Assembly (NCBI RefSeq): GCF_004343035.1
Contig: NZ_SMCQ01000001.1
Location: 307,671 to 371,670, forward strand
Length of the DNA stretch: 64,000 nucleotides
DNA from: Longibaculum muris
Lineage (GTDB): Bacteria; Bacillota_I; Bacilli_A; Erysipelotrichales; Coprobacillaceae
Direction: 5' to 3'
Shown: positions 1 to 64,000 of the stretch, in pieces
Numbering within the stretch: position 1 is the first letter of the stretch
How the letters are laid out: each line of letters begins with the position of its first letter
The notes under the pieces: model-generated
Told to the model about the DNA's origin: nothing
Databases searched by the model: none
What the model saw: the letters and a program-made list of their open reading frames with translations, nothing else
Program-made: the position numbers and the translations under genes

Positions 1-95
1 TGATACTGATATGATACTAAGGAAAATACTCTCTACTATTCTTTAGACGAAAAATAAAGTGGTTTTTTAGAATAAAAAAGAAAGGTTGTGATATG

Positions 96-119
96 AAAAA
101 AGCAGGAACAAAGTCCTGC
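96..119 (-). terminator. Terminator of the XRE repressor gene
   Basis: On the minus strand a 6-bp stem (GCAGGA/TCCTGC, 102-107 with 114-119, 6-nt loop) is followed by a run of six U. It lies 13 bp beyond the stop codon of the reverse repressor gene and is a normal intrinsic terminator for it. Confidence 0.8.
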
Positions 120-131
120 AATATGTATAAG

Positions 132-635
132 TTAATCTTTAGTATGTTTATGTAACCATTCTTCTCTGTCTCTATTGTTATAAAGATTAGAAGAATATTT
201 TGGATAATTATATTTCCATTCTTCGTATTGTTCTTTGGTAATAACGCCATCCTTGAAGTTCTTAGATTCTTGTAGCCAATCACACAAAGATTCATAAAGT
301 GCTTTATGTTTAAAGAATTCATCTCTATTAAGACGAATAATCGGTTCTCCATCATCTTCATCAATGATAAGTGCGTGGGAACGTTCTAATTGAAATAAAG
401 TGTACATAGCACCATATACAGATTCGATATCAGGAATATCAATAGCCATTTCTGATACATCTAATCCATATGCAAGGCTTTCTATGACATCTTTCTTTGG
501 TTTCTTCTTGTTTGACTCATATTGAGCGATACGGACATCTGCAGAACTGAAAGGGAAACCAAGACCTTGACCTAGTTCTTTAAGTGTCTTATTTCTAAAT
601 AAACGTATTTGTTTTAAGTTTGAACCTAGTGACAT
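132..635 (-). CDS. XRE-family transcriptional repressor of the mobile element
   Basis: The 167-aa protein has an N-terminal helix-turn-helix of the XRE/Cro-CI type (about residues 5-65, with the typical RIAQYESNKKKPKKD turn that follows the recognition helix). An acidic, aromatic-rich C-terminal part may serve dimerisation. ATG at 635 is preferred because AAGGAG lies 9 nt upstream; an in-frame TTG at 644 abuts that site. It is transcribed divergently from the excisionase-integrase operon with palindromic sites in between, so it is inferred to repress both promoters, as element repressors usually do. It has no LexA-like peptidase domain. The role is inferred from fold and position. Confidence 0.8.
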   Translation of the reverse strand: MSLGSNLKQIRLFRNKTLKELGQGLGFPFSSADVRIAQYESNKKKPKKDVIESLAYGLDVSEMAIDIPDIESVYGAMYTLFQLERSHALIIDEDDGEPIIRLNRDEFFKHKALYESLCDWLQESKNFKDGVITKEQYEEWKYNYPKYSSNLYNNRDREEWLHKHTKD

Positions 636-656
636 TATTATCAACTCCTTATCCCC

Positions 657-685
657 ATTATATCAAAGTTGTTACAATACGTAAA
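657..685 (-). promoter_or_regulatory. Promoter of the XRE repressor
   Basis: Reading the minus strand, TTTACG (685-680) and TATAAT (662-657) are separated by 17 bp, 7 bp upstream of the AAGGAG site of the repressor gene. Confidence 0.6.
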
Positions 686-695
686 CATAAACTTA

Positions 696-806
696 TACTA
701 ATTAGGTTAGTAAAATACAGAACACTAACTCAAAAAGGTTAATTTATCCTTGACAATAGTAAAGTGTTGTTATATTCTTTATGTAGACCTAACCCAAATA
801 GGTTAG
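696..806. promoter_or_regulatory. Operator cluster between repressor and integrase operon
   Basis: Three related palindromes lie between the divergent genes: TACTAA-5-TTAGTA at 696-712, CTAACT-6-GGTTAA at 726-743 and CTAACC-6-GGTTAG at 789-806. They bracket the forward promoter (751-779). This is the expected arrangement for a repressor that controls the integrase operon and itself. A fourth member lies at 10031-10048. Confidence 0.65.
751..779 (+). promoter_or_regulatory. Promoter of the excisionase-integrase operon
   Basis: TTGACA (751-756), a 17-bp spacer and TATTCT (774-779) lie 45 bp before the first start codon. Operator-like palindromes lie immediately on both sides, so a bound repressor would block polymerase. 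Confidence 0.65.
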
Positions 807-824
807 AGAGAGGAGGCGAGAGAT

Positions 825-1010
825 ATGGATAATTCATTTATGGATGCACATGAGATTGTCAGTGTTACTGGTATGTCAAAAGCTTATGCATATAAGTTAA
901 TCAAACAATTAAATGAAGAACTAAGTGCTAAGGGATTTGTTACCATCCGAGGAAGAGTTAGCAGACAGTATTTTCAAGAAAGAATCTATGGATTAGGAAA
1001 GGAGGCTTAG
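825..1010 (+). CDS. Excisionase-like small helix-turn-helix protein
   Basis: The 61-aa basic protein has a single winged-helix/MerR-like HTH (MDAHEIVSVTGMSKAYAYKL), the usual form of excisionases and directionality factors next to tyrosine integrases. A strong GAGGAGG site precedes the ATG, and the stop codon is 1 bp before the integrase start. It probably binds element ends to favour excision by the integrase. The family call rests on size, HTH and position. Confidence 0.7.
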   Translation: MDNSFMDAHEIVSVTGMSKAYAYKLIKQLNEELSAKGFVTIRGRVSRQYFQERIYGLGKEA

Positions 1011-1011
1011 T

Positions 1012-2106
1012 ATGCCAGTTTACAAAGATGAAGTAAGAGGAAGTTGGTTTGTTTCATTTTATTATGAAAACGCTCAAGGCGAAAAAAAGAAGAAAATGAA
1101 AAGAGGTTTTAAAACCAAAAGAGAAGCTGAGGAGTTTATTTCAAAGTTTAAATTGGTTAATGAAAGAGATTTGGATATGAAGTTTGATGAATTCATTGAA
1201 ATCTATCTTAACGATTTATCAAATCGAATTAAAGAAAACACAATGATGACAAAAGTATATATCATCAATGATAAAATTCTTCCATTCTTTAAATTAAGAA
1301 AGATGAATGAAATTAAACCATCTCATATTATTGCTTGGCAAAATGAACTACTTGCAAGACGTGATGATGATGGTAATCCGTTCTCACCATGTTATATGAA
1401 AACAGTTCATAATCAATTAAGTGCTATTTTCAATCATGCAGTGAAGTATTATAACCTACGAGAAAATCCTGCAAGAACGGTTGGAAATATGGGGAAGGAG
1501 AAAACAAAGGAAATGGAATTTTGGACAAAAGAGGAATATTTAAAGTTCTCAGAGTCAATGTTAAAGAAAGATGGCGTTTATCAAGCGTTTGAAATGCTTT
1601 ATTGGTGTGGATTAAGACTAGGAGAGATGTTAGCATTAACACCTGCAGATTTTAACTTTACGAAAGGTACAGTTCGCATTAATAAGTCATTACAAAGACT
1701 TAAAGGTAAGGACGTAATTACTGATCCTAAGACTGAAAAGAGTAATCGTACAGTACAAATGCCTAATTTCTTGGTAGATGAAATGAAAGATTATATTCAT
1801 CGCTTATATGGGATTAAAAGAGATGAACGTATCTTCAACATCACAAAATCAGGTATGCATTATGAAATGAAACGTGGATGTAAGGAAACAAACGTGAAAA
1901 GAATTAAAATCCACTCACTAAGACATTCTCATGTCTCATTATTAATTGAAATGGGATTTAGTGCAGTTGCAATCGCTGATAGAGTTGGACATGAAAGTAT
2001 TGATATTACTTATCGTTATGCTCATTTATTTCCAACTAAAGATAAAGAAATTGCATGTAAGTTAGATTTTGAAAGAGAGGGCGAAAACAATGACACAAAA
2101 GAGTAA
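1012..2106 (+). CDS. int: Tyrosine recombinase / integrase
   Basis: The 364-aa protein has the layout of element integrases: an N-terminal arm-binding domain (about 1-55), a SAM-like core-binding domain (about 57-160) and a catalytic domain. Catalytic residues are visible as R202 (GLRLGEML), K240, H301-x-x-R304 (HSLRHSH), H327 (GHES) and Y336 (YRYAH), so the enzyme looks active. It cuts and rejoins DNA at the attachment sites through a 3'-phosphotyrosine. Its 3' end overlaps the next gene by 17 bp. The left attachment site was not found in the window, so the target is unknown. Confidence 0.93.
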   Translation: MPVYKDEVRGSWFVSFYYENAQGEKKKKMKRGFKTKREAEEFISKFKLVNERDLDMKFDEFIEIYLNDLSNRIKENTMMTKVYIINDKILPFFKLRKMNEIKPSHIIAWQNELLARRDDDGNPFSPCYMKTVHNQLSAIFNHAVKYYNLRENPARTVGNMGKEKTKEMEFWTKEEYLKFSESMLKKDGVYQAFEMLYWCGLRLGEMLALTPADFNFTKGTVRINKSLQRLKGKDVITDPKTEKSNRTVQMPNFLVDEMKDYIHRLYGIKRDERIFNITKSGMHYEMKRGCKETNVKRIKIHSLRHSHVSLLIEMGFSAVAIADRVGHESIDITYRYAHLFPTKDKEIACKLDFEREGENNDTKE

Positions 2107-2449
2107 TGATGACCAAGGCAGATTTAGAAGTAAGACTTATGGCTTTAGATTATCACCTGAAGAAAATGATGTCTTAAATCGTAAAGTAGCACTTAGCGGA
2201 ATGTCAAAACAAGATTACTTGATTGCTCATTTGGTTAATGAAGAAATTGTTGTTGAGGGTAATCCATATGTCTATCGTTCCTTGAAAAACGAACTTAACC
2301 ATTTTACTGAAACAATGAAAGAAACCAAAGATTTACAAGAACTAGAACTTGATGAGTTAGAAGTATTGGAATACGTATTAAAATTAGTTATCGCAATGAA
2401 ACATAAAAAAAGAGCACAATTCAAAACAGATATGGAGCCACGCCAATGA
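2090..2449 (+). CDS. Ribbon-helix-helix protein, MobC/relaxosome-like
   Basis: The 119-aa protein starts at ATG 2090, with GAGAGGG just upstream inside the integrase 3' end. Residues about 18-60 (YGFRLSPEENDVLNRKVAL) resemble the ribbon-helix-helix region of mobilisation accessory proteins, with a charged helical C-terminus. It overlaps the downstream primase gene by 4 bp, so the genes are probably translationally coupled. It may be a relaxosome accessory or a replication regulator. A second, clearer MobC-like protein sits beside the relaxase. Confidence 0.55.
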   Translation: MTQKSNDDQGRFRSKTYGFRLSPEENDVLNRKVALSGMSKQDYLIAHLVNEEIVVEGNPYVYRSLKNELNHFTETMKETKDLQELELDELEVLEYVLKLVIAMKHKKRAQFKTDMEPRQ

Positions 2450-3180
2450 ATCCACAATTAAATTCTGCTTTAAACTATGCTAAAGATAATTTTAAAGTAT
2501 TTCCACTAAAAGTCAATTCTAAAAGTGGTCAAGTATGTAAATCTTGGAAAGAAGAAGCTACAACTGATATCAATCAGATCTATCAATGGTTTTCTAGCAC
2601 CGACTATAATGTCGGTGTTAGAACTGGAGATGGATTGGTTGTTATTGATGTTGATAATAAAAATGGTGTAAATGGTTATAAGACAATTGAGAATTTCCTA
2701 AAGGATTTTCCTAGAACTAGAATTATTCATACTCCTAATAATGGATGGCATTTATATTTTCATGTAGATAGACCAATTGCCTGTAGAGTTGGGATATATG
2801 AAGGCATTGATATTCGTGGAGAGGGTGGATATGTTGTTGGTGCAGAGAGTGTTATTGATGGCACAAAGTATTTAGTAACTAGAGACCAACCGATATCACA
2901 AGCCAATGAGGCAGTGTATCAATTCTTAGAAGGTAGATATAAAGCAACAACAAAGACATTTCATAAAGATGAAGTCATTCAAGAAGGCAGAAGAAATGAT
3001 TATTTGTTTAGGATAGGATGTTTTATGCAGCATAAAGGACTAAATGATGAATCTATTCGAGTTTGTCTTCATAAAGAGAATGAAATGAAGTGTTGCCCAA
3101 ATTTAAGCATGAACGAAGTTAATCAGATTGTTGATAGTGTTTTGAGATACGAAAAAGGCAAACAATTGATGAGCAGGTAA
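2446..3180 (+). CDS. Bifunctional DNA primase/polymerase (PrimPol) domain protein
   Basis: The 244-aa protein matches the PrimPol domain of plasmid and phage replication proteins: VGVRTGDGLVVIDVDNKNG with the metal-binding D-x-D near residue 67, HLYFH, and DIRGEGGYVVGAES. The C-terminal 70 residues resemble a PriCT-type helical domain. It would make primers for replication of the excised element. It is followed 12 bp later by an SF3 helicase, so the two probably form one replication module split over two genes. Confidence 0.85.
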   Translation: MNPQLNSALNYAKDNFKVFPLKVNSKSGQVCKSWKEEATTDINQIYQWFSSTDYNVGVRTGDGLVVIDVDNKNGVNGYKTIENFLKDFPRTRIIHTPNNGWHLYFHVDRPIACRVGIYEGIDIRGEGGYVVGAESVIDGTKYLVTRDQPISQANEAVYQFLEGRYKATTKTFHKDEVIQEGRRNDYLFRIGCFMQHKGLNDESIRVCLHKENEMKCCPNLSMNEVNQIVDSVLRYEKGKQLMSR

Positions 3181-3192
3181 AGGGGTGTGTAA

Positions 3193-4656
3193 ATGGCAGT
3201 TGATTTATTAAAACAGATTGAAAAGAAATTGACACAACTAGAAAATAAGAATGAATTAAAAGATTATTTATTAATAGCATCAAGAAATCTTGAACATGAG
3301 GAACGTGAAGAAGTTAAAAGTAAGTTATTATCAATGGATCATTTAGGTAAATCATGGATTGATTCAATTGTTAAACAAATATCACGTGCACCTAGTGAAT
3401 ATATGATTATTGAAGAAATACTAAAGAAATATAAAATTATGTATTTAGAGGGACTTGGTCTTTATATCTATAATGGCAAGGTATGGAAGAAACAAAATGA
3501 TAATTACATGATGAAAATTATTGGAAAGCAAATGGGAAAATGGAAGATCGGAAGTAAGACAAGTTCAGTATTGAAACAATTAAAAGCAGACTGTTATGAA
3601 GAACTTCAATTTAACTTATTGCCAGCCTTTAATTTTCTAAACTGCACTCTAGATTTAACAACTGGTCAAACTCATAAACACTCTGCAGATGATTTATGTT
3701 CAATCATCATGGAGTATGATTATGACCCAAAAGCAAAGTATACGGAATGGCATAAATTCGTTATGGATATTTGTGATGATAATGTAGAACGTTATGAAAG
3801 ACTGCAGATGATGTGTGGTTATGTTTTAATGAGTGATTGCCACCTTCAAAAGAGTTTTATGTTATATGGTGAGGGTGCTAATGGCAAGAGTGTTTTCTTA
3901 AATGTTATTGAACAGGTGTTTAACAAAAATAATGTATCTTATGTTCAGTTAGATGGGCTAGGAGATAAATTTCAATTAATAGAACTCACTGATACGCTTT
4001 TAAATATTAGTACAGAATCGAAGGCAAATACAAATGGTGGAGAAGCCAATTTTAAGAAAGCAGTTGTTGGTGAAACTGTTTCTGCCTGTTATAAAAATAA
4101 AGATTTTTGTAAATTTAAACCGAGAGCTAAATTGATATTTGCATTAAATGAAATACCTTATTCAAAAGAAATCAATTATGGTTTTGTAAGACGATTATCT
4201 TACGTGAAGTTTGTAAACCAATATGTTGATGAACCTAAAGGAGCACATCAAAAGAAAGTCAATCGTAACCTAGAAAAAGAACTCATTACAAATCTATCAG
4301 GTATCTTTAACTGGTGCTATGAGGGTTATAAAAAGTTATGTGTCTTAGATAGGTTTCCAGACATTGAAGATGATTTAGATATGAAAGACTTCTTCTATGA
4401 TATGTCTTCTCCAGTGTATTCTTTCTTTAAGGATATGGAGCCATTAAGGGAACGAACATTAACACGAGATATTTATTCTCTTTATGTGTCTTGGTGTAAA
4501 AATAATTATGTCGTTCCACAAGATATATCTAATTTTTCAAAACAGTTCTCAACTGTTTCTAGTGGTGTCTATAGATATATTGATACAACAAAAAATGTTA
4601 AATTAGATGATGAAAAAATCAAGAAAGTACATTTAAGAGGATATGAACCAATCTAA
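3193..4656 (+). CDS. SF3/D5-type replicative helicase (phage/plasmid primase P4 C-terminal family)
   Basis: The 487-aa protein has a D5_N-like region (about 90-210) and an SF3 helicase core with Walker A GEGANGKS at about 225-233, followed by LNISTES and LIFALNEIPY as B and sensor motifs. SF3 helicases unwind DNA at the origin as hexamers. The upstream gene provides primase activity. AAAGGGGTG precedes the start. A palindromic array lies immediately 3', so the origin may be there. Confidence 0.85.
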   Translation: MAVDLLKQIEKKLTQLENKNELKDYLLIASRNLEHEEREEVKSKLLSMDHLGKSWIDSIVKQISRAPSEYMIIEEILKKYKIMYLEGLGLYIYNGKVWKKQNDNYMMKIIGKQMGKWKIGSKTSSVLKQLKADCYEELQFNLLPAFNFLNCTLDLTTGQTHKHSADDLCSIIMEYDYDPKAKYTEWHKFVMDICDDNVERYERLQMMCGYVLMSDCHLQKSFMLYGEGANGKSVFLNVIEQVFNKNNVSYVQLDGLGDKFQLIELTDTLLNISTESKANTNGGEANFKKAVVGETVSACYKNKDFCKFKPRAKLIFALNEIPYSKEINYGFVRRLSYVKFVNQYVDEPKGAHQKKVNRNLEKELITNLSGIFNWCYEGYKKLCVLDRFPDIEDDLDMKDFFYDMSSPVYSFFKDMEPLRERTLTRDIYSLYVSWCKNNYVVPQDISNFSKQFSTVSSGVYRYIDTTKNVKLDDEKIKKVHLRGYEPI

Positions 4657-4669
4657 AATAAATTTATAA

Positions 4670-4717
4670 ATATACCAGGTATATCGGTATACGCATATAC
4701 CAGTACACCTGGTATAT
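4670..4717. repeat. Nested inverted repeats, candidate replication origin or operator
   Basis: ATATACCAGGT (4670-4680) is repeated inverted at 4707-4717, enclosing a second palindrome GGTATA-CGCA-TATACC (4686-4701). The block sits in the 200-bp gap between the replication genes and the mobilisation genes. Dense symmetric repeats after a primase-helicase pair fit an origin or an iteron-like control site. Function is inferred only from position. Confidence 0.5.
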
Positions 4718-4784
4718 CTTGATATTTAATTACGAAATAATGATGTCTTAAAAATAACTAAAATCATGTCTCATTGTATTAGCA

Positions 4785-4835
4785 AGCAACGTATTTCGGG
4801 GATGAAATACACAAGTTAGGGTAGCCATAAAACCC
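4785..4835 (+). other. Candidate origin of transfer (oriT)
   Basis: GTATTTC (4791-4797) and GAAATAC (4804-4810) form a 7-bp inverted repeat with a 6-nt loop, followed by an unpaired stretch ACAAGTTAGGGTAGCC. The arrangement of a stem-loop followed by a nick region, about 50 bp upstream of mobC and the relaxase, is that of MOBP-type oriT sites. The nick position cannot be assigned by eye. Confidence 0.45.
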
Positions 4836-4856
4836 ACGAGAAAGGAGCTGAAGCTG

Positions 4857-5177
4857 ATGGCAAGTAGAAATAATGAAATTAAAATTAGATTAAATGATGA
4901 TGAATTGTCATTGCTAAATGACAAAGTCATCAAGTCAGGATACAGTCGTGAACGTTATATTCGTTCACTAATCAGTGGTATTGTTCCAAAAGAAAATCCA
5001 CCACTCGAATATCATAAACTCATCAATGAGTTCAATCATATTGGAGTCAATCTTAATCAGTTGGTCAAGCAATTATATAATCAGCCAGTGCTGGAAAATG
5101 ATGTCAGAACAGTCATCAATCATCTTGATGACATGATTGTAAGTCTTGATAGACAAGTGAGGTTACCAACGAAGTAA
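4857..5177 (+). CDS. mobC: MobC-family mobilisation accessory protein
   Basis: The 106-aa protein carries a ribbon-helix-helix N-terminus (IKIRLNDDELSLLNDKVI) and the MobC-like segment HKLINEFNHIGVNLNQLVKQ typical of small relaxosome proteins in Bacillota. It binds near oriT and helps open the strand for the relaxase. AGAAAGGAG precedes the ATG, and the stop codon overlaps the relaxase start (TAATG), so translation is coupled. Confidence 0.85.
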   Translation: MASRNNEIKIRLNDDELSLLNDKVIKSGYSRERYIRSLISGIVPKENPPLEYHKLINEFNHIGVNLNQLVKQLYNQPVLENDVRTVINHLDDMIVSLDRQVRLPTK

Positions 5178-6469
5178 TGGCAACAACACGTATATGGGCA
5201 GTCAGAACAAGATTAGACCATATGGTTGATTATGTATCCAATATTGAAAAAACAATAGCATTAGAAAGTGTGGTTGACTATGCAACAAATGAACGTAAAA
5301 CTCTCGCAAAGGAATATGTTTCTTGTATCAATTGTTCTTATCATGACCCTTACTTTTCAATGGTCAATACCAAGAAACAGTTCAATGATGATAAACAGAT
5401 TCTAGCATTTCATGCTTATCAGTCATTTGAAGCAGGAGAAGTTGATGCAGAGCTTGCACATAAAGTTGGTGTAGAATATGCCAAGAAATTATGGGGTGAT
5501 CGCTTTGAAGTTGTTGTTGGAACACACTTAAATACTGAGCATATTCATAATCACTTTCTAATCAATGCAACATCATTTGTTGATGGAAAACGTTACTGCA
5601 ATACAAACAAAGACATTCATAACATGAGAAATATTTCGGATGAGATTTGTAGAAAATATAATCTCTCTGTTATTGAAAATCCACAAAGAGGTGGCAAGTC
5701 AAGAGCACAATATTTCCATGAAAAGACATTAAAAGAAATGGTTAGAGAATCAATTGATTTTGCGATTAGTGTCAGCTTTACTGAAAAACAATTTCTAAAT
5801 GAATTAAAACTTGCAGGATATGAAATCAATATTACTGATAAGAATATATCAGTAAAACATCCATGTCATAACAAGTTTATTCGATTAAAATCATTAGGAA
5901 AAAGTTATACAAATGAAAGATTGATGGAAAGGATTTTAGATTTAAATAAAGAAGAAAATCAAACAATCTATAGCAAGAAATGTTTTCAAATCAAACCATA
6001 TTTTGAAAAAATGCATAAGGGAGAACTTGGAAAACTGCAACGATTGTTTCTTCATTATCAATATGTATTAGGTATTATTCCAAAGGATAATCGAATTAAA
6101 CCTAAGTATAGTGAAGAACTTCAGGAAGCAATCAGGCATATTGATGAGATATCAAATCAAACAATTCTTATCTGCAGGAATGATATTAAATCAATTGATG
6201 AACTACAAGCTTATGTCAATAAAACAGAAACCGAATTAAATAATACGATTAAACAAAGGCAGGGTTATCGCAATCAGATTCGCAGGTGTAAAGATGAGGA
6301 TGCTAAAAATATTCTAAAAGATAAAGCAAAAGCATTAACTCCTGATATAAGACGATTACAAAAAGAGATTGCCTTATGTCAGATGATTGAAAGCAGATCA
6401 TTAGAAATGAATAAATTCTTAAATGAAATTGAGAAAGATAGGAGAACAAAACAACATGAAAGATATTGA
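5177..6469 (+). CDS. Relaxase, MobA/VirD2 (MOBP) family
   Basis: The 430-aa protein has the relaxase/mobilisation nuclease N-terminal domain. The metal-binding histidine triad is visible at about 120-130 (HTEHIHNHFLIN), and the N-terminal RIWAVRTRLDHMVDYV resembles gut Bacillota relaxases. The C-terminal half is coiled-coil-rich (about 330-430). It nicks one strand at oriT and leads it into a recipient. No type IV secretion genes lie nearby, so the element would need a helper conjugation system. Confidence 0.9.
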   Translation: MATTRIWAVRTRLDHMVDYVSNIEKTIALESVVDYATNERKTLAKEYVSCINCSYHDPYFSMVNTKKQFNDDKQILAFHAYQSFEAGEVDAELAHKVGVEYAKKLWGDRFEVVVGTHLNTEHIHNHFLINATSFVDGKRYCNTNKDIHNMRNISDEICRKYNLSVIENPQRGGKSRAQYFHEKTLKEMVRESIDFAISVSFTEKQFLNELKLAGYEINITDKNISVKHPCHNKFIRLKSLGKSYTNERLMERILDLNKEENQTIYSKKCFQIKPYFEKMHKGELGKLQRLFLHYQYVLGIIPKDNRIKPKYSEELQEAIRHIDEISNQTILICRNDIKSIDELQAYVNKTETELNNTIKQRQGYRNQIRRCKDEDAKNILKDKAKALTPDIRRLQKEIALCQMIESRSLEMNKFLNEIEKDRRTKQHERY

Positions 6470-6806
6470 ATACAAAGAAGTTAATGGTTATTTATTTCCA
6501 AATTTAAAAGGACCTGAAGATGTAAAAGTAAACTCATATTTTGCAAGAATGAAAGTAAAATATTTAAAAGAAAATCATCAAGGACATTTGGTTTCGTTGA
6601 TGGCTAATAATGAATTGTCAACTTATCTTGAACAAGTAGAAAAAGAAGCTAATGAAATGTATGATAGACTTGTTGAAGAATATAAAGCTAAATGGAATGT
6701 TACAGAAGAATTGAAAATGGAAAATCAAATGAAATGGGTTCAACTAATGAACAACATTGATAATGCTGTGAAAGAAGTCATTATGAATGAACTTATTTGT
6801 ATTTAA
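6456..6806 (+). CDS. TnpV-like transposon-encoded protein
   Basis: The 116-aa protein starts at ATG 6456 (AGGAGAAC upstream) and overlaps the relaxase end by 14 bp. Its N-terminus (YLFPNLKGPED), the central LKENHQGHLVSLMANNELS and a C-terminal helix resemble the TnpV family found with mobilizable transposons and ICEs in Bacillota. Biochemical function is not known. It ends the mobilisation operon, which is followed by a terminator. Confidence 0.75.
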   Translation: MKDIEYKEVNGYLFPNLKGPEDVKVNSYFARMKVKYLKENHQGHLVSLMANNELSTYLEQVEKEANEMYDRLVEEYKAKWNVTEELKMENQMKWVQLMNNIDNAVKEVIMNELICI

Positions 6807-6811
6807 AAATG

Positions 6812-6833
6812 AGAACTCGCAAGAGTTCTTTTT
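6812..6833 (+). terminator. Terminator of the mobilisation operon
   Basis: AGAACTC-GCAA-GAGTTCT (6812-6829) followed by TTTTCT directly after the TnpV-like gene. Confidence 0.85.
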
Positions 6834-6888
6834 CTATGACCAATAAGTAATGACTTTGTTACTAAATAAGTGCATAATTAGTTTCACA

Positions 6889-6905
6889 GGGGAGGTAATC
6901 TCCCC
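6889..6905. repeat. GC-rich hairpin in the gap before the HxlR gene
   Basis: GGGGAG-GTAAT-CTCCCC is a perfect 6-bp hairpin without a U-tract on either strand, so it is not an ordinary terminator. It lies in the 145-bp gap between the mobilisation operon and the convergent HxlR gene, where nothing else is seen. It could be an insertion boundary or an RNA-stabilising hairpin. Confidence 0.4.
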
Positions 6906-6978
6906 TACAAATTTGTATTTAATGTTTTATTTGAATATCATTAAATTTCTAAATTGATTGTTATGGATGAAGAAATTA

Positions 6979-7317
6979 TTATTTTTTGTAATCATTTGGA
7001 ATATTTTCATGTCCCCATTTACATATTTCATGGAGAATTGGCATTAAAGCTTTTCCTTTTTCAGATAAACTATATTCAACTTTTGGAGGAATTTGGGGAT
7101 ATTCAACTCTATTGATTAATCCATCATTTTCCAATTCTTTAAGCTTGTCAGATAAGATTTTATGCGTTACTGCTCCTAATGCTTTTTTGATTTCACTATA
7201 ACGCATTACAGGCTTTTTCCATAGCCAAAAAAGAATATGCATTTTCCATTTTCCACCAATTACACTAATTGCATAATCAAAAGGTATAATATTGACTGTT
7301 TTACAAACATCTTCCAT
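6979..7317 (-). CDS. HxlR-family transcriptional regulator
   Basis: The 112-aa protein is a full-length HxlR/DUF24 winged-helix regulator: WKMHILFWLW, RYSEIKKALGAVTHKILSDKL, and the wing EYPQIPPKVEYSLSEKG. A single conserved-position cysteine near the N-terminus (C5) is the kind used by YodB/HypR-type members to sense quinones or disulfide stress. It is divergent from a transporter and an Old Yellow Enzyme, the usual target set of such sensors. Repression of that operon is inferred. Confidence 0.9.
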   Translation of the reverse strand: MEDVCKTVNIIPFDYAISVIGGKWKMHILFWLWKKPVMRYSEIKKALGAVTHKILSDKLKELENDGLINRVEYPQIPPKVEYSLSEKGKALMPILHEICKWGHENIPNDYKK

Positions 7318-7351
7318 AAGACACTTTCCTTTCTGATAGTCGCTATTAATA

Positions 7352-7420
7352 AAGTGCGTACTTCACAAATATTACTACTTCAATTATAATTTGATTGTAC
7401 TTAGAAGTAAACAATATTAT
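7352..7420. promoter_or_regulatory. Divergent control region with palindromic operators
   Basis: A near-palindrome AAGTGCGTACTT (7352-7363) and a perfect palindrome TACTT-AG-AAGTA (7398-7409) lie between the HxlR gene and the transporter gene. The second sits inside the spacer of a forward promoter, TTGATT (7391-7396)-18-TATTAT (7415-7420). TACT...AGTA half-sites resemble those of HxlR/YodB-type regulators, so the neighbour is the probable ligand. Confidence 0.6.
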
Positions 7421-7438
7421 GTAGAAAAGGATGATGAG

Positions 7439-8161
7439 ATGATTAACTTTACTATTTTTGCAATAACAATATTGGCTGGATTTATTCAAAGTGTTTCTGG
7501 ATTTGGTGCAGGTATTGTTATTATGAGTATTTTGCCATATTTTTTTAGTGTTTTACAGGCTTCTGCGATATGTAATTTTATAAGTATATTTTTATGTGCA
7601 TTACTTACATATCGGTATAGAAATTTTGTACAAAAGCAATATATTCCTTTGCCCGGATTGTTTTTTATAGGAGGAGCTACTTTAGCTATATATATTTCTA
7701 CTGGGTTAGATGTTCGATTCTTAAAATTAATCTTAGGCTTATTTCTCATATTTTTAGCTGTATACTTTGTATTGTTTAGTCATAAGGTAAGCATAAAAGC
7801 TAATTATATTACTATGTTTATATGTGGGTTTATATCTGGTGTATGTGATGGTTTATTCAGCATTGGTGGGCCATTAATGGTATTATTCTTCTTATCACTT
7901 ACGAAAAGTAAAGAAGAATATTTAGGAACAATGTCGGCATTTTTATTAATTGTATGTTGTTATAATTTAGGATTAAGAATATATTGGAATATCTTTACAA
8001 TTGAATTATTACCTTATTCTATATTAGGAGTTATTGCTGTATATATTGGCTTAAAATTAGGTAATAAAGTAGTAGATAAAATCGATGATGAGTTATTGAA
8101 AAAATTAACATACGGATTAATTGCAATTTCAGGACTTATTACATTTATATCTACAATATAA
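7439..8161 (+). CDS. TauE/SafE-family membrane transporter
   Basis: The 240-aa protein is almost wholly hydrophobic, with 7-8 predicted membrane segments. It shows the duplicated glycine-rich family signature: FIQSVSGFGAGIVIM near the N-terminus and ISGVCDGLFSIGGPLMVLFF in the second half. TauE/SafE proteins export sulfite, sulfonates or other organic anions. ATG 7439 is chosen because AAAAGG lies 8-9 nt upstream; an upstream in-frame TTG at 7391 overlaps the promoter. It precedes the OYE gene by 13 bp, so both are probably one HxlR-controlled operon. Confidence 0.85.
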   Translation: MINFTIFAITILAGFIQSVSGFGAGIVIMSILPYFFSVLQASAICNFISIFLCALLTYRYRNFVQKQYIPLPGLFFIGGATLAIYISTGLDVRFLKLILGLFLIFLAVYFVLFSHKVSIKANYITMFICGFISGVCDGLFSIGGPLMVLFFLSLTKSKEEYLGTMSAFLLIVCCYNLGLRIYWNIFTIELLPYSILGVIAVYIGLKLGNKVVDKIDDELLKKLTYGLIAISGLITFISTI

Positions 8162-8174
8162 GGAGGAAAATACA

Positions 8175-9161
8175 ATGGAATTATTTAAAGAAACATATAT
8201 AGGAAATATGAAAGTCAAAAATCATTTCATTAGATCAGCTACATTTGAAGGAAAAGCTACAGAAGATGGAAGACCTACAGAAAAAATCAAAGATTTATAT
8301 GAATCTTTCGCAAAAGCAGATGTGGGAACAATTATAACGAGTTATTCTTATATAAGTGATTATGAACAACCGAATAAAAATCAATTAGGAATTTATAAAG
8401 ATGAACTTATTGAAGATTATCAGAAAATCACTGAAACTGTTCATCGATATGGTTCGAAGATTATTATGCAAATTGTACATGGAAGCTCAAATAGTCAAGG
8501 TTATAAAGATACAGCAAAAGTATTAGGACCTTCTGCAATTGAACATCCAACATCAAAGATAACTCCAAAAGAAATGACACAAGAAGATATTAATAATGTA
8601 ATTAAACTATTTGTTGAAGCAGGGAAACGTGTGAAAGCTTCTGGCTTTGATGGCGTTCAAATACATTGTGCACATGGTTATCTATTAGCTCAATTTATTT
8701 CACCATTATTCAATCATAGAACTGATAATTATGGTGGTAGTGTTGAGAACAGAATTAGACTTGTTTTAGAAATTTATCATGCAATGAGAAAGGAATTGGG
8801 AGATTTTCCAATTTGGATAAAGATAAATTCATCTGATGAAGAAGATAACGGTTTAACAAATGATGATTTCATTGAAATGGCTAAACTATTAAGCTATCAA
8901 GGAATTGATGCGATAGAAATATCAGGAAATAAATGGAATTTTCATAAATTGAATGAAAGAGCATATTATAAAGATGTTGCAATGAAATTAGCTGATATGA
9001 TTGATACTCCTATTATTTTAACTGGAGGGTTAAGAGAAATGAAAGATATATTATCTATATATCGAAATAGTCATGTTCAGTTTTTTGGATTTGCTAGACC
9101 ATTTGTTAAAGATGTTCATTTTATACAATTATTAAATGAACAAATTGGACAGTATGAATAA
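8175..9161 (+). CDS. NADH:flavin oxidoreductase, Old Yellow Enzyme family
   Basis: The 328-aa FMN-binding TIM barrel carries the family blocks RSATFEG (N-term), IMQIVHGS, VQIHCAHGYLLAQFISP with the substrate-binding histidine region (about 160-175), and RTDNYGGSVENR. OYEs reduce alpha,beta-unsaturated carbonyls and related electrophiles with NAD(P)H. It is single-domain, with no C-terminal FeS/FAD part as in 2,4-dienoyl-CoA reductases. The strong AAGGAGG before ATG 8175 sets the start. With HxlR and TauE it forms a plausible electrophile-response cassette. Confidence 0.9.
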   Translation: MELFKETYIGNMKVKNHFIRSATFEGKATEDGRPTEKIKDLYESFAKADVGTIITSYSYISDYEQPNKNQLGIYKDELIEDYQKITETVHRYGSKIIMQIVHGSSNSQGYKDTAKVLGPSAIEHPTSKITPKEMTQEDINNVIKLFVEAGKRVKASGFDGVQIHCAHGYLLAQFISPLFNHRTDNYGGSVENRIRLVLEIYHAMRKELGDFPIWIKINSSDEEDNGLTNDDFIEMAKLLSYQGIDAIEISGNKWNFHKLNERAYYKDVAMKLADMIDTPIILTGGLREMKDILSIYRNSHVQFFGFARPFVKDVHFIQLLNEQIGQYE

Positions 9162-9215
9162 ATTCCAGTTTTTTAGCAAATGATATAAAAAAATTTGAAA
9201 AGGGGAATATTGCAT

Positions 9216-9386
9216 ATGTGTAAGAATAAAAAAATAGTGGTATTATTTATAGTATTTATCTGTATTGGTTTAGGATTTTTAATTTTTGACAGCAATTTAG
9301 ATTCAATGATCAAATGGGGATTGTCTTTAATTGCTGGATTAGGAATTGGATATTTTAGTAAAAAGACATTAAACAAGTATTCATAA
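9216..9386 (+). CDS. Small two-helix membrane protein
   Basis: The 56-aa protein has two hydrophobic helices (about 6-24 and 31-49) joined by an acidic loop and a basic C-terminus. ATG 9216 follows AAAGGGGA; an in-frame TTG at 9195 precedes that site. It is the first of three short membrane-protein genes in a row. Family not recognised; possibilities include an immunity-type or stress membrane peptide. Confidence 0.55.
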   Translation: MCKNKKIVVLFIVFICIGLGFLIFDSNLDSMIKWGLSLIAGLGIGYFSKKTLNKYS

Positions 9387-9409
9387 ATTAAAACAAGAGG
9401 TGATACAAG

Positions 9410-9573
9410 ATGAAAAAAATACTGCCTTTTTACTGGCAACAATTACATTACTTGCTGGTGTTTATATAGGGTATACAAACAAAGACGGAGTTAATACAAA
9501 CATGTTATTAGGTCTTTTGATGATTGGAAATGCTTTTTTAACTATAAGCACTGTTAAAGGTAATAAAGAGTAA
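9410..9573 (+). pseudogene. Small membrane protein with a homopolymer frameshift
   Basis: After AGAGGTG and ATG 9410 the frame dies after 19 codons. From 9421 another frame runs open for 50 codons (TAFLLATITLLAGVYIGYTN... to TAA 9571-9573) and encodes a typical small membrane protein. The two join if the run of seven A at 9413-9419 were eight, giving MKKNTAFLLATITLLAGVY. This is a sequencing error, a fresh mutation or a phase-variable A-tract. Confidence 0.6.
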
Positions 9574-9605
9574 TTTATTAAATTAATATTTCTAAGAGGT
9601 AGAAA

Positions 9606-9866
9606 ATGAAAAAATTAACATTTGGGAAAGTATTGTCAGGATACTTTGTCGCAGTAATAGTATTGGGTTTGATAAATATGTTTACACTAAAAAGTTCTGT
9701 CGTGCATAGTTTTATTTTATCGTTACTTGGGACTGTGTTATTAATTTGGCCTGTATATTCCAATTCACTTGAAAACAAGTACGATAAAAGTAGGTGTAAA
9801 GTTTTTATTAGAGCGATTGCAATAGTTGAAATTATTATTTCTTTTTGTATTCATACAAATTTTTAA
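9606..9866 (+). CDS. Small membrane protein
   Basis: The 86-aa protein has three hydrophobic segments (about 8-26, 32-50, 66-84) separated by short polar loops, including NSLENKYDKSRCK. AGAGGTAG precedes the ATG. It is the third small membrane-protein gene in tandem. No family recognised. The tandem arrangement hints at a joint role such as self-protection, which is not shown. Confidence 0.55.
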   Translation: MKKLTFGKVLSGYFVAVIVLGLINMFTLKSSVVHSFILSLLGTVLLIWPVYSNSLENKYDKSRCKVFIRAIAIVEIIISFCIHTNF

Positions 9867-10030
9867 CATGAAAATAGAAAATTACAGTTTATTAGGTAGA
9901 TAAATAAAAGAGAATAGTTGAATGATACTAAAAATCTTGCATTGCTGATACTATTTTGATACTATAAATATGTCAAGAGAATAGACTTGGTAGAAATGCG
10001 AGAGAAATTGAACTATTTTCCTATATTTTA

Positions 10031-10048
10031 CTAACCTAAACAAGTTAG
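10031..10048. promoter_or_regulatory. Remote copy of the element operator
   Basis: CTAACC-TAAACA-AGTTAG matches the half-sites and 6-bp spacing of the sites at 726-743 and 789-806, and shares TATTTTACTAACCTAA with the reverse complement of the 696-712 site. It lies about 9.3 kb from the repressor gene with no clear promoter beside it. Confidence 0.55.
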
Positions 10049-10090
10049 TGAAATGATTGATTGGTCGAATGGGAATAAGAAAATGATTGA

Positions 10091-10116
10091 AAAAGTGCTT
10101 TGTTTAAGGCACTTTT
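10091..10116. terminator. Bidirectional terminator
   Basis: AAAAGTGC (10091-10098) pairs with GCACTTTT (10109-10116) across a 10-nt loop, with A/T runs on both sides. Confidence 0.6.
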
Positions 10117-10134
10117 TAAGCATTTGTGGTTGTT

Positions 10135-10156
10135 TTGAGTACAAATTGAGTACAAA
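10135..10156 (+). repeat. Tandem 11-bp direct repeat, possible attachment core
   Basis: TTGAGTACAAA occurs twice head to tail (10135-10145, 10146-10156). It lies just beyond a terminator and before a decayed gene, at the likely right limit of the mobilizable element. A matching left copy was not found in the window, so an attachment role is speculative. Confidence 0.4.
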
Positions 10157-10195
10157 AAAAGATAATAATGAATGAGTATAAATGGAGTTGTGAGG

Positions 10196-11193
10196 ATGAG
10201 AAAGTTTAATAAAGTTTAGCAAGCAGCATATGAATTAATTCAGGAGGATGCAAGATTCTTTTATACAATTGTTGACATTAATCAGAATACTAAAAATATA
10301 AGTAGTAATTATATTATGATGTGTCAACCGTATATTGGGATATTTACAGACGGGGCTTCACAGTGGGGATGTAAAATGGGCTTGAATTGTCCTAAATTAT
10401 CAAAAAATAAAAAAACTATTATGCATATTTAAGAAAAAACTATAAGATATTTGAAACATCATGTGAAGATTACGAAAAGTTATTAATGGATAGCTTTGAT
10501 GAAAGTGATTCTTACTTTTACAACAATAGAAGTACATTGGAAAAAGTCATTGGATATAAAAATGTAGGGAGTGATTTATGTATGAATAAGTTTTGTGGGA
10601 ATACTATATTATGCAATATGTACAATCCTATGCGTTTGTTAGGAAATGATAATGTTAGTATTAAAATAAGAGATTTTAGTGTTATAGCTGGTGAAATTGC
10701 ATCATATTATAATTGTACATCTTTTCCTACTTATATGTATAATAATAATATTAAAGTTCATTTTAAAGATTATCATTTTTTTAAAATGTCCATTAAAAGA
10801 AAAAATAAACAAGGATTTATTTTGTTTTCAATTATATGCAGCATCAATTATGTAACAGTGTTTATTGAAAATTATTTTATTGATGAAATACCTCAAAAAT
10901 TAAAATTTGCTTATTTATTGTATTATTATCTTTGTGATTTCATTAATGAATTTAATGCATACAACAATACAAACTTTACAATAGATACCACTTTTAAAAA
11001 TAGAGATTTCCGTAATTGTTTAGCTCATTATGGTTTAGGTAATTTTATAAAAGAAAAGGAAATTATAGGTAATGATATTCTTAAAGGGTTAACCAACAAA
11101 GCCTTTAATTTAGATTATTTAACAACAAAAAAAGAGATATTCAATAGATTGAATGAATTAGAAAGTGAAATTGAAAAATTTATATTAAAGTAA
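10196..11193 (+). pseudogene. Decayed gene with HEPN-like R-x4-H motif
   Basis: Reading from ATG 10196 gives MRKFNKV, then a TAG at codon 8, then an open stretch to a stop at about 10430. A +/-1 shift near 10405-10420 restores a frame (YYAYLRKNYKIFETS...) that runs uninterrupted through ATG 10486 to 11193. The joined product would be about 330 aa. Its last third contains FRNCLAHYGLG, an R-x4-H motif in helical surroundings as in HEPN ribonuclease-type proteins of defence systems. A 235-aa piece from 10486 could still be translated. Family otherwise unrecognised. Confidence 0.55.
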
Positions 11194-11229
11194 AAATCGT
11201 CATGCTGTTGAGTTACTGACGATTTTTTT
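11194..11229 (+). terminator. Terminator of the HEPN-like gene
   Basis: AAATCGTCA (11194-11202) pairs with TGACGATTT (11217-11225), followed by a T-run. It is shared by the convergent reverse remnant. Confidence 0.75.
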
Positions 11230-11431
11230 CTTCCATTAATTTTTGTACATAATCATATCTTTTTCTAACAAGTTCCTCGTAATCCATGTCGGGGAATTTT
11301 TTTGTTATAGATAATACATAATAATCTCTTGTTTTTTCCTTTGCTAAATCATATATTTCTTTGGAAATTACATATGAATCTAATTCTTTGAAATCATTAG
11401 AAATCTTTTTTTGTGTATTGTAAAATAATGT
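11213..11431 (-). pseudogene. Reverse-strand gene remnant
   Basis: An open frame of about 72 codons ending at 11213 encodes a hydrophilic helical sequence (DFKELDSYVISKEIYDLAKE... ELVRKRYDYVQKLMEEKNRQ). No usable ATG/GTG/TTG lies near its 5' end; an in-frame stop precedes it at about 11432, and a run of seven A sits near the N-terminus. It looks like the C-terminal part of a lost gene. Function not recognised. Confidence 0.4.
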
Positions 11432-11514
11432 TTATTTATGCAAAGTTATTCTACTCTTATACACAAAAAAGGTTTATAATTATAAATGACAACTAGAGAA
11501 AGTAGGTAAAACTT

Positions 11515-11733
11515 ATGGATGTTTGTTACAATCGTTTATTTAAATTATTAATTGATAAAGGATTAAAGAAAACAGAATTTGCTAAACAAGTTGGAATTGG
11601 ACAAAACACTTTAGCTAAACTTTCAAAGAATGAATTTGTATCAATGGAGGTATTAGTTAAAATATGTAGAGGATTAAATTGTAACATTGAAGATGTTGTA
11701 GAAATTATTAAGGAAGATTTTAGGGATAATTAA
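11515..11733 (+). CDS. Small XRE/Cro-type HTH regulator
   Basis: The 72-aa protein is a bare helix-turn-helix of the YozG/Cro type (KTEFAKQVGIGQNTLAKLSK, then VLVKICRGLNCNIEDVVEI). Such regulators often open type I and GmrSD-like restriction loci. Its stop overlaps the start of the DUF262 pseudogene (TAATG), and truncated hsdM follows, so it is the likely regulator of that now-broken locus. Confidence 0.8.
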   Translation: MDVCYNRLFKLLIDKGLKKTEFAKQVGIGQNTLAKLSKNEFVSMEVLVKICRGLNCNIEDVVEIIKEDFRDN

Positions 11734-12148
11734 TGGAACCAGATACTTAGTAATACATCATTAATTGTAAATCAGATGATTGAAAAAATAGATACTGGTC
11801 AATTAGGACTTCCAGAATATCGAAGACTATTTGTTTGGAAAGATGCAAAAGGTAGAGATTTATTGGATTCAATGATGAGGGGGCCAATTGGGTATTTAAT
11901 GTTATGAGAATGTCCTACGTTAGAAAATAAAAAGACAATTGGAACAGGTTTGCATAGTTACGAATCTCCAAAAGAAGTTATCATTGATGGTTAGCAACAT
12001 TTAACTTCTTTATTTGCGGTCATGAAAGGCAAAGCCACCACATGGATGGGAAAACATGGATTATGAAGTTTTCCTAATAGAAAGAAGAAAATTAATGGCT
12101 TTAAAAATTAAGGAAGCATTTGAAAAATTAAAAAGTAATATTGATTAG
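11733..12148 (+). pseudogene. DUF262 (GmrSD N-terminal-like) protein remnant
   Basis: ATG 11733 gives MEPDT then a stop. One base later the frame opens as SNTSLIVNQM and GQLGLPEYRRLFVWKDAKG, the DUF262 signature (P-x-Y/F-Q-R-x-Y-x-W). In-frame stops replace the expected W in a PIGYLML-W-E block and the Q in IIDGQQHLTSLF. A third piece, EVFLIERRKLMALKIKEAFE ending at 12148, looks like the C-terminus, so the middle is deleted. DUF262 proteins are ParB/Srx-like nuclease subunits of modification-dependent restriction systems. This one is dead. Confidence 0.75.
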
Positions 12149-12164
12149 TTAAGGAGAATTGAAT

Positions 12165-12824
12165 ATGACAGATATAGAATTAAAACACTTAGAAGAACAG
12201 TTATGGCATTCTGCTGATTTATTACGTGCAGGTGCACATATGTCAGCTACAAGTTATGGAGAACCAATTTTAGGGTTAATATTTTTACGTTATGCTGATA
12301 TTCGTTATAAACAATTTAAAGATGAAATTGAAACAGAATTTAGCAAATATGTTGGTACACGCATGGAACGTACATTAAAAGAAATTGCTATTGAAAAATG
12401 TGGTTTTTTCTTACCGGAAGAAGCATATTTTGATGATATAAATAAAGCACCAGATGATGCAAATAAAGCAACGTTAGTAAAGAATGCAATGATTGCTATT
12501 GAAAGAGAAAATGAAACTATGATTGGTGTGTTGCCAAAAGATGTATATGGACAATTAGTACCTGAAGAAGAACCTGAATTATTATCTAATGTCATTCGTG
12601 TATTTAAAGATATTCCAGAAGATATCAGTATTGATTTGTTTGGGAAAATTTATGAATACTTCTTAGGTAATTTCGCATCAGGGAAGGATGGAGGTGAATA
12701 TTATACTCCTGCGACTGTAGTTCAATATATGATTGAAGTTTTACAACCCACTCCTGGAAACAAACAGTTCTTAGAGAGAAAGACTACGAGATTGATACAA
12801 AGAAATGGAATGAAATACGCCTAG
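12165..12824 (+). pseudogene. hsdM: Type I restriction methylase HsdM, 5' part (interrupted at codon 199)
   Basis: ATG 12165 follows AAGGAG. Residues 1-199 match the HsdM N-terminal helical domain and entry to the methylase domain: LWHSADLLRAGAHMSATSYG, then GKIYEYFLGNFASGKDGGEYYTPATVV, then VLQPTPGN. The next element of every HsdM, the SAM-binding DPACGSGG block, is missing. After N199 come 20 foreign residues and a stop. The missing block appears in frame at 63969-64000, so the gene is split by an insertion. Without motifs I and IV the fragment cannot methylate. Confidence 0.85.
12740..12780. other. Left junction of the insertion in hsdM (attL-like)
   Basis: hsdM homology ends at codon 199, AAC (12759-12761). 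The right half resumes with AAC at 63969-63971 followed by CTAAAGGTAACAGACC. A shared AAC or AA would serve as a 2-3 bp crossover core, as used by large serine recombinases. The exact core cannot be fixed from one sequence. Confidence 0.6.
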
Positions 12825-12852
12825 AATGGCTTAAAATATAGGAATTTATAGG

Positions 12853-12880
12853 AAGAGCAAGAGAGGCTCTTATTTTTTTT
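12853..12880 (+). terminator. Terminator at the left end of the insertion
   Basis: AAGAGC (12853-12858) pairs with GCTCTT (12866-12871), followed by eight T. It follows a short open stretch in another frame (…LREKDYEIDTKKWNEIRLEW…, stop near 12838) that looks like the 3' tail of a lost gene. Confidence 0.75.
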
Positions 12881-12934
12881 GCCCTGTAATATGTTGTGAT
12901 TGAAAGATGGCTAGTTTGCCCATGCACAACCTTT

Positions 12935-12968
12935 GAACGATTGATTTGAGGGTATCGTTCGAGGGTAT
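12935..12968. repeat. Inverted and direct repeats upstream of the R-M operon
   Basis: GAACGAT (12935-12941) is inverted as ATCGTTC (12954-12960), overlapping a direct repeat GAGGGTAT (12948-12955 and 12961-12968). It lies 75 bp upstream of the operon promoter and is a possible binding site of the Cro-type regulator. Nothing else is recognised in the 12881-13117 gap except the promoter. Confidence 0.4.
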
Positions 12969-13042
12969 AAATTTTCATTCTATATAACCGCGACAAAACA
13001 AATACAACTAACTAAAAGCAAGTCAAAATGAATGATATCCCA

Positions 13043-13071
13043 TTGACTTTGAAGTGGAAAAGTAGTAATAT
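13043..13071 (+). promoter_or_regulatory. Promoter of the restriction-modification operon
   Basis: TTGACT (13043-13048), 17-bp spacer, TAATAT (13066-13071), 46 bp before the regulator start codon. It is near-consensus, so the operon should be well expressed unless repressed. Confidence 0.7.
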
Positions 13072-13117
13072 ATATAATGTTTTAATATTGTATTTGATGT
13101 AATCAGGAGGGAAAAAC

Positions 13118-13333
13118 ATGCGATGTCGACTATCTACTTTAATGGGGCAATCAAGATATTCAATACAAGATGTCCACAATAAAACAGGTTTATCAAGAAG
13201 TACTGTGGCACAATTGTATCATGACAAAGCAACAAGAATTGATTTTGACACTGTAGAGAAACTGTGCACTCTTTTTAAATGTGATATTACTGATTTACTA
13301 GAATTAGAAGGAATAAAAACGATAAAAGGATAG
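13118..13333 (+). CDS. Cro/YozG-type regulator of the R-M operon
   Basis: The 71-aa HTH protein (YSIQDVHNKTGLSRSTVAQL, then VEKLCTLFKCDITDLLELEG) sits first in the operon, 9 bp before the first methyltransferase. Small HTH genes in this position in R-M loci adjust methylase and nuclease timing in the manner of C proteins. AGGAGG precedes the ATG. It resembles in layout, but is not a close copy of, the HTH at 11515-11733. Confidence 0.8.
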   Translation: MRCRLSTLMGQSRYSIQDVHNKTGLSRSTVAQLYHDKATRIDFDTVEKLCTLFKCDITDLLELEGIKTIKG

Positions 13334-13342
13334 GATGATAAA

Positions 13343-14509
13343 ATGGAATTAAATGCATTGTCATTGTTCTCTAGTGCGGGGGTTGCAGAAACTTATTTTG
13401 AAAAACATGGAGTAAAAGTTAAAGTTGCTGCAGAGATTTTGCCTGAGAGAGTAAAAATATATAAACATCTTTACCCCACTGTAAACATGATTGAGGGCGA
13501 TATAACCGATAAAAAAATTTTTAAAAAGATTATGGATGCTGCAAAAAAAGAAAAATGTGATTTTTTAATAGCAACACCACCCTGTCAAGGTATGAGTACA
13601 GCTGGCAAAAAATTAAAAGATGACCCTAGAAACAGATTGATTATCAATGTTGTAGAAGCAATAAAAGAAATAAAACCGTTATTCGTAATAATTGAAAATG
13701 TGCCAGAAATTTTACAAACAAAAATTGAAATTAATGGTGAGTGGTTACTGATAGATTCATATTTGAATAATGAATTGAGTGAATTATATTCGTTTAATTG
13801 TAATAAAGTAGTTAATTCTATGTATTACAATGTTGCTCAATCAAGAGAACGTTGTGTTTATTTGTTGTCTCGAAGAGATACTCATATTAGATGGGAATTT
13901 CCCAAGCCATCTAATGATATTACTACTATGCGTGATGCGATTGGAGATTTGCCTTCATTAGATCCAGATGTTACTGATATAACAGAAGAAGAGAGAATTA
14001 AATTGTTTCCAGATTTTTATCAAAAAAAAGAAAATGGACTTAAAATTTCCAAATGGCATTATCCACCAAAACACAAATATAGACATGTAATAGCAATGAT
14101 GCATACACCAGAAGGTTGTTCGGCATGGAATAACGAAAAATATTATCCAAAGCTTTCAGATGGAACTAAATCAAAAGGGTATAAAAATACTTATAAAAGA
14201 CAATGGTGGGATAAACCAGCGTATACAGTTACTAAATATACTAGTCGCATAGGTTCGCAAGAAAATGGTCATCCTGGGCGAGCCTTGGTGGACTCTGATT
14301 TAGAAGAAGAAAGAATCTGGTCAGATGCAAGAGTTTTATCAATATTTGAATTAATGAGAGTTTCTTCTTTACCTGATGATTGGAATATACCTGAAACAGC
14401 AAGCAGTAACGTAATTAGAGAAATACTAGGTGAAGGTGTACCTCCAAGACTTTTGGAATATGCACTTGTAGAATTGGAGCGTATGATAGATGAAAACAAT
14501 AAAATTTAA
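13343..14509 (+). CDS. C5-cytosine DNA methyltransferase, LlaJI/BsuMI-type (first of pair)
   Basis: The 388-aa enzyme transfers a methyl group from SAM to C5 of cytosine. Motif I is ALSLFSSAG (6-13); motif IV is ATPPCQGMS with catalytic C81; IENV is motif VI; QSRERCVYLLSR is motif VIII. A C-terminal EILGEGVPPRLLEYAL is motif X-like. It is paralogous along its whole length to the next gene. Pairs of C5 enzymes generally serve one site with different strands, as in LlaJI (asymmetric site). Its 3' end overlaps the second methylase by 20 bp. Confidence 0.93.
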   Translation: MELNALSLFSSAGVAETYFEKHGVKVKVAAEILPERVKIYKHLYPTVNMIEGDITDKKIFKKIMDAAKKEKCDFLIATPPCQGMSTAGKKLKDDPRNRLIINVVEAIKEIKPLFVIIENVPEILQTKIEINGEWLLIDSYLNNELSELYSFNCNKVVNSMYYNVAQSRERCVYLLSRRDTHIRWEFPKPSNDITTMRDAIGDLPSLDPDVTDITEEERIKLFPDFYQKKENGLKISKWHYPPKHKYRHVIAMMHTPEGCSAWNNEKYYPKLSDGTKSKGYKNTYKRQWWDKPAYTVTKYTSRIGSQENGHPGRALVDSDLEEERIWSDARVLSIFELMRVSSLPDDWNIPETASSNVIREILGEGVPPRLLEYALVELERMIDENNKI

Positions 14510-15659
14510 AAATAGAGTTAAAGCACTTTCTTTATTTGCAAATGTAGGTATTGCTGAAACATATTTAGATGAGTTAGGAGTTGATGTTGTTGTTGCTAAT
14601 GAACTTTTAGAAGTTCGCTGTAATTTTTATAAGCATCTTTATCCAAATGTTAATGTGATTCAAGGAGATATTACTGAAGAAGATATATTTAATAAAGTTA
14701 TTCAAAAAGCGAAAGAATCACAGATTGAAATGGTAATTGCTACTCCTCCTTGTCAGGGAATGTCATGTGCTGGAAGAAAAGATCCAAAAGATCCACGAAA
14801 TTTTTTAGTCTATTATGCGGTTGAAGCCATTAAATTATTGAAGCCTAGATTCGTCATTATTGAAAATGTAACAATGCAGCAGCATACGCAAATACTGTAC
14901 AAAGATAAGTATGTATTTATACCAGAGTATATAGAAAATGAACTTGGTGAATATTACAGTTTTAATAAACAGCGTATAGTTAATGCAATGGATTATGGAG
15001 TTCCCCAATCGAGACAAAGATATATATATTTGCTTGTACGAAAAGATGAGAGTGTTACTTGGGAATTTCCTAAAAAAAACAATCATATTATAACACTTAA
15101 AGAAGCTATAGGAGATTTACCGTCATTAGATCCGTGCCTACGAGATGTTAATGAGAGATGGAGATTCCCGGATTATGAATTTAAGCGTATTGAAGGGTTG
15201 AAAGTATCTAAATGGCATTATCCTCCAGTTCATAGTTGGAAACAAGTTGAATGGATGATTCATACCCCAAGCGGAATGTCTGCTTTTAAAAACAAAATTT
15301 TCTATCCAATGACAAAAGGACGAAGAGTAAAAGGCGCACCAAGAACTTATATGAGAATGGACTGGGATAAGCCGGCAACGACCATTATGCAGAATAGTGG
15401 TGTAATTTCAGCGTTTTCGACTGTACATCCAGGAAGAATCATCAATGATTGTGATGATGAAAATCAGAGGTTTTATTCTGATGCACGAGCCCTAACCATC
15501 TATGAATTACTAATTTTATCATCTTTGCCACTTGATTGGAATATTCCAGAATGGGCAGATGATATACTGATTAGAAAAGTTATTGGTGAAGGGATACCAC
15601 CATTACTTATTAAAAAAGCAATTGAATCTCTTATTGTTGGAGGTAAATATGATAGGTAA
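14490..15659 (+). CDS. C5-cytosine DNA methyltransferase, LlaJI/BsuMI-type (second of pair)
   Basis: The 389-aa paralogue of the preceding enzyme has motif I ALSLFANVG, motif IV ATPPCQGMS with catalytic C88, motif VI IENV, motif VIII QSRQRYIYLLV and motif X EGIPPLLIKKAI. The two proteins align throughout (shared TYxxxxGV, YKHLYPxVN, KWHYPP and HPGR blocks) but differ in the segment between motifs VIII and IX that reads the target. The likely role is methylation of the opposite strand of the same site. It overlaps the McrB-like gene by 11 bp. Confidence 0.93.
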   Translation: MKTIKFKNRVKALSLFANVGIAETYLDELGVDVVVANELLEVRCNFYKHLYPNVNVIQGDITEEDIFNKVIQKAKESQIEMVIATPPCQGMSCAGRKDPKDPRNFLVYYAVEAIKLLKPRFVIIENVTMQQHTQILYKDKYVFIPEYIENELGEYYSFNKQRIVNAMDYGVPQSRQRYIYLLVRKDESVTWEFPKKNNHIITLKEAIGDLPSLDPCLRDVNERWRFPDYEFKRIEGLKVSKWHYPPVHSWKQVEWMIHTPSGMSAFKNKIFYPMTKGRRVKGAPRTYMRMDWDKPATTIMQNSGVISAFSTVHPGRIINDCDDENQRFYSDARALTIYELLILSSLPLDWNIPEWADDILIRKVIGEGIPPLLIKKAIESLIVGGKYDR

Positions 15660-18018
15660 ATTGACAATTGATAAATCAAGTATGAATTTAAGCTATTTTC
15701 TTTATACAATTATTATTATTTATGAAAAAGGTGGGAAAATATCTCGACATGATTTTGTTAATGAAATGGCTAAATTTGTAGGCGTTTCAGCTTTTCAAAA
15801 TAATAAAGAAAATAGAACAGCATATAACAAAAGCAAACTACCAAGATATTTTGGTTTTGTGGATATAATTCTTGACGAGAAAGAATTAAACTACTTGGTT
15901 CTAACTCATAGAGGTAGAATCTTGGTTGATTATATTTCTGATGCTGGCGATGGTGTTGCTCCTTCAGAAAGATTTTACATCTCTTTAAAACATAAAAAAG
16001 ATTTTATTGATTTAATTTTTGATAGTGTAATCTTTGATTCTTTTGGAAAAAATAACAGTGGTGCCGAGCAATCTAATACTGATGTTGAACCACCAAAAGT
16101 AGTTTTTAAGACTATACAAGAATTAGGAAATGCTACAGCGGAAGAAATTTGTTATGTAATGTTTGGATTAAATCGTGGTGAGTTTGACTCATTTGAAGAG
16201 GCCATTAATAAAGTCAAAGATAACCGCTCTAAATACATCTATGATTATGAAGATATCATTGATGAATGGGGTATCACAAATATTGTACATGATTGCAAAA
16301 TTATTAATATTTTTACTGATAACAATATATCTCTCCTTGTGAGCGAAAGGAATAAAGATAACGGTAAAATTTATTATCAGTTAAGCAGTTCATTAAGTGA
16401 TGTTCAAAAAGAGCAAATTAAAATTATTAGTGCTGTTTATGAGCCTATAAAACTTTTTGCATATACTCATGGAGATAAGAATTTAATTGAAAATTGGATT
16501 GAAGGATCGGTTTTAGGCAGGGTTAGTGACAATTCTCAAATTATAAAATATGACTTCAATTTAGGAATAGAAGGCTTTTGTACAAAAAAAGATAGTTCTG
16601 AATTTATGCCTGGAGCTTTCGAGAAGGCTGTATTGGAAGCATATAAAAATGAAAAGAAGAATATATATCTAGTTGTGACCAATATTACAGAATCCCTCTT
16701 CTTTAATACGATTTCAAGATATACATCTTTGTTGAAAAGAATTGATGAAGTGAAAAATCTTTTTCATGGGTGGTCTGCTGAACCACTATATGATGAAAAG
16801 TTTTACAAATGGCTAACAACAAAAAGTAATAGAGCGAGAAATATTTTACCTAAGGATAAGATATTATTGCCTTCAAATTTACAGATAGTGGGGACAATTA
16901 TTATGAATGAAGAAAATTCAAATACACAATTCGATTATAAATTTCGTAGATGTTTAGTGGATACAGAAAAGAGTGCAGTAACAGATGATAGCAATATGGA
17001 TGAATCATTAAGAGTTACAACAGGTGAAAATATCCTTTTATATGGAGTGCCTGGTTCTGGAAAAAGTTGGACTATTCAACATGAATACTGTGATGATGAG
17101 GAGTGTATGGAACGTTTAGTGTTCCATCCAGATTATATGTATTCCGATTTTGTTGGACAGATTCTTCCGGTGGTAAAGAGAGATGATGAAGGTAAGGAAA
17201 AGGTGAGATATGAGTTTAAACCTGGACCATTCACAAAGATTCTAAAGAAAGCCTATGAAGACCCAGAAAAATCTTATTACCTTGTAATTGAAGAAATTAA
17301 TAGAGGCAATGCACCTGCGATTTTTGGAGAAATTTTCCAGTTATTAGATAGGATGGATGAAGATAAGGATGGATACAAAAAAGGAACAAGCGAATATGGA
17401 ATAACCAATGAAAATATTGCTCTAGAAGTTTATGGAGATGTGGATACTAAAGTTCGTATACCATCTAATCTTTCTATCCTTGGGACAATGAATACATCCG
17501 ATCAGAATGTGTTCACATTGGATACTGCTTTCCAACGTAGATGGATAATGAGAATGATAAAGAATACTTTTTCTAATCATAAATATGCCAATAAAAAAAT
17601 CCTTGATACTAATGTTTCTTGGAAACAATTCTGTGAGGCAATTAACGACGAAATTTTAAGACGAAACAATGTAACTTCTTCAGAAGATAAACGTTTAGGC
17701 GCATACTTTGTTTCTGCAGATGATTTACTTCATATAAAAACACAAGATAACTCTTCAGAAAAACAAAAAATAGAAGCAGAACATAAAAATGCTCGTTTTG
17801 CAGAAAAAGTAATAAAGTATTTATGGGATGATGCATTTAAGTTTTCTCATCCTGATACTTTTGATACACGTAAATATAAAAGTTTAGAAAAAATAATTGA
17901 TGTGTTTAACTCTTCAAGTGAAGATGCTAGATTTGATGTATTTCATGAAAATCTAAGAAAACTAATTCTTGAGGGTGTTGAAGAAAATAATTCCGTTTCT
18001 GATGAAGATAATGAGTAG
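15649..18018 (+). CDS. McrB-like AAA+ restriction protein (LlaJI R1-like)
   Basis: The 789-aa protein has an N-terminal DNA-binding half (unassigned by sequence) and a C-terminal McrB-type AAA+ motor. Walker A is GVPGSGKS (about 466-473), Walker B with the family signature is LVIEEINRGN (about 545), and the sensor block is LGTMNTSDQN (about 611). Known McrB-type motors use GTP and drive a nuclease partner. A closely following McrC-like gene fits. ATG 15649 is set by GGAGG five bases upstream. In LlaJI the homologous R1 recognises the site through its N-terminal domain. Confidence 0.9.
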   Translation: MIGKLTIDKSSMNLSYFLYTIIIIYEKGGKISRHDFVNEMAKFVGVSAFQNNKENRTAYNKSKLPRYFGFVDIILDEKELNYLVLTHRGRILVDYISDAGDGVAPSERFYISLKHKKDFIDLIFDSVIFDSFGKNNSGAEQSNTDVEPPKVVFKTIQELGNATAEEICYVMFGLNRGEFDSFEEAINKVKDNRSKYIYDYEDIIDEWGITNIVHDCKIINIFTDNNISLLVSERNKDNGKIYYQLSSSLSDVQKEQIKIISAVYEPIKLFAYTHGDKNLIENWIEGSVLGRVSDNSQIIKYDFNLGIEGFCTKKDSSEFMPGAFEKAVLEAYKNEKKNIYLVVTNITESLFFNTISRYTSLLKRIDEVKNLFHGWSAEPLYDEKFYKWLTTKSNRARNILPKDKILLPSNLQIVGTIIMNEENSNTQFDYKFRRCLVDTEKSAVTDDSNMDESLRVTTGENILLYGVPGSGKSWTIQHEYCDDEECMERLVFHPDYMYSDFVGQILPVVKRDDEGKEKVRYEFKPGPFTKILKKAYEDPEKSYYLVIEEINRGNAPAIFGEIFQLLDRMDEDKDGYKKGTSEYGITNENIALEVYGDVDTKVRIPSNLSILGTMNTSDQNVFTLDTAFQRRWIMRMIKNTFSNHKYANKKILDTNVSWKQFCEAINDEILRRNNVTSSEDKRLGAYFVSADDLLHIKTQDNSSEKQKIEAEHKNARFAEKVIKYLWDDAFKFSHPDTFDTRKYKSLEKIIDVFNSSSEDARFDVFHENLRKLILEGVEENNSVSDEDNE

Positions 18019-18038
18019 ACACGAAAGGAGGAAAACTA

Positions 18039-19313
18039 ATGGACTTAGGTTTGAATTTAAAGGTCAGATGCCATATTAACGAAAATGGAGATGGTGATCG
18101 ATTTGTTGGAGTAAAAGCCGATACAAACAATGCTATGGTTTTCTTCCCAATGGGTTATCGTTTGCCGGATAATGAAGAAGATATAAGAGAAGATATTTTA
18201 AAACTTATAGATGTAATAGCTACATTTAATGATTCAACAGATAAGTTATTAGCGATGGAACAATTTGCTGCTCCACAATCAGTAAACTTTCCGATAAATG
18301 CCTATATGAATATAATTCGTTATTTTCTAGAACAAAATGATTATTACAAAGAAAGAGAACAAGTAAGGAAAACTTCTGATCGTGGAAAAATTGATTTTCC
18401 GACATCTTTAAGAAAAAATGTAAAGTTTTTTCAAGAAGATGGTTCACCATTTTTTGATAGATATACAGTAAAAGGTTCTAGTCCAAATGATAAGAATTTA
18501 ATTACTCAAATTCATAAGTATTGTGTGTATGAGGCCTTTAGTACCTTGGGATGGCTATTTAGTCCATTACCTATAAAAGACCCGCACATTACATTAGAGA
18601 AAGAACGATTTTTATATGCATTAAAGAAGAAATTAGCAATCACTCATAATGATAAAGATAAACGATTGTTTCAAGCGATGATTCAAATGCTAGAATATTT
18701 AGATTCCGAAGATGATAATAAGCAGTATTATTTTGGAACTGATAGATTTGAATATGTGTGGGAAAAACTCATAGATGAAGTTTTCGGAATTAGAGGTAAA
18801 GAAGAATTCTTTCCTAGAACGAAATGGAATCTTAAATTTAATGCTAATAAGAATAATCATGCACTTGAACCGGATAGTATTATGATGTGCAACGATAAAA
18901 TCTATGTTCTTGATGCTAAATATTATCGATATGGAGTCACTGGAAATCCACAGCATCTTCCAGAGTCATCATCAATTAATAAGCAAATTACATACGGAGA
19001 ATATATAGATAATTGTCGTGAATTAAAGGATAAATATGGAGATTTACCAATTTACAATGCATTTTTAATGCCATTTAATAAAGGTGAAAATCCATTCAAT
19101 GTTACAAATGATTATTTTCTTAATATAGGAGAAGCAACGGGAGAATGGAAAAATAACTCCAAATTGTATGAACACGTCCAAGGAATAGTAATTGACATTA
19201 GATTTCTAATGAACAATTATACAGGATCTCATAAGAGTAAGATAAGAAAACTTGCTCAAGCTATAGATGAGGCATTAGCTAAGAATAATGGGATGTTACC
19301 TAACGAAGATTAA
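18039..19313 (+). CDS. McrC-like PD-(D/E)xK nuclease (LlaJI R2-like)
   Basis: The 424-aa protein supplies the cutting activity to the McrB-like partner. A PD-(D/E)xK core is visible near residues 275-295: LEPDSIMM, then IYVLDAKYYRYG, with D, D and K in normal spacing. The upstream helical part matches McrC/DUF2357-type proteins. AAAGGAGG precedes the ATG, 20 bp after the McrB-like gene. It ends the operon. The original terminator just downstream has been split by an IS element. Confidence 0.88.
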   Translation: MDLGLNLKVRCHINENGDGDRFVGVKADTNNAMVFFPMGYRLPDNEEDIREDILKLIDVIATFNDSTDKLLAMEQFAAPQSVNFPINAYMNIIRYFLEQNDYYKEREQVRKTSDRGKIDFPTSLRKNVKFFQEDGSPFFDRYTVKGSSPNDKNLITQIHKYCVYEAFSTLGWLFSPLPIKDPHITLEKERFLYALKKKLAITHNDKDKRLFQAMIQMLEYLDSEDDNKQYYFGTDRFEYVWEKLIDEVFGIRGKEEFFPRTKWNLKFNANKNNHALEPDSIMMCNDKIYVLDAKYYRYGVTGNPQHLPESSSINKQITYGEYIDNCRELKDKYGDLPIYNAFLMPFNKGENPFNVTNDYFLNIGEATGEWKNNSKLYEHVQGIVIDIRFLMNNYTGSHKSKIRKLAQAIDEALAKNNGMLPNED

Positions 19314-19326
19314 ACAAAAACCAAGA

Positions 19327-20824
19327 GAGACTGTGAAAAAAAGTCTGTAAATTAGTAAAGAATATGAGCCTTCTGTGGTAAAATCAAATTATCATAGGAG
19401 GCTTTTAAAATGGCTAAGAAAAAAGAAGTTTACAAAGTAAAACCATTAAATGAAAACAAAAGAAATATCATTGCAGCTCTAATTGATGAATACGATATTG
19501 AGACAGCTGATGATATTCAAGAAGCTCTTAAAGATCTACTTGGTGGAACCATAAAATCCATGATGGAAGCAGAAATGGATGAACATCTAGGTTACGACAA
19601 ATATGAGCGTAGTAGCAATGAGAATTATCGTAACGGTACAAAACCGAAGAAAGTTCGCAGCTCATATGGAGAATTTGAACTTGCAGTTCCACAAGACAGA
19701 GATGGTACATTTGAACCACAGATTGTTAAAAAGCGTCAAAAGGACATCTCTGAAATTGATCAAAAGATAATATCAATGTACTCTAGAGGATTAACAACAA
19801 GACAAATTTCTGAGCAAATAGAAGAAATCTATGGTTTTGAATGTAGCGAAGGATTCATTTCAAACGTTACAGATAAGATTCTTCAGGATATTGAAGATTG
19901 GCAAAAGAGACCTTTAGATAGTGTATATCCGGTATTGTTCATAGATGCAGTCCATTTTTCCGTAAGACAAGATAATCTAATTAGAAAACTTGCAGCATAT
20001 GTAATATTAGGTATTGACTGTAATGGTATGAAAGACGTTATCAGTCTTCAGATAGGTGAAAATGAGAGCAGTAAATACTGGCTAGGAGTCTTAAACGAAC
20101 TTAAGAACAGAGGAGTTCAGGATGTAATGATAATATGTGCAGATGGACTTATTGGAATAAAAGAAGCTATTTCTACTGCATTTCCAAAAGCCGAGTACCA
20201 AAGATGTATTGTTCATATGGTCAGAAATACTCTAAAACATGTATCTTACAAGGATAAGAAAGCTTTTGCTACTGATTTAAAATCAATATATCTATCACCA
20301 ACCGAGTCATTAGGACATGAAAATCTGTTAGAAGTAAGAGCAAAATGGGATGATAAATATCCAGGAGCAATGAAACGTTGGGAAGAAAACTGGGATGTAA
20401 TATCTCCAATTTTTAAATTTTCTATGGATGTAAGAAAAATAATATATACAACAAATGCTATAGAAAGTCTAAATAGTACATACAAGAAATTAAATCGTCA
20501 AAGAAGTGTATTTCCAAGCGATAAAGCTTTGTTAAAGTCACTATATCTATCAACAATTCAGGCAACTAAGAAATGGTCTCAAGGGCTTAGAGGTTGGGGT
20601 AAAGTGTATGGAGAGTTTTCTATTATGTATCCTGATAGAATGCCCGATACCTTTTAGATTTGCTCTAAAATAGCTATCAAAAGACTCCATCAAAAGCGAT
20701 GGAGTCATTGACGTGCTAACTTTAATATTTTATATTATGGATAGCAAGGAACAATTTAAAAAGTTCCATATCAGTTAATACTAAACCACAGAAGGTTAAT
20801 TTACAGAAAAAACTTCACAGTCTC
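19327..20824 (+). mobile_element. IS256-family insertion sequence, intact
   Basis: The 1498-bp element is bounded by imperfect inverted repeats starting GAGACTGTGAA and containing CTGTAAATTA about 10 bp further in. It is flanked by a perfect 8-bp duplication AACCAAGA (19319-19326 and 20825-20832). The only gene is a full-length Mutator-type transposase. A perfect hairpin GACTCCATC-6-GATGGAGTC (20683-20706) follows the gene and may stop transcription. The clean duplication suggests a recent insertion. Confidence 0.93.
19410..20657 (+). CDS. IS256-family (Mutator-type) transposase
   Basis: The 415-aa DDE transposase has all three acidic residues in context: LFIDAVHFSV, IICADGLIG and TTNAIESLNS. 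The C/H block YQRCIVHMVRNTLKHV is typical of the family. Its length matches intact IS256 relatives and no frameshift is seen, so it is probably active. ATAGGAGG precedes the ATG. Confidence 0.95.
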   Translation: MAKKKEVYKVKPLNENKRNIIAALIDEYDIETADDIQEALKDLLGGTIKSMMEAEMDEHLGYDKYERSSNENYRNGTKPKKVRSSYGEFELAVPQDRDGTFEPQIVKKRQKDISEIDQKIISMYSRGLTTRQISEQIEEIYGFECSEGFISNVTDKILQDIEDWQKRPLDSVYPVLFIDAVHFSVRQDNLIRKLAAYVILGIDCNGMKDVISLQIGENESSKYWLGVLNELKNRGVQDVMIICADGLIGIKEAISTAFPKAEYQRCIVHMVRNTLKHVSYKDKKAFATDLKSIYLSPTESLGHENLLEVRAKWDDKYPGAMKRWEENWDVISPIFKFSMDVRKIIYTTNAIESLNSTYKKLNRQRSVFPSDKALLKSLYLSTIQATKKWSQGLRGWGKVYGEFSIMYPDRMPDTF

Positions 20825-20869
20825 AACCAAGATAAGTGGATTTAACCACTTGTCTTGGTTATTTTTTTT
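20825..20869 (+). terminator. Operon terminator rebuilt at the IS right flank
   Basis: AACCAAGATAAGTGG (20825-20839) pairs over 15 bp (one G-U) with 20846-20860, followed by A and eight T. The left-arm start AACCAAGA is the IS target duplication, so the hairpin originally followed the McrC-like gene directly at 19319. It also overlaps the stop codon of the convergent reverse gene. Confidence 0.9.
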
Positions 20870-22046
20870 GTCTCATTCTATAACTTCTTACATTACTTGC
20901 ATTTCTACAGTCATCGCAACAGTATTTCTTTCTACTATTTGATGTTTTAACAAGAAAGAAGTTTGTACAAGAAGGATTAGCACACTTTCTATATATTTCT
21001 GATTTTGGTTTCATATAAAAAAGTGAAAAATATAATGCCGTTAATAGATTAGGAGCTTTCCATGTTGGCTCAAGAGTGTTTGGATTGTATATTGGCCTCA
21101 TCTTTGAAACATGCTGATTTATTTCTTTTGATAGAACATATTTGCCGATAAGTAATAATCCTTTTTTCATATTGTCATCAAGAGTGTAATTTGAATCACT
21201 TTTATAGAATTCAATTCCAGAGTCGAATGTTACATTTTTAATAACACCATTACTATGCATAAAATGAAATAAAAAATCGATTATTAATCTTTGAATCTTA
21301 GACACGTTATGACAGTTTTTGTATGCAATAGTAATCTTTCTGTATTGTGAGTCATTAATTCCTGGATAAGAATACATAAAGGTTTCCCCAGTTGAAATAT
21401 CCTCATATTCATCTACACGTAAATTATAGTTCTTCTCATATATACTATCTAGAATAACATAGTAATCTTCATCATCTATAGTGATACATTTACTAGAATT
21501 TTCTACGATTACGGAATCTATTGTGTCAAAAACAGAATCACGGTATCCAGTATAGTTCTGGTTATCGGATATTTTCATTTTTATTTGTGGAGAGAGTAGC
21601 AAGTACAAAGTTAACTGTAAAATAATTTCATAATTAATTGAGGTATTTTGTAATTCATTCATGAGAAGTAATGCAGCTTTAATATGATAGGTTATTTGAA
21701 TCAGCTGATTAAAATCAATAATATTTGATTCATTAGTTGGTAATCTGAAGAAATAGCCATACTCTTCAAAAAATTTCAATAGTGCTTTTGCATTGTTAGA
21801 AGGAAGTGATAAAAATTTACCAAGAATATTGTCATGAGTAATAGAACCACATTTAGTAGTTAAACATAAACCATTATTTCCACTAAAAGAAAAGTAATTT
21901 TTCTCACCATCGCTACATGAAATAGTAAGGACATTTTTTGAGTTTGTATTGCTATCACTATTTTTTTGTATTTCAAAAAGGCATTTTTGTCCAATAAAAG
22001 AAAAGTAATCATTACTTAAATTAAAAAAATTTTCATTATTTGTCAT
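20859..22046 (-). CDS. Zinc-finger (CGNR-like) protein, candidate prophage regulator
   Basis: The 395-aa protein has a long N-terminal region of mixed helices with no recognised family. It ends in a zinc-binding module: CANPSCTNFF (C-x4-C), KKYCCDDCRN and an Arg-rich tail, as in CGNR-type zinc fingers of bacterial regulators. It is divergent from the phage early operon. Three copies of ACTTACATT and two partial ones lie between, overlapping both promoters. This is the position of a phage repressor, but no XRE repressor is present here. Other roles, such as abortive infection, cannot be excluded. Confidence 0.6.
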   Translation of the reverse strand: MTNNENFFNLSNDYFSFIGQKCLFEIQKNSDSNTNSKNVLTISCSDGEKNYFSFSGNNGLCLTTKCGSITHDNILGKFLSLPSNNAKALLKFFEEYGYFFRLPTNESNIIDFNQLIQITYHIKAALLLMNELQNTSINYEIILQLTLYLLLSPQIKMKISDNQNYTGYRDSVFDTIDSVIVENSSKCITIDDEDYYVILDSIYEKNYNLRVDEYEDISTGETFMYSYPGINDSQYRKITIAYKNCHNVSKIQRLIIDFLFHFMHSNGVIKNVTFDSGIEFYKSDSNYTLDDNMKKGLLLIGKYVLSKEINQHVSKMRPIYNPNTLEPTWKAPNLLTALYFSLFYMKPKSEIYRKCANPSCTNFFLVKTSNSRKKYCCDDCRNASNVRSYRMRQKK

Positions 22047-22116
22047 AATATTCTCCTCTAAAATTTGTTCTCTATTTTAAAGAGAGCTTTTTTTATTGCT
22101 TATTTATCAAATGAAA

Positions 22117-22232
22117 GTAAGTGAAATGTTATTGATAAATATATTTTAACACTTACATTATGGTGATGCAATGCTTATATATATTATAAAACAGAAAAAT
22201 GTAAGTGATTATGTAAGAAATTTACTTACATT
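22117..22232. promoter_or_regulatory. ACTTACATT operator cluster
   Basis: Perfect 9-mers ACTTACATT or its complement occur at 22151-22159, 22198-22206 and 22224-22232, with partial copies at 22117-22127 and 22211-22217. Those at 22151 and 22224 overlap the reverse and forward promoters respectively. The layout resembles a repressor switch. Confidence 0.65.
22143..22171 (-). promoter_or_regulatory. Promoter of the reverse zinc-finger gene
   Basis: On the minus strand TTGCAT (22171-22166), 17-bp spacer, TAAAAT (22148-22143). One ACTTACATT operator sits in the spacer. Confidence 0.6.
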
Positions 22233-22249
22233 TTGCTAAAGCTTATACT
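22221..22249 (+). promoter_or_regulatory. Early promoter of the prophage
   Basis: TTTACT (22221-22226), 17-bp spacer, TATACT (22244-22249). The -35 box overlaps an ACTTACATT operator. Transcription would enter a leader of about 230 nt before the first protein gene. Confidence 0.55.
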
Positions 22250-22362
22250 ATCCGTAGAGTTAGTTAACTACTCAAAAAATAAAAATAACTCAAGCCTAAT
22301 TACGTAATACGGCGCGAGGATACAAATATTGAGCCATTCACTAAATCAGTGAAAGGTGAAAA

Positions 22363-22437
22363 TTGATGTACCCTAATTTCGTCATGCGTAAAAAATGGCC
22401 ATAAGAGTCGGTACATCAAAGTATCGGCTCATTTTTT
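22363..22437 (+). promoter_or_regulatory. Transcription attenuator of the phage early operon
   Basis: A terminator stem GAGTCGGTAC/GTATCGGCTC (22405-22414 with 22421-22430, all paired with G-U, 6-nt loop) is followed by six T. Its left arm overlaps GGTACATCAA (22410-22419), which is perfectly complementary over 10 bp to TTGATGTACC (22363-22372). Only one of the two helices can form at a time. The upstream arm contains the start codon of a short leader ORF, so translation should decide the outcome. Confidence 0.7.
22366..22404 (+). CDS. Leader peptide MYPNFVMRKKWP
   Basis: The 12-codon ORF starts at ATG 22366 with AAAGGTGAA six bases upstream. Its TAA (22402-22404) directly abuts the terminator stem starting at 22405. 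A hairpin TTCACT-5-AGTGAA (22337-22353) precedes the ribosome binding site. The tight fit to the attenuator supports a regulatory leader peptide. Expression is not shown. Confidence 0.5.
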   Translation: MYPNFVMRKKWP

Positions 22438-22478
22438 GTCCTCGTTCGAGTTAACCAAATCAACAGAAAAGCGAGGAC
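22438..22478 (+). promoter_or_regulatory. Inverted repeat masking the ribosome binding site
   Basis: GTCCTCG (22438-22444) is perfectly complementary to CGAGGAC (22472-22478), which contains the GAGGA ribosome binding site of the gene starting at 22484. Pairing would hide it. Confidence 0.55.
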
Positions 22479-22483
22479 AAAAT

Positions 22484-23101
22484 ATGAAAATTTACAAGAC
22501 AAGCTCAAAGAAAAGAGATACTTACACTTACACATTTACTGGAATTGATGGTAGAGAAGAAAAAATCGTTCTTCGTCCTGGAGAAAACGGGGTAACTGAG
22601 GCTTACATCAAAACACTTCATGCATTAGATGACAGTGAGGTTTATTACAACAATAAAAACTCAAAACCAGAGCGAACTCCAGAAGAAAAAACTGAAATCA
22701 AGGAATGGACTAGAAAGTTTATCGAAGAAGAAACTGCTAGAAGAGGAGAGGCTCCATCAGAATATGAAGTTGCTTATAAGGTAGAAGAAAGATTCCCTAA
22801 AAATTACAACCTATCACTTGAATATGATTTTGGTAGTGATGAATTAGATACCGATTTTGATAAGAGCCGTCTTTTATACCAATTAGCGGTTAACCCAAAT
22901 TATGAGGATAGTGAAGATACAGAAAGAGTGCGTGAACTTATTGAAGAACTTACGGACAAGCAAAAGAAAGTAATTAAAAAGGTATTGTATGAAGAAATGA
23001 ACTTCACTCAGATTTCAAAGGAAATGAAAATCAGTGTCAAGAATGTTTCAAAGCATTATAACAACGCATTAAATTACATCGAAAAAAACTTTTTTAAATA
23101 A
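22484..23101 (+). CDS. Phage transcription factor with sigma-70 region 4-like HTH
   Basis: The 205-aa protein starts at ATG 22484 after GCGAGGA. The N-terminal half is variable and charged. The last 60 residues (IEELTDKQKKVIKKVLYEEM, then FTQISKEMKISVKNVSKHYN) form a sigma-70 region 4-like helix-turn-helix. Similar early proteins in Bacillota prophages open the DUF2800/DUF2815 replication operon and are annotated as sigma-like. It may recruit polymerase to later phage promoters. Confidence 0.7.
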   Translation: MKIYKTSSKKRDTYTYTFTGIDGREEKIVLRPGENGVTEAYIKTLHALDDSEVYYNNKNSKPERTPEEKTEIKEWTRKFIEEETARRGEAPSEYEVAYKVEERFPKNYNLSLEYDFGSDELDTDFDKSRLLYQLAVNPNYEDSEDTERVRELIEELTDKQKKVIKKVLYEEMNFTQISKEMKISVKNVSKHYNNALNYIEKNFFK

Positions 23102-23112
23102 AACCTCCTTAA

Positions 23113-23149
23113 GGGGTAAAATTTGAGCCATTTTCTTTGCCTGTTACTT
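23113..23149 (+). promoter_or_regulatory. Repeated phage motif, copy 1
   Basis: GGGGTAAAA (23113-23121), 10 variable bases, TTTCTTTGCCTGTTACTT (23132-23149). Two other copies with identical spacing lie at 27630-27666 and 57493-57529. It lies 12 bp after a stop codon and 39 bp before the next start. It is a regulatory DNA or RNA element; no protein is encoded by it. Confidence 0.7.
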
Positions 23150-23184
23150 GTAAGGGGCAACACCTTACAGAAAGCGAGGTAAGG
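23150..23184 (+). promoter_or_regulatory. Competing hairpins over a ribosome binding site
   Basis: CCTTAC (23163-23168) can pair with GTAAGG upstream (23150-23155) or with GTAAGG downstream (23179-23184). The downstream copy contains the ribosome binding region of the gene at 23188. The two helices exclude each other. Confidence 0.5.
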
Positions 23185-23187
23185 AAA

Positions 23188-23391
23188 ATGGCAATGAAAC
23201 ACAAAATCACAATCAATGTTTCAGACCCCAACGGAAAGAAAGCCAATGTCCTAAAAGCAGCAGATATGCGTTTGCCATCAAGAATTGCACGATTCTTGTT
23301 TGGTGACTTTACACAAGTGTATTTGCTTGCTCCAGGACAGACGGTTGAGTCCGTTAATGTCAAAGAACTAAAGGAAGGAGGAAATGCTTAA
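23188..23391 (+). CDS. Small conserved phage protein of unknown function
   Basis: The 67-aa basic protein (MAMKHKITINVSDPNGKKAN...) has alternating beta-type sequence and a central RLPSRIARFLFGDF. ATG 23188 is chosen over an upstream start at 23137, which would run through the repeated motif. It overlaps the next gene by one base. It lies at the head of the phage replication operon; no function recognised. Confidence 0.6.
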   Translation: MAMKHKITINVSDPNGKKANVLKAADMRLPSRIARFLFGDFTQVYLLAPGQTVESVNVKELKEGGNA

Positions 23392-23681
23392 TGAGTAAAT
23401 CAAGCGAGTTAGCAGTACAGGTTAAACAGTTAAAGCAATGTGGCGAAATGCTTATTGGTATAGCAGATAGTCTTTCACAGCTATTTTCTTCAGATGAAGA
23501 AAAACAAACACCAAAGAAGGTTTTTACATTTGAAGAAGTGCGAGGAGTTCTTGCTGCTAAATCAAGAGAAGGTCATACAGCTGAAATTAAAGCAATTCTT
23601 ACCGAATTTGGTGTAGAAAAACTTTCAGATGTGGATCCATCAAAGTATGAAGAACTATTGCAAAAAGTGGAGGTGATGTAA
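23391..23681 (+). CDS. Small phage protein of the replication operon
   Basis: The 96-aa protein has an N-terminal helical part, a charged linker and a C-terminal 45 residues (TFEEVRGVLAAKSREGHTAE, then ILTEFGVEKLSDVDPSKYEE). The latter resemble the small helical domain of phage proteins that precede DUF2800 nucleases, sometimes labelled rrp5-like. Possibly an accessory of single-strand-binding or recombination proteins. Its start overlaps the previous stop (TAATG). Confidence 0.6.
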   Translation: MSKSSELAVQVKQLKQCGEMLIGIADSLSQLFSSDEEKQTPKKVFTFEEVRGVLAAKSREGHTAEIKAILTEFGVEKLSDVDPSKYEELLQKVEVM

Positions 23682-24812
23682 ATGGCAGCACACGCATTAT
23701 TGTCTGCATCATCTAGTCACCGCTGGATTAACTGTCCGCCATCAGCAAAACTTAATGCAGAGGCAGAAAAAGTAAATTGTGAAACAAATAGTGAATATGC
23801 AAAGCAAGGTACTGATGCCCATGCTCTTTGCGAATACAAATTAAAGATTGCAATTGGTATGGAAAGCACTGACCCTACAGAGAACCTTAGTTTCTATGAC
23901 GAAGAAATGGAACGATGTGCAGAAGAATACAAAAACTTTTGCTTATCTGTAAATCAAGAAACACAGAAAACTTGTAAAGACCCAGTTATTCTTATCGAAG
24001 AAAAACTTGATTTTTCAAATTATGTTCCTAACGGATTTGGAACTGGCGACTGTGTAATCATTGGAGATGGAACTCTTCATGTAATTGATTATAAGCATGG
24101 TCAAGGTGTAGAAGTATTAGCTGACCATAACCCTCAAATGATGTGTTACGCATTAGGTGCATTGAATTTGTACGATGGAATTTATGATATTGATAATGTT
24201 TCAATGACTATCTTTCAACCAAGAAGAGAAAACATCAGTACATTCGTTATGGAAAAAGATGGACTCTATACTTGGGCAGAAACAGTTCTTGCACCAAGAG
24301 CAAAATTAGCCTTTGATGGCGAAGGTGAATTTATGGCAGGAGATCATTGTAGATTTTGCAAGGTCAAAGCAACTTGTAGAAAACGCATGGAACAAAACAT
24401 GGGACTTGCAAAGTATGATTTTGAAATGCCTGTAACATTAGAAGATGCTGAGATTTCAATTGTTCTTTCAAAAGTAGATGAACTTGTATCATGGGCAACT
24501 GATGTTAAAGAGTATGCACTTCAGCAAGCAATGAGTGGTGTTCATTATGACGGATTTAAAGTAGTTGAAGGTCGCAGTGTTCGCAAGTATACCGATGAAG
24601 AAAAAGTAGCAGAAACTGTTATTAGTAATGGACAAAATCCATATGAAAAGAAATTGTTAGGAATAACAGCTATGACTGCACTTCTTGGTAAGAAGCAATT
24701 TAATGAATTATTAGGTGATTTGGTTTACAAGCCAGAAGGCAAACCAACACTTGTTCCAGAAAGTGATAAACGTCCGGAAATCAAAACAGCAAAAGAAGAT
24801 TTTAATGACTAA
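23682..24812 (+). CDS. DUF2800 phage nuclease, Cas4/RecB-like
   Basis: The 376-aa protein has the PD-(D/E)xK core TGDCVIIGDG...VIDYKHGQG (about 120-140) and cysteines at both ends of the fold: NCPPS near residue 18, and HCRFCKVKATC near 222-231. This is the 4Fe-4S arrangement of Cas4/AddB-type exonucleases. It probably resects phage DNA ends for recombination, working with the DUF2815 protein downstream. Start ATG 23682 follows GGAGGTGATG. Confidence 0.85.
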   Translation: MAAHALLSASSSHRWINCPPSAKLNAEAEKVNCETNSEYAKQGTDAHALCEYKLKIAIGMESTDPTENLSFYDEEMERCAEEYKNFCLSVNQETQKTCKDPVILIEEKLDFSNYVPNGFGTGDCVIIGDGTLHVIDYKHGQGVEVLADHNPQMMCYALGALNLYDGIYDIDNVSMTIFQPRRENISTFVMEKDGLYTWAETVLAPRAKLAFDGEGEFMAGDHCRFCKVKATCRKRMEQNMGLAKYDFEMPVTLEDAEISIVLSKVDELVSWATDVKEYALQQAMSGVHYDGFKVVEGRSVRKYTDEEKVAETVISNGQNPYEKKLLGITAMTALLGKKQFNELLGDLVYKPEGKPTLVPESDKRPEIKTAKEDFND

Positions 24813-24827
24813 TAGGAGGAAAAGAAT

Positions 24828-25391
24828 ATGTCAAAATTTAATAACCCAATGAAAGTAATTACAGGGCCTAACACAAGATGGAGCTATGCAAATGTCTGGG
24901 AGCCAAAAAGTATCAATGGTGGTGCTCCAAAGTATAGTGTCAGTCTTATCATTCCAAAATCAGATAAGACAACAGTGGATAAAATCAATGCTGCAATTAA
25001 GGCAGCTTATGAAGAAGGTCAATCAAAACTTAAAGGCAATGGTAGAAGTGTTCCTGCACTTTCTGCAATCAAGACACCACTTCGTGACGGAGACCTTGAA
25101 AGGCCAGACGATGAAGCATATGCAAATAGTTATTTCATCAATGCCAACTCTCCATCAGCACCTGGAATTGTAGATGCCGATAGAAATATAATCATTGACC
25201 GCAGTGAAGTATATAGTGGCGTTTATGGACGTGCATCAATCAGTCTTTATGCATTCAATTCAAATGGAAATAAAGGAATTGCTTGTGGCCTTAACAATCT
25301 TCAGAAGATTAAAGACGGAGAGCCACTTGGTGGTAAATCACGTGCTGAGGATGACTTTGCGACAGACGTAGATGATGATTTCTTATCTTAA
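24828..25391 (+). CDS. DUF2815 phage single-strand DNA-binding protein
   Basis: The 187-aa protein begins with TGPNTRWSYANVWEPKSING and contains KYSVSLIIPKSDK and GVYGRASISLYAFNSNGNKG. It ends in an acidic tail (DDFATDVDDDFLS) like those used by SSBs to bind partners. DUF2815 proteins are OB-fold ssDNA binders. It sits between the Cas4-like nuclease and the polymerase in a fixed order seen in many Bacillota phages. Confidence 0.88.
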   Translation: MSKFNNPMKVITGPNTRWSYANVWEPKSINGGAPKYSVSLIIPKSDKTTVDKINAAIKAAYEEGQSKLKGNGRSVPALSAIKTPLRDGDLERPDDEAYANSYFINANSPSAPGIVDADRNIIIDRSEVYSGVYGRASISLYAFNSNGNKGIACGLNNLQKIKDGEPLGGKSRAEDDFATDVDDDFLS

Positions 25392-25412
25392 GAAAGGGTT
25401 TAGGTGAAAAAT

Positions 25413-25574
25413 ATGGAATTTTTAGAGACAATCATTTTATTTGTATGTATATTAGCATGGACGAGTTTAAGTATTGTTTTGTTAATTGATAACGTTCAAG
25501 GTTTTATCTTTGATAGAAGACGAGAAAAAAGAGAACTTGAGTATCATGAAGAACGTATGAAAAGTTTGAAATAA
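25413..25574 (+). CDS. Small single-span membrane protein
   Basis: The 53-aa protein has one hydrophobic helix (about 5-25, IILFVCILAWTSLSIVLLI) followed by a strongly charged helix (RRREKRELEYHEERMK). ATG 25413 or the in-frame GTG 25404 can use AAAGGGTTTAGG. It fills the gap between the DUF2815 and polymerase genes. It could anchor the replication machinery at the membrane or act in superinfection immunity; neither is shown. Confidence 0.6.
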   Translation: MEFLETIILFVCILAWTSLSIVLLIDNVQGFIFDRRREKRELEYHEERMKSLK

Positions 25575-25632
25575 TGTAGGTTTGGCGGTAGGAGAAATCT
25601 TACCGTCTTACTTTTTAGGAAGGTGGCAAGAA

Positions 25633-27615
25633 ATGAAAAGACTAAATTTGGATTTGGAAACATACTCAGATGTTGATTTGCAGAAATGCGGTGTCTATAA
25701 GTATGTGGAGTCAGATAACTTTGAAATTTTATTATTTGCATATTCGGTTGATGGAAGTGAAGTAACTGTGGTTGATTTGGCTCAAGGAGAAGAAATCCCT
25801 CTAGAAATTATTAAAGCATTAACTGATGAAGATATTACAAAATGGGCTTTTAATGCTAATTTTGAAAGAATCTGTTTATCCGAATATTTACGAAGATTTT
25901 ATGAAAATGAATTTACATCATACAGTATTTTAGAAGATACAGTTGGTGATTATCTTGACCCTATATCATGGAAATGTTCTATGGTTTGGTCAGCGTATAT
26001 GGGACTTCCTTTATCACTTGCAGGAGCAGGTGCAGTATTAGGATTATCAGAACAAAAGATGACAGAAGGGAAGGAGCTCATCCGATATTTTTGTGTTCCA
26101 TGTAAAGCTACGAAAGTGAATGGTGGAAGAACCAGAAATCTACCAATTCACGATAAAGCAAAGTGGGAGTTATTTAAGAAATATAACAAAAGAGATGTTG
26201 AGGTAGAAATGGCTATACAAGAAAAACTTTCTAAGTTCCCAGTACCGGATTTCATTTGGGAAGAATATCATCTTGATCAGGAAATCAATGATAGAGGAAT
26301 TGCTCTTGATTTAGATATGGTAAAGAATGCTATTGCTTTTGATGAAAAGTCTAAAGCAGTACTGTCACATAAAATGCAAGAGTTAACAGGTCTTGAAAAT
26401 CCTAACTCAGTTATGCAAATGAAAGAGTGGCTTTCAAATAACGGATTAGAGATGGATAGTCTTGGCAAAAAGGAAGTGGTAGCAGTATTAAAAACAGTGA
26501 AAGAACCACTTAAAACTGTACTTGAGTTAAGACAGAAGCTTTCAAAATCCTCAGTTAAGAAATATAGGGCAATGGAAAATGCTGTATGCAGAGATGGAAG
26601 AGCAAGAGGAATGTTCATGTTTTATGGAGCCAATCGAAGTGGGAGATGGGCAGGCAGACTTATTCAATTACAGAATCTTCCTCAAAATCACATGTCAGAT
26701 TTAGCAGAGGCACGAGGGCTTGTAAAGGATGGAAATTATGATGCTATGAATATGCTTTACGATGATATACCGGATACTTTATCGCAGCTTATTCGCACCG
26801 CCTTCGTACCAAGAAAAGATATGAAATTTATAGTATCTGATTTTTCTGCAATTGAAGCTAGAGTGTTATCTCATCTAGCAGGAGAAAAATGGAGAGCTGA
26901 GGTTTTTGCAAATGGTGGTGACATCTACTGCGCATCGGCAAGTCAGATGTTTGGCGTTACGGTAGAAAAGCATGGTCAAAATGCTCATTTAAGACAAAAA
27001 GGGAAAATCGCAGAATTAGCACTTGGCTATGGAGGTTCTGTTGGAGCTTTAAAAGCTATGGGAGCCCTTGATATGGGACTTAACGAAGAAGAATTGCAAC
27101 CTCTTGTGAATATGTGGAGAGAGGCAAATCCTAATATCATTAAATTTTGGTGGGATGTTGATCGTGCGGTAAAAAAAGCAGTTATTGAAAGAACACCATC
27201 TAAAATTGGAGATATCAGTTTTTTCTATAAAAGTGGAATACTTTTTATTGAACTTCCAAGTGGCAGAAGACTTTCCTATGTAAAACCCAAGATGGGAGTA
27301 AATCAGTTTGGGAGTGAATCTGTCACTTATGAAGGTGTAGGTGGAACTAAGAAATGGGAAAGAATCGAAAGTTATGGACCGAAGTTTGTAGAGAATATCG
27401 TACAAGCAATTAGCAGAGATATATTAATGTATGCCATCAGAACTTTATCTCATTGTTTTATCGTAGGTCATGTTCATGATGAATTGATTATTGAATGCAG
27501 TAAAGATGTTTCGCTTGATGATATTTGTAAGCAAATGGGAAGAACCCCACCTTGGATTTCCGGTATTTTACTTCGTGCAGATGGATATGAAACAGAATTT
27601 TATAAAAAAGATTAA
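25633..27615 (+). CDS. Phage DNA polymerase, family A
   Basis: The 660-aa enzyme has a 3'-5' exonuclease domain (LDLETYSD at 5-12; NANFE) and the family A palm. Motif A is DFSAIEARVLSHLAGE (about 402), motif B contains KGKIAELALGYGG (about 455), and motif C is HDELIIE (about 614). No 5' nuclease domain is present, as usual for phage enzymes. AGGAAGGTGG precedes ATG 25633. It replicates the phage genome with the primase-helicase downstream. Confidence 0.93.
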   Translation: MKRLNLDLETYSDVDLQKCGVYKYVESDNFEILLFAYSVDGSEVTVVDLAQGEEIPLEIIKALTDEDITKWAFNANFERICLSEYLRRFYENEFTSYSILEDTVGDYLDPISWKCSMVWSAYMGLPLSLAGAGAVLGLSEQKMTEGKELIRYFCVPCKATKVNGGRTRNLPIHDKAKWELFKKYNKRDVEVEMAIQEKLSKFPVPDFIWEEYHLDQEINDRGIALDLDMVKNAIAFDEKSKAVLSHKMQELTGLENPNSVMQMKEWLSNNGLEMDSLGKKEVVAVLKTVKEPLKTVLELRQKLSKSSVKKYRAMENAVCRDGRARGMFMFYGANRSGRWAGRLIQLQNLPQNHMSDLAEARGLVKDGNYDAMNMLYDDIPDTLSQLIRTAFVPRKDMKFIVSDFSAIEARVLSHLAGEKWRAEVFANGGDIYCASASQMFGVTVEKHGQNAHLRQKGKIAELALGYGGSVGALKAMGALDMGLNEEELQPLVNMWREANPNIIKFWWDVDRAVKKAVIERTPSKIGDISFFYKSGILFIELPSGRRLSYVKPKMGVNQFGSESVTYEGVGGTKKWERIESYGPKFVENIVQAISRDILMYAIRTLSHCFIVGHVHDELIIECSKDVSLDDICKQMGRTPPWISGILLRADGYETEFYKKD

Positions 27616-27624
27616 ATAAATGAC

Positions 27625-27652
27625 TGGCAGGGGTAAAATCCTGCCATTTTTC
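27625..27652 (+). terminator. Terminator after the polymerase gene, overlapping motif copy 2
   Basis: TGGCAGG (27625-27631) pairs with CCTGCCA (27640-27646) across 8 nt, followed by five T. The variable N10 part of the repeated phage motif forms the right arm here. Confidence 0.7.
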
Positions 27653-27666
27653 TTTGCCTGTTATTT
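27630..27666 (+). promoter_or_regulatory. Repeated phage motif, copy 2
   Basis: GGGGTAAAA (27630-27638), 10 bases, TTTCTTTGCCTGTTATTT (27649-27666). Same length and spacing as copies 1 and 3. Confidence 0.7.
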
Positions 27667-27695
27667 AGAGGAATAGTCCTCGAAAAAATAACAGG
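27657..27695 (+). promoter_or_regulatory. Long stem-loop at the antirepressor ribosome binding site
   Basis: CCTGTTATTT (27657-27666) is perfectly complementary to AAATAACAGG (27686-27695), with an inner hairpin GAGGA-ATAG-TCCTC. The right arm ends in the GG of the GGAGG ribosome binding site for the gene at 27707, so the helix would hinder initiation. Confidence 0.6.
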
Positions 27696-27706
27696 AGGTA
27701 ATTCTA

Positions 27707-28516
27707 ATGAACGAATTGCGAAAATTTACAAATGCGGAGTTTGGTTCTATCCGCGCACTAACAATAAATGGAGAGCCATATTTTGTAGGAAAGGACGTAG
27801 CAGAGATTCTTGGTTACAGCAATACCAAAGATGCAATTGCGACTCATGTAGATGAGGAAGACAGAACTGTAATCCAAAGGTCGGAAAACGCGACCTTAGA
27901 AATTCCAAATAGAGGATTGACGGTTATAAACGAAAGTGGTCTTTACAGTTTAATTCTTTCAAGCAAGATGCCAAGTGCAAAAAAGTTTAAGAGATGGGTA
28001 ACATCGGAAGTATTGCCTAGTATTCGTAAATACGGAACTTATGCAGTAGACGAATTACTTAATAATCCCGATATGCTTATTGCTGCTCTTACTCAGCTAA
28101 AAGAAGAAAGAGAAAATGCAAGGCTGCTTCAAGAAACAATTGCTATTCAGAATCAGCAAATTGTAGAAATGAAACCTAAGGCTAGTTACTACGATGTAGT
28201 TTTGAACTGTAAGGATTTAGTTGCTATTTCTGTAATTGCTAAAGACTATGGTTGGACTGCCAATTATATGAATCAATATCTTCACGAAAAAGGGATTCAG
28301 TTTAAACAAGGTAAGAAAATTTGGCTTTTGTACAAAGAGTATGCAGAAATGGGACTTACATCAACGAAAACACATACTTATGGAGGTTCAGACGGAAGCA
28401 CTCATTCCAAACCACATACCTATTGGACACAAAAAGGACGTTTGTTTATCTACGACTTGCTTAAAAAAGATGGCATCTTACCGATGATAGAAAAAGAGGT
28501 GCAGGAGAATGACTAA
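27707..28516 (+). CDS. Phage antirepressor, BRO-N plus KilAC
   Basis: The 269-aa protein has an N-terminal BRO domain (INGEPYFVGKDVAEILGY, ESGLYSLILSSKMPSAKKFK, about 1-115), a coiled linker and a C-terminal KilAC DNA-binding domain (SVIAKDYGWTANYMNQYLHE, about 165-265). Such proteins counteract repressors or regulate early genes. AGGAGG precedes the ATG and is partly enclosed by an upstream stem-loop. It overlaps the next gene by 8 bp. Confidence 0.92.
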   Translation: MNELRKFTNAEFGSIRALTINGEPYFVGKDVAEILGYSNTKDAIATHVDEEDRTVIQRSENATLEIPNRGLTVINESGLYSLILSSKMPSAKKFKRWVTSEVLPSIRKYGTYAVDELLNNPDMLIAALTQLKEERENARLLQETIAIQNQQIVEMKPKASYYDVVLNCKDLVAISVIAKDYGWTANYMNQYLHEKGIQFKQGKKIWLLYKEYAEMGLTSTKTHTYGGSDGSTHSKPHTYWTQKGRLFIYDLLKKDGILPMIEKEVQEND

Positions 28517-28853
28517 TAAGGAATATAGACCGCTTGTTTACATCTGTAGTAAGTATCGTGGGGATATAAAAACAAATGTAGAAAATGCTCGTAAGTACTG
28601 TCGATTTGCAATTGAAAATATGACAATTCCTATTGCTCCCCACCTTTTATACCCACAGTTTATGAATGACGATGATCCCAATGAGAGATACTTAGCCGTT
28701 CATACGATTAACTATGTGCTATTGGGAAAATGTAGAGTGCTTTGGGTGTTTGGCAAAGAATTCTCTGATGGAATGCAAAGAGAAATTGATATTGCCAAAA
28801 GAAGAAAAATGAAAATCAGATATTTTTCTGAAGAAAAGGAGGAGCAAGCATAA
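28509..28853 (+). CDS. DUF4406-like protein (nucleoside deoxyribosyltransferase fold)
   Basis: The 114-aa protein (PLVYICSKYRGDIKTNVENA..., APHLLYPQFM, SDGMQREIDIAKRRKM) resembles the DUF4406 family of the nucleoside 2-deoxyribosyltransferase-like fold, common in phages. It may act on nucleotides for phage DNA synthesis. It lies between the antirepressor and the primase-helicase and overlaps the latter's start by one base. Catalytic activity cannot be judged by eye. Confidence 0.75.
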   Translation: MTNKEYRPLVYICSKYRGDIKTNVENARKYCRFAIENMTIPIAPHLLYPQFMNDDDPNERYLAVHTINYVLLGKCRVLWVFGKEFSDGMQREIDIAKRRKMKIRYFSEEKEEQA

Positions 28854-31093
28854 TGAAATTTACTATTTATACAGCAAATTGTGTCGGTAATCCAGCGAAT
28901 TCTCTTTATCCTAATAAATCTGAAATCAGTAATAAGGACGATATGCTTGCTGCAATTGCTAGAGATCATGTATGTGCTGAGTTTAAGAATTGCCATCGAA
29001 GTGTTGATGATTTCATTTCCTCTGATATAGAGGTTATGGATTGTGATAACGACCATAGTGATAATTCTAAAGATTGGATTTATCCAGAAATGTATGAAGA
29101 TTTATTTCCTAATGTCAGTTATATCGTAGTTCCAAGTAGAAACGATGGTAAGGACAAAGGAAGCAAATCAGCAAGACCAAGACATCATATCTATTTTCCG
29201 CATGAGCCAATTACTGTAGCCGAAGAATGTGCAGGTATCAAAGAGAGATTACAGGAATCGATGACTTTCTTTGATGATAATGCACTTGATGCCGCAAGGT
29301 TTATTTTTGGCCATACATCAACAGATATCATTTGGCATGAAGGAACTAGGTCGATTGTGGATTTTTTAGATGAGTTGGATTTTGAAGAGTTTGATAATGT
29401 TACTCAAAGTATCGGCGAGGGTTCTCGTAACAGCACTATGAGCCATATTGCTGGACGCTTGATTAAAAGGTATGGGAATACGGATAAAGCACATGAAATC
29501 TATCTTGAAAAAGCTAAACTATGTAATCCACCTTTAGAAGACAATGAACTCTCTTTGATTTGGAGCAGTGCAATTAAATTTGGTAAAAAGGTGCAAGCAC
29601 AAGAAGGATATATTGCTCCAGAAGATTTTGAAAAAGGATACAGCTTAAAACCAGATGATTATTCAGATATTGGACAAGCTAAGGTACTCGCTCGTGAATA
29701 TAAAGGCGAACTTGCTTATACAGACTCGACTGATTATTTAAGATATGATGGTACGCATTGGTCTGAATCAAAGCAACTTGCTGTTGGTGCTTGCGAGGAG
29801 TTTTTGGATAAACAATTAAACGAGTCATTGGCAGCGGTAGAAAAAGCTAAGAAATCACTTCTTGATGCTGGTATAGATAAGGAAATCATTATGGCAGGAG
29901 GAAAAACTCTTGAAAAAGCAATTGATGAAAATAGTGAAAAAGCATTCAAGGAATTTATGATGGCATCGAAATATAATGCGTTCGTTATGAAAAGAAGAGA
30001 TATGAAATACGTAACTTCTGCATTGCAAGCCGCTAAGCCCATGCTATTTAAGGAAATTACAGATTTTGATGTTCAGGAGTTTCTGCTAAATACTCCTGAT
30101 GGTACTTATGATTTAAGAAATGGAAGTAGTAAAGAACATCAAGCGGAAGATTTTATCACGAAAGTGACAGCAATTTCTCCAAATGATTTAGGTATGAATT
30201 TATGGCTTGATGCTTTAGAAAATTTCTTCTGTAAAGATAAGGAACTTATTGATTATGTACAACAAATCGTAGGTCTTTCTGCTATTGGAAAGGTTTATGT
30301 TGAGGCACTTGTAATTGCTTATGGTGAAGGCAGCAATGGTAAAAGTACGTTTTGGAATACCATCGCACGAGTTCTTGGAACATACAGCGGTGCTATTTCT
30401 GCTGATGCATTGACTGTTGGTTGTAAACGAAACGTCAGACCGGAAATGGCAGAGCTTAAAGGTAAACGATTAGTTGTGGCAGCAGAACTTGAAGAAGGAA
30501 TGCGTCTTAATACATCTATTGTTAAACAGCTGTGTTCTACAGATGAAGTTTCTGCTGAAAAGAAATATAAGGATCCATTTAAATATGTGCCAACTCACAC
30601 GCTAGTTTTATATACAAATCATCTTCCAAAGGTAGGTGCAAATGATGATGGTACTTGGCGTAGACTTATTGTCATTCCTTTTAATGCAAAAATTACTGGT
30701 AGTGGAGATAAGAAAAATTATGCTGATTATCTTTATGAAAACGCAGGAGGTGCAGTTCTTTCGTGGATTATTGATGGAGCACAAAAGGCTATCAAAAATA
30801 ATTTCACAATTAAAAATCCTAAGGTTGTTGAGGATGCCATCAATAAATATCGTGAAAACAATGACTGGCTTTCTAGTTTTATTGAGGAGTGCTGCGAAGT
30901 AGATGATTCTTATCAGCAAAAATCGGGAGAGTTCTATCAAGAGTATCGTTCTTATTGTGCAAGAACCGGAGAGTATACAAGAAGTACCACTGATTTTTAT
31001 ACAGGAATTGAAAATGCAGGATTTAAAAGAAAGAAAACGAAAGGATGCAATTTTGTGCTTGGAATTCGTTTGAAATCGGACTTTTTAGATTAA
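28853..31093 (+). CDS. Phage primase-helicase (D5/VapE-type)
   Basis: The 746-aa protein joins an N-terminal primase-like part (DIEVMDCDND, RPRHHIYFP), a PriCT-like segment (GEGSRNSTMSHIAGRL) and a D5_N/SF3 helicase (Walker A GEGSNGKST at about 490, later LVLYTNHLPKVG). It synthesises primers and unwinds DNA at the phage origin. AAAGGAGG precedes the ATG. A repeat-rich gap follows the gene. Confidence 0.9.
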   Translation: MKFTIYTANCVGNPANSLYPNKSEISNKDDMLAAIARDHVCAEFKNCHRSVDDFISSDIEVMDCDNDHSDNSKDWIYPEMYEDLFPNVSYIVVPSRNDGKDKGSKSARPRHHIYFPHEPITVAEECAGIKERLQESMTFFDDNALDAARFIFGHTSTDIIWHEGTRSIVDFLDELDFEEFDNVTQSIGEGSRNSTMSHIAGRLIKRYGNTDKAHEIYLEKAKLCNPPLEDNELSLIWSSAIKFGKKVQAQEGYIAPEDFEKGYSLKPDDYSDIGQAKVLAREYKGELAYTDSTDYLRYDGTHWSESKQLAVGACEEFLDKQLNESLAAVEKAKKSLLDAGIDKEIIMAGGKTLEKAIDENSEKAFKEFMMASKYNAFVMKRRDMKYVTSALQAAKPMLFKEITDFDVQEFLLNTPDGTYDLRNGSSKEHQAEDFITKVTAISPNDLGMNLWLDALENFFCKDKELIDYVQQIVGLSAIGKVYVEALVIAYGEGSNGKSTFWNTIARVLGTYSGAISADALTVGCKRNVRPEMAELKGKRLVVAAELEEGMRLNTSIVKQLCSTDEVSAEKKYKDPFKYVPTHTLVLYTNHLPKVGANDDGTWRRLIVIPFNAKITGSGDKKNYADYLYENAGGAVLSWIIDGAQKAIKNNFTIKNPKVVEDAINKYRENNDWLSSFIEECCEVDDSYQQKSGEFYQEYRSYCARTGEYTRSTTDFYTGIENAGFKRKKTKGCNFVLGIRLKSDFLD

Positions 31094-31095
31094 GA

Positions 31096-31200
31096 GGTGG
31101 AGGTCGTGGAGGTCTATTATATAAAACCCCTTTAGGGCAGAATTTTTAGTAAAAAATCACTCTATATAAAGTTTTAGAAACGACTTCATCGACCTCCACC
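31096..31200. repeat. Long inverted repeat with GGAGGTC repeats, candidate origin
   Basis: GGTGGAGGTCG (31096-31106) is perfectly inverted as CGACCTCCACC (31190-31200). The left arm continues into a second GTGGAGGTC, and the loop holds CCC-TTTA-GGG. It fills the gap between primase-helicase and VRR-NUC genes. It could be a phage origin, a regulatory RNA stem, or both. Confidence 0.5.
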
Positions 31201-31222
31201 ATTATAGATTTTGGAGGTATTT

Positions 31223-31504
31223 ATGCGAGAAAAAGAAATAGAACAAAAACTTGTTGATACTGTAAAAAAGCATGGTGGTATTTGTCCTAAATTCGTATCT
31301 CCTGGTTTTTCAGGAATGCCGGATAGAATTGTTCTTCTACCAAAAGGCAAGTTTGCTTTTGTGGAACTGAAAGCACCAAATAAAAAACCGAGACCTTTGC
31401 AAGTAGCAAGGCATAAATTATTGATGGGGCTTGGCTTTCGAGTTTATGTTATTGATGGGATAGAGCAAATTGGAGGTATTATTGATGAAATACGAGCCAC
31501 ATAG
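31223..31504 (+). CDS. VRR-NUC nuclease
   Basis: The 93-aa protein is a minimal VRR-NUC domain: SGMPDRIVLLPKGKFAFVEL carries PD and E, and KAPNKKPRPLQVARHKLL supplies the K. It cleaves branched DNA and commonly pairs with an SNF2-type ATPase in phages. ATG 31223 follows TTGGAGG. It overlaps the SNF2 gene by 20 bp. Confidence 0.92.
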   Translation: MREKEIEQKLVDTVKKHGGICPKFVSPGFSGMPDRIVLLPKGKFAFVELKAPNKKPRPLQVARHKLLMGLGFRVYVIDGIEQIGGIIDEIRAT

Positions 31505-32843
31505 TTATCAGAAATATGCAACCAACTTTATCGAAAAAAATTCAATAGCAGCATTACTACTTGATATGGGACTTGGAAAAACAAGCATCACGCTGACTGC
31601 ACTTAACAATCTGCTGTTTGATTACTTTGATGTTCATCGCATCTTAGTAGTCGCACCTCTTCGAGTAGCAAGGACAACATGGTCGGATGAAATTGAAAAG
31701 TGGGATCATCTTTCTAATCTTACCTTTGCGATTGCAGTTGGAACAGAAAAAGAAAGAATTGCAGCATTGGGACAAAAAGCGGATATCACAATGATCAACC
31801 GTGAAAATCTGCAGTGGCTGATAGAAAAGAGTGGACAATCCTTTGAGTATGACATGGTGGTAATCGATGAACTGAGTTCCTTTAAGAATCATCAAGCTAA
31901 AAGATTTAAAGCGTTGATGAAAGTCAGACCAAAAGTAAAAAGAATCGTGGGACTTACTGGAACGCCAACCAGCAATGGTCTTATAGATCTGTTTGCAGAA
32001 TTTAAGATTCTGGATATGGGTGCAAGGCTTGGAAGATTCATCGGTCAGTACCGAAATACTTATTTCAAACCGGATAAGGTGAATGGTCCTATCGTATATA
32101 GCTATAAGCCGCTTCCTGGAGCAGAGGATGCCATCTATGAAAGAATATCGGATATCACGATTTCCATGAAGGCAGCAGACCATTTAAAAATGCCGGAACT
32201 GGTTAACACAAAGTATATGGTGCATCTGTCCGACAAGGAAAAGAAGAAGTATGAAGATATGAAAGCAGAGCTTGTTCTTGCACTTCCGGAAGGAGAAATC
32301 ACAGCGGCAAATGCAGCATCCCTTTCCGGGAAACTGTCACAGATGGCAAACGGAGCAGTTTATGCAGATGATGAGAGCATACTTTCTATTCATGACAGAA
32401 AGCTGGATGCTTTGGAGGATATTATCGAAGCGGCAAATGGAAAGCCAATTCTTATAGCATATTGGTTTAAGCATGACCTTATGCGAATCGAAGAAAGGCT
32501 TACAGAAAAGAAGATTTCGTTTGAGAGGCTTGATACAGATGCCAGTATGAAAAAATGGAACAAGGGAGAACTTCCTGTAGCGCTGATTCATCCGGCATCA
32601 GCAGGACATGGACTGAATCTTCAAAGCGGTGGTTCCACACTTGTATGGTTTGGGATTACTTGGAGTCTGGAACTTTATCAGCAGACAGTTGCAAGACTTT
32701 ACAGACAGGGACAGAGCAGCAAAACAGTAACCGTGATGCATATTCTGACTCAAGGTACGGTCGATGAGAAAATCATAAAAGCACTGGCAGATAAAGACAG
32801 AACACAATCGGCACTGATCGATGCAGTAAAAGCAGAATTGTAA
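31485..32843 (+). CDS. SNF2-family phage helicase/translocase
   Basis: The 452-aa protein has the SF2 motifs: LDMGLGKTS (about 25-33), VIDELSSFKN (about 127), GLTGTPTSNG (about 155) and QQTVARLYRQGQ (about 398). It lacks extra domains, as in the phage VRR-NUC/SNF2 pair, and probably remodels DNA for the nuclease encoded immediately upstream. The second half uses visibly more G+C-rich codons than neighbours, which may mark a recombination breakpoint. Confidence 0.92.
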   Translation: MKYEPHSYQKYATNFIEKNSIAALLLDMGLGKTSITLTALNNLLFDYFDVHRILVVAPLRVARTTWSDEIEKWDHLSNLTFAIAVGTEKERIAALGQKADITMINRENLQWLIEKSGQSFEYDMVVIDELSSFKNHQAKRFKALMKVRPKVKRIVGLTGTPTSNGLIDLFAEFKILDMGARLGRFIGQYRNTYFKPDKVNGPIVYSYKPLPGAEDAIYERISDITISMKAADHLKMPELVNTKYMVHLSDKEKKKYEDMKAELVLALPEGEITAANAASLSGKLSQMANGAVYADDESILSIHDRKLDALEDIIEAANGKPILIAYWFKHDLMRIEERLTEKKISFERLDTDASMKKWNKGELPVALIHPASAGHGLNLQSGGSTLVWFGITWSLELYQQTVARLYRQGQSSKTVTVMHILTQGTVDEKIIKALADKDRTQSALIDAVKAEL

Positions 32844-32899
32844 ATCAAAGACAATCAGAGTCAATCCGAGGGATATTTAAATCTTCGGAGGTTAGGCTT

Positions 32900-33313
32900 A
32901 TGACAGCAAGAGAATTTTTAAACAGACCATTTATTCTGAATAACAAAATCAATGATAAGAAGATAAAGCTTGGATTTTATAGAGAATTGTCATGCAGTCC
33001 ATCGTCACCGGGATTCGAGGAGCATTTTTCAAGCAATCGAAATACAAAAGCACCCTTTGTTCGCTATTTAGAAAAGATAGATGATTTAGAGCGAGAGATT
33101 GCAGAAGATTATAGAATGCTGGAGGAGATGAAAACTGAAGTTGATAATGCGATTGATGTTGTGGAAGATCCTATGGAACAGATGATTTTAAGATATAGGT
33201 ATTTGGAGTTTCTATCAATGCCAGAAATATCAGTTCGTATGCATTACTCACTGCGTTGGACAAAGAAACTGCATAGACGTGCATTGGATAGTTTTGAAAG
33301 AGGACACCCCTAG
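32900..33313 (+). CDS. DUF1492/ArpU-type phage transcriptional regulator
   Basis: The 137-aa protein is a long helical region (LEKIDDLEREIAEDYRMLEE) with a sigma region 4-like HTH at the end (ILRYRYLEFLSMPEISVRMH, then YSLRWTKKLHRRAL). Proteins of this type occur just before the packaging genes and control late transcription. CGGAGG precedes the ATG. Position here, between SNF2 and HNH/terminase, fits. Confidence 0.8.
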   Translation: MTAREFLNRPFILNNKINDKKIKLGFYRELSCSPSSPGFEEHFSSNRNTKAPFVRYLEKIDDLEREIAEDYRMLEEMKTEVDNAIDVVEDPMEQMILRYRYLEFLSMPEISVRMHYSLRWTKKLHRRALDSFERGHP

Positions 33314-33388
33314 ATCACCCCCAGGCCACTCCCCGTTCATATTGAAATGATGTAAAATGGTATTGTAGAAAAGTATATAAAGAGCAGA

Positions 33389-33420
33389 GCCTTTGTTGGA
33401 ATGATCCTTCAAGGGCTTTT
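33389..33420 (+). terminator. Hairpin and U-tract before the HNH gene
   Basis: GCCTTTG (33389-33395) pairs with CAAGGGC (33410-33416), with an inner GGA-ATGA-TCC, followed by TTTTC. AGGAGG of the HNH gene is 13 bp further. It is terminator-like but placed right before a gene, as at four other late-gene sites. Confidence 0.6.
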
Positions 33421-33445
33421 CTTATGCCCAAAAGGAGGTGCGAGA

Positions 33446-33838
33446 TTGCCAAAGAAACCAAAGAAACCATGCAGTTATCCAGGATGTCCAAATCTAACAG
33501 ATGGAAGATACTGTAAGGAACATGAAAGACAAATGAATCATTCCTACGAGAAGTATGGCAGAGACAAAGCTGTACGCCGTAGATATGGCAGAGCATGGAA
33601 ACGGATCCGTGATAGCTATGTCAAGGAACATCCATTTTGTGAACTGTGTTTTAAAAATGGAATTCTAGTTCCAGTTGATGAGGTTCATCATAAGTTACCA
33701 CTTGCTGAAGGTGGAACACATGATAGAAGTAATCTCATTTCTCTTTGTAAATCATGTCATGCAAAAATTCATGGAGAGCGTGGAGATTATCAAAATGGCA
33801 AAAAACATCGAGTTTATAAGTATGATGAGAAACCCTAG
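33446..33838 (+). CDS. HNH endonuclease of the packaging module
   Basis: The 130-aa protein starts at TTG 33446, seven bases after AGGAGG. It carries zinc-binding cysteines (CSYPGCPN, CELC, CKSC) and the HNH motif DEVHHKLPLAEGG...NLISLCKSCHAKIH. In HK97-type cos phages an HNH protein next to the terminase is needed for cos cleavage. Position and family support that role. Confidence 0.9.
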   Translation: MPKKPKKPCSYPGCPNLTDGRYCKEHERQMNHSYEKYGRDKAVRRRYGRAWKRIRDSYVKEHPFCELCFKNGILVPVDEVHHKLPLAEGGTHDRSNLISLCKSCHAKIHGERGDYQNGKKHRVYKYDEKP

Positions 33839-33941
33839 GGGTGGTCAAAATCTCTACAAATGAGATCACCGTGGAACGGCGTGGGGTCTTCTGTGTAAAA
33901 AAAGCGTATTCAAAAGGGTAATTAAAGGAGGATGACGAGAC
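33839..33941. other. Candidate cos site
   Basis: The 103-bp gap between HNH and terminase small subunit is locally G+C-rich (GTGGAACGGCGTGGGGTCTT) and holds GAGATCACC. It then returns to A-rich sequence before AGGAGG. In cos phages with HNH-terminase modules the cos site lies in this gap. The cut position cannot be read. Confidence 0.45.
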
Positions 33942-34493
33942 GTGCCTACAAAATCAAATAATATAGGCGGCCGTGGTGGTGCAAGACCGGGTGCAGGTCG
34001 CAAGAAATCGGCTGTAAAAGATAAAGCGAACAGTGGAAATCCCGGAGGTAGAAAATTAGAAATTTTAGATATACCAGATATTGAAGGCGTGGAGATGCCA
34101 AAGCCACATGATTTCTTGTCTGCAAAACAAAGAGACGGAGAAGAACTTCAAGCATCAGATATTTATGAAGAAACGTGGCAGTGGCTTAAAAAGATAGGAT
34201 GTGCATCAAAAGTATCTCCTCAGTTATTAGAGAGATATGCGATGTGTTCTGCTAGGTGGATCCAATGCGAAGAAATGACTAATAAACTTGGTTTTCTTTC
34301 CAAGCATCCAACAACAGGCAAACCTATACCATCTCCATTTATTAACATTGGCATTAATTATATGAACCAAGCTGTAAGGTTATGGAATGAAATATTTCAG
34401 ATTGTAAAAGAAAACTGCAGCACCGATTATGATGATGCTGCACCACAAAATGATTTGATGGAACGCTTATTAAGAGCAAGGGAAGGAAGATAA
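33942..34493 (+). CDS. Terminase small subunit, P27 family
   Basis: The 183-aa protein starts at GTG 33942 after AGGAGG. The N-terminus is a basic GGRGGARPGAGRKK tract. The following helical part with ETWQWLKKIGCASKVSPQLLE and ending LMERLLRAREGR matches P27/phi-type small terminases. It recognises the packaging site and loads the large subunit. Confidence 0.85.
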   Translation: MPTKSNNIGGRGGARPGAGRKKSAVKDKANSGNPGGRKLEILDIPDIEGVEMPKPHDFLSAKQRDGEELQASDIYEETWQWLKKIGCASKVSPQLLERYAMCSARWIQCEEMTNKLGFLSKHPTTGKPIPSPFINIGINYMNQAVRLWNEIFQIVKENCSTDYDDAAPQNDLMERLLRAREGR

Positions 34494-34495
34494 AT

Positions 34496-35278
34496 ATGAT
34501 TGAAAAAGTAAATCCAAAACATCCAGATAAAATCGCAGATAGAATTGCAGGAGCAATTGTCGATTTAGCTTATGCAAAAGAAGATAATCCAAAGATTGCA
34601 GTTGAAGTGTTAATCGGACATGGTATGTGCCATGCGATTATTGAAACATCAGCTGTTCTTGATGAAAAAGATATTGAAGATGTAATCACTCGTATTGCTG
34701 GGAATGTTACTCCCGATATAGTGATTGTTCCTCAAGATACACATCTTGCTAAGAATCAAGAAGAGAAAATCAAGTGTGGAGATAACGGAATCTTCAAAGG
34801 TGTACCTTTAACAACTGAACAAAAAATGCTATCCGTTATTGCAAATGAAATCTACGATGCATATCCATATGATGGAAAGTACATTCTTAATGGCGATAGA
34901 CTTATTATTTGTCAAAGTAATGCAAAAACTACAGATTTAAAATCTACATATCCAAATGCTCAAATCAATCCTCTTGGTGATTGGACTGGTGGAACTGATG
35001 TTGATACAGGTGCAACTAACAGAAAACTTGGTTCTGATATGGGAGATTCACTTACTGGAGGAGGACTTCATGGTAAGGATTTATCAAAAGCAGATGTATC
35101 TGTAAATATATATGCATTCTTAAAAGCACAAGAAACAGGAAAAACTGTGAATCTTGTTTGTGCAATTGGTGATGATACGATTGATGGAAAACCGTATAGT
35201 GAAATCGTTGAAATCGCAAGAGAGTATATTCACTCTGTTGGAGGGTTTGAGAAATTTGCAGAATGGGGTCTTTTTTAG
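34496..35278 (+). CDS. Compact phage S-adenosylmethionine synthetase-like protein
   Basis: The 260-aa protein is clearly related to MetK but only about two thirds of the bacterial length. Visible family blocks are HPDKIADRIAGAIVD, CGDNGIFKG (GDQG region), SDMGDSLTGGGLHGKDLSKA (the GGGAFSGKD loop) and VNLVCAIG. The N-terminal SESVSEG stretch is missing. It is followed at once by two DNA methyltransferase genes, so it may supply SAM for modification of phage DNA, or it may be an inactive binder. Start ATG 34496 follows GGAAGAT. Confidence 0.82.
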   Translation: MIEKVNPKHPDKIADRIAGAIVDLAYAKEDNPKIAVEVLIGHGMCHAIIETSAVLDEKDIEDVITRIAGNVTPDIVIVPQDTHLAKNQEEKIKCGDNGIFKGVPLTTEQKMLSVIANEIYDAYPYDGKYILNGDRLIICQSNAKTTDLKSTYPNAQINPLGDWTGGTDVDTGATNRKLGSDMGDSLTGGGLHGKDLSKADVSVNIYAFLKAQETGKTVNLVCAIGDDTIDGKPYSEIVEIAREYIHSVGGFEKFAEWGLF

Positions 35279-35289
35279 GAGGTGGCTAT

Positions 35290-36567
35290 ATGGGTAAAAC
35301 AACAACAGAAATGAAACTTGTCGAAGTTTCAAAGCTTATTCCTTATGTCAATAATGCAAGAACCCACTCTGCCGAACAAGTAATGAAACTTCGTTCTTCT
35401 CTTCGTGAGTTTGGTTTTATCAATCCGGTTATCATTGATAGAGAATTAAATGTTATTGCAGGTCATGGAAGAATCATCGCTGCAAAAGAGGAAGGAATCA
35501 AAGAAGTACCATGTGTGTTTGTTGATTATTTAACTGAAGCACAAAAGAAAGCATACATCTTGGCAGATAACCGAATGGCGATGGATGCAGGTTGGGATGA
35601 AGAATTACTTCGTATTGAGATTGAATCTTTACAAGGTGAGGATTTTAATATTGCCTTAACCGGATTTGATGAAAATGACTTAGCTGAGTTATTTGGAAAT
35701 GATGATACTACTGATGTGGAGGATGATGATTATGATTTATCTGAGGCATTGGAAAAAGCAGCATTTGTCAAACGAGGAGATGTTTGGACTGTTGGAAGAC
35801 ACAGACTTATGTGTGGTGATGCTACAAGCGAAGAAGATGTATCTACTCTAATGGATGGAAAGAAAGCAAATCTTGTTTTAACCGATCCACCATACAATGT
35901 AGCATTTGAAAGTTCAGATGGTCTTTCGATTAAAAATGACAAAATGAAAAGTGATAAGTTTTATGAATTTTTGCTTTCTGCATTTAAAAATATGGCAAAC
36001 CATTTGGAAAAAGGTGGTGCTGCATATGTGTTCCATGCAGATACTGAAGGACTTAATTTTAGAAAAGCATTCATTGATGCCGGATTTCATTTGTCCGGAT
36101 GTTGCATTTGGGTAAAAAACTCACTTGTCTTAGGACGTTCTGATTATCAGTGGCAGCATGAGCCGGTCCTTTATGGTTTCCTTCAAAATGGAAAACACTA
36201 CTGGAGCAAGAATGCAGGAAGAAGTCAAACTACAATATGGAATTTTGATAAGCCAAAGAAAAATCAAAATCATCCAACTTCTAAGCCATTAGATTTGCTT
36301 GCTTATCCGATAGGAAATTCTAGTCAGGAAAATGCAATCGTTATTGATACATTCGGTGGTAGCGGTTCTACTTTAATGACCTGTGAAAAGACAAATCGTA
36401 TTTGCTATACGATGGAACTTGATGAAAAATATGCATCAGTAATCCTTAGAAGATATGTAGAAGATACAGGCAATAGTGATGATGTCTTTGTTATTAGAAA
36501 TGGTGAGAAAATTCCATACTCTGCTTTAGTAAAAGAAGTTGAGGATGGTGATGAGAAAAATGAATAA
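35290..36567 (+). CDS. ParB-domain plus DNA methyltransferase fusion
   Basis: The 425-aa fusion has an N-terminal ParB/Srx-like domain (VSKLIPYVNNARTHSAEQV, VIAGHGRIIAAKEEG, about 9-100). A beta-class N6-adenine or N4-cytosine methyltransferase follows, with TDPPYNVAF (about 198) as catalytic motif IV and DTFGGSGSTLMTCE (about 355) as SAM-binding motif I. It probably protects phage DNA from host restriction. ATG 35290 follows GGAGGTGG. It overlaps the C5 methyltransferase gene by 17 bp. Confidence 0.9.
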   Translation: MGKTTTEMKLVEVSKLIPYVNNARTHSAEQVMKLRSSLREFGFINPVIIDRELNVIAGHGRIIAAKEEGIKEVPCVFVDYLTEAQKKAYILADNRMAMDAGWDEELLRIEIESLQGEDFNIALTGFDENDLAELFGNDDTTDVEDDDYDLSEALEKAAFVKRGDVWTVGRHRLMCGDATSEEDVSTLMDGKKANLVLTDPPYNVAFESSDGLSIKNDKMKSDKFYEFLLSAFKNMANHLEKGGAAYVFHADTEGLNFRKAFIDAGFHLSGCCIWVKNSLVLGRSDYQWQHEPVLYGFLQNGKHYWSKNAGRSQTTIWNFDKPKKNQNHPTSKPLDLLAYPIGNSSQENAIVIDTFGGSGSTLMTCEKTNRICYTMELDEKYASVILRRYVEDTGNSDDVFVIRNGEKIPYSALVKEVEDGDEKNE

Positions 36568-38143
36568 ATTAACACTAGGAAGTCTATTTGATGGTTCAGG
36601 TGGATTTCCATTAGGAGGCTTGATTTCCGGTATTACCACATTGTGGGCATCGGAAATTGAGCCTTTTCCTATTAGAGTAACAACGAAAAGAATGCCGTTT
36701 GTAAAACACTATGGTGACATTTCTAAAATGAATGGAGGAGAAATAGAGCCGGTTGATATTATCACATTTGGTAGTCCCTGCCAGGATATGAGTATTGCAG
36801 GAAAAAGAGATGGCCTTTCTGGTTCTCGCTCTAGCCTTTTCTATGAGGCAATACGAATCATTAAAGAAATGAGGTGTAAAACAAATGGGAAATATCCAAG
36901 ATTTATCGTTTGGGAAAACGTGCCAGGAGCATTCAGTTCCAACAAAGGAGATGACTTCAAAGCAGTTCTCGAAGAAATCTGCAAAATCAAAGATGAATCA
37001 TTGTCAGTGCCTAAACCTACAAAGTGGAACAATGCAGGAAAAATCATGGGAGATGATTTCTCAGTCGCTTGGCGAGTGTTTGATGCTCAATTTTGGGGAG
37101 TTCCCCAGAGAAGAAGACGTATCTACCTTGTCGCAGATTTTGGAGGTTTCAGTTCCGGAAAAATATTATTTGAGTCAGAAGGCTTGTCTGGGTATTCTAA
37201 AAAGAGCATTTCTTCGTGGAAAAACTCTGCCACCACTTTTGGAGAAAGCACTGAAAATACAATCATCAGCATAGATGGTTATAACGGCTCAATTGATAAA
37301 GTTACATCTACATTAGGTGTGAACTGTGGTATGTCAACAGGCAGAAATGGAGTAATGTTTGAAAATCATGGTCAAGATACCAGATTCAAAGAATTAGAAG
37401 AAATAGCACCTACTGTGCTTTCAACTTATGGTACAGGTGGAAACAATCAACCTTTTGTTGTTTCGAATGTGAAAAGTTTTGATGTGAGATTAACTTCGGA
37501 AGGGACAAAAAATGCTCGTGCTAATGTATATGAAACTGATGTATCTCGAACTCTTGATACAGGAGGAACTACTCCTGATAGGAATCAAGGTGGTGTTGCA
37601 GTCGTTTCTTATGGAGTTGGCAGACCTGCTATGAATCAAGGATATAATGCAAAGTTCAGTTTCCAAGTTGAAGAAGAAGTTGAACCTACCATTGTGGCAG
37701 CCGGTGCTAGTGGTGTTGCTCATCCTGTGTATAGTTCAAGCAAGGCATCTTTTTTCACTTTGGCTGAAGAAGAAAAAGCGAACACATTGGTAGCTACTGA
37801 TTATAAAGATCCTCCGATAGTAAATGAACCTCAATATATCGTTAGAAGGTTGACTCCAACAGAATGTGCAAGACTGCAAGGCTTCCCTGATTGGTGGTGC
37901 AGTGAACTTGAAACAGAAAACCCTACTGATGAAGAGATTAGTTTTTGGAGAGAAGCATTTGAAACACACCGATTAGTAATTGGTAAAAGTACAAAACCAA
38001 AATCAGATAATCAAATTATGAAATGGCTAAAAAATCCTCACAGTGATTCAGCAGAATACAAGATGTGGGGAAATGGTGTGGCACTTCCAAATGTAGTATT
38101 TGTCTTATCCGGAATCGTATGGGCTACACAATTAGAAGAGTGA
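36551..38143 (+). CDS. Phage C5-cytosine DNA methyltransferase
   Basis: The 530-aa enzyme has motif I LGSLFDGSGGFPLGG, motif IV ITFGSPCQDMS with catalytic C77, ENVPGAF (VI), PQRRRRIYLVADFGG (VIII) and a C-terminal RRLTPTECARLQGFPDWW (IX). A long insert between VIII and IX (about 200-430), rich in G, T and N, presumably holds the target-recognition region. It differs from the paired enzymes at 13.3-15.7 kb. ATG 36551 has GAGG six bases upstream. Confidence 0.92.
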   Translation: MRKMNKLTLGSLFDGSGGFPLGGLISGITTLWASEIEPFPIRVTTKRMPFVKHYGDISKMNGGEIEPVDIITFGSPCQDMSIAGKRDGLSGSRSSLFYEAIRIIKEMRCKTNGKYPRFIVWENVPGAFSSNKGDDFKAVLEEICKIKDESLSVPKPTKWNNAGKIMGDDFSVAWRVFDAQFWGVPQRRRRIYLVADFGGFSSGKILFESEGLSGYSKKSISSWKNSATTFGESTENTIISIDGYNGSIDKVTSTLGVNCGMSTGRNGVMFENHGQDTRFKELEEIAPTVLSTYGTGGNNQPFVVSNVKSFDVRLTSEGTKNARANVYETDVSRTLDTGGTTPDRNQGGVAVVSYGVGRPAMNQGYNAKFSFQVEEEVEPTIVAAGASGVAHPVYSSSKASFFTLAEEEKANTLVATDYKDPPIVNEPQYIVRRLTPTECARLQGFPDWWCSELETENPTDEEISFWREAFETHRLVIGKSTKPKSDNQIMKWLKNPHSDSAEYKMWGNGVALPNVVFVLSGIVWATQLEE

Positions 38144-38184
38144 GTTTTCCCTTTTATTTCGTACACATTATTATGTGAATTAAC

Positions 38185-38214
38185 TTGCTATTTACTCCCT
38201 TTAGAGTGATATAT
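38185..38214 (+). promoter_or_regulatory. Phage promoter TTGCTA-18-ATATAT, copy 1
   Basis: TTGCTA (38185-38190), 18-bp spacer ending TTTAGAGTG, ATATAT (38209-38214), 31 bp before the start of the next gene. Conserved with copies at 39578-39607 and 58122-58151. Confidence 0.7.
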
Positions 38215-38244
38215 GTAGTACCAAGAAAAGGAGGTGTCATAAGG

Positions 38245-38472
38245 ATGGTAGCAAAGAAAGGTTTAGATGCAATCACAAAAAGAACCTTAGAACTTTGGTA
38301 CAAAGTAAATGAAAAGTATGGAGAGCATATTTATACCCTTGCAGTAAATGGAAATGACAAAGTTGTTCTTTCAAAGGGGTATTGTGAAACCATCGCACTT
38401 GGTACTACCGAGGTAAACAAAACACTCAAAGAATTGTTAAAAACAAAGGGAGGACAAAATCATGATTGTTAA
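38245..38472 (+). CDS. Small phage protein of unknown function
   Basis: The 75-aa protein (MVAKKGLDAITKRTLELWYK..., then VNGNDKVVLSKGYCETIALG) starts at ATG 38245 with AAGGAGG upstream; a longer upstream reading would begin inside the promoter. It is the first gene after a phage-specific promoter and overlaps the next gene by 11 bp. Family not recognised. Confidence 0.65.
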   Translation: MVAKKGLDAITKRTLELWYKVNEKYGEHIYTLAVNGNDKVVLSKGYCETIALGTTEVNKTLKELLKTKGGQNHDC

Positions 38473-39151
38473 TTATCACGCAGTGGATCGTAAAGCATTA
38501 GTCAAAGAGATTTCAAACATTACAGATGTTAAAGCAGTATATAAATATATGCCAACTTGTGCTTACGAAATTGATTATTTTACTATTACAAAAGAAGGTA
38601 ATTTAGAATTTGAAGACAGTGCAGATAGTGAAGAAGTTGAAAACTTGCTTGAGGAACTTGCAAAAAGAGGCTTTATTCCAGAGTCCAATGAAGAAATCGT
38701 AGAAATAGAAAAAGACCCACACAGCGAAAACGTGGAGCTTACGGTTGCTATTCCAAAGCATGAAGTGAGCATTGATAAATTAGATTCCTTACTTGATGCA
38801 AAGAGAGATTTAATTCAGAAAGCCTTGGGATGTGAACATCTTGAATATGAAATAGGTGCATATGAGGTGAGATTTCCTTGGTTTGAAGAAATCAATCCAG
38901 ATGAGGCAATATCTTATACTAAATTCATCGAAGCATTATGTAAAATGACGATGAAACAAAAACGCATCAATGCTACAGAAAAAGCAGTAACCAATGAAAA
39001 GTATGCATTTAGATGTTTCCTTTTGCGATTAGGATTCATTGGAGATGAATATAAAGCAGACAGAAAAGTTTTACTTAAAAACTTAAGTGGTTCTTCAGCA
39101 TTTAAAGATGGTGCAAAAAAGGAGGGCAATACAGATGAGATTTCCAAGTAA
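38462..39151 (+). CDS. Conserved phage protein of unknown function
   Basis: The 229-aa protein has an N-terminal acidic half and a C-terminal helical half (KFIEALCKMTMKQKRINATE, then FRCFLLRLGFIGDEYKADRK). Similar proteins in Bacillota prophages are often labelled virulence-related, without evidence. It overlaps both neighbours, so it is translationally coupled in this late-middle operon. Confidence 0.65.
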   Translation: MIVNYHAVDRKALVKEISNITDVKAVYKYMPTCAYEIDYFTITKEGNLEFEDSADSEEVENLLEELAKRGFIPESNEEIVEIEKDPHSENVELTVAIPKHEVSIDKLDSLLDAKRDLIQKALGCEHLEYEIGAYEVRFPWFEEINPDEAISYTKFIEALCKMTMKQKRINATEKAVTNEKYAFRCFLLRLGFIGDEYKADRKVLLKNLSGSSAFKDGAKKEGNTDEISK

Positions 39152-39359
39152 AGAAATTGTTGAGATGGTAAGAAAACAGTATCCAATAGGAACGAGGGTT
39201 GAACTTACCAAGATGGATGACATCCAAGCACCACCGATTGGAACAAAAGGTACAGTTATTGGTGTTGATGATACGGCAAGCATTATGGTTACCTGGGATA
39301 ACGGATGTGGTTTGAATGTTGTTTATGGTGAAGACTCCTGTAGAAAGATTGAGGGTTAG
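39135..39359 (+). CDS. DUF4314 small phage protein
   Basis: The 74-aa protein (VRKQYPIGTRVELTKMDD, PPIGTKGTVIGVDD, IMVTWDNGCGLNVV) is a small SH3-like beta barrel of the DUF4314 type. ATG 39135 follows AAAGGAGGG. It overlaps the preceding gene by 17 bp. A role in regulation or nucleic-acid binding is possible. Confidence 0.8.
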   Translation: MRFPSKEIVEMVRKQYPIGTRVELTKMDDIQAPPIGTKGTVIGVDDTASIMVTWDNGCGLNVVYGEDSCRKIEG

Positions 39360-39363
39360 AACT

Positions 39364-39540
39364 ATGGATCAAAAGATAAAGGAGCAGATACTTCACATAA
39401 GAGATACAGGTCTTACGAATATGTTTGATATTTACATGGTTCAAAGACTTGCGTATGAAAATGACTTCTATGAAGTAGTAAACTTCATCGAGGAAAATAA
39501 AGAAGAATATGTGCATTTTATCCTTTATGGAGATGACTAA
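39364..39540 (+). CDS. DUF5049 small phage protein
   Basis: The 58-aa protein (MDQKIKEQILHIRDTGLTNM, then FDIYMVQRLAYENDFYEVVN) matches the short DUF5049 proteins that accompany DUF4314 in phage operons. ATG 39364 follows TTGAGGG by 7 bases. Function unknown. Confidence 0.8.
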   Translation: MDQKIKEQILHIRDTGLTNMFDIYMVQRLAYENDFYEVVNFIEENKEEYVHFILYGDD

Positions 39541-39577
39541 AAGTTATCAAAAAACACATTTTTTCTCGATATATGAC

Positions 39578-39607
39578 TTGCTATTATGTGCTTTTAGAGT
39601 GATATAT
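39578..39607 (+). promoter_or_regulatory. Phage promoter TTGCTA-18-ATATAT, copy 2
   Basis: TTGCTA (39578-39583), 18-bp spacer ending TTTTAGAGTG, ATATAT (39602-39607), 24-33 bp before the next start codon. Confidence 0.7.
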
Positions 39608-39630
39608 AGTGTAACAAAAGAAAGGCACAG

Positions 39631-40017
39631 GTGAACGAAATGAAGGAAATTAGAAGATTTGAAGAAGCAATGGCAAACCCTGAAAATAAAGGAAAAACAT
39701 TTGATGAGCTTGGAATTAACCACACAACATTCAGAGCTTACAGAGATTGCATGGAAGTTGGAAACGAACTTATCGATTTCAACGATGTGATTTGGGAAAG
39801 AGATATCCCAGCAATTGCAGAAACCTTAAGAGCAGAAGAAATTAATGAATTTACAATCAGCTCAACATTTTCTGGATTGATTGAAACCCTAGCAGAATTT
39901 GAAAAGTACGGCATCACAATGAACGGACTTACAAAAGTTAATGCAAGATACACAGATTGGAGTACTGGAAAATACAAGAAGATTCCGGCAATCAAGATGA
40001 TAGTAAAGGAGGCATAA
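39631..40017 (+). CDS. Small phage protein of unknown function
   Basis: The 128-aa protein begins at GTG 39631 (GAAAGG five bases upstream) or ATG 39640. The sequence FEEAMANPENKGKTFDELGI... and ITMNGLTKVNARYTDWSTGK is compact and mixed alpha/beta. It lies in a two-gene unit after its own promoter and 3 bp before the next gene. Family not recognised. Confidence 0.65.
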   Translation: MNEMKEIRRFEEAMANPENKGKTFDELGINHTTFRAYRDCMEVGNELIDFNDVIWERDIPAIAETLRAEEINEFTISSTFSGLIETLAEFEKYGITMNGLTKVNARYTDWSTGKYKKIPAIKMIVKEA

Positions 40018-40020
40018 ACA

Positions 40021-40263
40021 ATGTGGAGCGAAGGAACGATTGGAATTCCAACTGAAAATGGAAAATACAAAAGCGTTAGATATTGGGTGAAACATTATGA
40101 AGAATCTAGCGAAGATTATGGAATTGATGGAGGCAAGATTTCAAAGTTAACTCTTCGAATGGATGGAGAAGAAATTGCCAATTACGATAGGGGTTGGAAT
40201 ATCAAACCAACTTGTGAAGAAGCAGAATACGCACTTGCGATTTTATTGAAAGAATACAATTGA
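40021..40263 (+). CDS. Small phage protein of unknown function
   Basis: The 80-aa protein (MWSEGTIGIPTENGKYKSVR, then ISKLTLRMDGEEIANYDRGW) is predicted to be mainly beta-sheet with a C-terminal helix (CEEAEYALAILLKEYN). AAAGGAGG precedes the ATG. It ends the small-gene block before the terminase large subunit. Confidence 0.65.
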   Translation: MWSEGTIGIPTENGKYKSVRYWVKHYEESSEDYGIDGGKISKLTLRMDGEEIANYDRGWNIKPTCEEAEYALAILLKEYN

Positions 40264-40288
40264 GACAAAATCAATAGTAATTGCAGAG

Positions 40289-40354
40289 TATGGAGCCATA
40301 AGGCTCTGTATCTCGTATATGGAAATGGTGGTCACTTGTAGGTGGCTTTTTATT
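40289..40354 (+). terminator. Two hairpins before the terminase large subunit
   Basis: TATGGAGCC-ATAA-GGCTCTGTA (40289-40310) is a 9-bp stem with wobbles. GTCAC-TTGTAG-GTGGC (40331-40346) follows and runs into TTTTTATTTT. The GGAGG site of the terminase gene lies 8 bp beyond. Confidence 0.55.
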
Positions 40355-41976
40355 TTGCCTTGGAGGTGATTATTATTCGAAAACTAAAGAAATATGTACC
40401 GACAAAGTTTATGGCAGATACTTCTTACTACAGTAAAGACATGGCAGATTTTGCCGTCAGTTTTATTGAGCAACTTTGTCATACAAAAGGAACATGGGCA
40501 GGAAAGAAATTTGAACTTATAGATTGGCAAGAACAAATTATAAGGGATTTATTTGGTGTCCTAAAACCAAATGGATATCGCCAGTTTAATACAGCATATA
40601 TTGAGATTCCTAAGAAACAAGGAAAATCAGAACTTGCAGCTGCCGTGGCACTGCTTCTTCTCTGTGGTGATGGAGAGGAACGTGCGGAAGTATACGGATG
40701 TGCAGCAGACAGAAATCAGGCAAAAATTGTATTTGATGTAGCAGTTGATATGGTGAAATTTTCTCCCGCACTGATGAAGAGAGTAAAAATTCTCGAATCA
40801 CAGAAGAAGATTATATATAAGCCAACCAACAGTTCTTATCAAGTGCTTTCTGCAGATGTAGCAAACAAGCACGGCTTTAATACTCATGGGGTTATCTTTG
40901 ATGAACTTCATACTCAGCCGAATCGAAAACTATATGATGTAATGACTCAAGGAAGTGGTGATGCAAGAATGCAGCCACTTTATTTTCTTATTACAACAGC
41001 CGGAAATGATACCAATTCTATCTGTTATGAGATACATCAAAAAGCACTTGATATCGCAGCAGGAAGAAAAATAGACCCTACATTTTATTCGGTAATTTAT
41101 GGTGCTGACGAATCCGAGGATTGGACAGATCCCAAAGTATGGGAGAAAGCAAATCCATCACTTGGTATTACAGTAGCAATGGAAAAAGTAAAGGCAGCTT
41201 GTGACAGTGCAAAACAGAATCCAGGAGAAGAGAATTCTTTCAGGCAGTTAAGACTTAATCAATGGGTAAAACAGTCGATTCGCTGGATGCCAATGGAAAA
41301 ATGGGATATGTGCAAGGAAGAAATCAGAGATGATGATTTACTTGGGCGTGTTTGTTATGGTGGACTCGACTTATCATCGACAACAGATATTACTGCTTTT
41401 GTTTTAGTTTTCCCTCCAACTGACGAAGATGATAAATATATCGTTCTTCCATATTTTTGGGTTCCGGAAGATACCCTAGAACTCCGTGTTAGAAAAGACC
41501 ATGTTCCTTATGATTTATGGGAGAAAAAAGGTTATCTGCAAACAACGGAAGGAAATGTTGTACATTATGGCTTCATTGAAAAGTTTATTGAAGAGCTAGG
41601 AGATAAATACAACATTCGTGAGATTGCATTCGATAGATGGGGTGCTGTTCAGATGGTTCAAAACCTAGAAGGTATGGGATTTACTGTTGTTCCATTCGGA
41701 CAAGGGTTTAAAGATATGTCCCCACCTACTAAAGAATTAATGAAACTAGTCCTTGAGAGAAAAGTTGCTCATGATGGTCATCCTGTTCTTCGATGGAATA
41801 TGGATAACATTTATATTCGAACAGATCCGGCAGGGAACATTAAAGCCGATAAAGAAAAATCCACAGAGAAAATTGATGGTGCAATTGCAACCATTATGGC
41901 ACTTGATAGAGCCATTCGCTGTGGAAATGAAATATCTGAATCAGTTTATGATACAAGAGGGTTACTTGTGTTTTAA
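40342..41976 (+). CDS. terL: Terminase large subunit, HK97/P2-type
   Basis: The protein of up to 544 aa packages DNA. The ATPase Walker A-like IPKKQGKSELAAAVALL lies near residue 88 of the longest form, Walker B GVIFDELHTQ near 183, and nuclease acidic residues start at YGGLDLSSTTD (about 340). The start is odd: GTG 40342 lies inside a hairpin, GTG 40366 overlaps the GGAGG site (40362-40366), and the codons with correct spacing are three ATT codons (40369-40377). True initiation may be at AUU. Family homology appears to begin at RKLKKYVPTKF. Confidence 0.92.
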   Translation: MAFYFALEVIIIRKLKKYVPTKFMADTSYYSKDMADFAVSFIEQLCHTKGTWAGKKFELIDWQEQIIRDLFGVLKPNGYRQFNTAYIEIPKKQGKSELAAAVALLLLCGDGEERAEVYGCAADRNQAKIVFDVAVDMVKFSPALMKRVKILESQKKIIYKPTNSSYQVLSADVANKHGFNTHGVIFDELHTQPNRKLYDVMTQGSGDARMQPLYFLITTAGNDTNSICYEIHQKALDIAAGRKIDPTFYSVIYGADESEDWTDPKVWEKANPSLGITVAMEKVKAACDSAKQNPGEENSFRQLRLNQWVKQSIRWMPMEKWDMCKEEIRDDDLLGRVCYGGLDLSSTTDITAFVLVFPPTDEDDKYIVLPYFWVPEDTLELRVRKDHVPYDLWEKKGYLQTTEGNVVHYGFIEKFIEELGDKYNIREIAFDRWGAVQMVQNLEGMGFTVVPFGQGFKDMSPPTKELMKLVLERKVAHDGHPVLRWNMDNIYIRTDPAGNIKADKEKSTEKIDGAIATIMALDRAIRCGNEISESVYDTRGLLVF

Positions 41977-42008
41977 CTACAAGTTTCTAATTTTTATGGA
42001 GGAATTAT

Positions 42009-43352
42009 ATGAATATATTTTCTGGATTATTTAAAACTAGAGATGCACCTAAGAACAGAACTAGTGGTAGTGCATACTCGTTTTTTATGGGAGCGAGTAC
42101 CGCTGGGAAAAATGTAAATGAAAGAAGTGCTATGCAGATGACTGCAGTTTATGCGTGTGTAAGGATTCTTTCAGAGGCAATCGCGGGACTACCTCTTCAT
42201 CTTTATAGATATAACGATGGTGGAGGAAAGGAGAAAGCAATCAACCATAATTTATATAAAATTATTCATGATGAACCAAACCCGGAAATGACAAGCTTTG
42301 TGTTTCGAGAAACACTCATGACACACTTGCTTTTGTGGGGCAATGCTTATGCTCAAATTATCAGAAATGGTAAGGGTGAGATTATTGCACTCTACCCCTT
42401 AATGCCAAATCGAATGAAAGTCGATAGAGATGAACATGGCGCTTTATATTATGAGTATATGGTAAGTCAAGATGATGCGCCAACAAATAAAGGTTCATCA
42501 GTTAAGCTATCACCTGATGAAGTAATGCATATTCCAGGACTTGGATTTGATGGATTAGTAGGTTATTCTCCGATTGCAATGGCTAAAAATGCGATTGGTC
42601 TTGCCATTGCTGCAGAAGAGTATGGATCTAAGTTCTATGCAAATGGTGCAGCACCCTCCGGTGTTCTTGAACATCCGGGGACTTTAAAAGACCCATCGAA
42701 AGTAAGAGATAGTTGGTCGCAGACTTTTGGAGGAAGTTCAAACTCCCATAAGGTTGCTGTGCTTGAAGAAGGAATGAAGTATACACCGATTTCTATTTCT
42801 CCAAATGAGGCACAGTTTTTAGAAACAAGAAAATTTCAAATAGATGAGATTGCTCGAATTTTCAGAGTCCCGCCTCATATGGTCGGTGACCTTGAAAAGT
42901 CGAGCTTTTCTAATATTGAGCAACAATCTCTTGAGTTTGTTAAATACACGCTTGACCCTTGGGTTTCAAGATGGGAACAAAATATGTGTCGTTCTTTACT
43001 AAACAACAACGAGAAGAAAGAATACTTTATAAAGTTTAATGTAGATGGATTACTTCGCGGTGATTATCAAAGCCGTATGAATGGATATGCCACAGCAAGA
43101 CAGAATGGATGGATGTCAGCAAATGATATAAGAGAACTAGAAAATCTCGATAGAATCCCAGCAAAACTTGGCGGTGATTTGTATCTCATTAATGGCAACA
43201 TGACGAAGCTTCAAGATGCCGGCATATTTGCAAATAATCCTAAAACATTAAATGAAGAGGAGGAAGAAAATGAAGAACAAGAAATTTTGGAACTTCAAGA
43301 ATCGAAAGATTCAAAACCAAGAAAACGAAGAAGTAACAGAGAGAATTCTTGA
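42009..43352 (+). CDS. Portal protein, HK97 family
   Basis: The 447-aa protein has the HK97 portal pattern: VNERSAMQMTAVYACVRILS, AGLPLHLYRY, LLLWGNAYAQIIRNGKG and FRVPPHMVGDLEKSSFSNIE. It forms the dodecameric ring through which DNA enters. The C-terminal tail is acidic. The protease gene begins inside its last 83 bp. GGAGG precedes the ATG. Confidence 0.93.
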   Translation: MNIFSGLFKTRDAPKNRTSGSAYSFFMGASTAGKNVNERSAMQMTAVYACVRILSEAIAGLPLHLYRYNDGGGKEKAINHNLYKIIHDEPNPEMTSFVFRETLMTHLLLWGNAYAQIIRNGKGEIIALYPLMPNRMKVDRDEHGALYYEYMVSQDDAPTNKGSSVKLSPDEVMHIPGLGFDGLVGYSPIAMAKNAIGLAIAAEEYGSKFYANGAAPSGVLEHPGTLKDPSKVRDSWSQTFGGSSNSHKVAVLEEGMKYTPISISPNEAQFLETRKFQIDEIARIFRVPPHMVGDLEKSSFSNIEQQSLEFVKYTLDPWVSRWEQNMCRSLLNNNEKKEYFIKFNVDGLLRGDYQSRMNGYATARQNGWMSANDIRELENLDRIPAKLGGDLYLINGNMTKLQDAGIFANNPKTLNEEEEENEEQEILELQESKDSKPRKRRSNRENS

Positions 43353-44061
43353 ACTTTACGGCACGATAGCTGAAGAGTCATGGTTCGATGATGATGTTAC
43401 TCCCAAACTTTTCAAGGAAGAGTTAAATTCCGGAAGTGGAGATATCACCGTTTGGATTAATTCACCTGGTGGAGATTGTGTAGCCGCTGCTCAAATCTAC
43501 AATATGCTTACTGATTATAAAGGAAATGTAACAGTAAAAATTGATGGTATTGCAGCTAGTGCAGCGTCAGTCGTTGCGATGGCAGGGAATAAAGTGCTTA
43601 TGTCACCAGTATCCATGATGATGATTCACAATCCTGCTACATTTGCATTTGGTGATCACGCTGAAATGCAAAAAGCGATGGCAATGTTAGATGAAGTTAA
43701 AGAATCAATTATCAATGCCTATGTTATTAAAACGGGTTTATCTAGGTCAAAGTTAAGTCATTTGATGGATGCAGAAACTTGGATGAATGCAAACATGGCC
43801 ATTGAACTTGGATTTGCTGATGACATGATTACAAAAACTGAACAAGAAAAAGAAAGCATTGAAGGTCTAAACAATATGACAGATTCAATGCTTTTTTCAC
43901 GCACTGCTATCAGTAATACACTCCAAAACAAATTAGAAAAACACTATGGGGTGTCAAAAGAAGATGTAACAAAACAAGCAGAAATCAAAGTTCTTGAAGT
44001 AAAAGGAACTTCTGCTAGTGAACTCAAAGAACGTTTAAATTTCATGAAACGATTTATTTAA
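43270..44061 (+). CDS. ClpP-like prohead protease
   Basis: The 263-aa protein has the ClpP fold of phage head maturation proteases: WINSPGGDCVAAAQIY, the catalytic serine in GIAASAASVVAMAG (about 98) and the histidine in MMMIHNPATFAF (about 118). A helical C-terminal extension may act as a scaffold. ATG 43270 follows GAGGAGGAAG, overlapping the portal gene. It trims the capsid protein N-terminus. Confidence 0.92.
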   Translation: MKNKKFWNFKNRKIQNQENEEVTERILELYGTIAEESWFDDDVTPKLFKEELNSGSGDITVWINSPGGDCVAAAQIYNMLTDYKGNVTVKIDGIAASAASVVAMAGNKVLMSPVSMMMIHNPATFAFGDHAEMQKAMAMLDEVKESIINAYVIKTGLSRSKLSHLMDAETWMNANMAIELGFADDMITKTEQEKESIEGLNNMTDSMLFSRTAISNTLQNKLEKHYGVSKEDVTKQAEIKVLEVKGTSASELKERLNFMKRFI

Positions 44062-44075
44062 GGAGGAAAAAAATC

Positions 44076-45248
44076 ATGACTATTAAAGAACTTATTGAGA
44101 AAAGAGCAAAGGTATGGGAAACAGCAAAGAACTTTGTTGAAACCCATGAAAAAGAAGGTGTTTTATCTGAAGAAGATACAATGACCTATAACAAAATGGA
44201 AAAAGAAATTGAAGATTTGACGATGTCTATCGAACGTCAGCAACGTGCATTAGATAGAGAGCATGAACTTAGTAAACCTATGAATTCTCCAATTACAGGA
44301 AAACCTTATGTGCCTGAAATGGACGATAAGAAAATGACAGGTGTGAAGTCAAAAGAATATAAAAATGCAATGCTTTCTGCTATGCGTTCTAACTTCCGTA
44401 ATGTAAGCAATATCTTGCAAGAAGGTGTAGATGGCGATGGCGGTTATTTAGTACCTGAAGAGTACGATAAGCGTTTGATTGATGTGCTTGAAGGAGAAAA
44501 CATCATGCGTGGTCTTGCTACAACCATCACTACTTCTGGTTTGCATAAGATTAATATTGCAGCTACAAAACCAGCGGCTGCATGGATTGAGGAAGGCGGG
44601 GCACTTACTTTTGGGGATGCGACTTTCGACCAGATTTATCTTGATGCGTATAAGCTTCATGTTGCAATTAAAGTAACTGAGGAGCTACTTTATGATAATG
44701 CATTCGGTCTTGAAAATTATATTATCACGCAGTTTGGTAAGGCGCTTGCAAATGCCGAGGAAGATGCATTCTTAAACGGCGATGGTACAGGAAAGCCTAC
44801 AGGTATTTTCGCAGAAACCGGCGGTGGTCAAGTTGTTAGTACATTAACTGCAGCAATTAAGTCAGATGATTTGATTGATTTGGTATATGGACTTAAGAGA
44901 CCTTATCGTAAAAATGCGTCTTTCATCATGAACGATGCTACTCTTGCTTCACTTAGAAAGTTAAAGGATAACAACGGGGCATATATTTGGCAGCCATCAT
45001 ATAAAGAAGGAGAACCAGACAGGGTGCTTGGTTATGCAGTTCATACTTCTTCTTTTGCACCTGAAAATGCGATTGCTTTTGGTGATTACAGTTACTACAA
45101 CATCGGTGATCGTGGTTCTCGCTCATTCGCAGAACTTAGAGAGTTGTTCGCTGGTAACGGTATGATTGGTTATGTAGCAAAAGAAAGAGTCGATGGAAAG
45201 CTTGTACTTCCAGAAGCAGTTAAGATTTTGAAGTTGAAATCTGAATAA
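44076..45248 (+). CDS. Major capsid protein, HK97 family
   Basis: The 390-aa protein has an N-terminal coiled delta/scaffold region (about 1-75) removed during maturation. The HK97 capsid fold follows: GGYLVPEEYDKRLIDVLEGE, AAWIEEGGALTFGDATFDQI, LEEL-type helices and FAGNGMIGYVAKERVDGKLV at the end. AAGGAGG precedes the ATG. Confidence 0.94.
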   Translation: MTIKELIEKRAKVWETAKNFVETHEKEGVLSEEDTMTYNKMEKEIEDLTMSIERQQRALDREHELSKPMNSPITGKPYVPEMDDKKMTGVKSKEYKNAMLSAMRSNFRNVSNILQEGVDGDGGYLVPEEYDKRLIDVLEGENIMRGLATTITTSGLHKINIAATKPAAAWIEEGGALTFGDATFDQIYLDAYKLHVAIKVTEELLYDNAFGLENYIITQFGKALANAEEDAFLNGDGTGKPTGIFAETGGGQVVSTLTAAIKSDDLIDLVYGLKRPYRKNASFIMNDATLASLRKLKDNNGAYIWQPSYKEGEPDRVLGYAVHTSSFAPENAIAFGDYSYYNIGDRGSRSFAELRELFAGNGMIGYVAKERVDGKLVLPEAVKILKLKSE

Positions 45249-45255
45249 TAATTTA

Positions 45256-45285
45256 AGGCAGTGTTGTTATGTGATGGCACTGCCT
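45256..45285 (+). repeat. Hairpin after the capsid gene
   Basis: AGGCAGTG (45256-45263) pairs perfectly with CACTGCCT (45278-45285). No long U-tract follows. It may be an mRNA-processing or partial termination point between capsid and connector genes. Confidence 0.6.
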
Positions 45286-45311
45286 ACATTTATTGAAATG
45301 AGGTGATGATA

Positions 45312-45584
45312 GTGATAGTTGATTTAGAAGAAATGAAAGGTTATCTAAGAGTTGATTTTAATGATGATGACTTATTAATCGAAGAATTTATTACTACAGG
45401 AGAAAACCTCTGTGCGGATATAGCAAGATTATCTGTAGATAAACTGTCTGATATTCCATCTTCTAAGATTGCGGTGATGTATGCAGTTGCTTACTTGTAT
45501 GAACATAGAGAATATGCTGACCATCATGCACTAACATTGTCACTTCGAAGCCTGCTTGAAGGAATACGAAGGAGTGAGTTTTGA
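45312..45584 (+). CDS. Head-tail connector protein, gp6-like
   Basis: The 90-aa helical protein (MKGYLRVDFNDDDLLIEEFI, then IAVMYAVAYLYEHREYADHH) matches the HK97 gp6-like connector family that attaches below the portal. GTG 45312 has GAGGTGAT at ideal distance; earlier in-frame GTG/ATG codons at 45303-45308 overlap that site. Confidence 0.85.
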   Translation: MIVDLEEMKGYLRVDFNDDDLLIEEFITTGENLCADIARLSVDKLSDIPSSKIAVMYAVAYLYEHREYADHHALTLSLRSLLEGIRRSEF

Positions 45585-45925
45585 TGGATATTGCATTACT
45601 TAATGTTCGTATCACTTTTCAGAAAAATGAAGTAGTAGTTGATGATATCGGCAATCACAGAAATGCTTGGACTGATATTTATTCTTGCTATGCAACTGTT
45701 AATGGCGAGGGTGGTTCTGAGAAGTTTTCTGCAGGAGTTCTTGTAGAAGATTCTGATATTTCTTTCACCACTCGATACTGTAACATCCTATCAAACATGG
45801 AAACTACTAAAAATAGAATCATTTTTGATAATGAGGCATACAACATCATATCCATTGACCACATGAACTTTAAAAAGAAATCTCTGAAATTTAAATGCAA
45901 GAAAGTGAGAAATGATGGCGACTAA
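45584..45925 (+). CDS. Head closure / head-tail adaptor protein
   Basis: The 113-aa beta-rich protein (MDIALLNVRITFQKNEVVVD, WTDIYSCYATVNGEGGSE, DISFTTRYC) is of the SPP1 gp16-like adaptor family that closes the head after packaging. The start codon overlaps the previous stop (TGATG), so translation is coupled. Confidence 0.8.
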   Translation: MDIALLNVRITFQKNEVVVDDIGNHRNAWTDIYSCYATVNGEGGSEKFSAGVLVEDSDISFTTRYCNILSNMETTKNRIIFDNEAYNIISIDHMNFKKKSLKFKCKKVRNDGD

Positions 45926-46292
45926 GATTGATAACCTAGCCAAAGAAATTATGGATGGCTTAAAAGAATATGCAGATTTAGCAACTGATGATGTAAAGAA
46001 AGCAGTCAGAAAAGCTGGTAACTCAGTAAGAAAAGATATCTCTGAATCAGCTCCTAAGGATACTGGTAAGTATGCAAAGTCATGGACTGTTAAGAAAACT
46101 AAAGAAACATCAAACTCTCTAGAAGTAACAGTTCATTCAAAGAATAGGTATCAGCTTGCACATCTTTTGGAGCATGGGCATGCTAAACGAGGTGGTGGAA
46201 GAGTGTCTGCAAGACCACATATTGCGAAAGCAGAGGAGTCAGCAATTGAGGTTTTTGAAAAAGAAATAGATAAAGCACTCGGAGGTAGATGA
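45912..46292 (+). CDS. Tail completion protein, HK97 gp10-like
   Basis: The 126-aa protein has the HK97 gp10 pattern: RKAGNSVRKDISESAPKDTG, YAKSWTVKKTKE, LAHLLEHGHAKRGGGRVSAR and RPHI. It joins tail and head. ATG 45912 or 45915 can serve. It overlaps the preceding gene by 14 bp. Confidence 0.88.
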   Translation: MMATKIDNLAKEIMDGLKEYADLATDDVKKAVRKAGNSVRKDISESAPKDTGKYAKSWTVKKTKETSNSLEVTVHSKNRYQLAHLLEHGHAKRGGGRVSARPHIAKAEESAIEVFEKEIDKALGGR

Positions 46293-46609
46293 TGGAAGAA
46301 GTTATAAAAATCTTAAAAGAGATAGACATTCCTTTTGCTTATGATCACTTTGCAGAGGGAGAAAGTCCATCTCCACCTTTTATATGCTATTTAACACTGG
46401 GTACAGATAACTTTGCTGCTGACGGAATAGCATATTTAAAAGTAAATGAAATCAATATTGAACTTTATACCGATTTTAAGGACTTGTCGGTAGAAAGGAA
46501 AGTGGAATCTGTGCTTGATAGGTTTGGTATTTACTACGAGAAACTTGAAACATGGATTGATAGTGAAAAGTTATTTGAAGTCCTATATTCATTTGAAATG
46601 GAGGCTTAA
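46292..46609 (+). CDS. Tail terminator-like protein
   Basis: The 105-aa protein (ILKEIDIPFAYDHFAEGESP, ICYLTLGTDNFAADGIAYLK, NIELYTDF) sits where siphoviruses encode the tail terminator and has the matching short alpha/beta form. CGGAGG lies six bases before ATG 46292. Assigned from order and sequence character. Confidence 0.75.
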   Translation: MEEVIKILKEIDIPFAYDHFAEGESPSPPFICYLTLGTDNFAADGIAYLKVNEINIELYTDFKDLSVERKVESVLDRFGIYYEKLETWIDSEKLFEVLYSFEMEA

Positions 46610-46614
46610 AATTT

Positions 46615-47229
46615 ATGGGTAATAAAATTAAATATAACCTTAAAAATGTCCACGCTGCAAAACTTACAAAAGCAGAGGATGGAACATATACTTATGAAAC
46701 ACCAAAAGCAATTCCGGGTGCTGTTAGTATCAGTTTAGATGCTGAAGGGGATACTTCTCCGTTTTATGCAGATGGAATTGTTTATTTTAGAAGTGTATCA
46801 AACAATGGATACAGTGGTGATCTTGAAATGGCACTTATTCCTGAATGGTTTAGAACTGAGATTTTAAAAGAGGAACTTGATAAGAATGGTGTACTAGTTG
46901 AAAATGCTACAGTAGCGGAAATGGAAAAATTCGCACTGCTATTTGAGTTTGATGGAGATGTTAGATGTATTCGTCATGTCTTATATAACTGCACTGCATC
47001 TCGTCCATCTATTGAATCTGAAACAAAGGAAGATACGATTGAGCCGGGAACGGAAACACTATCACTTACGGCAGATCCAAGAGAAGATGGCCTTGTTAAG
47101 AGTAGAACAGGTGATTCTACAAGCGAATCTACTTACGCTGAGTGGTATAAATCAGTATATATTCCTCAAGCTCAAGAAGTCGTTCAAGCGTTAAGTAGGA
47201 AAGTAGCAGGAGGTGTTAAGGGTGCTTAA
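46615..47229 (+). CDS. Major tail protein
   Basis: The 204-aa protein (NKIKYNLKNVHAAKLTKAED, AIPGAVSISLDAEGDTSPFY, SNNGYSGDLEMALIPEWF) resembles phi13-type major tail proteins, which stack to form the tube. It is beta-rich with a 50-residue C-terminal extension. GGAGGCTTAAA precedes the ATG; it overlaps the chaperone gene by 8 bp. Confidence 0.87.
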   Translation: MGNKIKYNLKNVHAAKLTKAEDGTYTYETPKAIPGAVSISLDAEGDTSPFYADGIVYFRSVSNNGYSGDLEMALIPEWFRTEILKEELDKNGVLVENATVAEMEKFALLFEFDGDVRCIRHVLYNCTASRPSIESETKEDTIEPGTETLSLTADPREDGLVKSRTGDSTSESTYAEWYKSVYIPQAQEVVQALSRKVAGGVKGA

Positions 47230-47596
47230 GAAAACAATTAATGTTGGTGGTAAGGAAGTAGTATTTCGCTCATCTGCTACAATTCCTCGTCTTTATCGTG
47301 CTAAGTTCAAACGTGATATTTTTAAGGATTTGGCAAAACTTGAAAAGTCATATGAGGGAGCACAGGCAGAGGGCGAAGAATTTGCGATTGATGATTTAGA
47401 GATTTTTGAAAATGTGGCTTACATCATGGCATATCATGCTGACCATACAATTCCTGCAGATATTGATGAATGGTTAGACCAGTTTGATATGTTCTCAATT
47501 TATGAGGTATTACCGGAGATTCTTGCTCTTTGGGGTACAAATCTTATAACAGATATTGACTCTAAAAAAAACTTAAAAAAAGTAGCAGGGAAATGA
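47222..47596 (+). CDS. Tail assembly chaperone (gpG-like)
   Basis: The 124-aa protein starts at GTG 47222 (AGGAGG about 9 bases upstream). It is an acidic helical protein (LYRAKFKRDIFKDLAKLEKS, AYIMAYHADHTIPADIDEWL, LPEILALWGTN) placed between the major tail and tape measure genes, like lambda gpG. Two slippery A-runs near its end would let ribosomes shift -1 into the next small frame to make a gpGT-like fusion. Confidence 0.85.
   Translation: MLKKTINVGGKEVVFRSSATIPRLYRAKFKRDIFKDLAKLEKSYEGAQAEGEEFAIDDLEIFENVAYIMAYHADHTIPADIDEWLDQFDMFSIYEVLPEILALWGTNLITDIDSKKNLKKVAGK
47566..47581 (+). promoter_or_regulatory. Candidate -1 ribosomal frameshift site
   Basis: A-AAA-AAC (47566-47572) in the correct phase, followed by a second A-AAA-AAA (47575-47581). 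After a -1 shift at either, the frame stays open through ATG 47593 to 47755. It is in the canonical place for tail-chaperone frameshifting. Confidence 0.75.
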
Positions 47597-47757
47597 CAAC
47601 CCCACTATTCCTCTTGCGAAGTTTAGAGATAGGCTTATCTATTCATGATTTAGATTATTTAACCATTGGCATGGTTATGGATATTTGGACAGAGAAAGCT
47701 AATGACTCTGTTAAGTATGAAAATTTAGCTACGCAAGAGGATTTTGATAAGTTTTAA
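47593..47757 (+). CDS. Tail assembly chaperone extension (gpT-like)
   Basis: The 54-codon frame (LRSLEIGLSIHDLDYLTIGM, then VMDIWTEKANDSVKYE) resembles the second part of tail-chaperone fusions in Bacillota siphophages. It may be made as a -1 frameshift product of the preceding gene or by coupled reinitiation at ATGA (47593-47596). A long form joined upstream would total about 183 aa. Confidence 0.75.
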   Translation: MTTPLFLLRSLEIGLSIHDLDYLTIGMVMDIWTEKANDSVKYENLATQEDFDKF

Positions 47758-47838
47758 TTACTAATGACTTTTCTGAAAATTTTAATTACAATTGTTGTTA
47801 TAAGAAATAAAGACAAACAAAATTTAGGAGGTTCATTA

Positions 47839-48477
47839 ATGTTGTTAACTTACCATGATATATATCAATTTAATTTAGATTTATTTGATACAGTAACCAC
47901 CAAATATGGGTACACTGATAAAGGTTGGAAAATATTTAAAGAGTATTATAAGGATCCTGATGGGTATGCGCTAGATTCTAGTGGATTTAAAGAAGTTGAT
48001 CATATAATTTGTACTGTGGATGCATTAATATCAAAAAACAGAATTTATGAACACGTAGGTTTTAATGATAATTTCATTGATGAATATATTATTAGCAGAC
48101 AAACGCCAATTATGTTTTTTCCAAAAGAAAAAGGTGGAATCAATACATCTAGGTATTCAACTTTTGGAGACAGAATAGACTATTTTCTTTTCGATTTAAA
48201 ACTGTATTGCAATGATGAAAAATGTAAAATGGAGTCAACCTATGAATTACCAAATACAAATTTATGGATTAATTCATTTAATAAGGATTTCAGTAAAATT
48301 ATAGATTGGCTTGATATTAAAGGGATATTTGTCACTGATAATTATGATGTGCTCGATTTAGAAAAGAATGATGGTTCTATAATTGAGGAACATAAGGATA
48401 ACTATTCTAAAAAATGGACAGATTCTTACTATCAAACAGTTAAAAAGAAAATAGAAGATTTCAACAAAAACAAATAA
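47839..48477 (+). CDS. Unknown moron-like gene inserted in the tail module
   Basis: The 212-aa acidic, aromatic-rich soluble protein (LTYHDIYQFNLDLFDTVTTK, IDYFLFDLKLYCNDEKCKME, TDNYDVLDLEKNDGSIIEEH) belongs to no tail family I recognise. It lies between the chaperone extension and tape measure genes, which are normally adjacent. It has its own AGGAGG, is more A+T-rich than its neighbours and is followed by a terminator-like hairpin. This is a moron pattern; defence, exclusion or toxin roles are possible. Confidence 0.6.
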   Translation: MLLTYHDIYQFNLDLFDTVTTKYGYTDKGWKIFKEYYKDPDGYALDSSGFKEVDHIICTVDALISKNRIYEHVGFNDNFIDEYIISRQTPIMFFPKEKGGINTSRYSTFGDRIDYFLFDLKLYCNDEKCKMESTYELPNTNLWINSFNKDFSKIIDWLDIKGIFVTDNYDVLDLEKNDGSIIEEHKDNYSKKWTDSYYQTVKKKIEDFNKNK

Positions 48478-48529
48478 AAATTAGATATATTTTTTAGCAT
48501 CAATTTGAAAAGGTTGGGGCTTTTTCTAT

Positions 48530-48553
48530 GCTCGGTTATACCGGGCTTTTTTT
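48530..48553 (+). terminator. Hairpin and U-tract before the tape measure gene
   Basis: GCTCGG-TTATA-CCGGGC (48530-48546) is a 6-bp stem followed by seven T; AAGGAGG of the tape measure gene follows 13 bp later. Confidence 0.75.
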
Positions 48554-48581
48554 ATGCAATTTTTTAAGGAGGTATCAGCCA

Positions 48582-51500
48582 ATGGCAAACAGAATCAAAG
48601 GTATCACTGTTGAAATCGGTGGCGATACCACTAAACTTCAAACAGCTTTAAAGGGTGTAAATGGTCAGATTAAAAACACACAGTCTGCCCTTAGGGATGT
48701 AGAAAAACTTTTAAAGCTAGACCCTACAAACACAAACTTACTTACTCAAAAACAAAAGTTATTAACTCAGGCAATTGGTGATACAAAAGAAAAACTAGCT
48801 ACTTTGAAAGTTGCAGCCCAACAAGCAAATGAGCAACTTCAAAAAGGAGAAATCAGTCAGTCGCAATACGATGCACTGCAAAGAGAAATCATTGAAACTG
48901 AGGCAGAACTTAAAAAGCTAGAATCACAAGCTTCAAAGACAAATCAAACACTGACTAAAATCGGTGATGTGGGTACTAAGTTTGAAAATGCAGGAAACAG
49001 CATAACCAATGTTGGTAAAAAAGCATCTGTTGCTTCTGCTGCAGTAACCACTATGGGTGTGGCATCTGTAAAAACAGCTGCTGACTTTGAATCTTCAATG
49101 AGCCAAGTTCAAGCAACAATGGGTATTACCAAAGATTCCATGTCTGAAGTTAATGGGCAATCTGTCAATACGATGGACACATTAAATGATCTTGCTAAAA
49201 CAATGGGTGCTAAAACAGCTTATTCTGCAAGCGAATGCGCAGAGGCTTTAAACTACTTAGCACTTGCCGGATATGACACTCAACAGATGGTTGATACGCT
49301 TCCTACTGTTTTAAATTTGGCAGCAGCCGGTAATATTGATTTAGCTAGTGCATCTGATATGGTCACTGACGCAATGTCAGCTCTTGGAATGGAAGTATCT
49401 GATGCAGATAAGATGGTAGACCAGATGGCTAAAACTGCATCTACTACTAATACATCTGTCGGACAGTTAGGAGAAGGGATCCTTACTATTGGTGCAACTG
49501 CTAAAACAGTAAAAGGCGGCACTGCAGAATTAAATACTGCACTTGGAATTTTAGCTAACAATGGTATTAAAGGTGCTGAGGGTGGTACTCATCTTCGTAA
49601 CGTTATCTTATCGCTTCAAAATCCAACGGATAAAGCAACTTCCCTAATGAAATCTCTTGGTGTGGAGGTTTATGATAGTCAAGGTAATATGCGTAGCCTA
49701 AATGATATTTTAGGTGATTTAAATAAGAGTATGGATGGAATGACGGCTGCTGAAAAATCAAATATCATCAGTCAGATTTTCAATAAAACAGACCTTGCAT
49801 CTGTAAATGCACTGCTTGGAAATACCGGAGATACTTGGAGCAGCCTTCAAAAGAAGATAGAAGAAAGTGGTGGTGTTGCACAGAAGATGGCAGACACCCA
49901 GCTTGATAACCTTCATGGTCAACTTACTATTTTAAAGTCGGCAGTTGAGGGATTTGCAATCTCAATCGGTGAAGCACTTATGCCAATGATAAAAAGCATC
50001 GTTTCTAAAATTCAAGGCTTTGTAGATTGGCTAAATAACCTTGATGATGGAACAAGACAAGTGATAGTAAAGATAGGACTATTCGTTGCTGCTCTTGGTC
50101 CACTTCTTTTGATACTTGGAAGTGTGATTTCAAAAATCGGCGTAAGTATACAGACGTTTAGTAAGCTTGGACTTAAAATCAGTGAACTTGTAGCAAATGC
50201 CGGAGGTGTATCTGGTGTAATGGCAAAAGTAGGAACAGCTATTGGTGGAATATCTGCTCCTATGATTGCTGTGGTGGCGGTGATAGGAACATTGATCGCT
50301 GCATTTATTCATCTTTGGAAAACGAATGAAGAATTTAGAGATAACATTATCGCTATCTGGAATCGAATAAAAGAAATCTTTACTGGTTTTGCTCAAGGTA
50401 TTACTGATAGATTAAATGCTTTAGGGTTTGATTTTGAAAACTTCAAAGAAGTTGTATCTGCAATTTGGAATGGTTTATGTGAGTTTCTTGCGCCTGTGTT
50501 TGAGGGTGTTTTCTCTCAGATTGCCAATGCGCTAGAAGAAACTCTTGGAATTATTACAAGCATCTTAGATGTATTTATTGGTATTTTCACAGGCAATTGG
50601 TCACAGCTTTGGGAAGGAGTAAAAGGAATATTTAGTTCCGTTTGGGAATTTATCAAGAATACTTTTACAATTTGTATGAATACAATTCGAGGTATTGCTG
50701 ATGTCGTTCTAGGTTGGTTCGGTACGTCTTGGAATGAAATATGGATTGGGATTAAGGATTTCTTTGTTGGCATTTGGACAGGCATCTCTACTTTTTTTGT
50801 AAATCTTTGGGAAGGAATAAAAAATACTGTACAAACTGCCATTATGTTTATTGGTTCAATCCTTCAAGGAGCATTTGATATCATCACATTGCCATTTCGG
50901 TTCATTTGGGAGAATTGTAAAGAAATCGTCATCTCTGTGTGGGATACAATCAAATCCAAAGTAACCACAGCTATTGATGCAGTATCTAACACGATAACTA
51001 CAGTTTTAAATAGCATAAAAATGGTATTCACTACTATTTGGGAATCGATAAAAATTGTTGTTACTACCGTTCTTGATTCGATTAAATCCGTAATTACTAC
51101 CGCTTTTACTGCAATACAGACTTTTGCTACTACCGTTTGGAATGGAATCAAGACAGCTATCATTACACCGATTAATGCTGTAAAAACAACAGTAACAACT
51201 GTATTTAATTCTGTGAAGTCAATGATGTCGAGAGTATTTAATAGCATTAAAAGTACTGCAACATCAGTATGGAATGGGATAAAAACGGCAATAGTTACTC
51301 CAATTGAAAAAGCAAGAGATACGATTAAAGGAATCGTAGATAAAATCAAAGGGTTCTTCAGCAGTATGAAAATATCTCTTCCGCATATTAAATTGCCACA
51401 TTTCAAAGTTTCAGGAAAGCTATCTATTATGCCACCATCAGTTCCAAAGCTATCGATTGATTGGTACAAGGAAGGTGGTATTATGACTCGTCCTACAATC

Positions 51501-51767
51501 TTTGGAATGAACGGTTCTTCCCTTATGGCAGGAGGAGAAGCCGGTGCAGAGGCAATTCTTCCTCTTTCTGGTTTCTATAAACAGTTAGAGTCTATGATTT
51601 CAAGTCACCTTAATACAGGCGTGATGGAAAAGTATCTATCAATTATTGCAGATAACAGTAGTAAAGGAATCTATCTTGAAGATGGAACTTTGGTTGGTCA
51701 TTTACTTCCTGCTCTTGATGAGGGACTTGGTAATAAACAAAAACTCACAAGGAGGCTTTCATTATGA
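48582..51767 (+). CDS. Tape measure protein
   Basis: The 1061-aa protein sets tail length. The N-terminal part is coiled coil (about 1-130). A conserved TMP core follows (FESSMSQVQATMGITKDSMS, AKTAYSASECAEALNYLALA, GTHLRNVILSLQNPTDKATS). After it come hydrophobic segments (about 490-590), then degenerate 11-residue-type repeats rich in I, T, V and W (TTVWNGIKTAI, TSVWNGIKTAI; about 700-920). ATG 48582 follows AAGGAGG; an upstream start would run through the hairpin. Confidence 0.92.
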   Translation: MANRIKGITVEIGGDTTKLQTALKGVNGQIKNTQSALRDVEKLLKLDPTNTNLLTQKQKLLTQAIGDTKEKLATLKVAAQQANEQLQKGEISQSQYDALQREIIETEAELKKLESQASKTNQTLTKIGDVGTKFENAGNSITNVGKKASVASAAVTTMGVASVKTAADFESSMSQVQATMGITKDSMSEVNGQSVNTMDTLNDLAKTMGAKTAYSASECAEALNYLALAGYDTQQMVDTLPTVLNLAAAGNIDLASASDMVTDAMSALGMEVSDADKMVDQMAKTASTTNTSVGQLGEGILTIGATAKTVKGGTAELNTALGILANNGIKGAEGGTHLRNVILSLQNPTDKATSLMKSLGVEVYDSQGNMRSLNDILGDLNKSMDGMTAAEKSNIISQIFNKTDLASVNALLGNTGDTWSSLQKKIEESGGVAQKMADTQLDNLHGQLTILKSAVEGFAISIGEALMPMIKSIVSKIQGFVDWLNNLDDGTRQVIVKIGLFVAALGPLLLILGSVISKIGVSIQTFSKLGLKISELVANAGGVSGVMAKVGTAIGGISAPMIAVVAVIGTLIAAFIHLWKTNEEFRDNIIAIWNRIKEIFTGFAQGITDRLNALGFDFENFKEVVSAIWNGLCEFLAPVFEGVFSQIANALEETLGIITSILDVFIGIFTGNWSQLWEGVKGIFSSVWEFIKNTFTICMNTIRGIADVVLGWFGTSWNEIWIGIKDFFVGIWTGISTFFVNLWEGIKNTVQTAIMFIGSILQGAFDIITLPFRFIWENCKEIVISVWDTIKSKVTTAIDAVSNTITTVLNSIKMVFTTIWESIKIVVTTVLDSIKSVITTAFTAIQTFATTVWNGIKTAIITPINAVKTTVTTVFNSVKSMMSRVFNSIKSTATSVWNGIKTAIVTPIEKARDTIKGIVDKIKGFFSSMKISLPHIKLPHFKVSGKLSIMPPSVPKLSIDWYKEGGIMTRPTIFGMNGSSLMAGGEAGAEAILPLSGFYKQLESMISSHLNTGVMEKYLSIIADNSSKGIYLEDGTLVGHLLPALDEGLGNKQKLTRRLSL

Positions 51768-52414
51768 TACCGGATATTTATATTAATGATATATCTGTAA
51801 TTAGTATGGGTTGGATAAGAGAAAAAATAGAATTTCCCATTCCAAAAGCACAAACAGAAACTGTCATCGTACCTGGTAGAAATTCTCCAATTAGATTTAA
51901 TGAAGCTCTTGGTTCTGTATCGTTTGAACCGAGAGCTTTTACTATTATTTTATCTATGCTAGGAACTAGAAAAAACTTTGATAGCGAAGTGTTATTAATG
52001 GCTAATAAATATAATGGTAAACTCTGTCGCATTAAAACCAGTGAAGAGCCGAATCTTTACTGCATTGGGACGTTGAACCTTAATTCATCGTATGAACCAT
52101 TAATTTCTAAAGGACAGCTTGTAATTGAATGTATGGATGGTGATAGCTACCGATATCATGCAGAACCTACTGAAGTAATACAAACAGGGAATGGAACGAT
52201 AAATCTTAAAAATGATTTTATGCCGGTAGTTCCAACTATCATCACTACATCAGAAACAGTATTGAAATGGAAGGTTGGAGAAGATAGCTTTCATAAAACA
52301 TTAAGTTCTGGCACTTGGGTGATTCCGGAATTTGAACTACATTATGGAAGCAACTCCATTTCTATTGAAACCACAGGAACAGTTAGTTTCTCATACAGGG
52401 AGGGCTGTCTATGA
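51764..52414 (+). CDS. Distal tail protein (Dit-like)
   Basis: The 216-aa protein (PDIYINDISVISMGWIREKI, IVPGRNSPIRFNEALG, IECMDGDSYRYHAEPTEV) matches the SPP1 Dit/phage tail family that forms the hub between tube and tip. It overlaps the tape measure stop and the next start by 4 bp each (ATGA type), so the tail tip genes are coupled. Confidence 0.85.
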   Translation: MIPDIYINDISVISMGWIREKIEFPIPKAQTETVIVPGRNSPIRFNEALGSVSFEPRAFTIILSMLGTRKNFDSEVLLMANKYNGKLCRIKTSEEPNLYCIGTLNLNSSYEPLISKGQLVIECMDGDSYRYHAEPTEVIQTGNGTINLKNDFMPVVPTIITTSETVLKWKVGEDSFHKTLSSGTWVIPEFELHYGSNSISIETTGTVSFSYREGCL

Positions 52415-54102
52415 GTGATTTTAAAGTATATGTCGATGGAAATATCTTTTATCATCCTAATTTATCCAAACTTGCTATTTTGGAGGCACAGATAAAAGAA
52501 GATGCAGAAAATATCGACTCATTCACATTATCAGCACCATTTAATCATCCTTATTTAAATTTGGTAAAACCTATGTCATCGGTTATTACTTGTAAATACG
52601 GAAGTGAAACTATTTTTGAAGGGCGAGCACTTGATGATGGCAGTGATTTTCATAATTCACATACTTGGGTATGTGAGGGTACTCTTTCTTATTTGAATGA
52701 CACTGTTCAACCACCTTTTGAATACAAGGGAACACTCAAAGGATTACTAGAATATTTTATTTCTGCTCATAACAAAAATGTAGAAGATAAAAAGAAATTT
52801 ACTGTTGGAACAGTAACTGTAGAAGATAATAACGATTATATTTCTTATTCAAATTCTGAGTTCTCAGTAACTCTAGATGCCATTAAAAAGAAACTGATTG
52901 ATACTCATGGTGGATATCTAAAAGTTCGTTATACCGAAAATGGTAAATTTTTAGATTACCTTGATGATTTTAAAACAAAGTCATTACAAAAAGTAGAATA
53001 TGGAAAAAATCTGCTTGATGTGGAAATAACAAGAGATCATATGCAACGAGTCAGTGCTTTGATTCCACTTGGTGCAAGAAAGAAAATCATTGATGAAGAA
53101 GGAGTAGAAACTGAATCGAATGAGAGAGTTGATATTACAGGAGTCAACGAAGGTAAGAACTATATCTATGACGAAGATACAGTAAATGAAATCGGATGGA
53201 TTTGGGCATCGGAAGTTTGGGAGAATGTAACAGTTCCAGGTAATCTTTTAAGTAAAGCTAGGACTAGACTTTCTAATTTAATTCAAGGAATTACTAGCAT
53301 TAAGCTAACTATTGTGGACGAATCAGAAACGGGAGCCAATATTGGAAGTATCCATGCTGGGATGTATGTCGAGTGTGTTTCAAATCCACATGGAATTAAT
53401 GGAACATACCTTTGTTTATCAAGAACAAGGGATTATTTAAAGCCATCCGGTAATACAATCACCATTGGTGCTAGTGGAGTAACGCTTTCTGACATTGCTG
53501 TAAAAAATGATAAAAACCTATCTGCTCTTGAAGATGAATTTTTCTCTAAAACTGAAAAATTGGATTCAATTAACGATAAGCTGACTGAGTTTGATGGAAC
53601 AGTTCAAGATGTAGGTGCTTTGAAAGAACAAATTCATAGCTGTTTTTCTGAGATAACCAAGACTTCTAATCAGATATTAAGTATCGTTCATGATACCTAT
53701 ATTGATAAGACAGAGCTTGAAAGTATTCAAAAAGATTTCCAAACAAGTATCACTCAAAACAGTACGGAAATCAGAATGGATTTTACTGCTGTTACTGATG
53801 AGATTAAAAACAATGTGGCAATGAACCAACAGTTATTGGAAGAGTATATTCGTTTCAAAGGAGCACTGATTGAGCTTGGAAGAATTGGTAATGCGTTCAC
53901 TGCTGAACTATCTAATGAGGAACTTGCCTTTAAGGAAAATGGGCAAAAAATAGCCTATATCTCAAATAACAGCTTAGTTATCACCAATGCAGAAATAAGA
54001 AACAAATTATCTTTAGGAAATGAATCAAGGGGATGGTTTGATTTTATTCCAAGAACATCAGGAAATCTTTCTGTAGTGTGGAGAAATTCGGAAACAAGAT
54101 AG
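52411..54102 (+). CDS. Tail-associated endopeptidase-like tip protein (Tal)
   Basis: The 563-aa protein resembles the prophage endopeptidase tail family: FEGRALDDGSDFHNSHTWVC, GTLSYLNDTVQPPFEYKG, KLIDTHGGYLKVRYTENGKF and VEITRDHMQRVSALIPLGAR. The C-terminal third is coiled coil followed by NSLVITNAEIRNKLSLGNES, as in proteins that trimerise at the tip. It has no separate lytic domain. Confidence 0.87.
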   Translation: MSDFKVYVDGNIFYHPNLSKLAILEAQIKEDAENIDSFTLSAPFNHPYLNLVKPMSSVITCKYGSETIFEGRALDDGSDFHNSHTWVCEGTLSYLNDTVQPPFEYKGTLKGLLEYFISAHNKNVEDKKKFTVGTVTVEDNNDYISYSNSEFSVTLDAIKKKLIDTHGGYLKVRYTENGKFLDYLDDFKTKSLQKVEYGKNLLDVEITRDHMQRVSALIPLGARKKIIDEEGVETESNERVDITGVNEGKNYIYDEDTVNEIGWIWASEVWENVTVPGNLLSKARTRLSNLIQGITSIKLTIVDESETGANIGSIHAGMYVECVSNPHGINGTYLCLSRTRDYLKPSGNTITIGASGVTLSDIAVKNDKNLSALEDEFFSKTEKLDSINDKLTEFDGTVQDVGALKEQIHSCFSEITKTSNQILSIVHDTYIDKTELESIQKDFQTSITQNSTEIRMDFTAVTDEIKNNVAMNQQLLEEYIRFKGALIELGRIGNAFTAELSNEELAFKENGQKIAYISNNSLVITNAEIRNKLSLGNESRGWFDFIPRTSGNLSVVWRNSETR

Positions 54103-54112
54103 GAGGTAATGT

Positions 54113-55957
54113 ATGGCATCATCAGGAAGTATAACAACAAATGAAAAAGAAGGCAGATCCATTACTCTTTCATGGTCGCAAACTAGTCAAAGCGTTGCAA
54201 ATAACACCACTACGATTGCTTGGACTTTAAAAGGATCTGGTTCTGCCGGTGGTGGAAGTTGGGTAATGTCGGGTGCTTTTAAAGCGGTTATTAATGGTAA
54301 AACAGTATACTCAAGCGACACACGAATTCAACTTAAAAAGGACCAAGTTATTGCATCTGGAAGTACAACAATCACGCACAACGCTGACGGAACTAAATCA
54401 TTCAGTTTGAGTTGTGAAGCCGGTGTTTATACATATGCGGTAAGTGTAAGAGCTAGTGGAACACATACTTTAAATACAATACCAAGAGCCTCGTCAATAT
54501 CAATGGCAAGCAGCACGATGGGAAGTGCATCTACTATTAGTATTTCTCGTGCATCAAGTTCTTTTACTCACACTTTGACTTATGCTTTTGGAAATGCTAA
54601 AGGTACGATTGTTTCAAAGACAACTGCTACTTCTGTATCTTGGACGCCGCCGCTTACACTTGCTCAGCAAATACCAAGTTCTATTTCTGGCAAAGTGACA
54701 ATTACTTGTACAACTTATAGTGGAAGTACAAGCGTTGGTTCAAAAAGCATTACAGTATCACTTAAAATACCGGATTCAATGAAACCTAGTCTATCCAGTG
54801 TTACAGCTACTCGAGTTGATGGAGATGTTCCATCTAGCTGGGGCATCTATGTGCAAGGAAAATCAAAAGTAACACTTACAATTAATGGTGCAACGGGCAT
54901 TCAAGGTTCAACAATTAGTTCATATAGTATTAGTGGAGGTGGATTTAGTTCTACCTCTTCTTCTTTTACCACAGGTTTTTTAAATACTACTGGAACAATA
55001 ACCTTTACCGCTAAAGTTACTGACTCAAGAGGTAGAGTATCGGATGCAAAGACGATTTCAATAACAGTAATTGCTTATAGTCCACCTGTTATATCTTCTT
55101 ATTCATCGCAAAGGTGTAATAGTGCAGGTGTACTTTTGGATGATGGAACTTATGTAAAAGGATTAGTATCATTTAGTTATTCTTCTTGTAGTAGCAAGAA
55201 TACAATAACTACTTCAGTGTATTACAAAAAATCAACAGAGAGTTCTTGGATTAATGCAAATAAGGTTTTTTCGAGTGGATCATCATTTGTATTTGGCGGA
55301 AGTATTTCATCTGAGTATTCTTACGATATTAAGTACACAATATCGGATGCTTTTATTTCAGTATCAATAACAGATACTATTTCAACTGCATCTGTACTTA
55401 TGGATTATAAAGCGGGTGGTAAAGGAATCGCCATTGGAAAGGTTGCCGAGTATGATAATACTTTTGAAATTTCTGAAAAATGGGATTTTAGAGTTCGTGG
55501 CAAAAAAATAATTGATTATATTTATCCGATAGGGAGTATTTATCTATCAGTTAATTCAACAAATCCTACTACTTTGTTTGGTGGTACTTGGGTACAGTTA
55601 AAGGATAGATTTTTACTTGGTGCTGGAAACACTTATGGAAATGGTGCTATTGGTGGAGAAACGACAGTTACACTTTCAACTGCTCAGTTACCTTCGCATA
55701 CTCATTCAATATCAGGAACAACATCAAGTGAAGGAAATCATAGACACAATGTTGTTGCTAATTTTTCTAATGGATCAGGTTCAGATAGTGCATATACATA
55801 TCATGAGAATAGATCAGCAACTACAACTCGTTATACAAGTTATGCAGGAACACATACCCATTCAATAAACGGGACTGCTCAAGCTACTGGCTCAGGTTCA
55901 GCGCATAACAATATGCCACCATATTTAGTAGTTTATATGTGGAAAAGAACAAATTAA
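54113..55957 (+). CDS. DUF859-type tail fibre with receptor-binding head
   Basis: The 614-aa protein is Ser/Thr/Gly-rich and beta-structured for about 430 residues, as in DUF859 siphovirus proteins. It then has a baseplate-wedge-like block (IDYIYPIGSIYLSVNSTNPT, TLFGGTWVQLKDRFLLGAG). A His-rich tip (LPSHTHSISGTTSS, GTHTHSINGT) has H-x-H pairs like metal-binding fibre trimers. It ends PPYLVVYMWKRTN. It is the likely host-range determinant. GGAGGTAATGT precedes the ATG. Confidence 0.85.
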   Translation: MASSGSITTNEKEGRSITLSWSQTSQSVANNTTTIAWTLKGSGSAGGGSWVMSGAFKAVINGKTVYSSDTRIQLKKDQVIASGSTTITHNADGTKSFSLSCEAGVYTYAVSVRASGTHTLNTIPRASSISMASSTMGSASTISISRASSSFTHTLTYAFGNAKGTIVSKTTATSVSWTPPLTLAQQIPSSISGKVTITCTTYSGSTSVGSKSITVSLKIPDSMKPSLSSVTATRVDGDVPSSWGIYVQGKSKVTLTINGATGIQGSTISSYSISGGGFSSTSSSFTTGFLNTTGTITFTAKVTDSRGRVSDAKTISITVIAYSPPVISSYSSQRCNSAGVLLDDGTYVKGLVSFSYSSCSSKNTITTSVYYKKSTESSWINANKVFSSGSSFVFGGSISSEYSYDIKYTISDAFISVSITDTISTASVLMDYKAGGKGIAIGKVAEYDNTFEISEKWDFRVRGKKIIDYIYPIGSIYLSVNSTNPTTLFGGTWVQLKDRFLLGAGNTYGNGAIGGETTVTLSTAQLPSHTHSISGTTSSEGNHRHNVVANFSNGSGSDSAYTYHENRSATTTRYTSYAGTHTHSINGTAQATGSGSAHNNMPPYLVVYMWKRTN

Positions 55958-55971
55958 TAAAGTTATATAAG

Positions 55972-56001
55972 GCGATTGTCCAATAAGGATGGTCGCTTTT
56001 T
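55972..56001 (+). terminator. Hairpin and U-tract before the holin gene
   Basis: GCGATTGTCC (55972-55981) pairs over 10 bp including G-U with GGATGGTCGC (55987-55996) around AATAA, followed by TTTTTC. The holin ribosome binding site is about 25 bp further. Confidence 0.7.
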
Positions 56002-56037
56002 CTATATCAAAAATTCTTGAAAAGGAGGAACAAATTT

Positions 56038-56448
56038 ATGAAGGAATTTTGGAATGTAATTCAACTTGTATTTACAGGAATTGGAGGATGGCTTGGGTAT
56101 TTTCTAGGTGGGTGCGATGGTTTGGTTTTCGCACTTTTATTATTTGTAGTCATCGATTACATCACTGGAGTGATGTGTGCAGTAGCCGATAAGAAATTAT
56201 CTAGTGCTGTCGGATTTAAGGGCATCTGCAGAAAGGTGCTTATTTTCTTACTTGTCGGAATTGCAAACATTCTTGATGTAGAGGTTATCGGTACGGGCAG
56301 TGTTCTTAGGACAGCTGTTATCTTCTTCTACATTTCAAATGAAGGTGTGAGCCTTCTTGAAAATGCAGGTCACTTGGGACTTCCAATTCCAGTAAAAATC
56401 AAAGCAGTTTTAGAACAGCTCCATGATAGAGCAGAAAGTGAGGAATAA
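56038..56448 (+). CDS. Phage holin (TcdE/phi-type toxin secretion family)
   Basis: The 136-aa membrane protein has about four hydrophobic segments (GGWLGYFLGGCDGLVFALLL, FVVIDYITGVMCAV, FKGICRKVLIFLLVGIANIL) and a polar C-terminus. The DYxTG block is diagnostic of this holin family. It forms the lesions that release the endolysin. ATG 56038 follows AAGGAGG. Confidence 0.92.
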   Translation: MKEFWNVIQLVFTGIGGWLGYFLGGCDGLVFALLLFVVIDYITGVMCAVADKKLSSAVGFKGICRKVLIFLLVGIANILDVEVIGTGSVLRTAVIFFYISNEGVSLLENAGHLGLPIPVKIKAVLEQLHDRAESEE

Positions 56449-56451
56449 TTT

Positions 56452-57441
56452 ATGTCAAATAGCAATTTAGTATCTTTTACAAGACTTAGTCCTAATCATT
56501 CAGGAAGAAGAACTCACGCCATTGATCGTATTACACCGCACTGTGTGGTAGGTCAATGCAGCGTTGAAACTTTAGGTAATATCTTTGCTCCTACATCAAG
56601 AGAAGCAAGCTGTAACTATGGAATTGGTGTTGACGGAAGAATTGGAATGTATGTAGAAGAAAAGAATCGTTCCTGGTGTTCTTCTTCAAATTCAAATGAC
56701 CAAAGAGCAGTAACAATCGAATGTGCATCAGATACAAAACATCCTTATTGGATGAATGATAAAGTCTATTCTACCCTTATTAAACTTTGTGTCGATATCT
56801 GTAGGAGAAATGGAAAGAAGAAGCTTCTTTGGTTTGGTGATAAGAATAAGTCGCTGAATTATTCACCAAAGTCAGATGAAATGGTACTTACTGTACACAA
56901 ATGGTTTGCCAGCAAATCCTGTCCTGGTGATTGGCTTTATTCCAGACTTGGTGACCTTGCCAAACAAGTAACAGCAGAGCTAGGTGGTTCTTCTGTTGCA
57001 CCAAGTAAAGGTTTATACAGAGTCAGAAAATCTTGGTCCGATTCTAAATCGCAAGTAGGTGCTTTTAGTGTTTTAGAAAATGCGAAAAGATGTGCTGATT
57101 CCCACAAAGGATACAGTGTATTTGATGAACGAGGTATTTTGGTCTACCCTAGAACAAATAAAAAATCTATTGATGAACTTGCAAGAGAAGTTATCAAAGG
57201 TTTATGGGGTAATGGATTTGACAGAAAAAACAGATTGACTTCTGCAGGTTATAATTATGATGCTGTTCAAAACAGAGTTAATGAATTGTTATATGGTTCA
57301 ACAAAGAAATCTATTGATACAATTGCCAGAGAAGTAATTCGTGGTGATTGGGGAAATGGAACGGATAGGAAGAAACGATTAATCGCAGCTGGATATGACT
57401 ATAATGCAGTCCAAAGACGAGTAAATGAAATATTGAGTTAG
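56452..57441 (+). CDS. Endolysin: N-acetylmuramoyl-L-alanine amidase with two CW_7-like repeats
   Basis: The 329-aa enzyme has an amidase_2/PGRP-type domain (IDRITPHCVVGQCS, NYGIGVDGRIGMYVEEKNRS, about 15-180) with zinc ligands including His in TPHCVV and in VHKWFASKSC. A linker and two C-terminal repeats follow (ELAREVIKGLWGNGFDRKNR, about 236-275; TIAREVIRGDWGNGTDRKKR, about 285-329) that match the CW_7 cell-wall-binding repeat. It lies 3 bp after the holin gene. Confidence 0.92.
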   Translation: MSNSNLVSFTRLSPNHSGRRTHAIDRITPHCVVGQCSVETLGNIFAPTSREASCNYGIGVDGRIGMYVEEKNRSWCSSSNSNDQRAVTIECASDTKHPYWMNDKVYSTLIKLCVDICRRNGKKKLLWFGDKNKSLNYSPKSDEMVLTVHKWFASKSCPGDWLYSRLGDLAKQVTAELGGSSVAPSKGLYRVRKSWSDSKSQVGAFSVLENAKRCADSHKGYSVFDERGILVYPRTNKKSIDELAREVIKGLWGNGFDRKNRLTSAGYNYDAVQNRVNELLYGSTKKSIDTIAREVIRGDWGNGTDRKKRLIAAGYDYNAVQRRVNEILS

Positions 57442-57449
57442 TGTGTATG

Positions 57450-57487
57450 CCCGTAGGAGATTTTGTTCTCTTACGGGTCTTTTTTTG
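57450..57487 (+). terminator. Late operon terminator
   Basis: CCCGTA (57450-57455) pairs with TACGGG (57472-57477), with inner GAG/CTC pairing, followed by a long T-run. It follows the lysis genes. Confidence 0.9.
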
Positions 57488-57492
57488 TTTTA

Positions 57493-57529
57493 GGGGTAAA
57501 AATCGAGATGTTTTCTTTGCCTGTTACTT
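57493..57529 (+). promoter_or_regulatory. Repeated phage motif, copy 3
   Basis: GGGGTAAAA (57493-57501), 10 bases, TTTCTTTGCCTGTTACTT (57512-57529), directly before AGGAGG of the next gene. Unlike copies 1 and 2, no masking hairpin is visible. Confidence 0.7.
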
Positions 57530-57546
57530 AGGAGGTGTTTTTACTT

Positions 57547-57957
57547 ATGAACGATATTCAAAAAACACAAATTACTTCTATGAGGGCAAAGGGAGCAGGA
57601 TATAAGTCCATAGCAAAAGAATTAGGTATTTCTGAAAATACCATCAAATCGTATTGCAGAAGAAATAATCTAACTAGTACTGATGAAATAAAGGTGATTA
57701 AGGATAACAAGGTATTTTGTAAAAATTGCGGTGTAGTAGTTAGTCAAAATGACAAAAGAAAAATGAAACAGTTTTGTTCAGATAAATGTAGAATGGCATG
57801 GTGGAATTCTCATAGAGATAGGGTTAAACATAAAAAAGTAACAGTTAAAGCATGTCCATATTGCCATAAAGAGTTCGAGGTTTATGGAAATTCAGATAAG
57901 AAATATTGTTCTCATGATTGCTATGTTGCCGACAGATTTGGAGGTGGCAGGCGATGA
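57547..57957 (+). CDS. HTH plus double zinc-ribbon regulator
   Basis: The 136-aa protein has an N-terminal sigma region 4-like HTH (MRAKGAGYKSIAKELGISEN). Two zinc-binding modules follow: CKNCGVVV...FCSDKC and CPYCHKEFEV...YCSHDC. Similar small proteins accompany serine recombinases in Bacillota elements and are labelled sigma-70-like. A role as recombination directionality factor or regulator is inferred from position. ATG 57547 follows AGGAGG. Confidence 0.75.
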   Translation: MNDIQKTQITSMRAKGAGYKSIAKELGISENTIKSYCRRNNLTSTDEIKVIKDNKVFCKNCGVVVSQNDKRKMKQFCSDKCRMAWWNSHRDRVKHKKVTVKACPYCHKEFEVYGNSDKKYCSHDCYVADRFGGGRR

Positions 57958-58133
57958 GTAAAGAAGAACTTAACAGTGAAAAACTCTATCTTGCCACTAT
58001 GAGTATGGTAAAGAAAATGCTTGATGATGGGATTGTATCAAAAGAGGAATACATCATAATTGATACAAAAATGAAAGAAAAATACGGACCAACTTTTGCT
58101 ACATTATTTGCCGATATAGACTTGATAAATTAA
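57954..58133 (+). CDS. Small SHOCT-like protein
   Basis: The 59-aa helical protein (LATMSMVKKMLDDGIVSKEE, then YIIIDTKMKEKYGPTFATLF) resembles the short SHOCT domain. ATG 57954 follows GGAGGTGGCAGG and overlaps the preceding stop by 4 bp. Its 3' end contains the -35 box of the recombinase promoter. Such genes regularly precede paired serine recombinases. Confidence 0.75.
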   Translation: MSKEELNSEKLYLATMSMVKKMLDDGIVSKEEYIIIDTKMKEKYGPTFATLFADIDLIN

Positions 58134-58151
58134 GGCTTTAGAGTGATATAT
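58122..58151 (+). promoter_or_regulatory. Phage promoter TTGATA-18-ATATAT, copy 3
   Basis: TTGATA (58122-58127), 18-bp spacer ending CTTTAGAGTG, ATATAT (58146-58151), 25 bp before the recombinase GTG start. Confidence 0.7.
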
Positions 58152-58176
58152 GTACTGAAGAAAGGAGGTCTGTAAA

Positions 58177-59949
58177 GTGCGAAAAATAACGAAAATTGAA
58201 CATACAATGCCAGTTATTCAGCATAGAAAAAGAGTTGCTGCTTATGCCAGAATTTCAATGGAATCCGAAAGAATGAACCATTCACTTTCTGCACAAATAA
58301 GCTATTACAATAACTTCATTCAAAAGAATCCTGATTGGGAGTTTGCCGGAGTATATGCAGATAATGGTATTAGCGGAACAAGCACTGCTAAGCGTGAAGA
58401 ATTTAAACGAATGATTGAAGATGCTAAAAATGGAAAGATTGATATTATACTTACAAAATCCATTCAGCGTTTTGCAAGAAATACAGTCGATTTACTTGAA
58501 ACAGTAAGAGCACTTAAAGATATAGGTGTAGAAGTTAGATTTGAAAAAGAAAATATAAACTCCCTAAGTGGAGATGGTGAGTTGATGCTTTCAATACTTG
58601 CCTCATTTGCTCAAGAAGAAAGTAGATCCATTTCTGAAAATGTCAAATGGGCTACAAGAAAAAGGTTTGAACAAGGCATACCTAATGGACAGTTTCAAAT
58701 CTATGGATACCGATGGAAAGATGATAAATTGGTGATAGAACCGGATGAGGCAAAGATTGTAAAACTCATTTACGATAATTTTCTAAAAGGTTTATCTGCA
58801 GAAAGCACAGAAAAGCAACTTGAAGAGATGGGTGTGAAATCGTATAAGGGCGGTCATTTTGGAAATACTTCAATTCGTCAAATCTTAAGTAACCTCACTT
58901 ATACAGGAAATTTGCTTTTTCAAAAAGAGTATGTTGTTGACCCCATCACTGGAAAATCAAAGAAAAACAAAGGAGAACTTCCACAATACTTTGTTGAGAA
59001 CACACATGAGCCAATTATCCCAATGGATGTATATAAGCAAGTTCAAGATGAGATAAAAAGACGAAGAGAACTTGGTGTTAGAGCAAATTGGAGTATTCCT
59101 ACTACTTGCTTTACTAGTAAGATTAAATGCTCCAACTGTGGTAAAAGCTATCGAAGGAGTGGCAAGCGTCAAAGAAAAGACCCAGATAAGGTCTATTACA
59201 TTTGGATTTGTTTAACTAAATCAGAAAAGGGAAAAAGGTACTGCGATGCTAAGAGCATACCGGAAAATACATTGAAGAGGGTTTGTGCTGAGGTTCTTGG
59301 CACTGAGGAATTTGATGAAACTGTCTTTGAAGAAAGAGTGGATAAGATTGTAGTTATTGGTGATGATACGCTTGAATTTCATTTTAAAGATGGAAGTACA
59401 TATCTTCAAAAATGGAAATCATCAGCAAGAACGGATTGTTGGACATCTGAAAGAAGAAAAGCCTGGGGAGAACTTCATAAGAAAAAATCCACAAACCCAA
59501 CAAGACATACTGAATTCACGGGTTTTGTGGTATGTGGGAATTGTAGTAATAATTATCGAGGGCAGTCAAACACTTATTCTGATGGAACGAAAGAAAGAAC
59601 CAGGCGATGTTCAGAAAGTTGCGGAAACACTGCAATTAAAGAATCAACTTTGAAAAGGCTTGTTTGTGAAGTGTTAGAGCTTGATGAATTTTCAGAAAAG
59701 ATAATGGATGAAAAATTAGATAAAGCAGTAGTTTTGAATAAAACTGTTACCTTTCATTTCAAAGATGGTTCTACTAAAACATTAGATTATAAGGAAAAGA
59801 AAAAAGGTACTCCTCACACTGAGGAATACAAGGAATATATGAGCAAATGCATGAAACAGATATGGGATGATGAGCGAAGAGAAAAAATGAGTCAAAGAAT
59901 GAAAAAACTAAGAGAGGATCGTGGTGATAAATGGCAAAAAGAAAAGTAA
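58177..59949 (+). CDS. Large serine recombinase 1, with duplicated C-terminal zinc modules
   Basis: The 590-aa protein starts at GTG after AAAGGAGG. The resolvase catalytic domain (about 18-165) has the nucleophile S27 in AAYARIS plus ILTKSIQRFARNTVDLLE. A recombinase domain follows (about 175-290). The C-terminal part is unusual: a zinc ribbon followed by a FHFKDGS block occurs twice (about 309-430 and 445-575), ending in a charged tail. It lacks the coiled coil of typical integrases, so it may work as partner of the next gene. Confidence 0.9.
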   Translation: MRKITKIEHTMPVIQHRKRVAAYARISMESERMNHSLSAQISYYNNFIQKNPDWEFAGVYADNGISGTSTAKREEFKRMIEDAKNGKIDIILTKSIQRFARNTVDLLETVRALKDIGVEVRFEKENINSLSGDGELMLSILASFAQEESRSISENVKWATRKRFEQGIPNGQFQIYGYRWKDDKLVIEPDEAKIVKLIYDNFLKGLSAESTEKQLEEMGVKSYKGGHFGNTSIRQILSNLTYTGNLLFQKEYVVDPITGKSKKNKGELPQYFVENTHEPIIPMDVYKQVQDEIKRRRELGVRANWSIPTTCFTSKIKCSNCGKSYRRSGKRQRKDPDKVYYIWICLTKSEKGKRYCDAKSIPENTLKRVCAEVLGTEEFDETVFEERVDKIVVIGDDTLEFHFKDGSTYLQKWKSSARTDCWTSERRKAWGELHKKKSTNPTRHTEFTGFVVCGNCSNNYRGQSNTYSDGTKERTRRCSESCGNTAIKESTLKRLVCEVLELDEFSEKIMDEKLDKAVVLNKTVTFHFKDGSTKTLDYKEKKKGTPHTEEYKEYMSKCMKQIWDDERREKMSQRMKKLREDRGDKWQKEK

Positions 59950-61511
59950 CTCAGATACCTGCTACTATAAATAAATATACTGCAAAACCGATGGACAGTA
60001 AGAAAAAGCGAAAAGTTGCAGGATATGCTCGTGTTAGTACTGACCACGAAGATCAAACTACCAGTTATGAGGCACAGGTTGATTATTATACAAACTACAT
60101 CAAAAGCCGAGATGATTGGGAGTTTGCAGGACTTTATTCAGATGAAGGAATCAGTGCTACAAATACAAGAAGAAGAGATGGATTCAATCGAATGGTGGCT
60201 GATGCACTTGATGGAAAGATAGATTTAATAATTACAAAGTCAGTTTCAAGGTTTGCAAGAAATACGGTTGATTCGCTTTCTACCATCAGAAAGTTAAAGG
60301 AAAACAACATAGAGTGCTACTTTGAAAAAGAGAATATATGGACTTTTGATAGTAAGGGAGAACTTCTTCTTACTATTATGAGTTCATTAGCTCAAGAAGA
60401 AAGTCGTAGTATTTCAGAGAATGTTACTTGGGGTCATAGAAAACGATTTGCTGATGGTAAAGTCAGCTTTGCTTACAGTAGATTTTTAGGATATGAAAAG
60501 GCTGCAGATGGTACGATAGTGGTGGTGCCGGAACAAGCAAAGACAGTAAAACTCATTTATAAACTTTTCTTAGATGGACTTACCTTTCATACAATAGCTA
60601 AAGAACTTACAAACCGTGGAATTAAGACTCCCGGAGGTAAAGATGTATGGAGTCAATCATCGGTGAAAAGTATTCTTACAAATGAAAAATATAAAGGTGA
60701 TGCACTTCTTCAAAAGGAGTTCACTGTTGATTTCTTAAATAAGAAGATGAAGAAAAACGAGGGTGAAGTACCACAGTATTATGTTGAGAATAACCACGAG
60801 GCAATTATTGATCCACAACTTTTTGACTTGGTACAAGTGGAAATTGAACGAAGAGGAAAAGGAAAATCACGATATAGTGGAATAACAATGTTCTCATCAA
60901 AAGTACAATGTGCTGAGTGCGGTGGTTGGTATGGCTCAAAGGTGTGGCACTCCAATGACAAATACCGAAGAGTTATCTATCAATGTAATAATAAGTTTAG
61001 AAATAATACAGGTTGTTCTACTCCTCATTTCATTGAGTATGAATTAAAGGAAATCTTCATCAAAGCAGTTAATGAGCTAATAACAGAAAAAGATGAGATT
61101 ATTGCTAACCTTGAATTGGTAAGGCAAGCCTTATGCGACAAAGAGGAATTGCTGAAGAAAAGGGATAACTTAGAACAAGAAATAGCAGTTACAGTTGACA
61201 TGACACAAGCAATCGTTGAAGAAAATGCAAGGAAAGCACAGAATCAAGATGATTACAATAAAAGATATAATGCTTTGGTGGAACGATACGATAAATTAAA
61301 AAGCGAGTATGATGAGATTTGCAGCACCATTTCTAATAAAGAAGCCAAGTATGAACAGATGGGAAGATTAATTACAGTTCTAAAAGAACAAGCGGATATT
61401 ATTACAGAATTTGATGAAGGGTTATGGAGCAGCCTTGCAGAAAAGATTGTAGTTAGAAGTAAGGAAGATATTACGGTAGTCTTTAAGGATGGAACAGAAG
61501 TAACAGTTTAA
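59931..61511 (+). CDS. Large serine recombinase 2 (likely phage integrase)
   Basis: The 526-aa protein has the full large-serine-integrase layout. The catalytic domain has S36 in GYARVS and DLIITKSVSRFARNTVDSLS. The recombinase domain covers about 185-300. A zinc ribbon (CAECGGWYGSKVWHSNDKYR...CSTPH) and a coiled coil (about 390-490) follow. It overlaps recombinase 1 by 19 bp. It would integrate the phage at an attB with a 2-3 bp core. Confidence 0.93.
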   Translation: MAKRKVTQIPATINKYTAKPMDSKKKRKVAGYARVSTDHEDQTTSYEAQVDYYTNYIKSRDDWEFAGLYSDEGISATNTRRRDGFNRMVADALDGKIDLIITKSVSRFARNTVDSLSTIRKLKENNIECYFEKENIWTFDSKGELLLTIMSSLAQEESRSISENVTWGHRKRFADGKVSFAYSRFLGYEKAADGTIVVVPEQAKTVKLIYKLFLDGLTFHTIAKELTNRGIKTPGGKDVWSQSSVKSILTNEKYKGDALLQKEFTVDFLNKKMKKNEGEVPQYYVENNHEAIIDPQLFDLVQVEIERRGKGKSRYSGITMFSSKVQCAECGGWYGSKVWHSNDKYRRVIYQCNNKFRNNTGCSTPHFIEYELKEIFIKAVNELITEKDEIIANLELVRQALCDKEELLKKRDNLEQEIAVTVDMTQAIVEENARKAQNQDDYNKRYNALVERYDKLKSEYDEICSTISNKEAKYEQMGRLITVLKEQADIITEFDEGLWSSLAEKIVVRSKEDITVVFKDGTEVTV

Positions 61512-61524
61512 TATTTACATGACG

Positions 61525-61553
61525 CACTCAGGCTAAGTCCTGGGTGTTTTTTT
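61525..61553 (+). terminator. Terminator after the recombinase genes
   Basis: CACTCAGG (61525-61532) pairs with CCTGGGTG (61539-61546), followed by seven T. A near-copy with the same arms is at 63866-63897. Confidence 0.9.
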
Positions 61554-61575
61554 GCTTTATGTGGAAGTTGCCTAA

Positions 61576-61604
61576 TTGTTATTTGCTGATTTTAGTGGTA
61601 TAAT
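61576..61604 (+). promoter_or_regulatory. Promoter of the HTH-Mrr operon
   Basis: TTGTTA (61576-61581), 17-bp spacer, TATAAT (61599-61604), 47 bp before the HTH gene. It is near-consensus, suggesting expression in the lysogen. Confidence 0.75.
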
Positions 61605-61650
61605 AAATTATCTTAATAGTGAAATAACTGTTGTTAGTAAAGGAGAACTC

Positions 61651-61866
61651 ATGCTTAAGAACAACATTGAAGTAGATGTAAAGGTAAAATGTATAGAACT
61701 AGGAATTACGCAAGCTCAGCTTGCAGAAAACATCAAAACAACAAGTTCATATGTAAATCGTGTCATCAAGAAAAAAGATGGTGTCATTAACAACACTTTC
61801 ATTAAGATGATGGAAGAATTGGGATATGATATCGAGCTGAATTATGTAAAAAGGACGGAGGAGTAG
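61651..61866 (+). CDS. Small XRE-type HTH regulator paired with Mrr
   Basis: The 71-aa HTH protein (VKCIELGITQAQLAENIKTT, then FIKMMEELGYDIELNYVKR) begins at ATG 61651 after AAAGGAG, one base before the Mrr start. It has the form of the LLM-class HTH common beside recombinase-borne defence genes and probably autoregulates the pair. Confidence 0.8.
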   Translation: MLKNNIEVDVKVKCIELGITQAQLAENIKTTSSYVNRVIKKKDGVINNTFIKMMEELGYDIELNYVKRTEE

Positions 61867-61867
61867 T

Positions 61868-62776
61868 ATGTATTATGATACATTAAATTCTGAACAGCAA
61901 GTTTCTTATTTGATAAAACCTATTATAGAAGTTTTGCAAGAGGCTGGTGGACAATTAGAACGTTCAGAAATAAGAGATAGAATTAGTGAAAAAGATGAGC
62001 GTATTGCTGAATTTGAACAAAAACTCTATACAGCGAGCAAGAGCGGAAATCAGTATAAAAAATTTGATTTTAAATTCAACTTTGCACTTAAGGAATTAAG
62101 CTATGTTGGATTTTTGACATACGAAAAGTATAAACCTCTTGTTACTTTAACATCAAAAGGTGCTGCAATAGATTTGTCCGACTTTGATGTTAAAACAGAA
62201 GTGCGTGAAAAAGCATCAGTTTATTGGGAAGAAAAGGCAGCTAAGAATAAAGATAAAAAAGTAAATGTTACAGATGAACTAGAAGAAGACGGTAAATCTA
62301 ATGAAGATGATGTTCTTGATGATGTAAAGGTGAAACTTCAAAGTGCGATTGCAAATATGACACCTAAAAAGTTTGAACAATTTTCTAGAGCATTGCTTAC
62401 AAAAATGGGAGTGCAGTTTACAGATAAAAGTGTAAAAATTTCAAACGATGGTGGTATCGATGGGTATGGTTATCATACTGATGATGACGATTTCAGAACT
62501 ACTCGTGTTGTAATTCAATGCAAGAGATATAATACTGCACCTGTTAGCGAACCAGATATCAACCAATTTTTAGGTGCGATGAATAAGTTCAAAGCTGATT
62601 ATGGTGTGTTTATTACTAATAGTAGATTTACAAATGCAGCTAGAGTTGCAGCAAGAGAAGGAACACCAATTACTTTGATTGATGGAAATGATCTTATCAG
62701 ACTTATTATAAAGTATGAGTTGTTTATAACTCCGGTTACTACATATGTTCTTGATGACTTTTATGACGAGGAATAG
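61868..62776 (+). CDS. Mrr-type restriction endonuclease
   Basis: The 302-aa protein has an Mrr_N winged-helix region (IKPIIEVLQEAGGQLERSEI, about 5-110), an acidic linker, and an Mrr_cat nuclease domain. The catalytic residues are D in SNDGGIDGYG (about 196) and Q-x-K in VIQCKRYN (about 216-219). Mrr-type enzymes cut methylated foreign DNA (type IV restriction). GGAGGAGT precedes the ATG. It would guard the lysogen against modified phage DNA. Confidence 0.9.
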   Translation: MYYDTLNSEQQVSYLIKPIIEVLQEAGGQLERSEIRDRISEKDERIAEFEQKLYTASKSGNQYKKFDFKFNFALKELSYVGFLTYEKYKPLVTLTSKGAAIDLSDFDVKTEVREKASVYWEEKAAKNKDKKVNVTDELEEDGKSNEDDVLDDVKVKLQSAIANMTPKKFEQFSRALLTKMGVQFTDKSVKISNDGGIDGYGYHTDDDDFRTTRVVIQCKRYNTAPVSEPDINQFLGAMNKFKADYGVFITNSRFTNAARVAAREGTPITLIDGNDLIRLIIKYELFITPVTTYVLDDFYDEE

Positions 62777-62954
62777 CAGTAAAACAGATAAGCTAGATGA
62801 CAGAAAGCAATGTAAATTGCTATTTGTAGGGTTTAGACGTTAGGGGTTGTTACAGTGATTTAGATAACAAGACTGATCGCAGTTCAAGCCACTCGATAAT
62901 AAGCGGTAGGCTTGGCAGTGAAATAGATAACAGGAGAAAAATGGAGGAATCATC

Positions 62955-63668
62955 ATGACAGATGAATTATTATATGCAAACCAGTGGAATACAAGTGCAC
63001 AATATTTCTATGAAAAGGGATACTATTCGTGGATGGAAGAAAAACTGTCATCATTCAACACTGTTCTAGAAATAGGATGTGGAACAGGATATAGTACACT
63101 GGCTTTAGTTGAAAAGGGGCATCAAGTTATTGCAATTGAGAAAAATATGGATTGTATCACACAGGCAAAAAAACTGCTCTCAGATAAAGGCTATTCAAAA
63201 CAAAACGTTATTTTTATTGAAGGTGATATAGCTGAAGATGATATTAGAAATGATTTAATTAATCGGTTCGAGTTTGATGTCGTAATCTGTTGGAATGTTG
63301 GGTCTTATTGGAATCGAAAAATGATAGAGTATTACCTTCCATTTATGCTTGAATATGGATTGGATAGACAGCAGATAGCGGCAAATCCGGAGTCATCTTA
63401 CTCTGAATTAATTATATGGAATGCCTGCCGACTGGCTTCTACAAAAGGAGTTGCCGCACATATCATAGATAGAGGAACAAAAGCGATTACAAAGCATACA
63501 GACTCTTATTATTATACATTGAAGGATGAATTCAATTTTAGAACAATAGAATATAATAATAAGGTTGCGAATTCAATCTCCGGTGGTGGAAGGATGCTTT
63601 CAACAAATGGAAATGTAAATTCTGAGGAAAAAGTTGATATAGTCTTTGTTTCTATTTTATATAAGTAA
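62955..63668 (+). CDS. Class I SAM-dependent methyltransferase
   Basis: The 237-aa protein has Rossmann motif I LEIGCGTGYSTLAL (about 37-50), motif II VIAIEKNMDC and the VVICWNVGSYWN segment in the motif IV position. No DNA-methylase DPPY/NPPY or PCQ motif is present, so the substrate is probably a small molecule, RNA or protein. AATGGAGG precedes the ATG. The 178-bp gap before it has a weak repeat (CAAGCC/GGCTTG) and no gene. Confidence 0.75.
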   Translation: MTDELLYANQWNTSAQYFYEKGYYSWMEEKLSSFNTVLEIGCGTGYSTLALVEKGHQVIAIEKNMDCITQAKKLLSDKGYSKQNVIFIEGDIAEDDIRNDLINRFEFDVVICWNVGSYWNRKMIEYYLPFMLEYGLDRQQIAANPESSYSELIIWNACRLASTKGVAAHIIDRGTKAITKHTDSYYYTLKDEFNFRTIEYNNKVANSISGGGRMLSTNGNVNSEEKVDIVFVSILYK

Positions 63669-63676
63669 TAAAAACA

Positions 63677-63705
63677 ACCCTCCTAGCCATTATGGTCAGG
63701 AGGGT
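63677..63705. terminator. Bidirectional hairpin after the methyltransferase
   Basis: ACCCTCCT (63677-63684) pairs with AGGAGGGT (63698-63705), with inner GCCAT/ATGGT pairing. The U-tract is better on the minus strand (TTGTTTTTATT). Confidence 0.7.
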
Positions 63706-63710
63706 TTCGT

Positions 63711-63865
63711 GTACCTATGGGTTGATGCGTTGATATCGATGTTAACACCAGATTTCAGGTCAACCGTGAGGTGGTCTCCCAGGTGGTTATCTGCTTGCCC
63801 CAGCGTTGTACCAGTGACTCATCAAATTCGGTGAGCTGAGCTGTCTGCTGTGCAATATCTTTACG
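63711..63865 (-). pseudogene. C-terminal remnant of another serine recombinase
   Basis: On the minus strand two frames give RKDIAQQTAQLTEFDESLVQ and, one shift later, DHLTVDLKSGVNIDINAST. These match the end of large serine recombinases (compare ITEFDEGLWSS and ITVVFKDGTEVTV in the gene at 59931-61511). The stretch is clearly more G+C-rich than its surroundings. It is the decayed 3' tail of a recombinase, 100 bp from the resumed hsdM. Confidence 0.65.
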
Positions 63866-63897
63866 CACTCAGGTTTAACCAACCTGGGTGTTTTTTT
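63866..63897 (+). terminator. Second copy of the recombinase-type terminator
   Basis: CACTCAGG (63866-63873), 9-nt loop, CCTGGGTG (63883-63890), seven T. Arms are identical to those at 61525-61546. Confidence 0.85.
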
Positions 63898-63908
63898 ATG
63901 CCTTAGGG

Positions 63909-63926
63909 GTGTGCAAAAATGCACAC
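63909..63926. repeat. Palindrome near the right end of the insertion
   Basis: GTGTGCA-AAAA-TGCACAC is a perfect 7-bp inverted repeat 43 bp inside the right junction. It could be a recombinase arm site or operator. Confidence 0.45.
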
Positions 63927-63968
63927 TGTGCATATCGTTCAAAAGTACAATCGTTCTATTGTATCAAT

Positions 63969-64000
63969 AACCTAAAGGTAACAGACCCAGCTTGTGGATC
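63969..64000 (+). pseudogene. hsdM: hsdM resumed: right junction and SAM-binding motif
   Basis: From AAC 63969 the frame reads NLKVTDPACGS to the window end. DPACGS(GG) is motif I of type I methylases and is what should follow QPTPGN at 12761. No start codon precedes it, so it is the 3' part of the same interrupted gene. The rest lies outside the window. Confidence 0.8.

Follow-up and report, generated by a model that had tools for sequence, protein, structure and literature searches.

Gene content of the locus

The window, i.e., the whole 64-kb stretch of DNA analyzed here, contains a prophage in which a gene for a CGNR zinc-finger protein lies between a restriction-modification (R-M) operon, with which it converges, and the early operon, from which it diverges. 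The following features were observed.

13118..13333 (+): Cro/C1-type HTH gene, 71 aa, first of the R-M operon (HTH_26, PF13443, 3e-18)
13343..15659 (+): two C5-cytosine methyltransferases, LlaJI M1/M2 type (PF00145)
15583..19313 (+): AAA_5 (McrB-like) and RE_LlaJI endonuclease genes (PF07728, PF09563), convergent with the CGNR gene
19410..20657 (+): Mutator-type (IS256-like) transposase (PF00872, 5.9e-113), between RE_LlaJI and CGNR
20859..22046 (-): CGNR regulator gene, 395 aa, with a predicted N-terminal ABATE-like body and C-terminal treble-clef zinc finger
22290..22435 (+): conserved early-operon leader (GGATAC...GTACCC), with a terminator-like stem at 22405-22430
22484..23101 (+): first early gene, sigma-70 region 4-like (ORF listed from a TTG at 22436; ATG at 22484)
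23137..32843 (+): early/replication operon with p84, p96, DUF2800, Enc34-type SSB, DNA pol A, Ant/BRO, primase-type, VRR-NUC and helicase genes
27707-28516: Ant/BRO gene, within the early operon

DUF2800, the Enc34 SSB (presumably the same family as DUF2815) and DNA pol A were assigned by Pfam. The primase-type, VRR-NUC and helicase genes were named after homologues, the last two via genes of phiD12. DUF2800, DUF2815/Enc34 SSB, DNA polymerase, VRR-NUC and helicase are early genes of “Ca. Heliusviridae”; the CGNR gene is not among the nine core genes of that family, as far as the accessible portion of the publication goes (PMC9226167). Three of the phage records that bear a CGNR gene are labelled “Ca. 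Heliusvirales.” The two C5 methyltransferases together with the AAA_5 and RE_LlaJI genes qualify the cassette as a LlaJI-type R-M system.

A truncated HsdM gene (12159-12824; N-terminal domain and the start of N6_Mtase) is found at the left edge of the prophage. Toward the right end there are two adjacent large serine recombinases (58177-61511; 590 and 526 aa), as in Phi1207.3, and just to the right of them a 96-aa HTH gene followed by an Mrr-type restriction endonuclease (61576-62776). No attL/attR direct repeat of 10 nt or more was detected between 12601-13200 and 61301-62000, and the right end showed no remainder of hsdM, which leaves the insertion site unproven. The initial annotation, made from the DNA alone, had stated that no XRE repressor lies beside the early operon. 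This was right, yet a 71-aa Cro/C1-type HTH gene does head the R-M operon (13118-13333). Searches of the whole genome with HTH_3 and S24 did not reveal any CI-like gene within the prophage.

The CGNR protein

The reverse-strand gene described at the outset, with its 395-aa product and C-terminal CGNR module, is present, and residues 353-393 match zf-CGNR (PF11706) above the curated cut-off (E 1.1e-5, 25.6 bits against a gathering score of 24). This is the sole Pfam match over a cut-off in the protein. The predicted zinc-binding cysteines are C355, C360, C376 and C380; in the alignment columns, the first two and C380 are found in all 25 relatives and C376 in at least 90% of them, and zf-CGNR itself was recognized in 20 of the 25 at E<=0.01. 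None of the Pfam HTH families matched at E<=1, which leaves the protein outside the CI/XRE family, and neither ABATE (PF07336, E<=1) nor an S24 domain was found in it. PHROG 30403, a family without assigned function, matches nearly the full length (5.9e-48), and PADLOC has no model for the protein.

An AlphaFold2 model obtained from a 25-row alignment had a pLDDT of 85.6 and a pTM of 0.85. Its best PDB match by both structure methods was 3h0n (Jann_2411), with E 0.063 and probability 0.95 in Foldseek and Z 5.8 in VIA (149 residues aligned, rmsd 4.2). The latter is under the safe level of the tool, and the next unrelated VIA row had Z 4.2. The finger of 3h0n was also matched by hmmsearch (E 0.02). 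The predicted fold thus appears nearest to that of Jann_2411 (ABATE plus CGNR finger), with scores that are modest but above those of unrelated rows. Foldseek against BFVD gave only one clear relative, an uncharacterised fragment. The model resembles Jann_2411, the ABATE-zf-CGNR protein of 3H0N (PF07336 and PF11706), in having a treble-clef finger at the C-terminus preceded by an alpha/beta-hairpin/alpha arrangement. However, Jann_2411 has only ca. 185 aa, the 395-aa protein of the window lacks the PF07336 match, and, unlike Jann_2411, it is encoded by phages, with an early operon and R-M genes as neighbours. According to the part of their paper that is accessible, the authors of Jann_2411 propose a ligand- or signal-responsive transcription regulator (PMC2954205).

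Putative operators in the window

The intergenic region between the CGNR gene and the early operon contains the following promoter and operator candidates.

22114..22122 (-): partial operator ACTTACTTT (CACTTACWTT match at 22114-22123)
22143..22171 (-): proposed CGNR promoter TTGCAT-17-TAAAAT, with a weak -35, missed by the promoter scan
22151..22159 (+): putative operator ACTTACATT, within the spacer of the proposed CGNR promoter (no binding data)
22198..22206 (-): putative operator ACTTACATT, between the two proposed promoters (no binding data)
22211..22218 (-): partial operator, reading ATGTAAGA on the + strand
22221..22249 (+): proposed early promoter TTTACT-17-TATACT, found by the promoter scan (9/12)
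22224..22232 (+): putative operator ACTTACATT, overlapping the -35 of the proposed early promoter (no binding data)

Three perfect and two partial copies of a 9-mer, with one site in each promoter, had been claimed for this region. There are indeed exactly three matches to ACTTACATT in 64 kb, all within 82 bp (22151-22232), the partial copies exist (22114-22122 and 22211-22218), and the first exact copy falls in the spacer of the CGNR promoter and the last over the -35 of the early promoter. The two divergent promoters are also present as written, but promoter-like matches in the intergenic region are at chance frequency (15 found, 13.8 expected) and the CGNR -35 is poor. By chance, 1.18 copies of ACTTACATT are expected over 64 kb, and at least three turned up in 13 of 100 shuffles. 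Any 9-mer repeated three times was found in 0 of 500 shuffles within the 200 bp upstream of the CGNR gene, and in 1 of 500 within the 389-bp intergenic region. However, 35 of 1273 overlapping 389-bp segments (ca. 7 distinct places in 64 kb) also hold some 9-mer thrice, which makes the triple by itself no more than moderately unusual. For the degenerate pattern WWWGTAAK, the densest 300 bp of the window are 22001-22300, with seven sites (runner-up, four).

Relatives of the CGNR gene and linkage to restriction-modification genes

The search with tblastn against phage records gave eight matches to the CGNR protein, all below 60% identity, and scans provided 16 loci in IMG/VR and 24 in GTDB species genomes. 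Genome searches detected the gene in 2 of 43 genomes of the family, 4 of 315 of the order and 9 of 395 of the class. Each count includes the genome of the window, and one of the nine class-level matches (E 4.6e-4) is to the finger only. The gene map covered 58 CGNR loci, which fell into 28 clusters at 90% identity, and 27 non-redundant upstream regions of 340 bp each were used for the operator statistics. A protein found mainly outside phages and without operator sites would have spoken against a phage regulator. This did not turn out to be the case, as phage DUF2800/SSB/DNA polymerase genes were present in 32 of the 46 loci longer than 9 kb, and a GTAA core was found in 27 of 27 upstream regions. 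Nevertheless, at three loci (L033, L034 and L039) the CGNR and R-M genes were not accompanied by any of the mapped phage genes, so prophage status is not proved for all loci. The divergent position of CGNR relative to the early operon holds across loci with quite different replication genes, including L199, in which the R-M operon is turned round. L199 is a GC-rich phage whose CGNR gene lies upstream of the R-M operon and co-oriented with it, with five GTAA sites before CGNR.

Three features go beyond the initial annotation: the linkage to R-M genes, the insertion of an IS between them and CGNR, and the conserved leader RNA. An RE_LlaJI-type gene was observed in 54 of the 58 CGNR loci, tail-to-tail with CGNR in all 54. 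The gap between both genes goes from -4 to 74 bp, except in two copies of the window locus, where it is 1545 bp because the Mutator-type transposase has been inserted. The four loci without RE_LlaJI are L001 (a short copy of the window), L006 (the record ends after CGNR), and the cluster L040/L041. In this cluster, as read from L041, type I-like R-M genes (DUF4268, two N6_Mtase and Methylase_S) are among the convergent neighbours of CGNR instead of LlaJI, along with a gene for a 716-aa protein without Pfam match. Starting from the endonuclease instead, CGNR was found in 32 of 32 RE_LlaJI loci of IMG/VR viral contigs, including L152, where it is broken, and L142, where the R-M operon is on the other side of CGNR. 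This viral set is biased towards relatives, since the query patterns had been derived from CGNR-linked enzymes. Among bacterial-genome RE_LlaJI loci retrieved with the Pfam model (ca. 4 kb each), only 6 of 26 had CGNR, one of them merely a short piece; the copy of the window itself was missed there because the IS intervenes. Pairwise distances of CGNR correlated with those of the endonuclease (McrC) at r 0.87 (28 loci), against 0.47 for the DNA polymerase (13 loci) and 0.26 for DUF2800 (17 loci), while polymerase and DUF2800 distances correlated with each other at 0.94 (13 loci). Hence, CGNR travels with the R-M genes and is in part uncoupled from the replication genes.

A GTAA-core site conserved across relatives

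The expectation that the 9-mer would be conserved together with the protein in other prophages was met only for its core. The GTAA-core site is conserved, as AGTAAT/GTAAT in relatives and TGTAAGT in the window, and the exact 9-mer is only one version of it. When each of 33 upstream regions was examined for exact repeated 9-mers, only for the window and L002 was the count matched by no more than 1 of 200 shuffles. GTAAT and AGTAA were the most enriched 5-mers over dinucleotide shuffles (81 found and 37.6 expected, and 78 and 35.5, respectively), each present in 27 of 27 upstream regions; AGTAAT was found 42 times, 12.6 being expected, in 23 of the 27. Upstream of CGNR, the 5-mers had a density of 1.53 per 100 bp and AGTAAT one of 0.40, compared to 0.54 and 0.08, respectively, in 105 other intergenic regions from these loci, i.e., the site is three- to five-fold denser upstream of CGNR. 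Regions upstream of R-M operons were at background for the core (0.46 and 0.04 per 100 bp, 6930 bp).

The enrichment was reproduced in 15 hold-out loci less than 80% identical to the discovery set, with the truncated L142 and the broken L152 kept in. GTAAT/AGTAA were found 84 times against 36.7 expected (largest of 100 shuffles, 52) and AGTAAT 21 times against 6.4 (largest, 12). The closest relative among them (L140, 51% identity) has two CACTTACTTTTTGGC repeats in the upstream region. Leaving out the 3 of 27 regions without TATAAT, 19 of 24 CGNR TATAAT boxes had a GTAA site within -36..+14, a number reached in 0 of 200 random draws (mean 11.5). Some loci have few sites, with two each upstream of CGNR in L031, L054, L018 and L040. 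An EM motif search of the 27 upstream regions with 14 seeds collapsed to A/T-rich noise, and neither a fixed half-site spacing nor a clear preferred dyad was found.

Early operons with and without the CGNR gene

Operators conserved where the protein is absent would have argued against the proposal, and no such conservation was seen. In the 4 kb upstream of DUF2800 (loci with <2.5 kb upstream were left out), GTAA-core clusters with z>=3 upstream of the early operon appeared in 0 of 61 CGNR-minus loci and in 10 of 31 CGNR-plus loci. It should be noted that at least six of these ten clusters (L016, L017, L043, L015, L004 and L022) had to be rejected as operators, being a palindromic leader feature. 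This element inflates the CGNR-plus arm, so the test is weaker than its p-value there, but the 0 of 61 stands. In Streptococcus phages (L016, L002, L004 and L019), the primase/p96 divergent region has palindromic CTTACTAAGTAAG-type elements at each end. The dependence of the sites on the CGNR gene was also observed in the 155 bp around the leader start: 11 CGNR-plus loci had 35 sites there (shuffles 16.7, maximum 34), or 2.05 per 100 bp, and eight CGNR-minus loci sharing the leader had 6 (shuffles 8.0), or 0.48 per 100 bp. One locus, L035, has no site at the early promoter although it is CGNR-plus. L120, with many cores at the early promoter, was considered as a possible unrecognized CGNR locus and discarded, its divergent gene coding for an unrelated 79-aa protein.

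An HTH gene adjoins the early operon in the CGNR-minus relatives L083 and L086, and in L077, also CGNR-minus, there is a 295-aa protein without Pfam match in that place. Only 1 of 80 DUF2800 loci taken from IMG/VR carries CGNR (L061), again beside McrBC genes. An HTH_3 match over the cut-off was about as frequent in records with CGNR (11 of 22) as in those without it (20 of 36, out of 79 CGNR-minus loci), and gave no clean separation of the groups. When only ORFs of >100 aa were considered and Streptococcus-type records excluded, it was found in none of the CGNR-plus and in ca. 12 of the 36 CGNR-minus records. The Streptococcus CGNR phages also encode a ca. 230-aa HTH+S24 protein next to UmuC genes, so that CGNR need not be the sole repressor there.

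The leader is found ahead of the early operon whether or not the phage has CGNR. Besides the window, it was found at L020, L048, L014, L010, L047, L168, L115, L159, L066, L060, L035, L039, L069, L154, L089, L152, L106 and L102. GATAC is invariant and GTACC nearly so, both being able to pair, and there are CCTGA/TCAGG-type arms and a terminator-like stem. Rfam had no match for the leader of the window at E<=1, and RNAalifold on the alignment (19 of 23 candidate stretches) gave only nine pairs with little covariation. It is possibly an unrecorded attenuator or antiterminator RNA.

A putative zinc-finger repressor of lysogeny

The lysogeny switch built on a zinc-finger regulator that had been put forward in the initial annotation is supported by these results, and neither of the two outcomes that would have refuted it came true, although repression and a role in lysogeny are still inferences. 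The gene is placed as that of a lysogeny repressor would be: it diverges from the early operon, and both promoters carry candidate operators conserved together with the protein. We consider it probable, in the absence of any binding or expression data, that the CGNR protein is an autoregulated non-HTH repressor of a lysogeny switch, inherited with its R-M cassette. The zinc finger would bind GTAA-core sites (CACTTACATT in the window) at both divergent promoters, that of the CGNR gene and that of the early operon, a binding inferred from the position and conservation of the sites. In the lysogen, the protein would keep the early operon, headed by the sigma-region-4-like gene, switched off and tune its own level, its gene standing where an HTH (CI-like) gene can be found in relatives that share this early operon. 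Neither the protein nor the prophage has an S24 domain, so SOS cleavage of the repressor is unlikely; we infer that release would probably occur via a ligand on the ABATE-like body or via an antirepressor (e.g., the Ant/BRO product of 27707-28516) and not via RecA. Once started, the early transcript would cross the conserved leader with its terminator-like stem, which may represent a second layer of control. The R-M cassette behind CGNR could be defence cargo of the lysogenic phase travelling with the gene, its purpose being likewise inferred. Two points weigh against this reading: the GTAA core has merely 5 to 6 bp, and CGNR is observed to be co-inherited more tightly with the R-M endonuclease than with the replication genes.

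The latter point would fit a protein that is mainly a control protein of the R-M system, a phage-specific partner of LlaJI, with GTAA sites serving only for its autoregulation. The tail-to-tail arrangement in 54 of 54 loci with both genes, the presence of CGNR in 32 of 32 LlaJI loci of viral contigs, and the distance correlation with McrC (0.87, versus 0.47 for the DNA polymerase and 0.26 for DUF2800) are all in its favor. We nevertheless regard it as unlikely: GTAA-core density upstream of R-M operons is at background, GTAA sites flank the early promoter too, outside phages LlaJI often lacks CGNR as a neighbour (only 6 of 26 bacterial loci have it), and in L040/L041 CGNR adjoins type I-like R-M genes instead.

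The protein might instead activate its own promoter, the early one or both, acting as a lytic or establishment switch and not as a maintenance repressor. A divergent gene with sites at both promoters is compatible with either sign, and activated promoters often have poor -35 boxes, as the proposed ones do. However, sites within the spacer of one promoter and across the -35 of the other, as in the window, have the geometry usual for repression, and the sites on CGNR promoters generally lie within -36..+14, a repression-like position as well, which makes activation rather improbable. There is very little to recommend the idea that the sites belong to another factor or to promoter or RNA sequence, with the protein as a mere passenger. 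The core is short, AT-rich promoters hold similar strings, and what looked like a cluster upstream of p96 in Streptococcus phages proved to be a palindromic leader feature. But clusters are missing from CGNR-minus phages with the same early operon, many of them with the sigma-like gene, and from other intergenic regions of the same phages. Furthermore, the enrichment is backed by dinucleotide shuffles and the hold-out set, and even the GC-rich phage L199 has a five-site GTAA cluster before CGNR.

Returning to the repressor, it resembles CI/XRE repressors in its divergence from the early operon, the sites on both promoters and the expected autoregulation. Unlike them, it has neither HTH nor S24, and the zinc finger would be the DNA-binding part. 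More tentatively, and with the balance slightly against it, we suggest a new class of phage repressors in which an ABATE-like sensor is combined with a GTAA-reading CGNR finger and responds to a small signal and not by SOS cleavage, forming an exchangeable immunity module that moves with R-M genes between phages with different replication genes.

Comparison with described elements and implications

The homologue of the window protein in Phi1207.3, Orf15 (28% identity over 94%), is also convergent with LlaJI genes in a temperate phage, and in the accessible text of both reports it is described only as a DNA-binding zinc-finger protein, with no role in lysogeny (PMC4260502; PMC9927172). Phi1207.3 is truly temperate, with the lysis/lysogeny choice heavily towards lysogeny and a ca. 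two-fold response to mitomycin, as given in the available sections of that work (PMC9927172). Tn6164 of C. difficile has the same order, LlaJI, CGNR (Orf6, on the opposite strand) and an ECF sigma factor. The gene order is therefore already in print, without functional comment in the portion of the article at hand, in which the function of Orf6 is given as unknown (PMC3485107). No paper joining CGNR, phage and repressor was found in full text, although most subscription papers were outside the search.

Phages of this group have been reported to be widespread in the human gut, according to the accessible part of the source (PMC9226167). The group includes streptococcal phages carrying mef(A)/msr(D), and no lysogeny control is described for it in the literature examined, which was available only in part. 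A zinc-finger regulator with a predicted operator offers a direct and cheap test of how these phages stay dormant. Such a regulator might account for the weak response of Phi1207.3 to mitomycin, and its operator would supply zf-CGNR proteins with a DNA target. Finally, the near-invariable pairing with R-M genes raises the question of whether repression and restriction immunity are inherited as one unit.

What the first reader, a model, noticed from the sequence alone, without database searches (positions are those of the whole stretch)
22363..22484. Leader-peptide attenuator in front of the phage early operon
Seen: a 12-codon ORF with a good ribosome binding site ends exactly one base before a 10-bp terminator stem with a U-tract. 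A perfect 10-bp antiterminator (TTGATGTACC with GGTACATCAA) excludes the terminator and contains the leader start codon. A further repeat then masks the next ribosome binding site. Known: this is the architecture of translation-coupled attenuation. Inference: the lytic operon is gated by host translation status or a drug/amino-acid signal.
Basis: partly seen in the sequence, partly recalled or inferred. Interest (0 to 1): 0.75.

Follow-up and report, generated by a model that had tools for sequence, protein, structure and literature searches.

The report
Phage double-lock RNA switch, trigger unknown
In front of a sigma-factor-like gene that opens a prophage's early operon lies a folded RNA, shared by many phages and absent from the Rfam catalogue, that can take two competing shapes and appears to lock the gene twice (by stopping transcription and by hiding its ribosome binding site); what opens the lock is not known.

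Summary
The sequence features are real: a 12-codon ORF, a 10-bp terminator with six Us, a perfect 10-bp antiterminator and a masked ribosome binding site. The reading as a leader-peptide attenuator does not hold as the general mechanism. The stretch is one member of a conserved structured RNA, not in Rfam, found upstream of sigma-70-region-4-like genes in prophages and phages of Clostridia-type hosts, Gardnerella and Atopobium. Across relatives the leader start codon is often missing or directly preceded by a stop, while the RNA pairings persist and covary. Six segments pair in two exclusive ways. OFF: A:B long hairpin, C:D terminator, E:F hides the ribosome binding site. With mechanically cut segments from 31 diverged members, all five pairings beat swapped partners (z -6 to -11, 0/5000), while ten other segment pairs do not. 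OFF is mildly favoured by the energies, so a trigger that opens the OFF hairpin is inferred; it is unknown. Logic like B. subtilis trp/TRAP and tlrB leaders, but a new RNA family. No expression data.

The parts
22221..22249 (+). Putative early promoter (-35 TTTACT 22221-22226, -10 TATACT 22244-22249), start of transcript near 22256
   Evidence: 9 of 12 consensus matches, spacer 17; consensus match only: 6 such sites found in the region against 3.0 +/- 2.1 in shuffles
22150..22231 (.). Operator-like repeats ACTTACAT/ATGTAAGT overlapping the putative promoter
   Evidence: inverted repeats I3, I8, I11, I12; inferred repressor sites, not tested
22294..22399 (+). OFF hairpin: P1/P2 outer helices and A:B (22317-22324 with 22367-22374), apical hairpin 22337-22353
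   Evidence: MFE; homologous hairpin conserved, A:B covaries z -8.2, P1/P2 12/2000
22309..22328 (+). Segment A, pairs with B (OFF) or E (ON)
22363..22372 (+). Segment B, 5' arm of antiterminator; contains the leader start codon
   Evidence: perfect 10-bp repeat with C; covariation 95% paired vs 62% swapped, 0/20000
22366..22404 (+). 12-codon ORF MYPNFVMRKKWP, not conserved in the RNA family
22405..22437 (+). Intrinsic terminator: C arm 22405-22414, D arm 22421-22430, U-tract 22432-22437
   Evidence: C:D covaries
22410..22419 (+). Segment C, 3' arm of antiterminator
22432..22448 (+). Segment E, pairs with F (RBS masked) or A (RBS free)
   Evidence: E:F z -8.0, A:E z -9.6; window A:E duplex 12 bp, -15.3 kcal/mol
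22471..22482 (+). Segment F with Shine-Dalgarno GAGGA (22473-22477)
22484..23101 (+). Target gene: sigma-70 region-4-like phage regulator (205 aa)
   Evidence: Pfam PF04545 1.3e-7, phrog_1740 4.7e-15, FliA profile match 2.5e-9
23188..27615 (+). Rest of early operon start: phrog_7234, phrog_408, DUF2800/exonuclease, Gp2.5-like ssDNA-binding protein, DNA polymerase
   Evidence: for the first four; DNA polymerase by position and by the annotation of relatives NatCom_43819 and TPDSL_ph1

Best explanation
A conserved, default-OFF, two-output RNA switch in the leader of the phage early transcript. As the leader is made, segment A (22309-22328) pairs with B (22363-22372) inside a long hairpin; C is then free to form the terminator with D, and any transcript that leaks past the terminator folds E onto F, hiding the Shine-Dalgarno of the sigma-like gene. 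If something prevents or opens the A:B hairpin, B takes C (antiterminator), the terminator cannot form, and the released A takes E, which frees the ribosome binding site. One decision is thus read out twice, so a leak at one lock is caught by the other. Shown: the five pairings and their mutual exclusivity in sequence, conservation and covariation; position in front of a sigma-like early gene. Inferred: transcription from the upstream promoter, OFF as default, the regulatory effect. Unknown: the trigger; most likely a trans-acting protein (phage or host) or a small molecule acting on the long hairpin, since the leader ORF is not conserved.
For: Homologous leaders found in front of homologous genes in many phages and prophages. 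Swap test with alignment-defined segments, 25 members: A:B 17/2000, B:C, C:D, A:E, E:F 0/2000, ten other segment pairs not significant. The same with mechanically cut segments, 31 members below 80% identity: A:B z -8.2, B:C -6.1, C:D -11.0 (C:D selected by the way segments were cut), A:E -9.6, E:F -8.0, all 0/5000; controls |z| at most 2.9 and that one in the wrong direction. B:C 8-mers 95% paired vs 62% when swapped, with several pair types at every position. A:E averages 16 bp. Forbidding A:B and C:D makes most members fold into B:C plus A:E together. At the decision point (C made, D not) A:B is favoured in 21 of 25, median 4.4 kcal/mol, 1.3 in the window; once E is made but not F the window's MFE is the ON fold. 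No Rfam match. Downstream gene is sigma-like in every member tested except one truncated remnant, L087.
Against: No transcript, termination or reporter data. Promoter is only a consensus match. In the window A:E is weaker than in most members (12 bp, -15.3 kcal/mol) and the constrained ON fold of the full leader keeps E:F. Some members (L068, L069, L071) have weak terminators without a clean U-tract, and L004 and L012 have little terminator at all, so the transcriptional lock is not universal. A first fixed-position version of the unbiased test was badly windowed and gave mixed results. No universal unpaired, sequence-conserved pocket was recognised across the deep clades, so a ligand-binding site is not evident.
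Confidence: 0.75

Rival explanations
1. Leader-peptide attenuation: ribosome stalling or speed on MYPNFVMRKKWP decides between terminator and antiterminator, as in tlrB of B. subtilis.
For: In the window, and in L018, L063, L087 and (deep clades, read by eye) L248, L264, L298, an ORF starting at B ends just before C; a ribosome on it would melt the 3' strand of the OFF hairpin. The window peptide carries an RKK, which fits the R/K-X-R/K macrolide stall motif described for tlrB (PMC6851288).
Against: 10 of 26 diverged members lack an in-frame start; six have a TAG right before the AAG-TAC codons; others stop after 3-4 codons or run through the terminator; peptide ends differ.
Confidence: 0.12
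2. Passive double attenuator: no ligand; the two folds simply set a fixed, low expression level or a delay (by co-transcriptional kinetics) for the sigma-like gene.
For: The two folds are close in energy and the deep clades share pairing logic but little sequence in the hairpin loops.
Against: Within the main clade the 5' strand GCCTGATTAGCTATAGGG is nearly invariant although its partner varies, which suggests recognition by something; a fixed low level could be had with far less RNA.
Confidence: 0.2
3. Autoregulation: the sigma-like protein encoded just downstream binds the OFF hairpin and shuts its own synthesis.
For: The RNA was found in front of this gene family only; an unrelated Rfam RNA (DUF2800) sits in the same slot in other phages, so the gene seems to need RNA-level control.
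Against: No RNA-binding domain recognised; the conserved C-terminal domain is a DNA-type sigma region 4; not tested. This is one possible identity of the trigger, not independent of the best explanation.
Confidence: 0.1
4. Ordinary terminator plus chance repeats, no switch.
For: Intrinsic terminators and RBS hairpins are common.
Against: Covariation of five specific pairings, 0/5000 each, while ten other pairs of the same segments show nothing.
Confidence: 0.02

Closest known systems
B. subtilis trpEDCFBA leader (TRAP)
   Same: Terminator/antiterminator choice plus long-distance refolding that masks or frees the Shine-Dalgarno of the first gene (PMC11255114)
   Different: TRAP binds (G/U)AG repeats; no such protein or site identified here; phage early operon, different sequence and layout
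B. subtilis tlrB (yxjB) leader
   Same: Combines transcription attenuation with an SD-sequestering hairpin; readthrough transcripts stay silent (PMC6851288)
   Different: Driven by tylosin stalling on a conserved 9-codon leader peptide; here the leader ORF is not conserved
Rfam RF02960 DUF2800 RNA
   Same: Cis-regulatory RNA in front of the same phage gene family; occupies the same slot in L003 and L035 by covariance model, and in similar-looking loci L022, L025, L056, L064, L065 by eye
   Different: Different consensus structure and sequence; none of the members of this RNA that were scanned matches its model
Riboswitches with dual expression platforms
   Same: Two exclusive folds control termination and ribosome access (general knowledge)
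   Different: No aptamer or ligand identified; no match to any Rfam riboswitch

Membership tests
Ribosome-mediated (leader-peptide) attenuator | Conserved short ORF with start codon overlapping the switch and a stop near the terminator | tested here: not met
   In-frame start in 16 of 26 members; TAG before the frame in six; variable ends
Ribosome-mediated (leader-peptide) attenuator | Mutually exclusive terminator and antiterminator | tested here: met
Rfam DUF2800 RNA (RF02960) | Match to the covariance model at the gathering score | tested here: not met
   Window: not among matches up to E=10; L002, L004, L005, L012, L018, L037 no match while L003 and L035 score 77-79 bits
Any known Rfam riboswitch or leader | Match to one of 4227 families at gathering score | tested here: not met
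Riboswitch (ligand-binding aptamer with expression platform) | Two exclusive folds controlling expression signals | tested here: met
   (sequence and covariation level; effect on expression not measured)
Riboswitch (ligand-binding aptamer with expression platform) | Specific small-molecule binding by the RNA | not testable with these tools
   Needs in-line probing or transcription assays
TRAP-type dual attenuator | Terminator control coupled to SD sequestration through one refolding | tested here: met
   A:B/B:C and A:E/E:F competition covaries
TRAP-type dual attenuator | Array of (G/U)AG repeats bound by TRAP | not tested
   No such array was looked for systematically; none stood out in the leader

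The most novel reading that the evidence does not exclude
An orphan phage riboswitch or protein-sensing RNA, widespread in phages of gut and vaginal Gram-positive bacteria, that senses a host or phage signal and gates entry into the early programme through two coupled locks on a sigma-like regulator.
Probability: 0.45. Interest if true: 0.82.

Novelty: new variant of a known kind. Interest (0 to 1): 0.64.

Why it matters
Phage lysis-lysogeny control is usually described through repressor proteins. Here a conserved RNA appears to gate the first gene of the early operon at two levels, in phages of Clostridia-type hosts, Gardnerella and Atopobium. The conserved family gives concrete base pairs to break and restore, and an obvious open question (what opens it) that can be tested in vitro.

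Tried and rejected
Leader peptide as the conserved feature: rejected. DUF2800 RNA membership: rejected. Any Rfam family for the leader or its upstream part: none; weak microRNA hits are chance. RNAalifold on the first alignment returned mainly the B:C pairing, so swap tests were used instead. A fixed-position window version of the covariation test mixed segments C, D and E and was replaced by terminator-anchored cutting. Pair counting on a spacer-joined alignment failed because the aligner shifted rows; counted by script instead. Search of plasmids with a member RNA found nothing. Resemblance of the 5' strand to 16S rRNA or tRNA was considered from memory and not pursued. Structure of the sigma-like protein was predicted with moderate confidence (pLDDT 66) and matches sigma factors well only in the C-terminal domain.

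Full report
Observation. The ORF at 22366-22404, the terminator at 22405-22437, the perfect inverted repeat 22363-22372/22410-22419 and the repeat masking the next ribosome binding site are all found mechanically, and the 261-nt leader folds 6.1 standard deviations better than shuffled sequence. One small correction: the stem begins directly after the stop codon.

Setting. The stretch lies in a prophage, between a gene on the minus strand with a CGNR zinc finger (20859-22046) and an operon that starts with a sigma-70-region-4-like gene (22484-23101) followed by two small conserved phage proteins, a DUF2800 exonuclease and a Gp2.5-like ssDNA-binding protein and, by analogy with annotated relatives, a DNA polymerase. 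A weak promoter match at 22221-22249 overlaps operator-like repeats, which fits an early lytic promoter, but this is inference.

Relatives. Searching with the sigma-like protein brought homologous loci from viral contigs and genomes. Their upstream regions share a striking core: AAGCCTGATTAGCTATAGGGC..TGGGATAC, a variable hairpin, GAAGTACC..TTATTTTCCTATG, then a terminator whose 5' arm is GGTACTTC, then a second hairpin over the ribosome binding site. Pattern and model searches extended the family: 45 distinct sequences in the first collection, members in Terrisporobacter and Ruminococcus phages, Anaerococcus, Gardnerella and Atopobium prophages, and a second copy elsewhere in the same genome, on a contig listed as a separate virus. 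More distant clades (L248, L257, L262, L263, L264, L278, L288, L298, and L012 from Allofustis) keep the layout with very different letters. In about 800 genomes of the host's class and phylum the model rang in only a handful, as expected for a phage element.

The two folds. Writing out the complementarities gave six segments, A to F. OFF: A:B (with outer helices P1/P2), C:D terminator, E:F over the Shine-Dalgarno. I tested all pairings by asking whether a segment pairs better with its own partner than with the partner taken from another member. With segments cut by alignment columns (25 members): A:B 17/2000 permutations as good as native, P1/P2 12/2000, B:C, C:D, A:E and E:F 0/2000; none of ten other segment pairs was significant. 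With a mixed set in which the deep members were cut by hand: z -6.9 to -10.1 for the five pairings; that set carries selection bias. With fully mechanical cutting anchored on the terminator (31 members under 80% identity): A:B z -8.2, B:C -6.1, C:D -11.0 (biased, because the terminator was found by self-complementarity), A:E -9.6, E:F -8.0, all 0/5000, and the ten controls between z -1.9 and +2.9. For B:C, 95% of cells in 20 hand-registered 8-mers are standard pairs against 62% after swapping, 0/20000. An earlier fixed-position version was mis-windowed and is not used. Permutation of related sequences is not a strict probability, but relatedness affects the controls equally.

Energetics. When A:B and C:D are forbidden most members fold into B:C plus A:E together. 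At the moment when C is made but D is not, the A:B fold is favoured in 21 of 25 members, median 4.4 kcal/mol; in the window 1.3 kcal/mol. In the window's growing transcript the predicted minimum-energy fold is OFF at the terminator, ON once E is made, and OFF again once F is made. So the RNA is poised, with OFF mildly favoured. That OFF is the cellular default is inferred.

Leader peptide. In the window the ORF looks good, but across 26 members an in-frame start upstream of the conserved TAC codon exists in only 16; six members have GATAGAAGTACC or GATAGAGGTACC, with TAG directly before the frame; L004 and L233 stop after 3-4 codons; several run through the terminator. The RNA, not the peptide, is conserved. 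A lineage-specific leader peptide remains possible.

Comparison. Coupling of attenuation with Shine-Dalgarno sequestration is known from the TRAP-controlled trp leader (PMC11255114) and from tlrB (PMC6851288). This RNA works like those, but it matches no Rfam family and its trigger is unidentified. The Rfam DUF2800 RNA occupies the same slot in some relatives (L003, L035) with a different structure. Literature searches found no description of this RNA; the library holds only part of the literature, and one large survey of microbiome RNAs (PMC8040213) lists thousands of candidates whose tables could not be checked, so prior detection under another label cannot be excluded.

Verdict. A real, conserved, two-state leader RNA with two coupled outputs; new family, known kind of logic; trigger unknown.

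Noticed in passing
G000:C4:82794-82944 (L231): Second copy of the same RNA elsewhere in the same genome (on a contig listed as a separate virus, L237), in front of a shorter sigma-like gene (phrog_11138) like those of Ruminococcus phages.
   Followed up: partly
L003:2801-2962, L035:4801-4962: Rfam DUF2800 RNA sits in the same slot, upstream of the same sigma-like gene, suggesting exchangeable RNA regulators at this position.
   Followed up: partly
L081, L078, L092, L109, L070, L257, L278, about 30-100 nt upstream of P1: A further structured element (stem like TGACAT..ATGTG.CA competing with a GTGCC-AGA-GGCAC hairpin) precedes the switch in several clades; L018, L054, L063, L002, L248 have a different one. 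Possible upstream modules.
   Followed up: partly
L087:7300-7530: A truncated remnant: the RNA's terminator half is kept but the sigma-like gene does not follow, and the next gene resembles the window ORF at 34496-35278 (similar N-terminus, S-adenosylmethionine-synthetase-like by eye).
   Followed up: no
window 14490-19313: ORFs next to the prophage include a LlaJI-type restriction endonuclease (18039-19313, Pfam match) and, by inspection only, a cytosine methyltransferase-like ORF and an AAA-ATPase-like ORF.
   Followed up: no
window 19410-20657: Mutator-family transposase between the restriction locus and the prophage early region.
   Followed up: no
window 23110-23190: The next intergenic gap (before the phrog_7234 gene) also has a small inverted repeat over the ribosome binding site and a TTGAGCCATT stretch like that at 22329-22338.
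   Followed up: no
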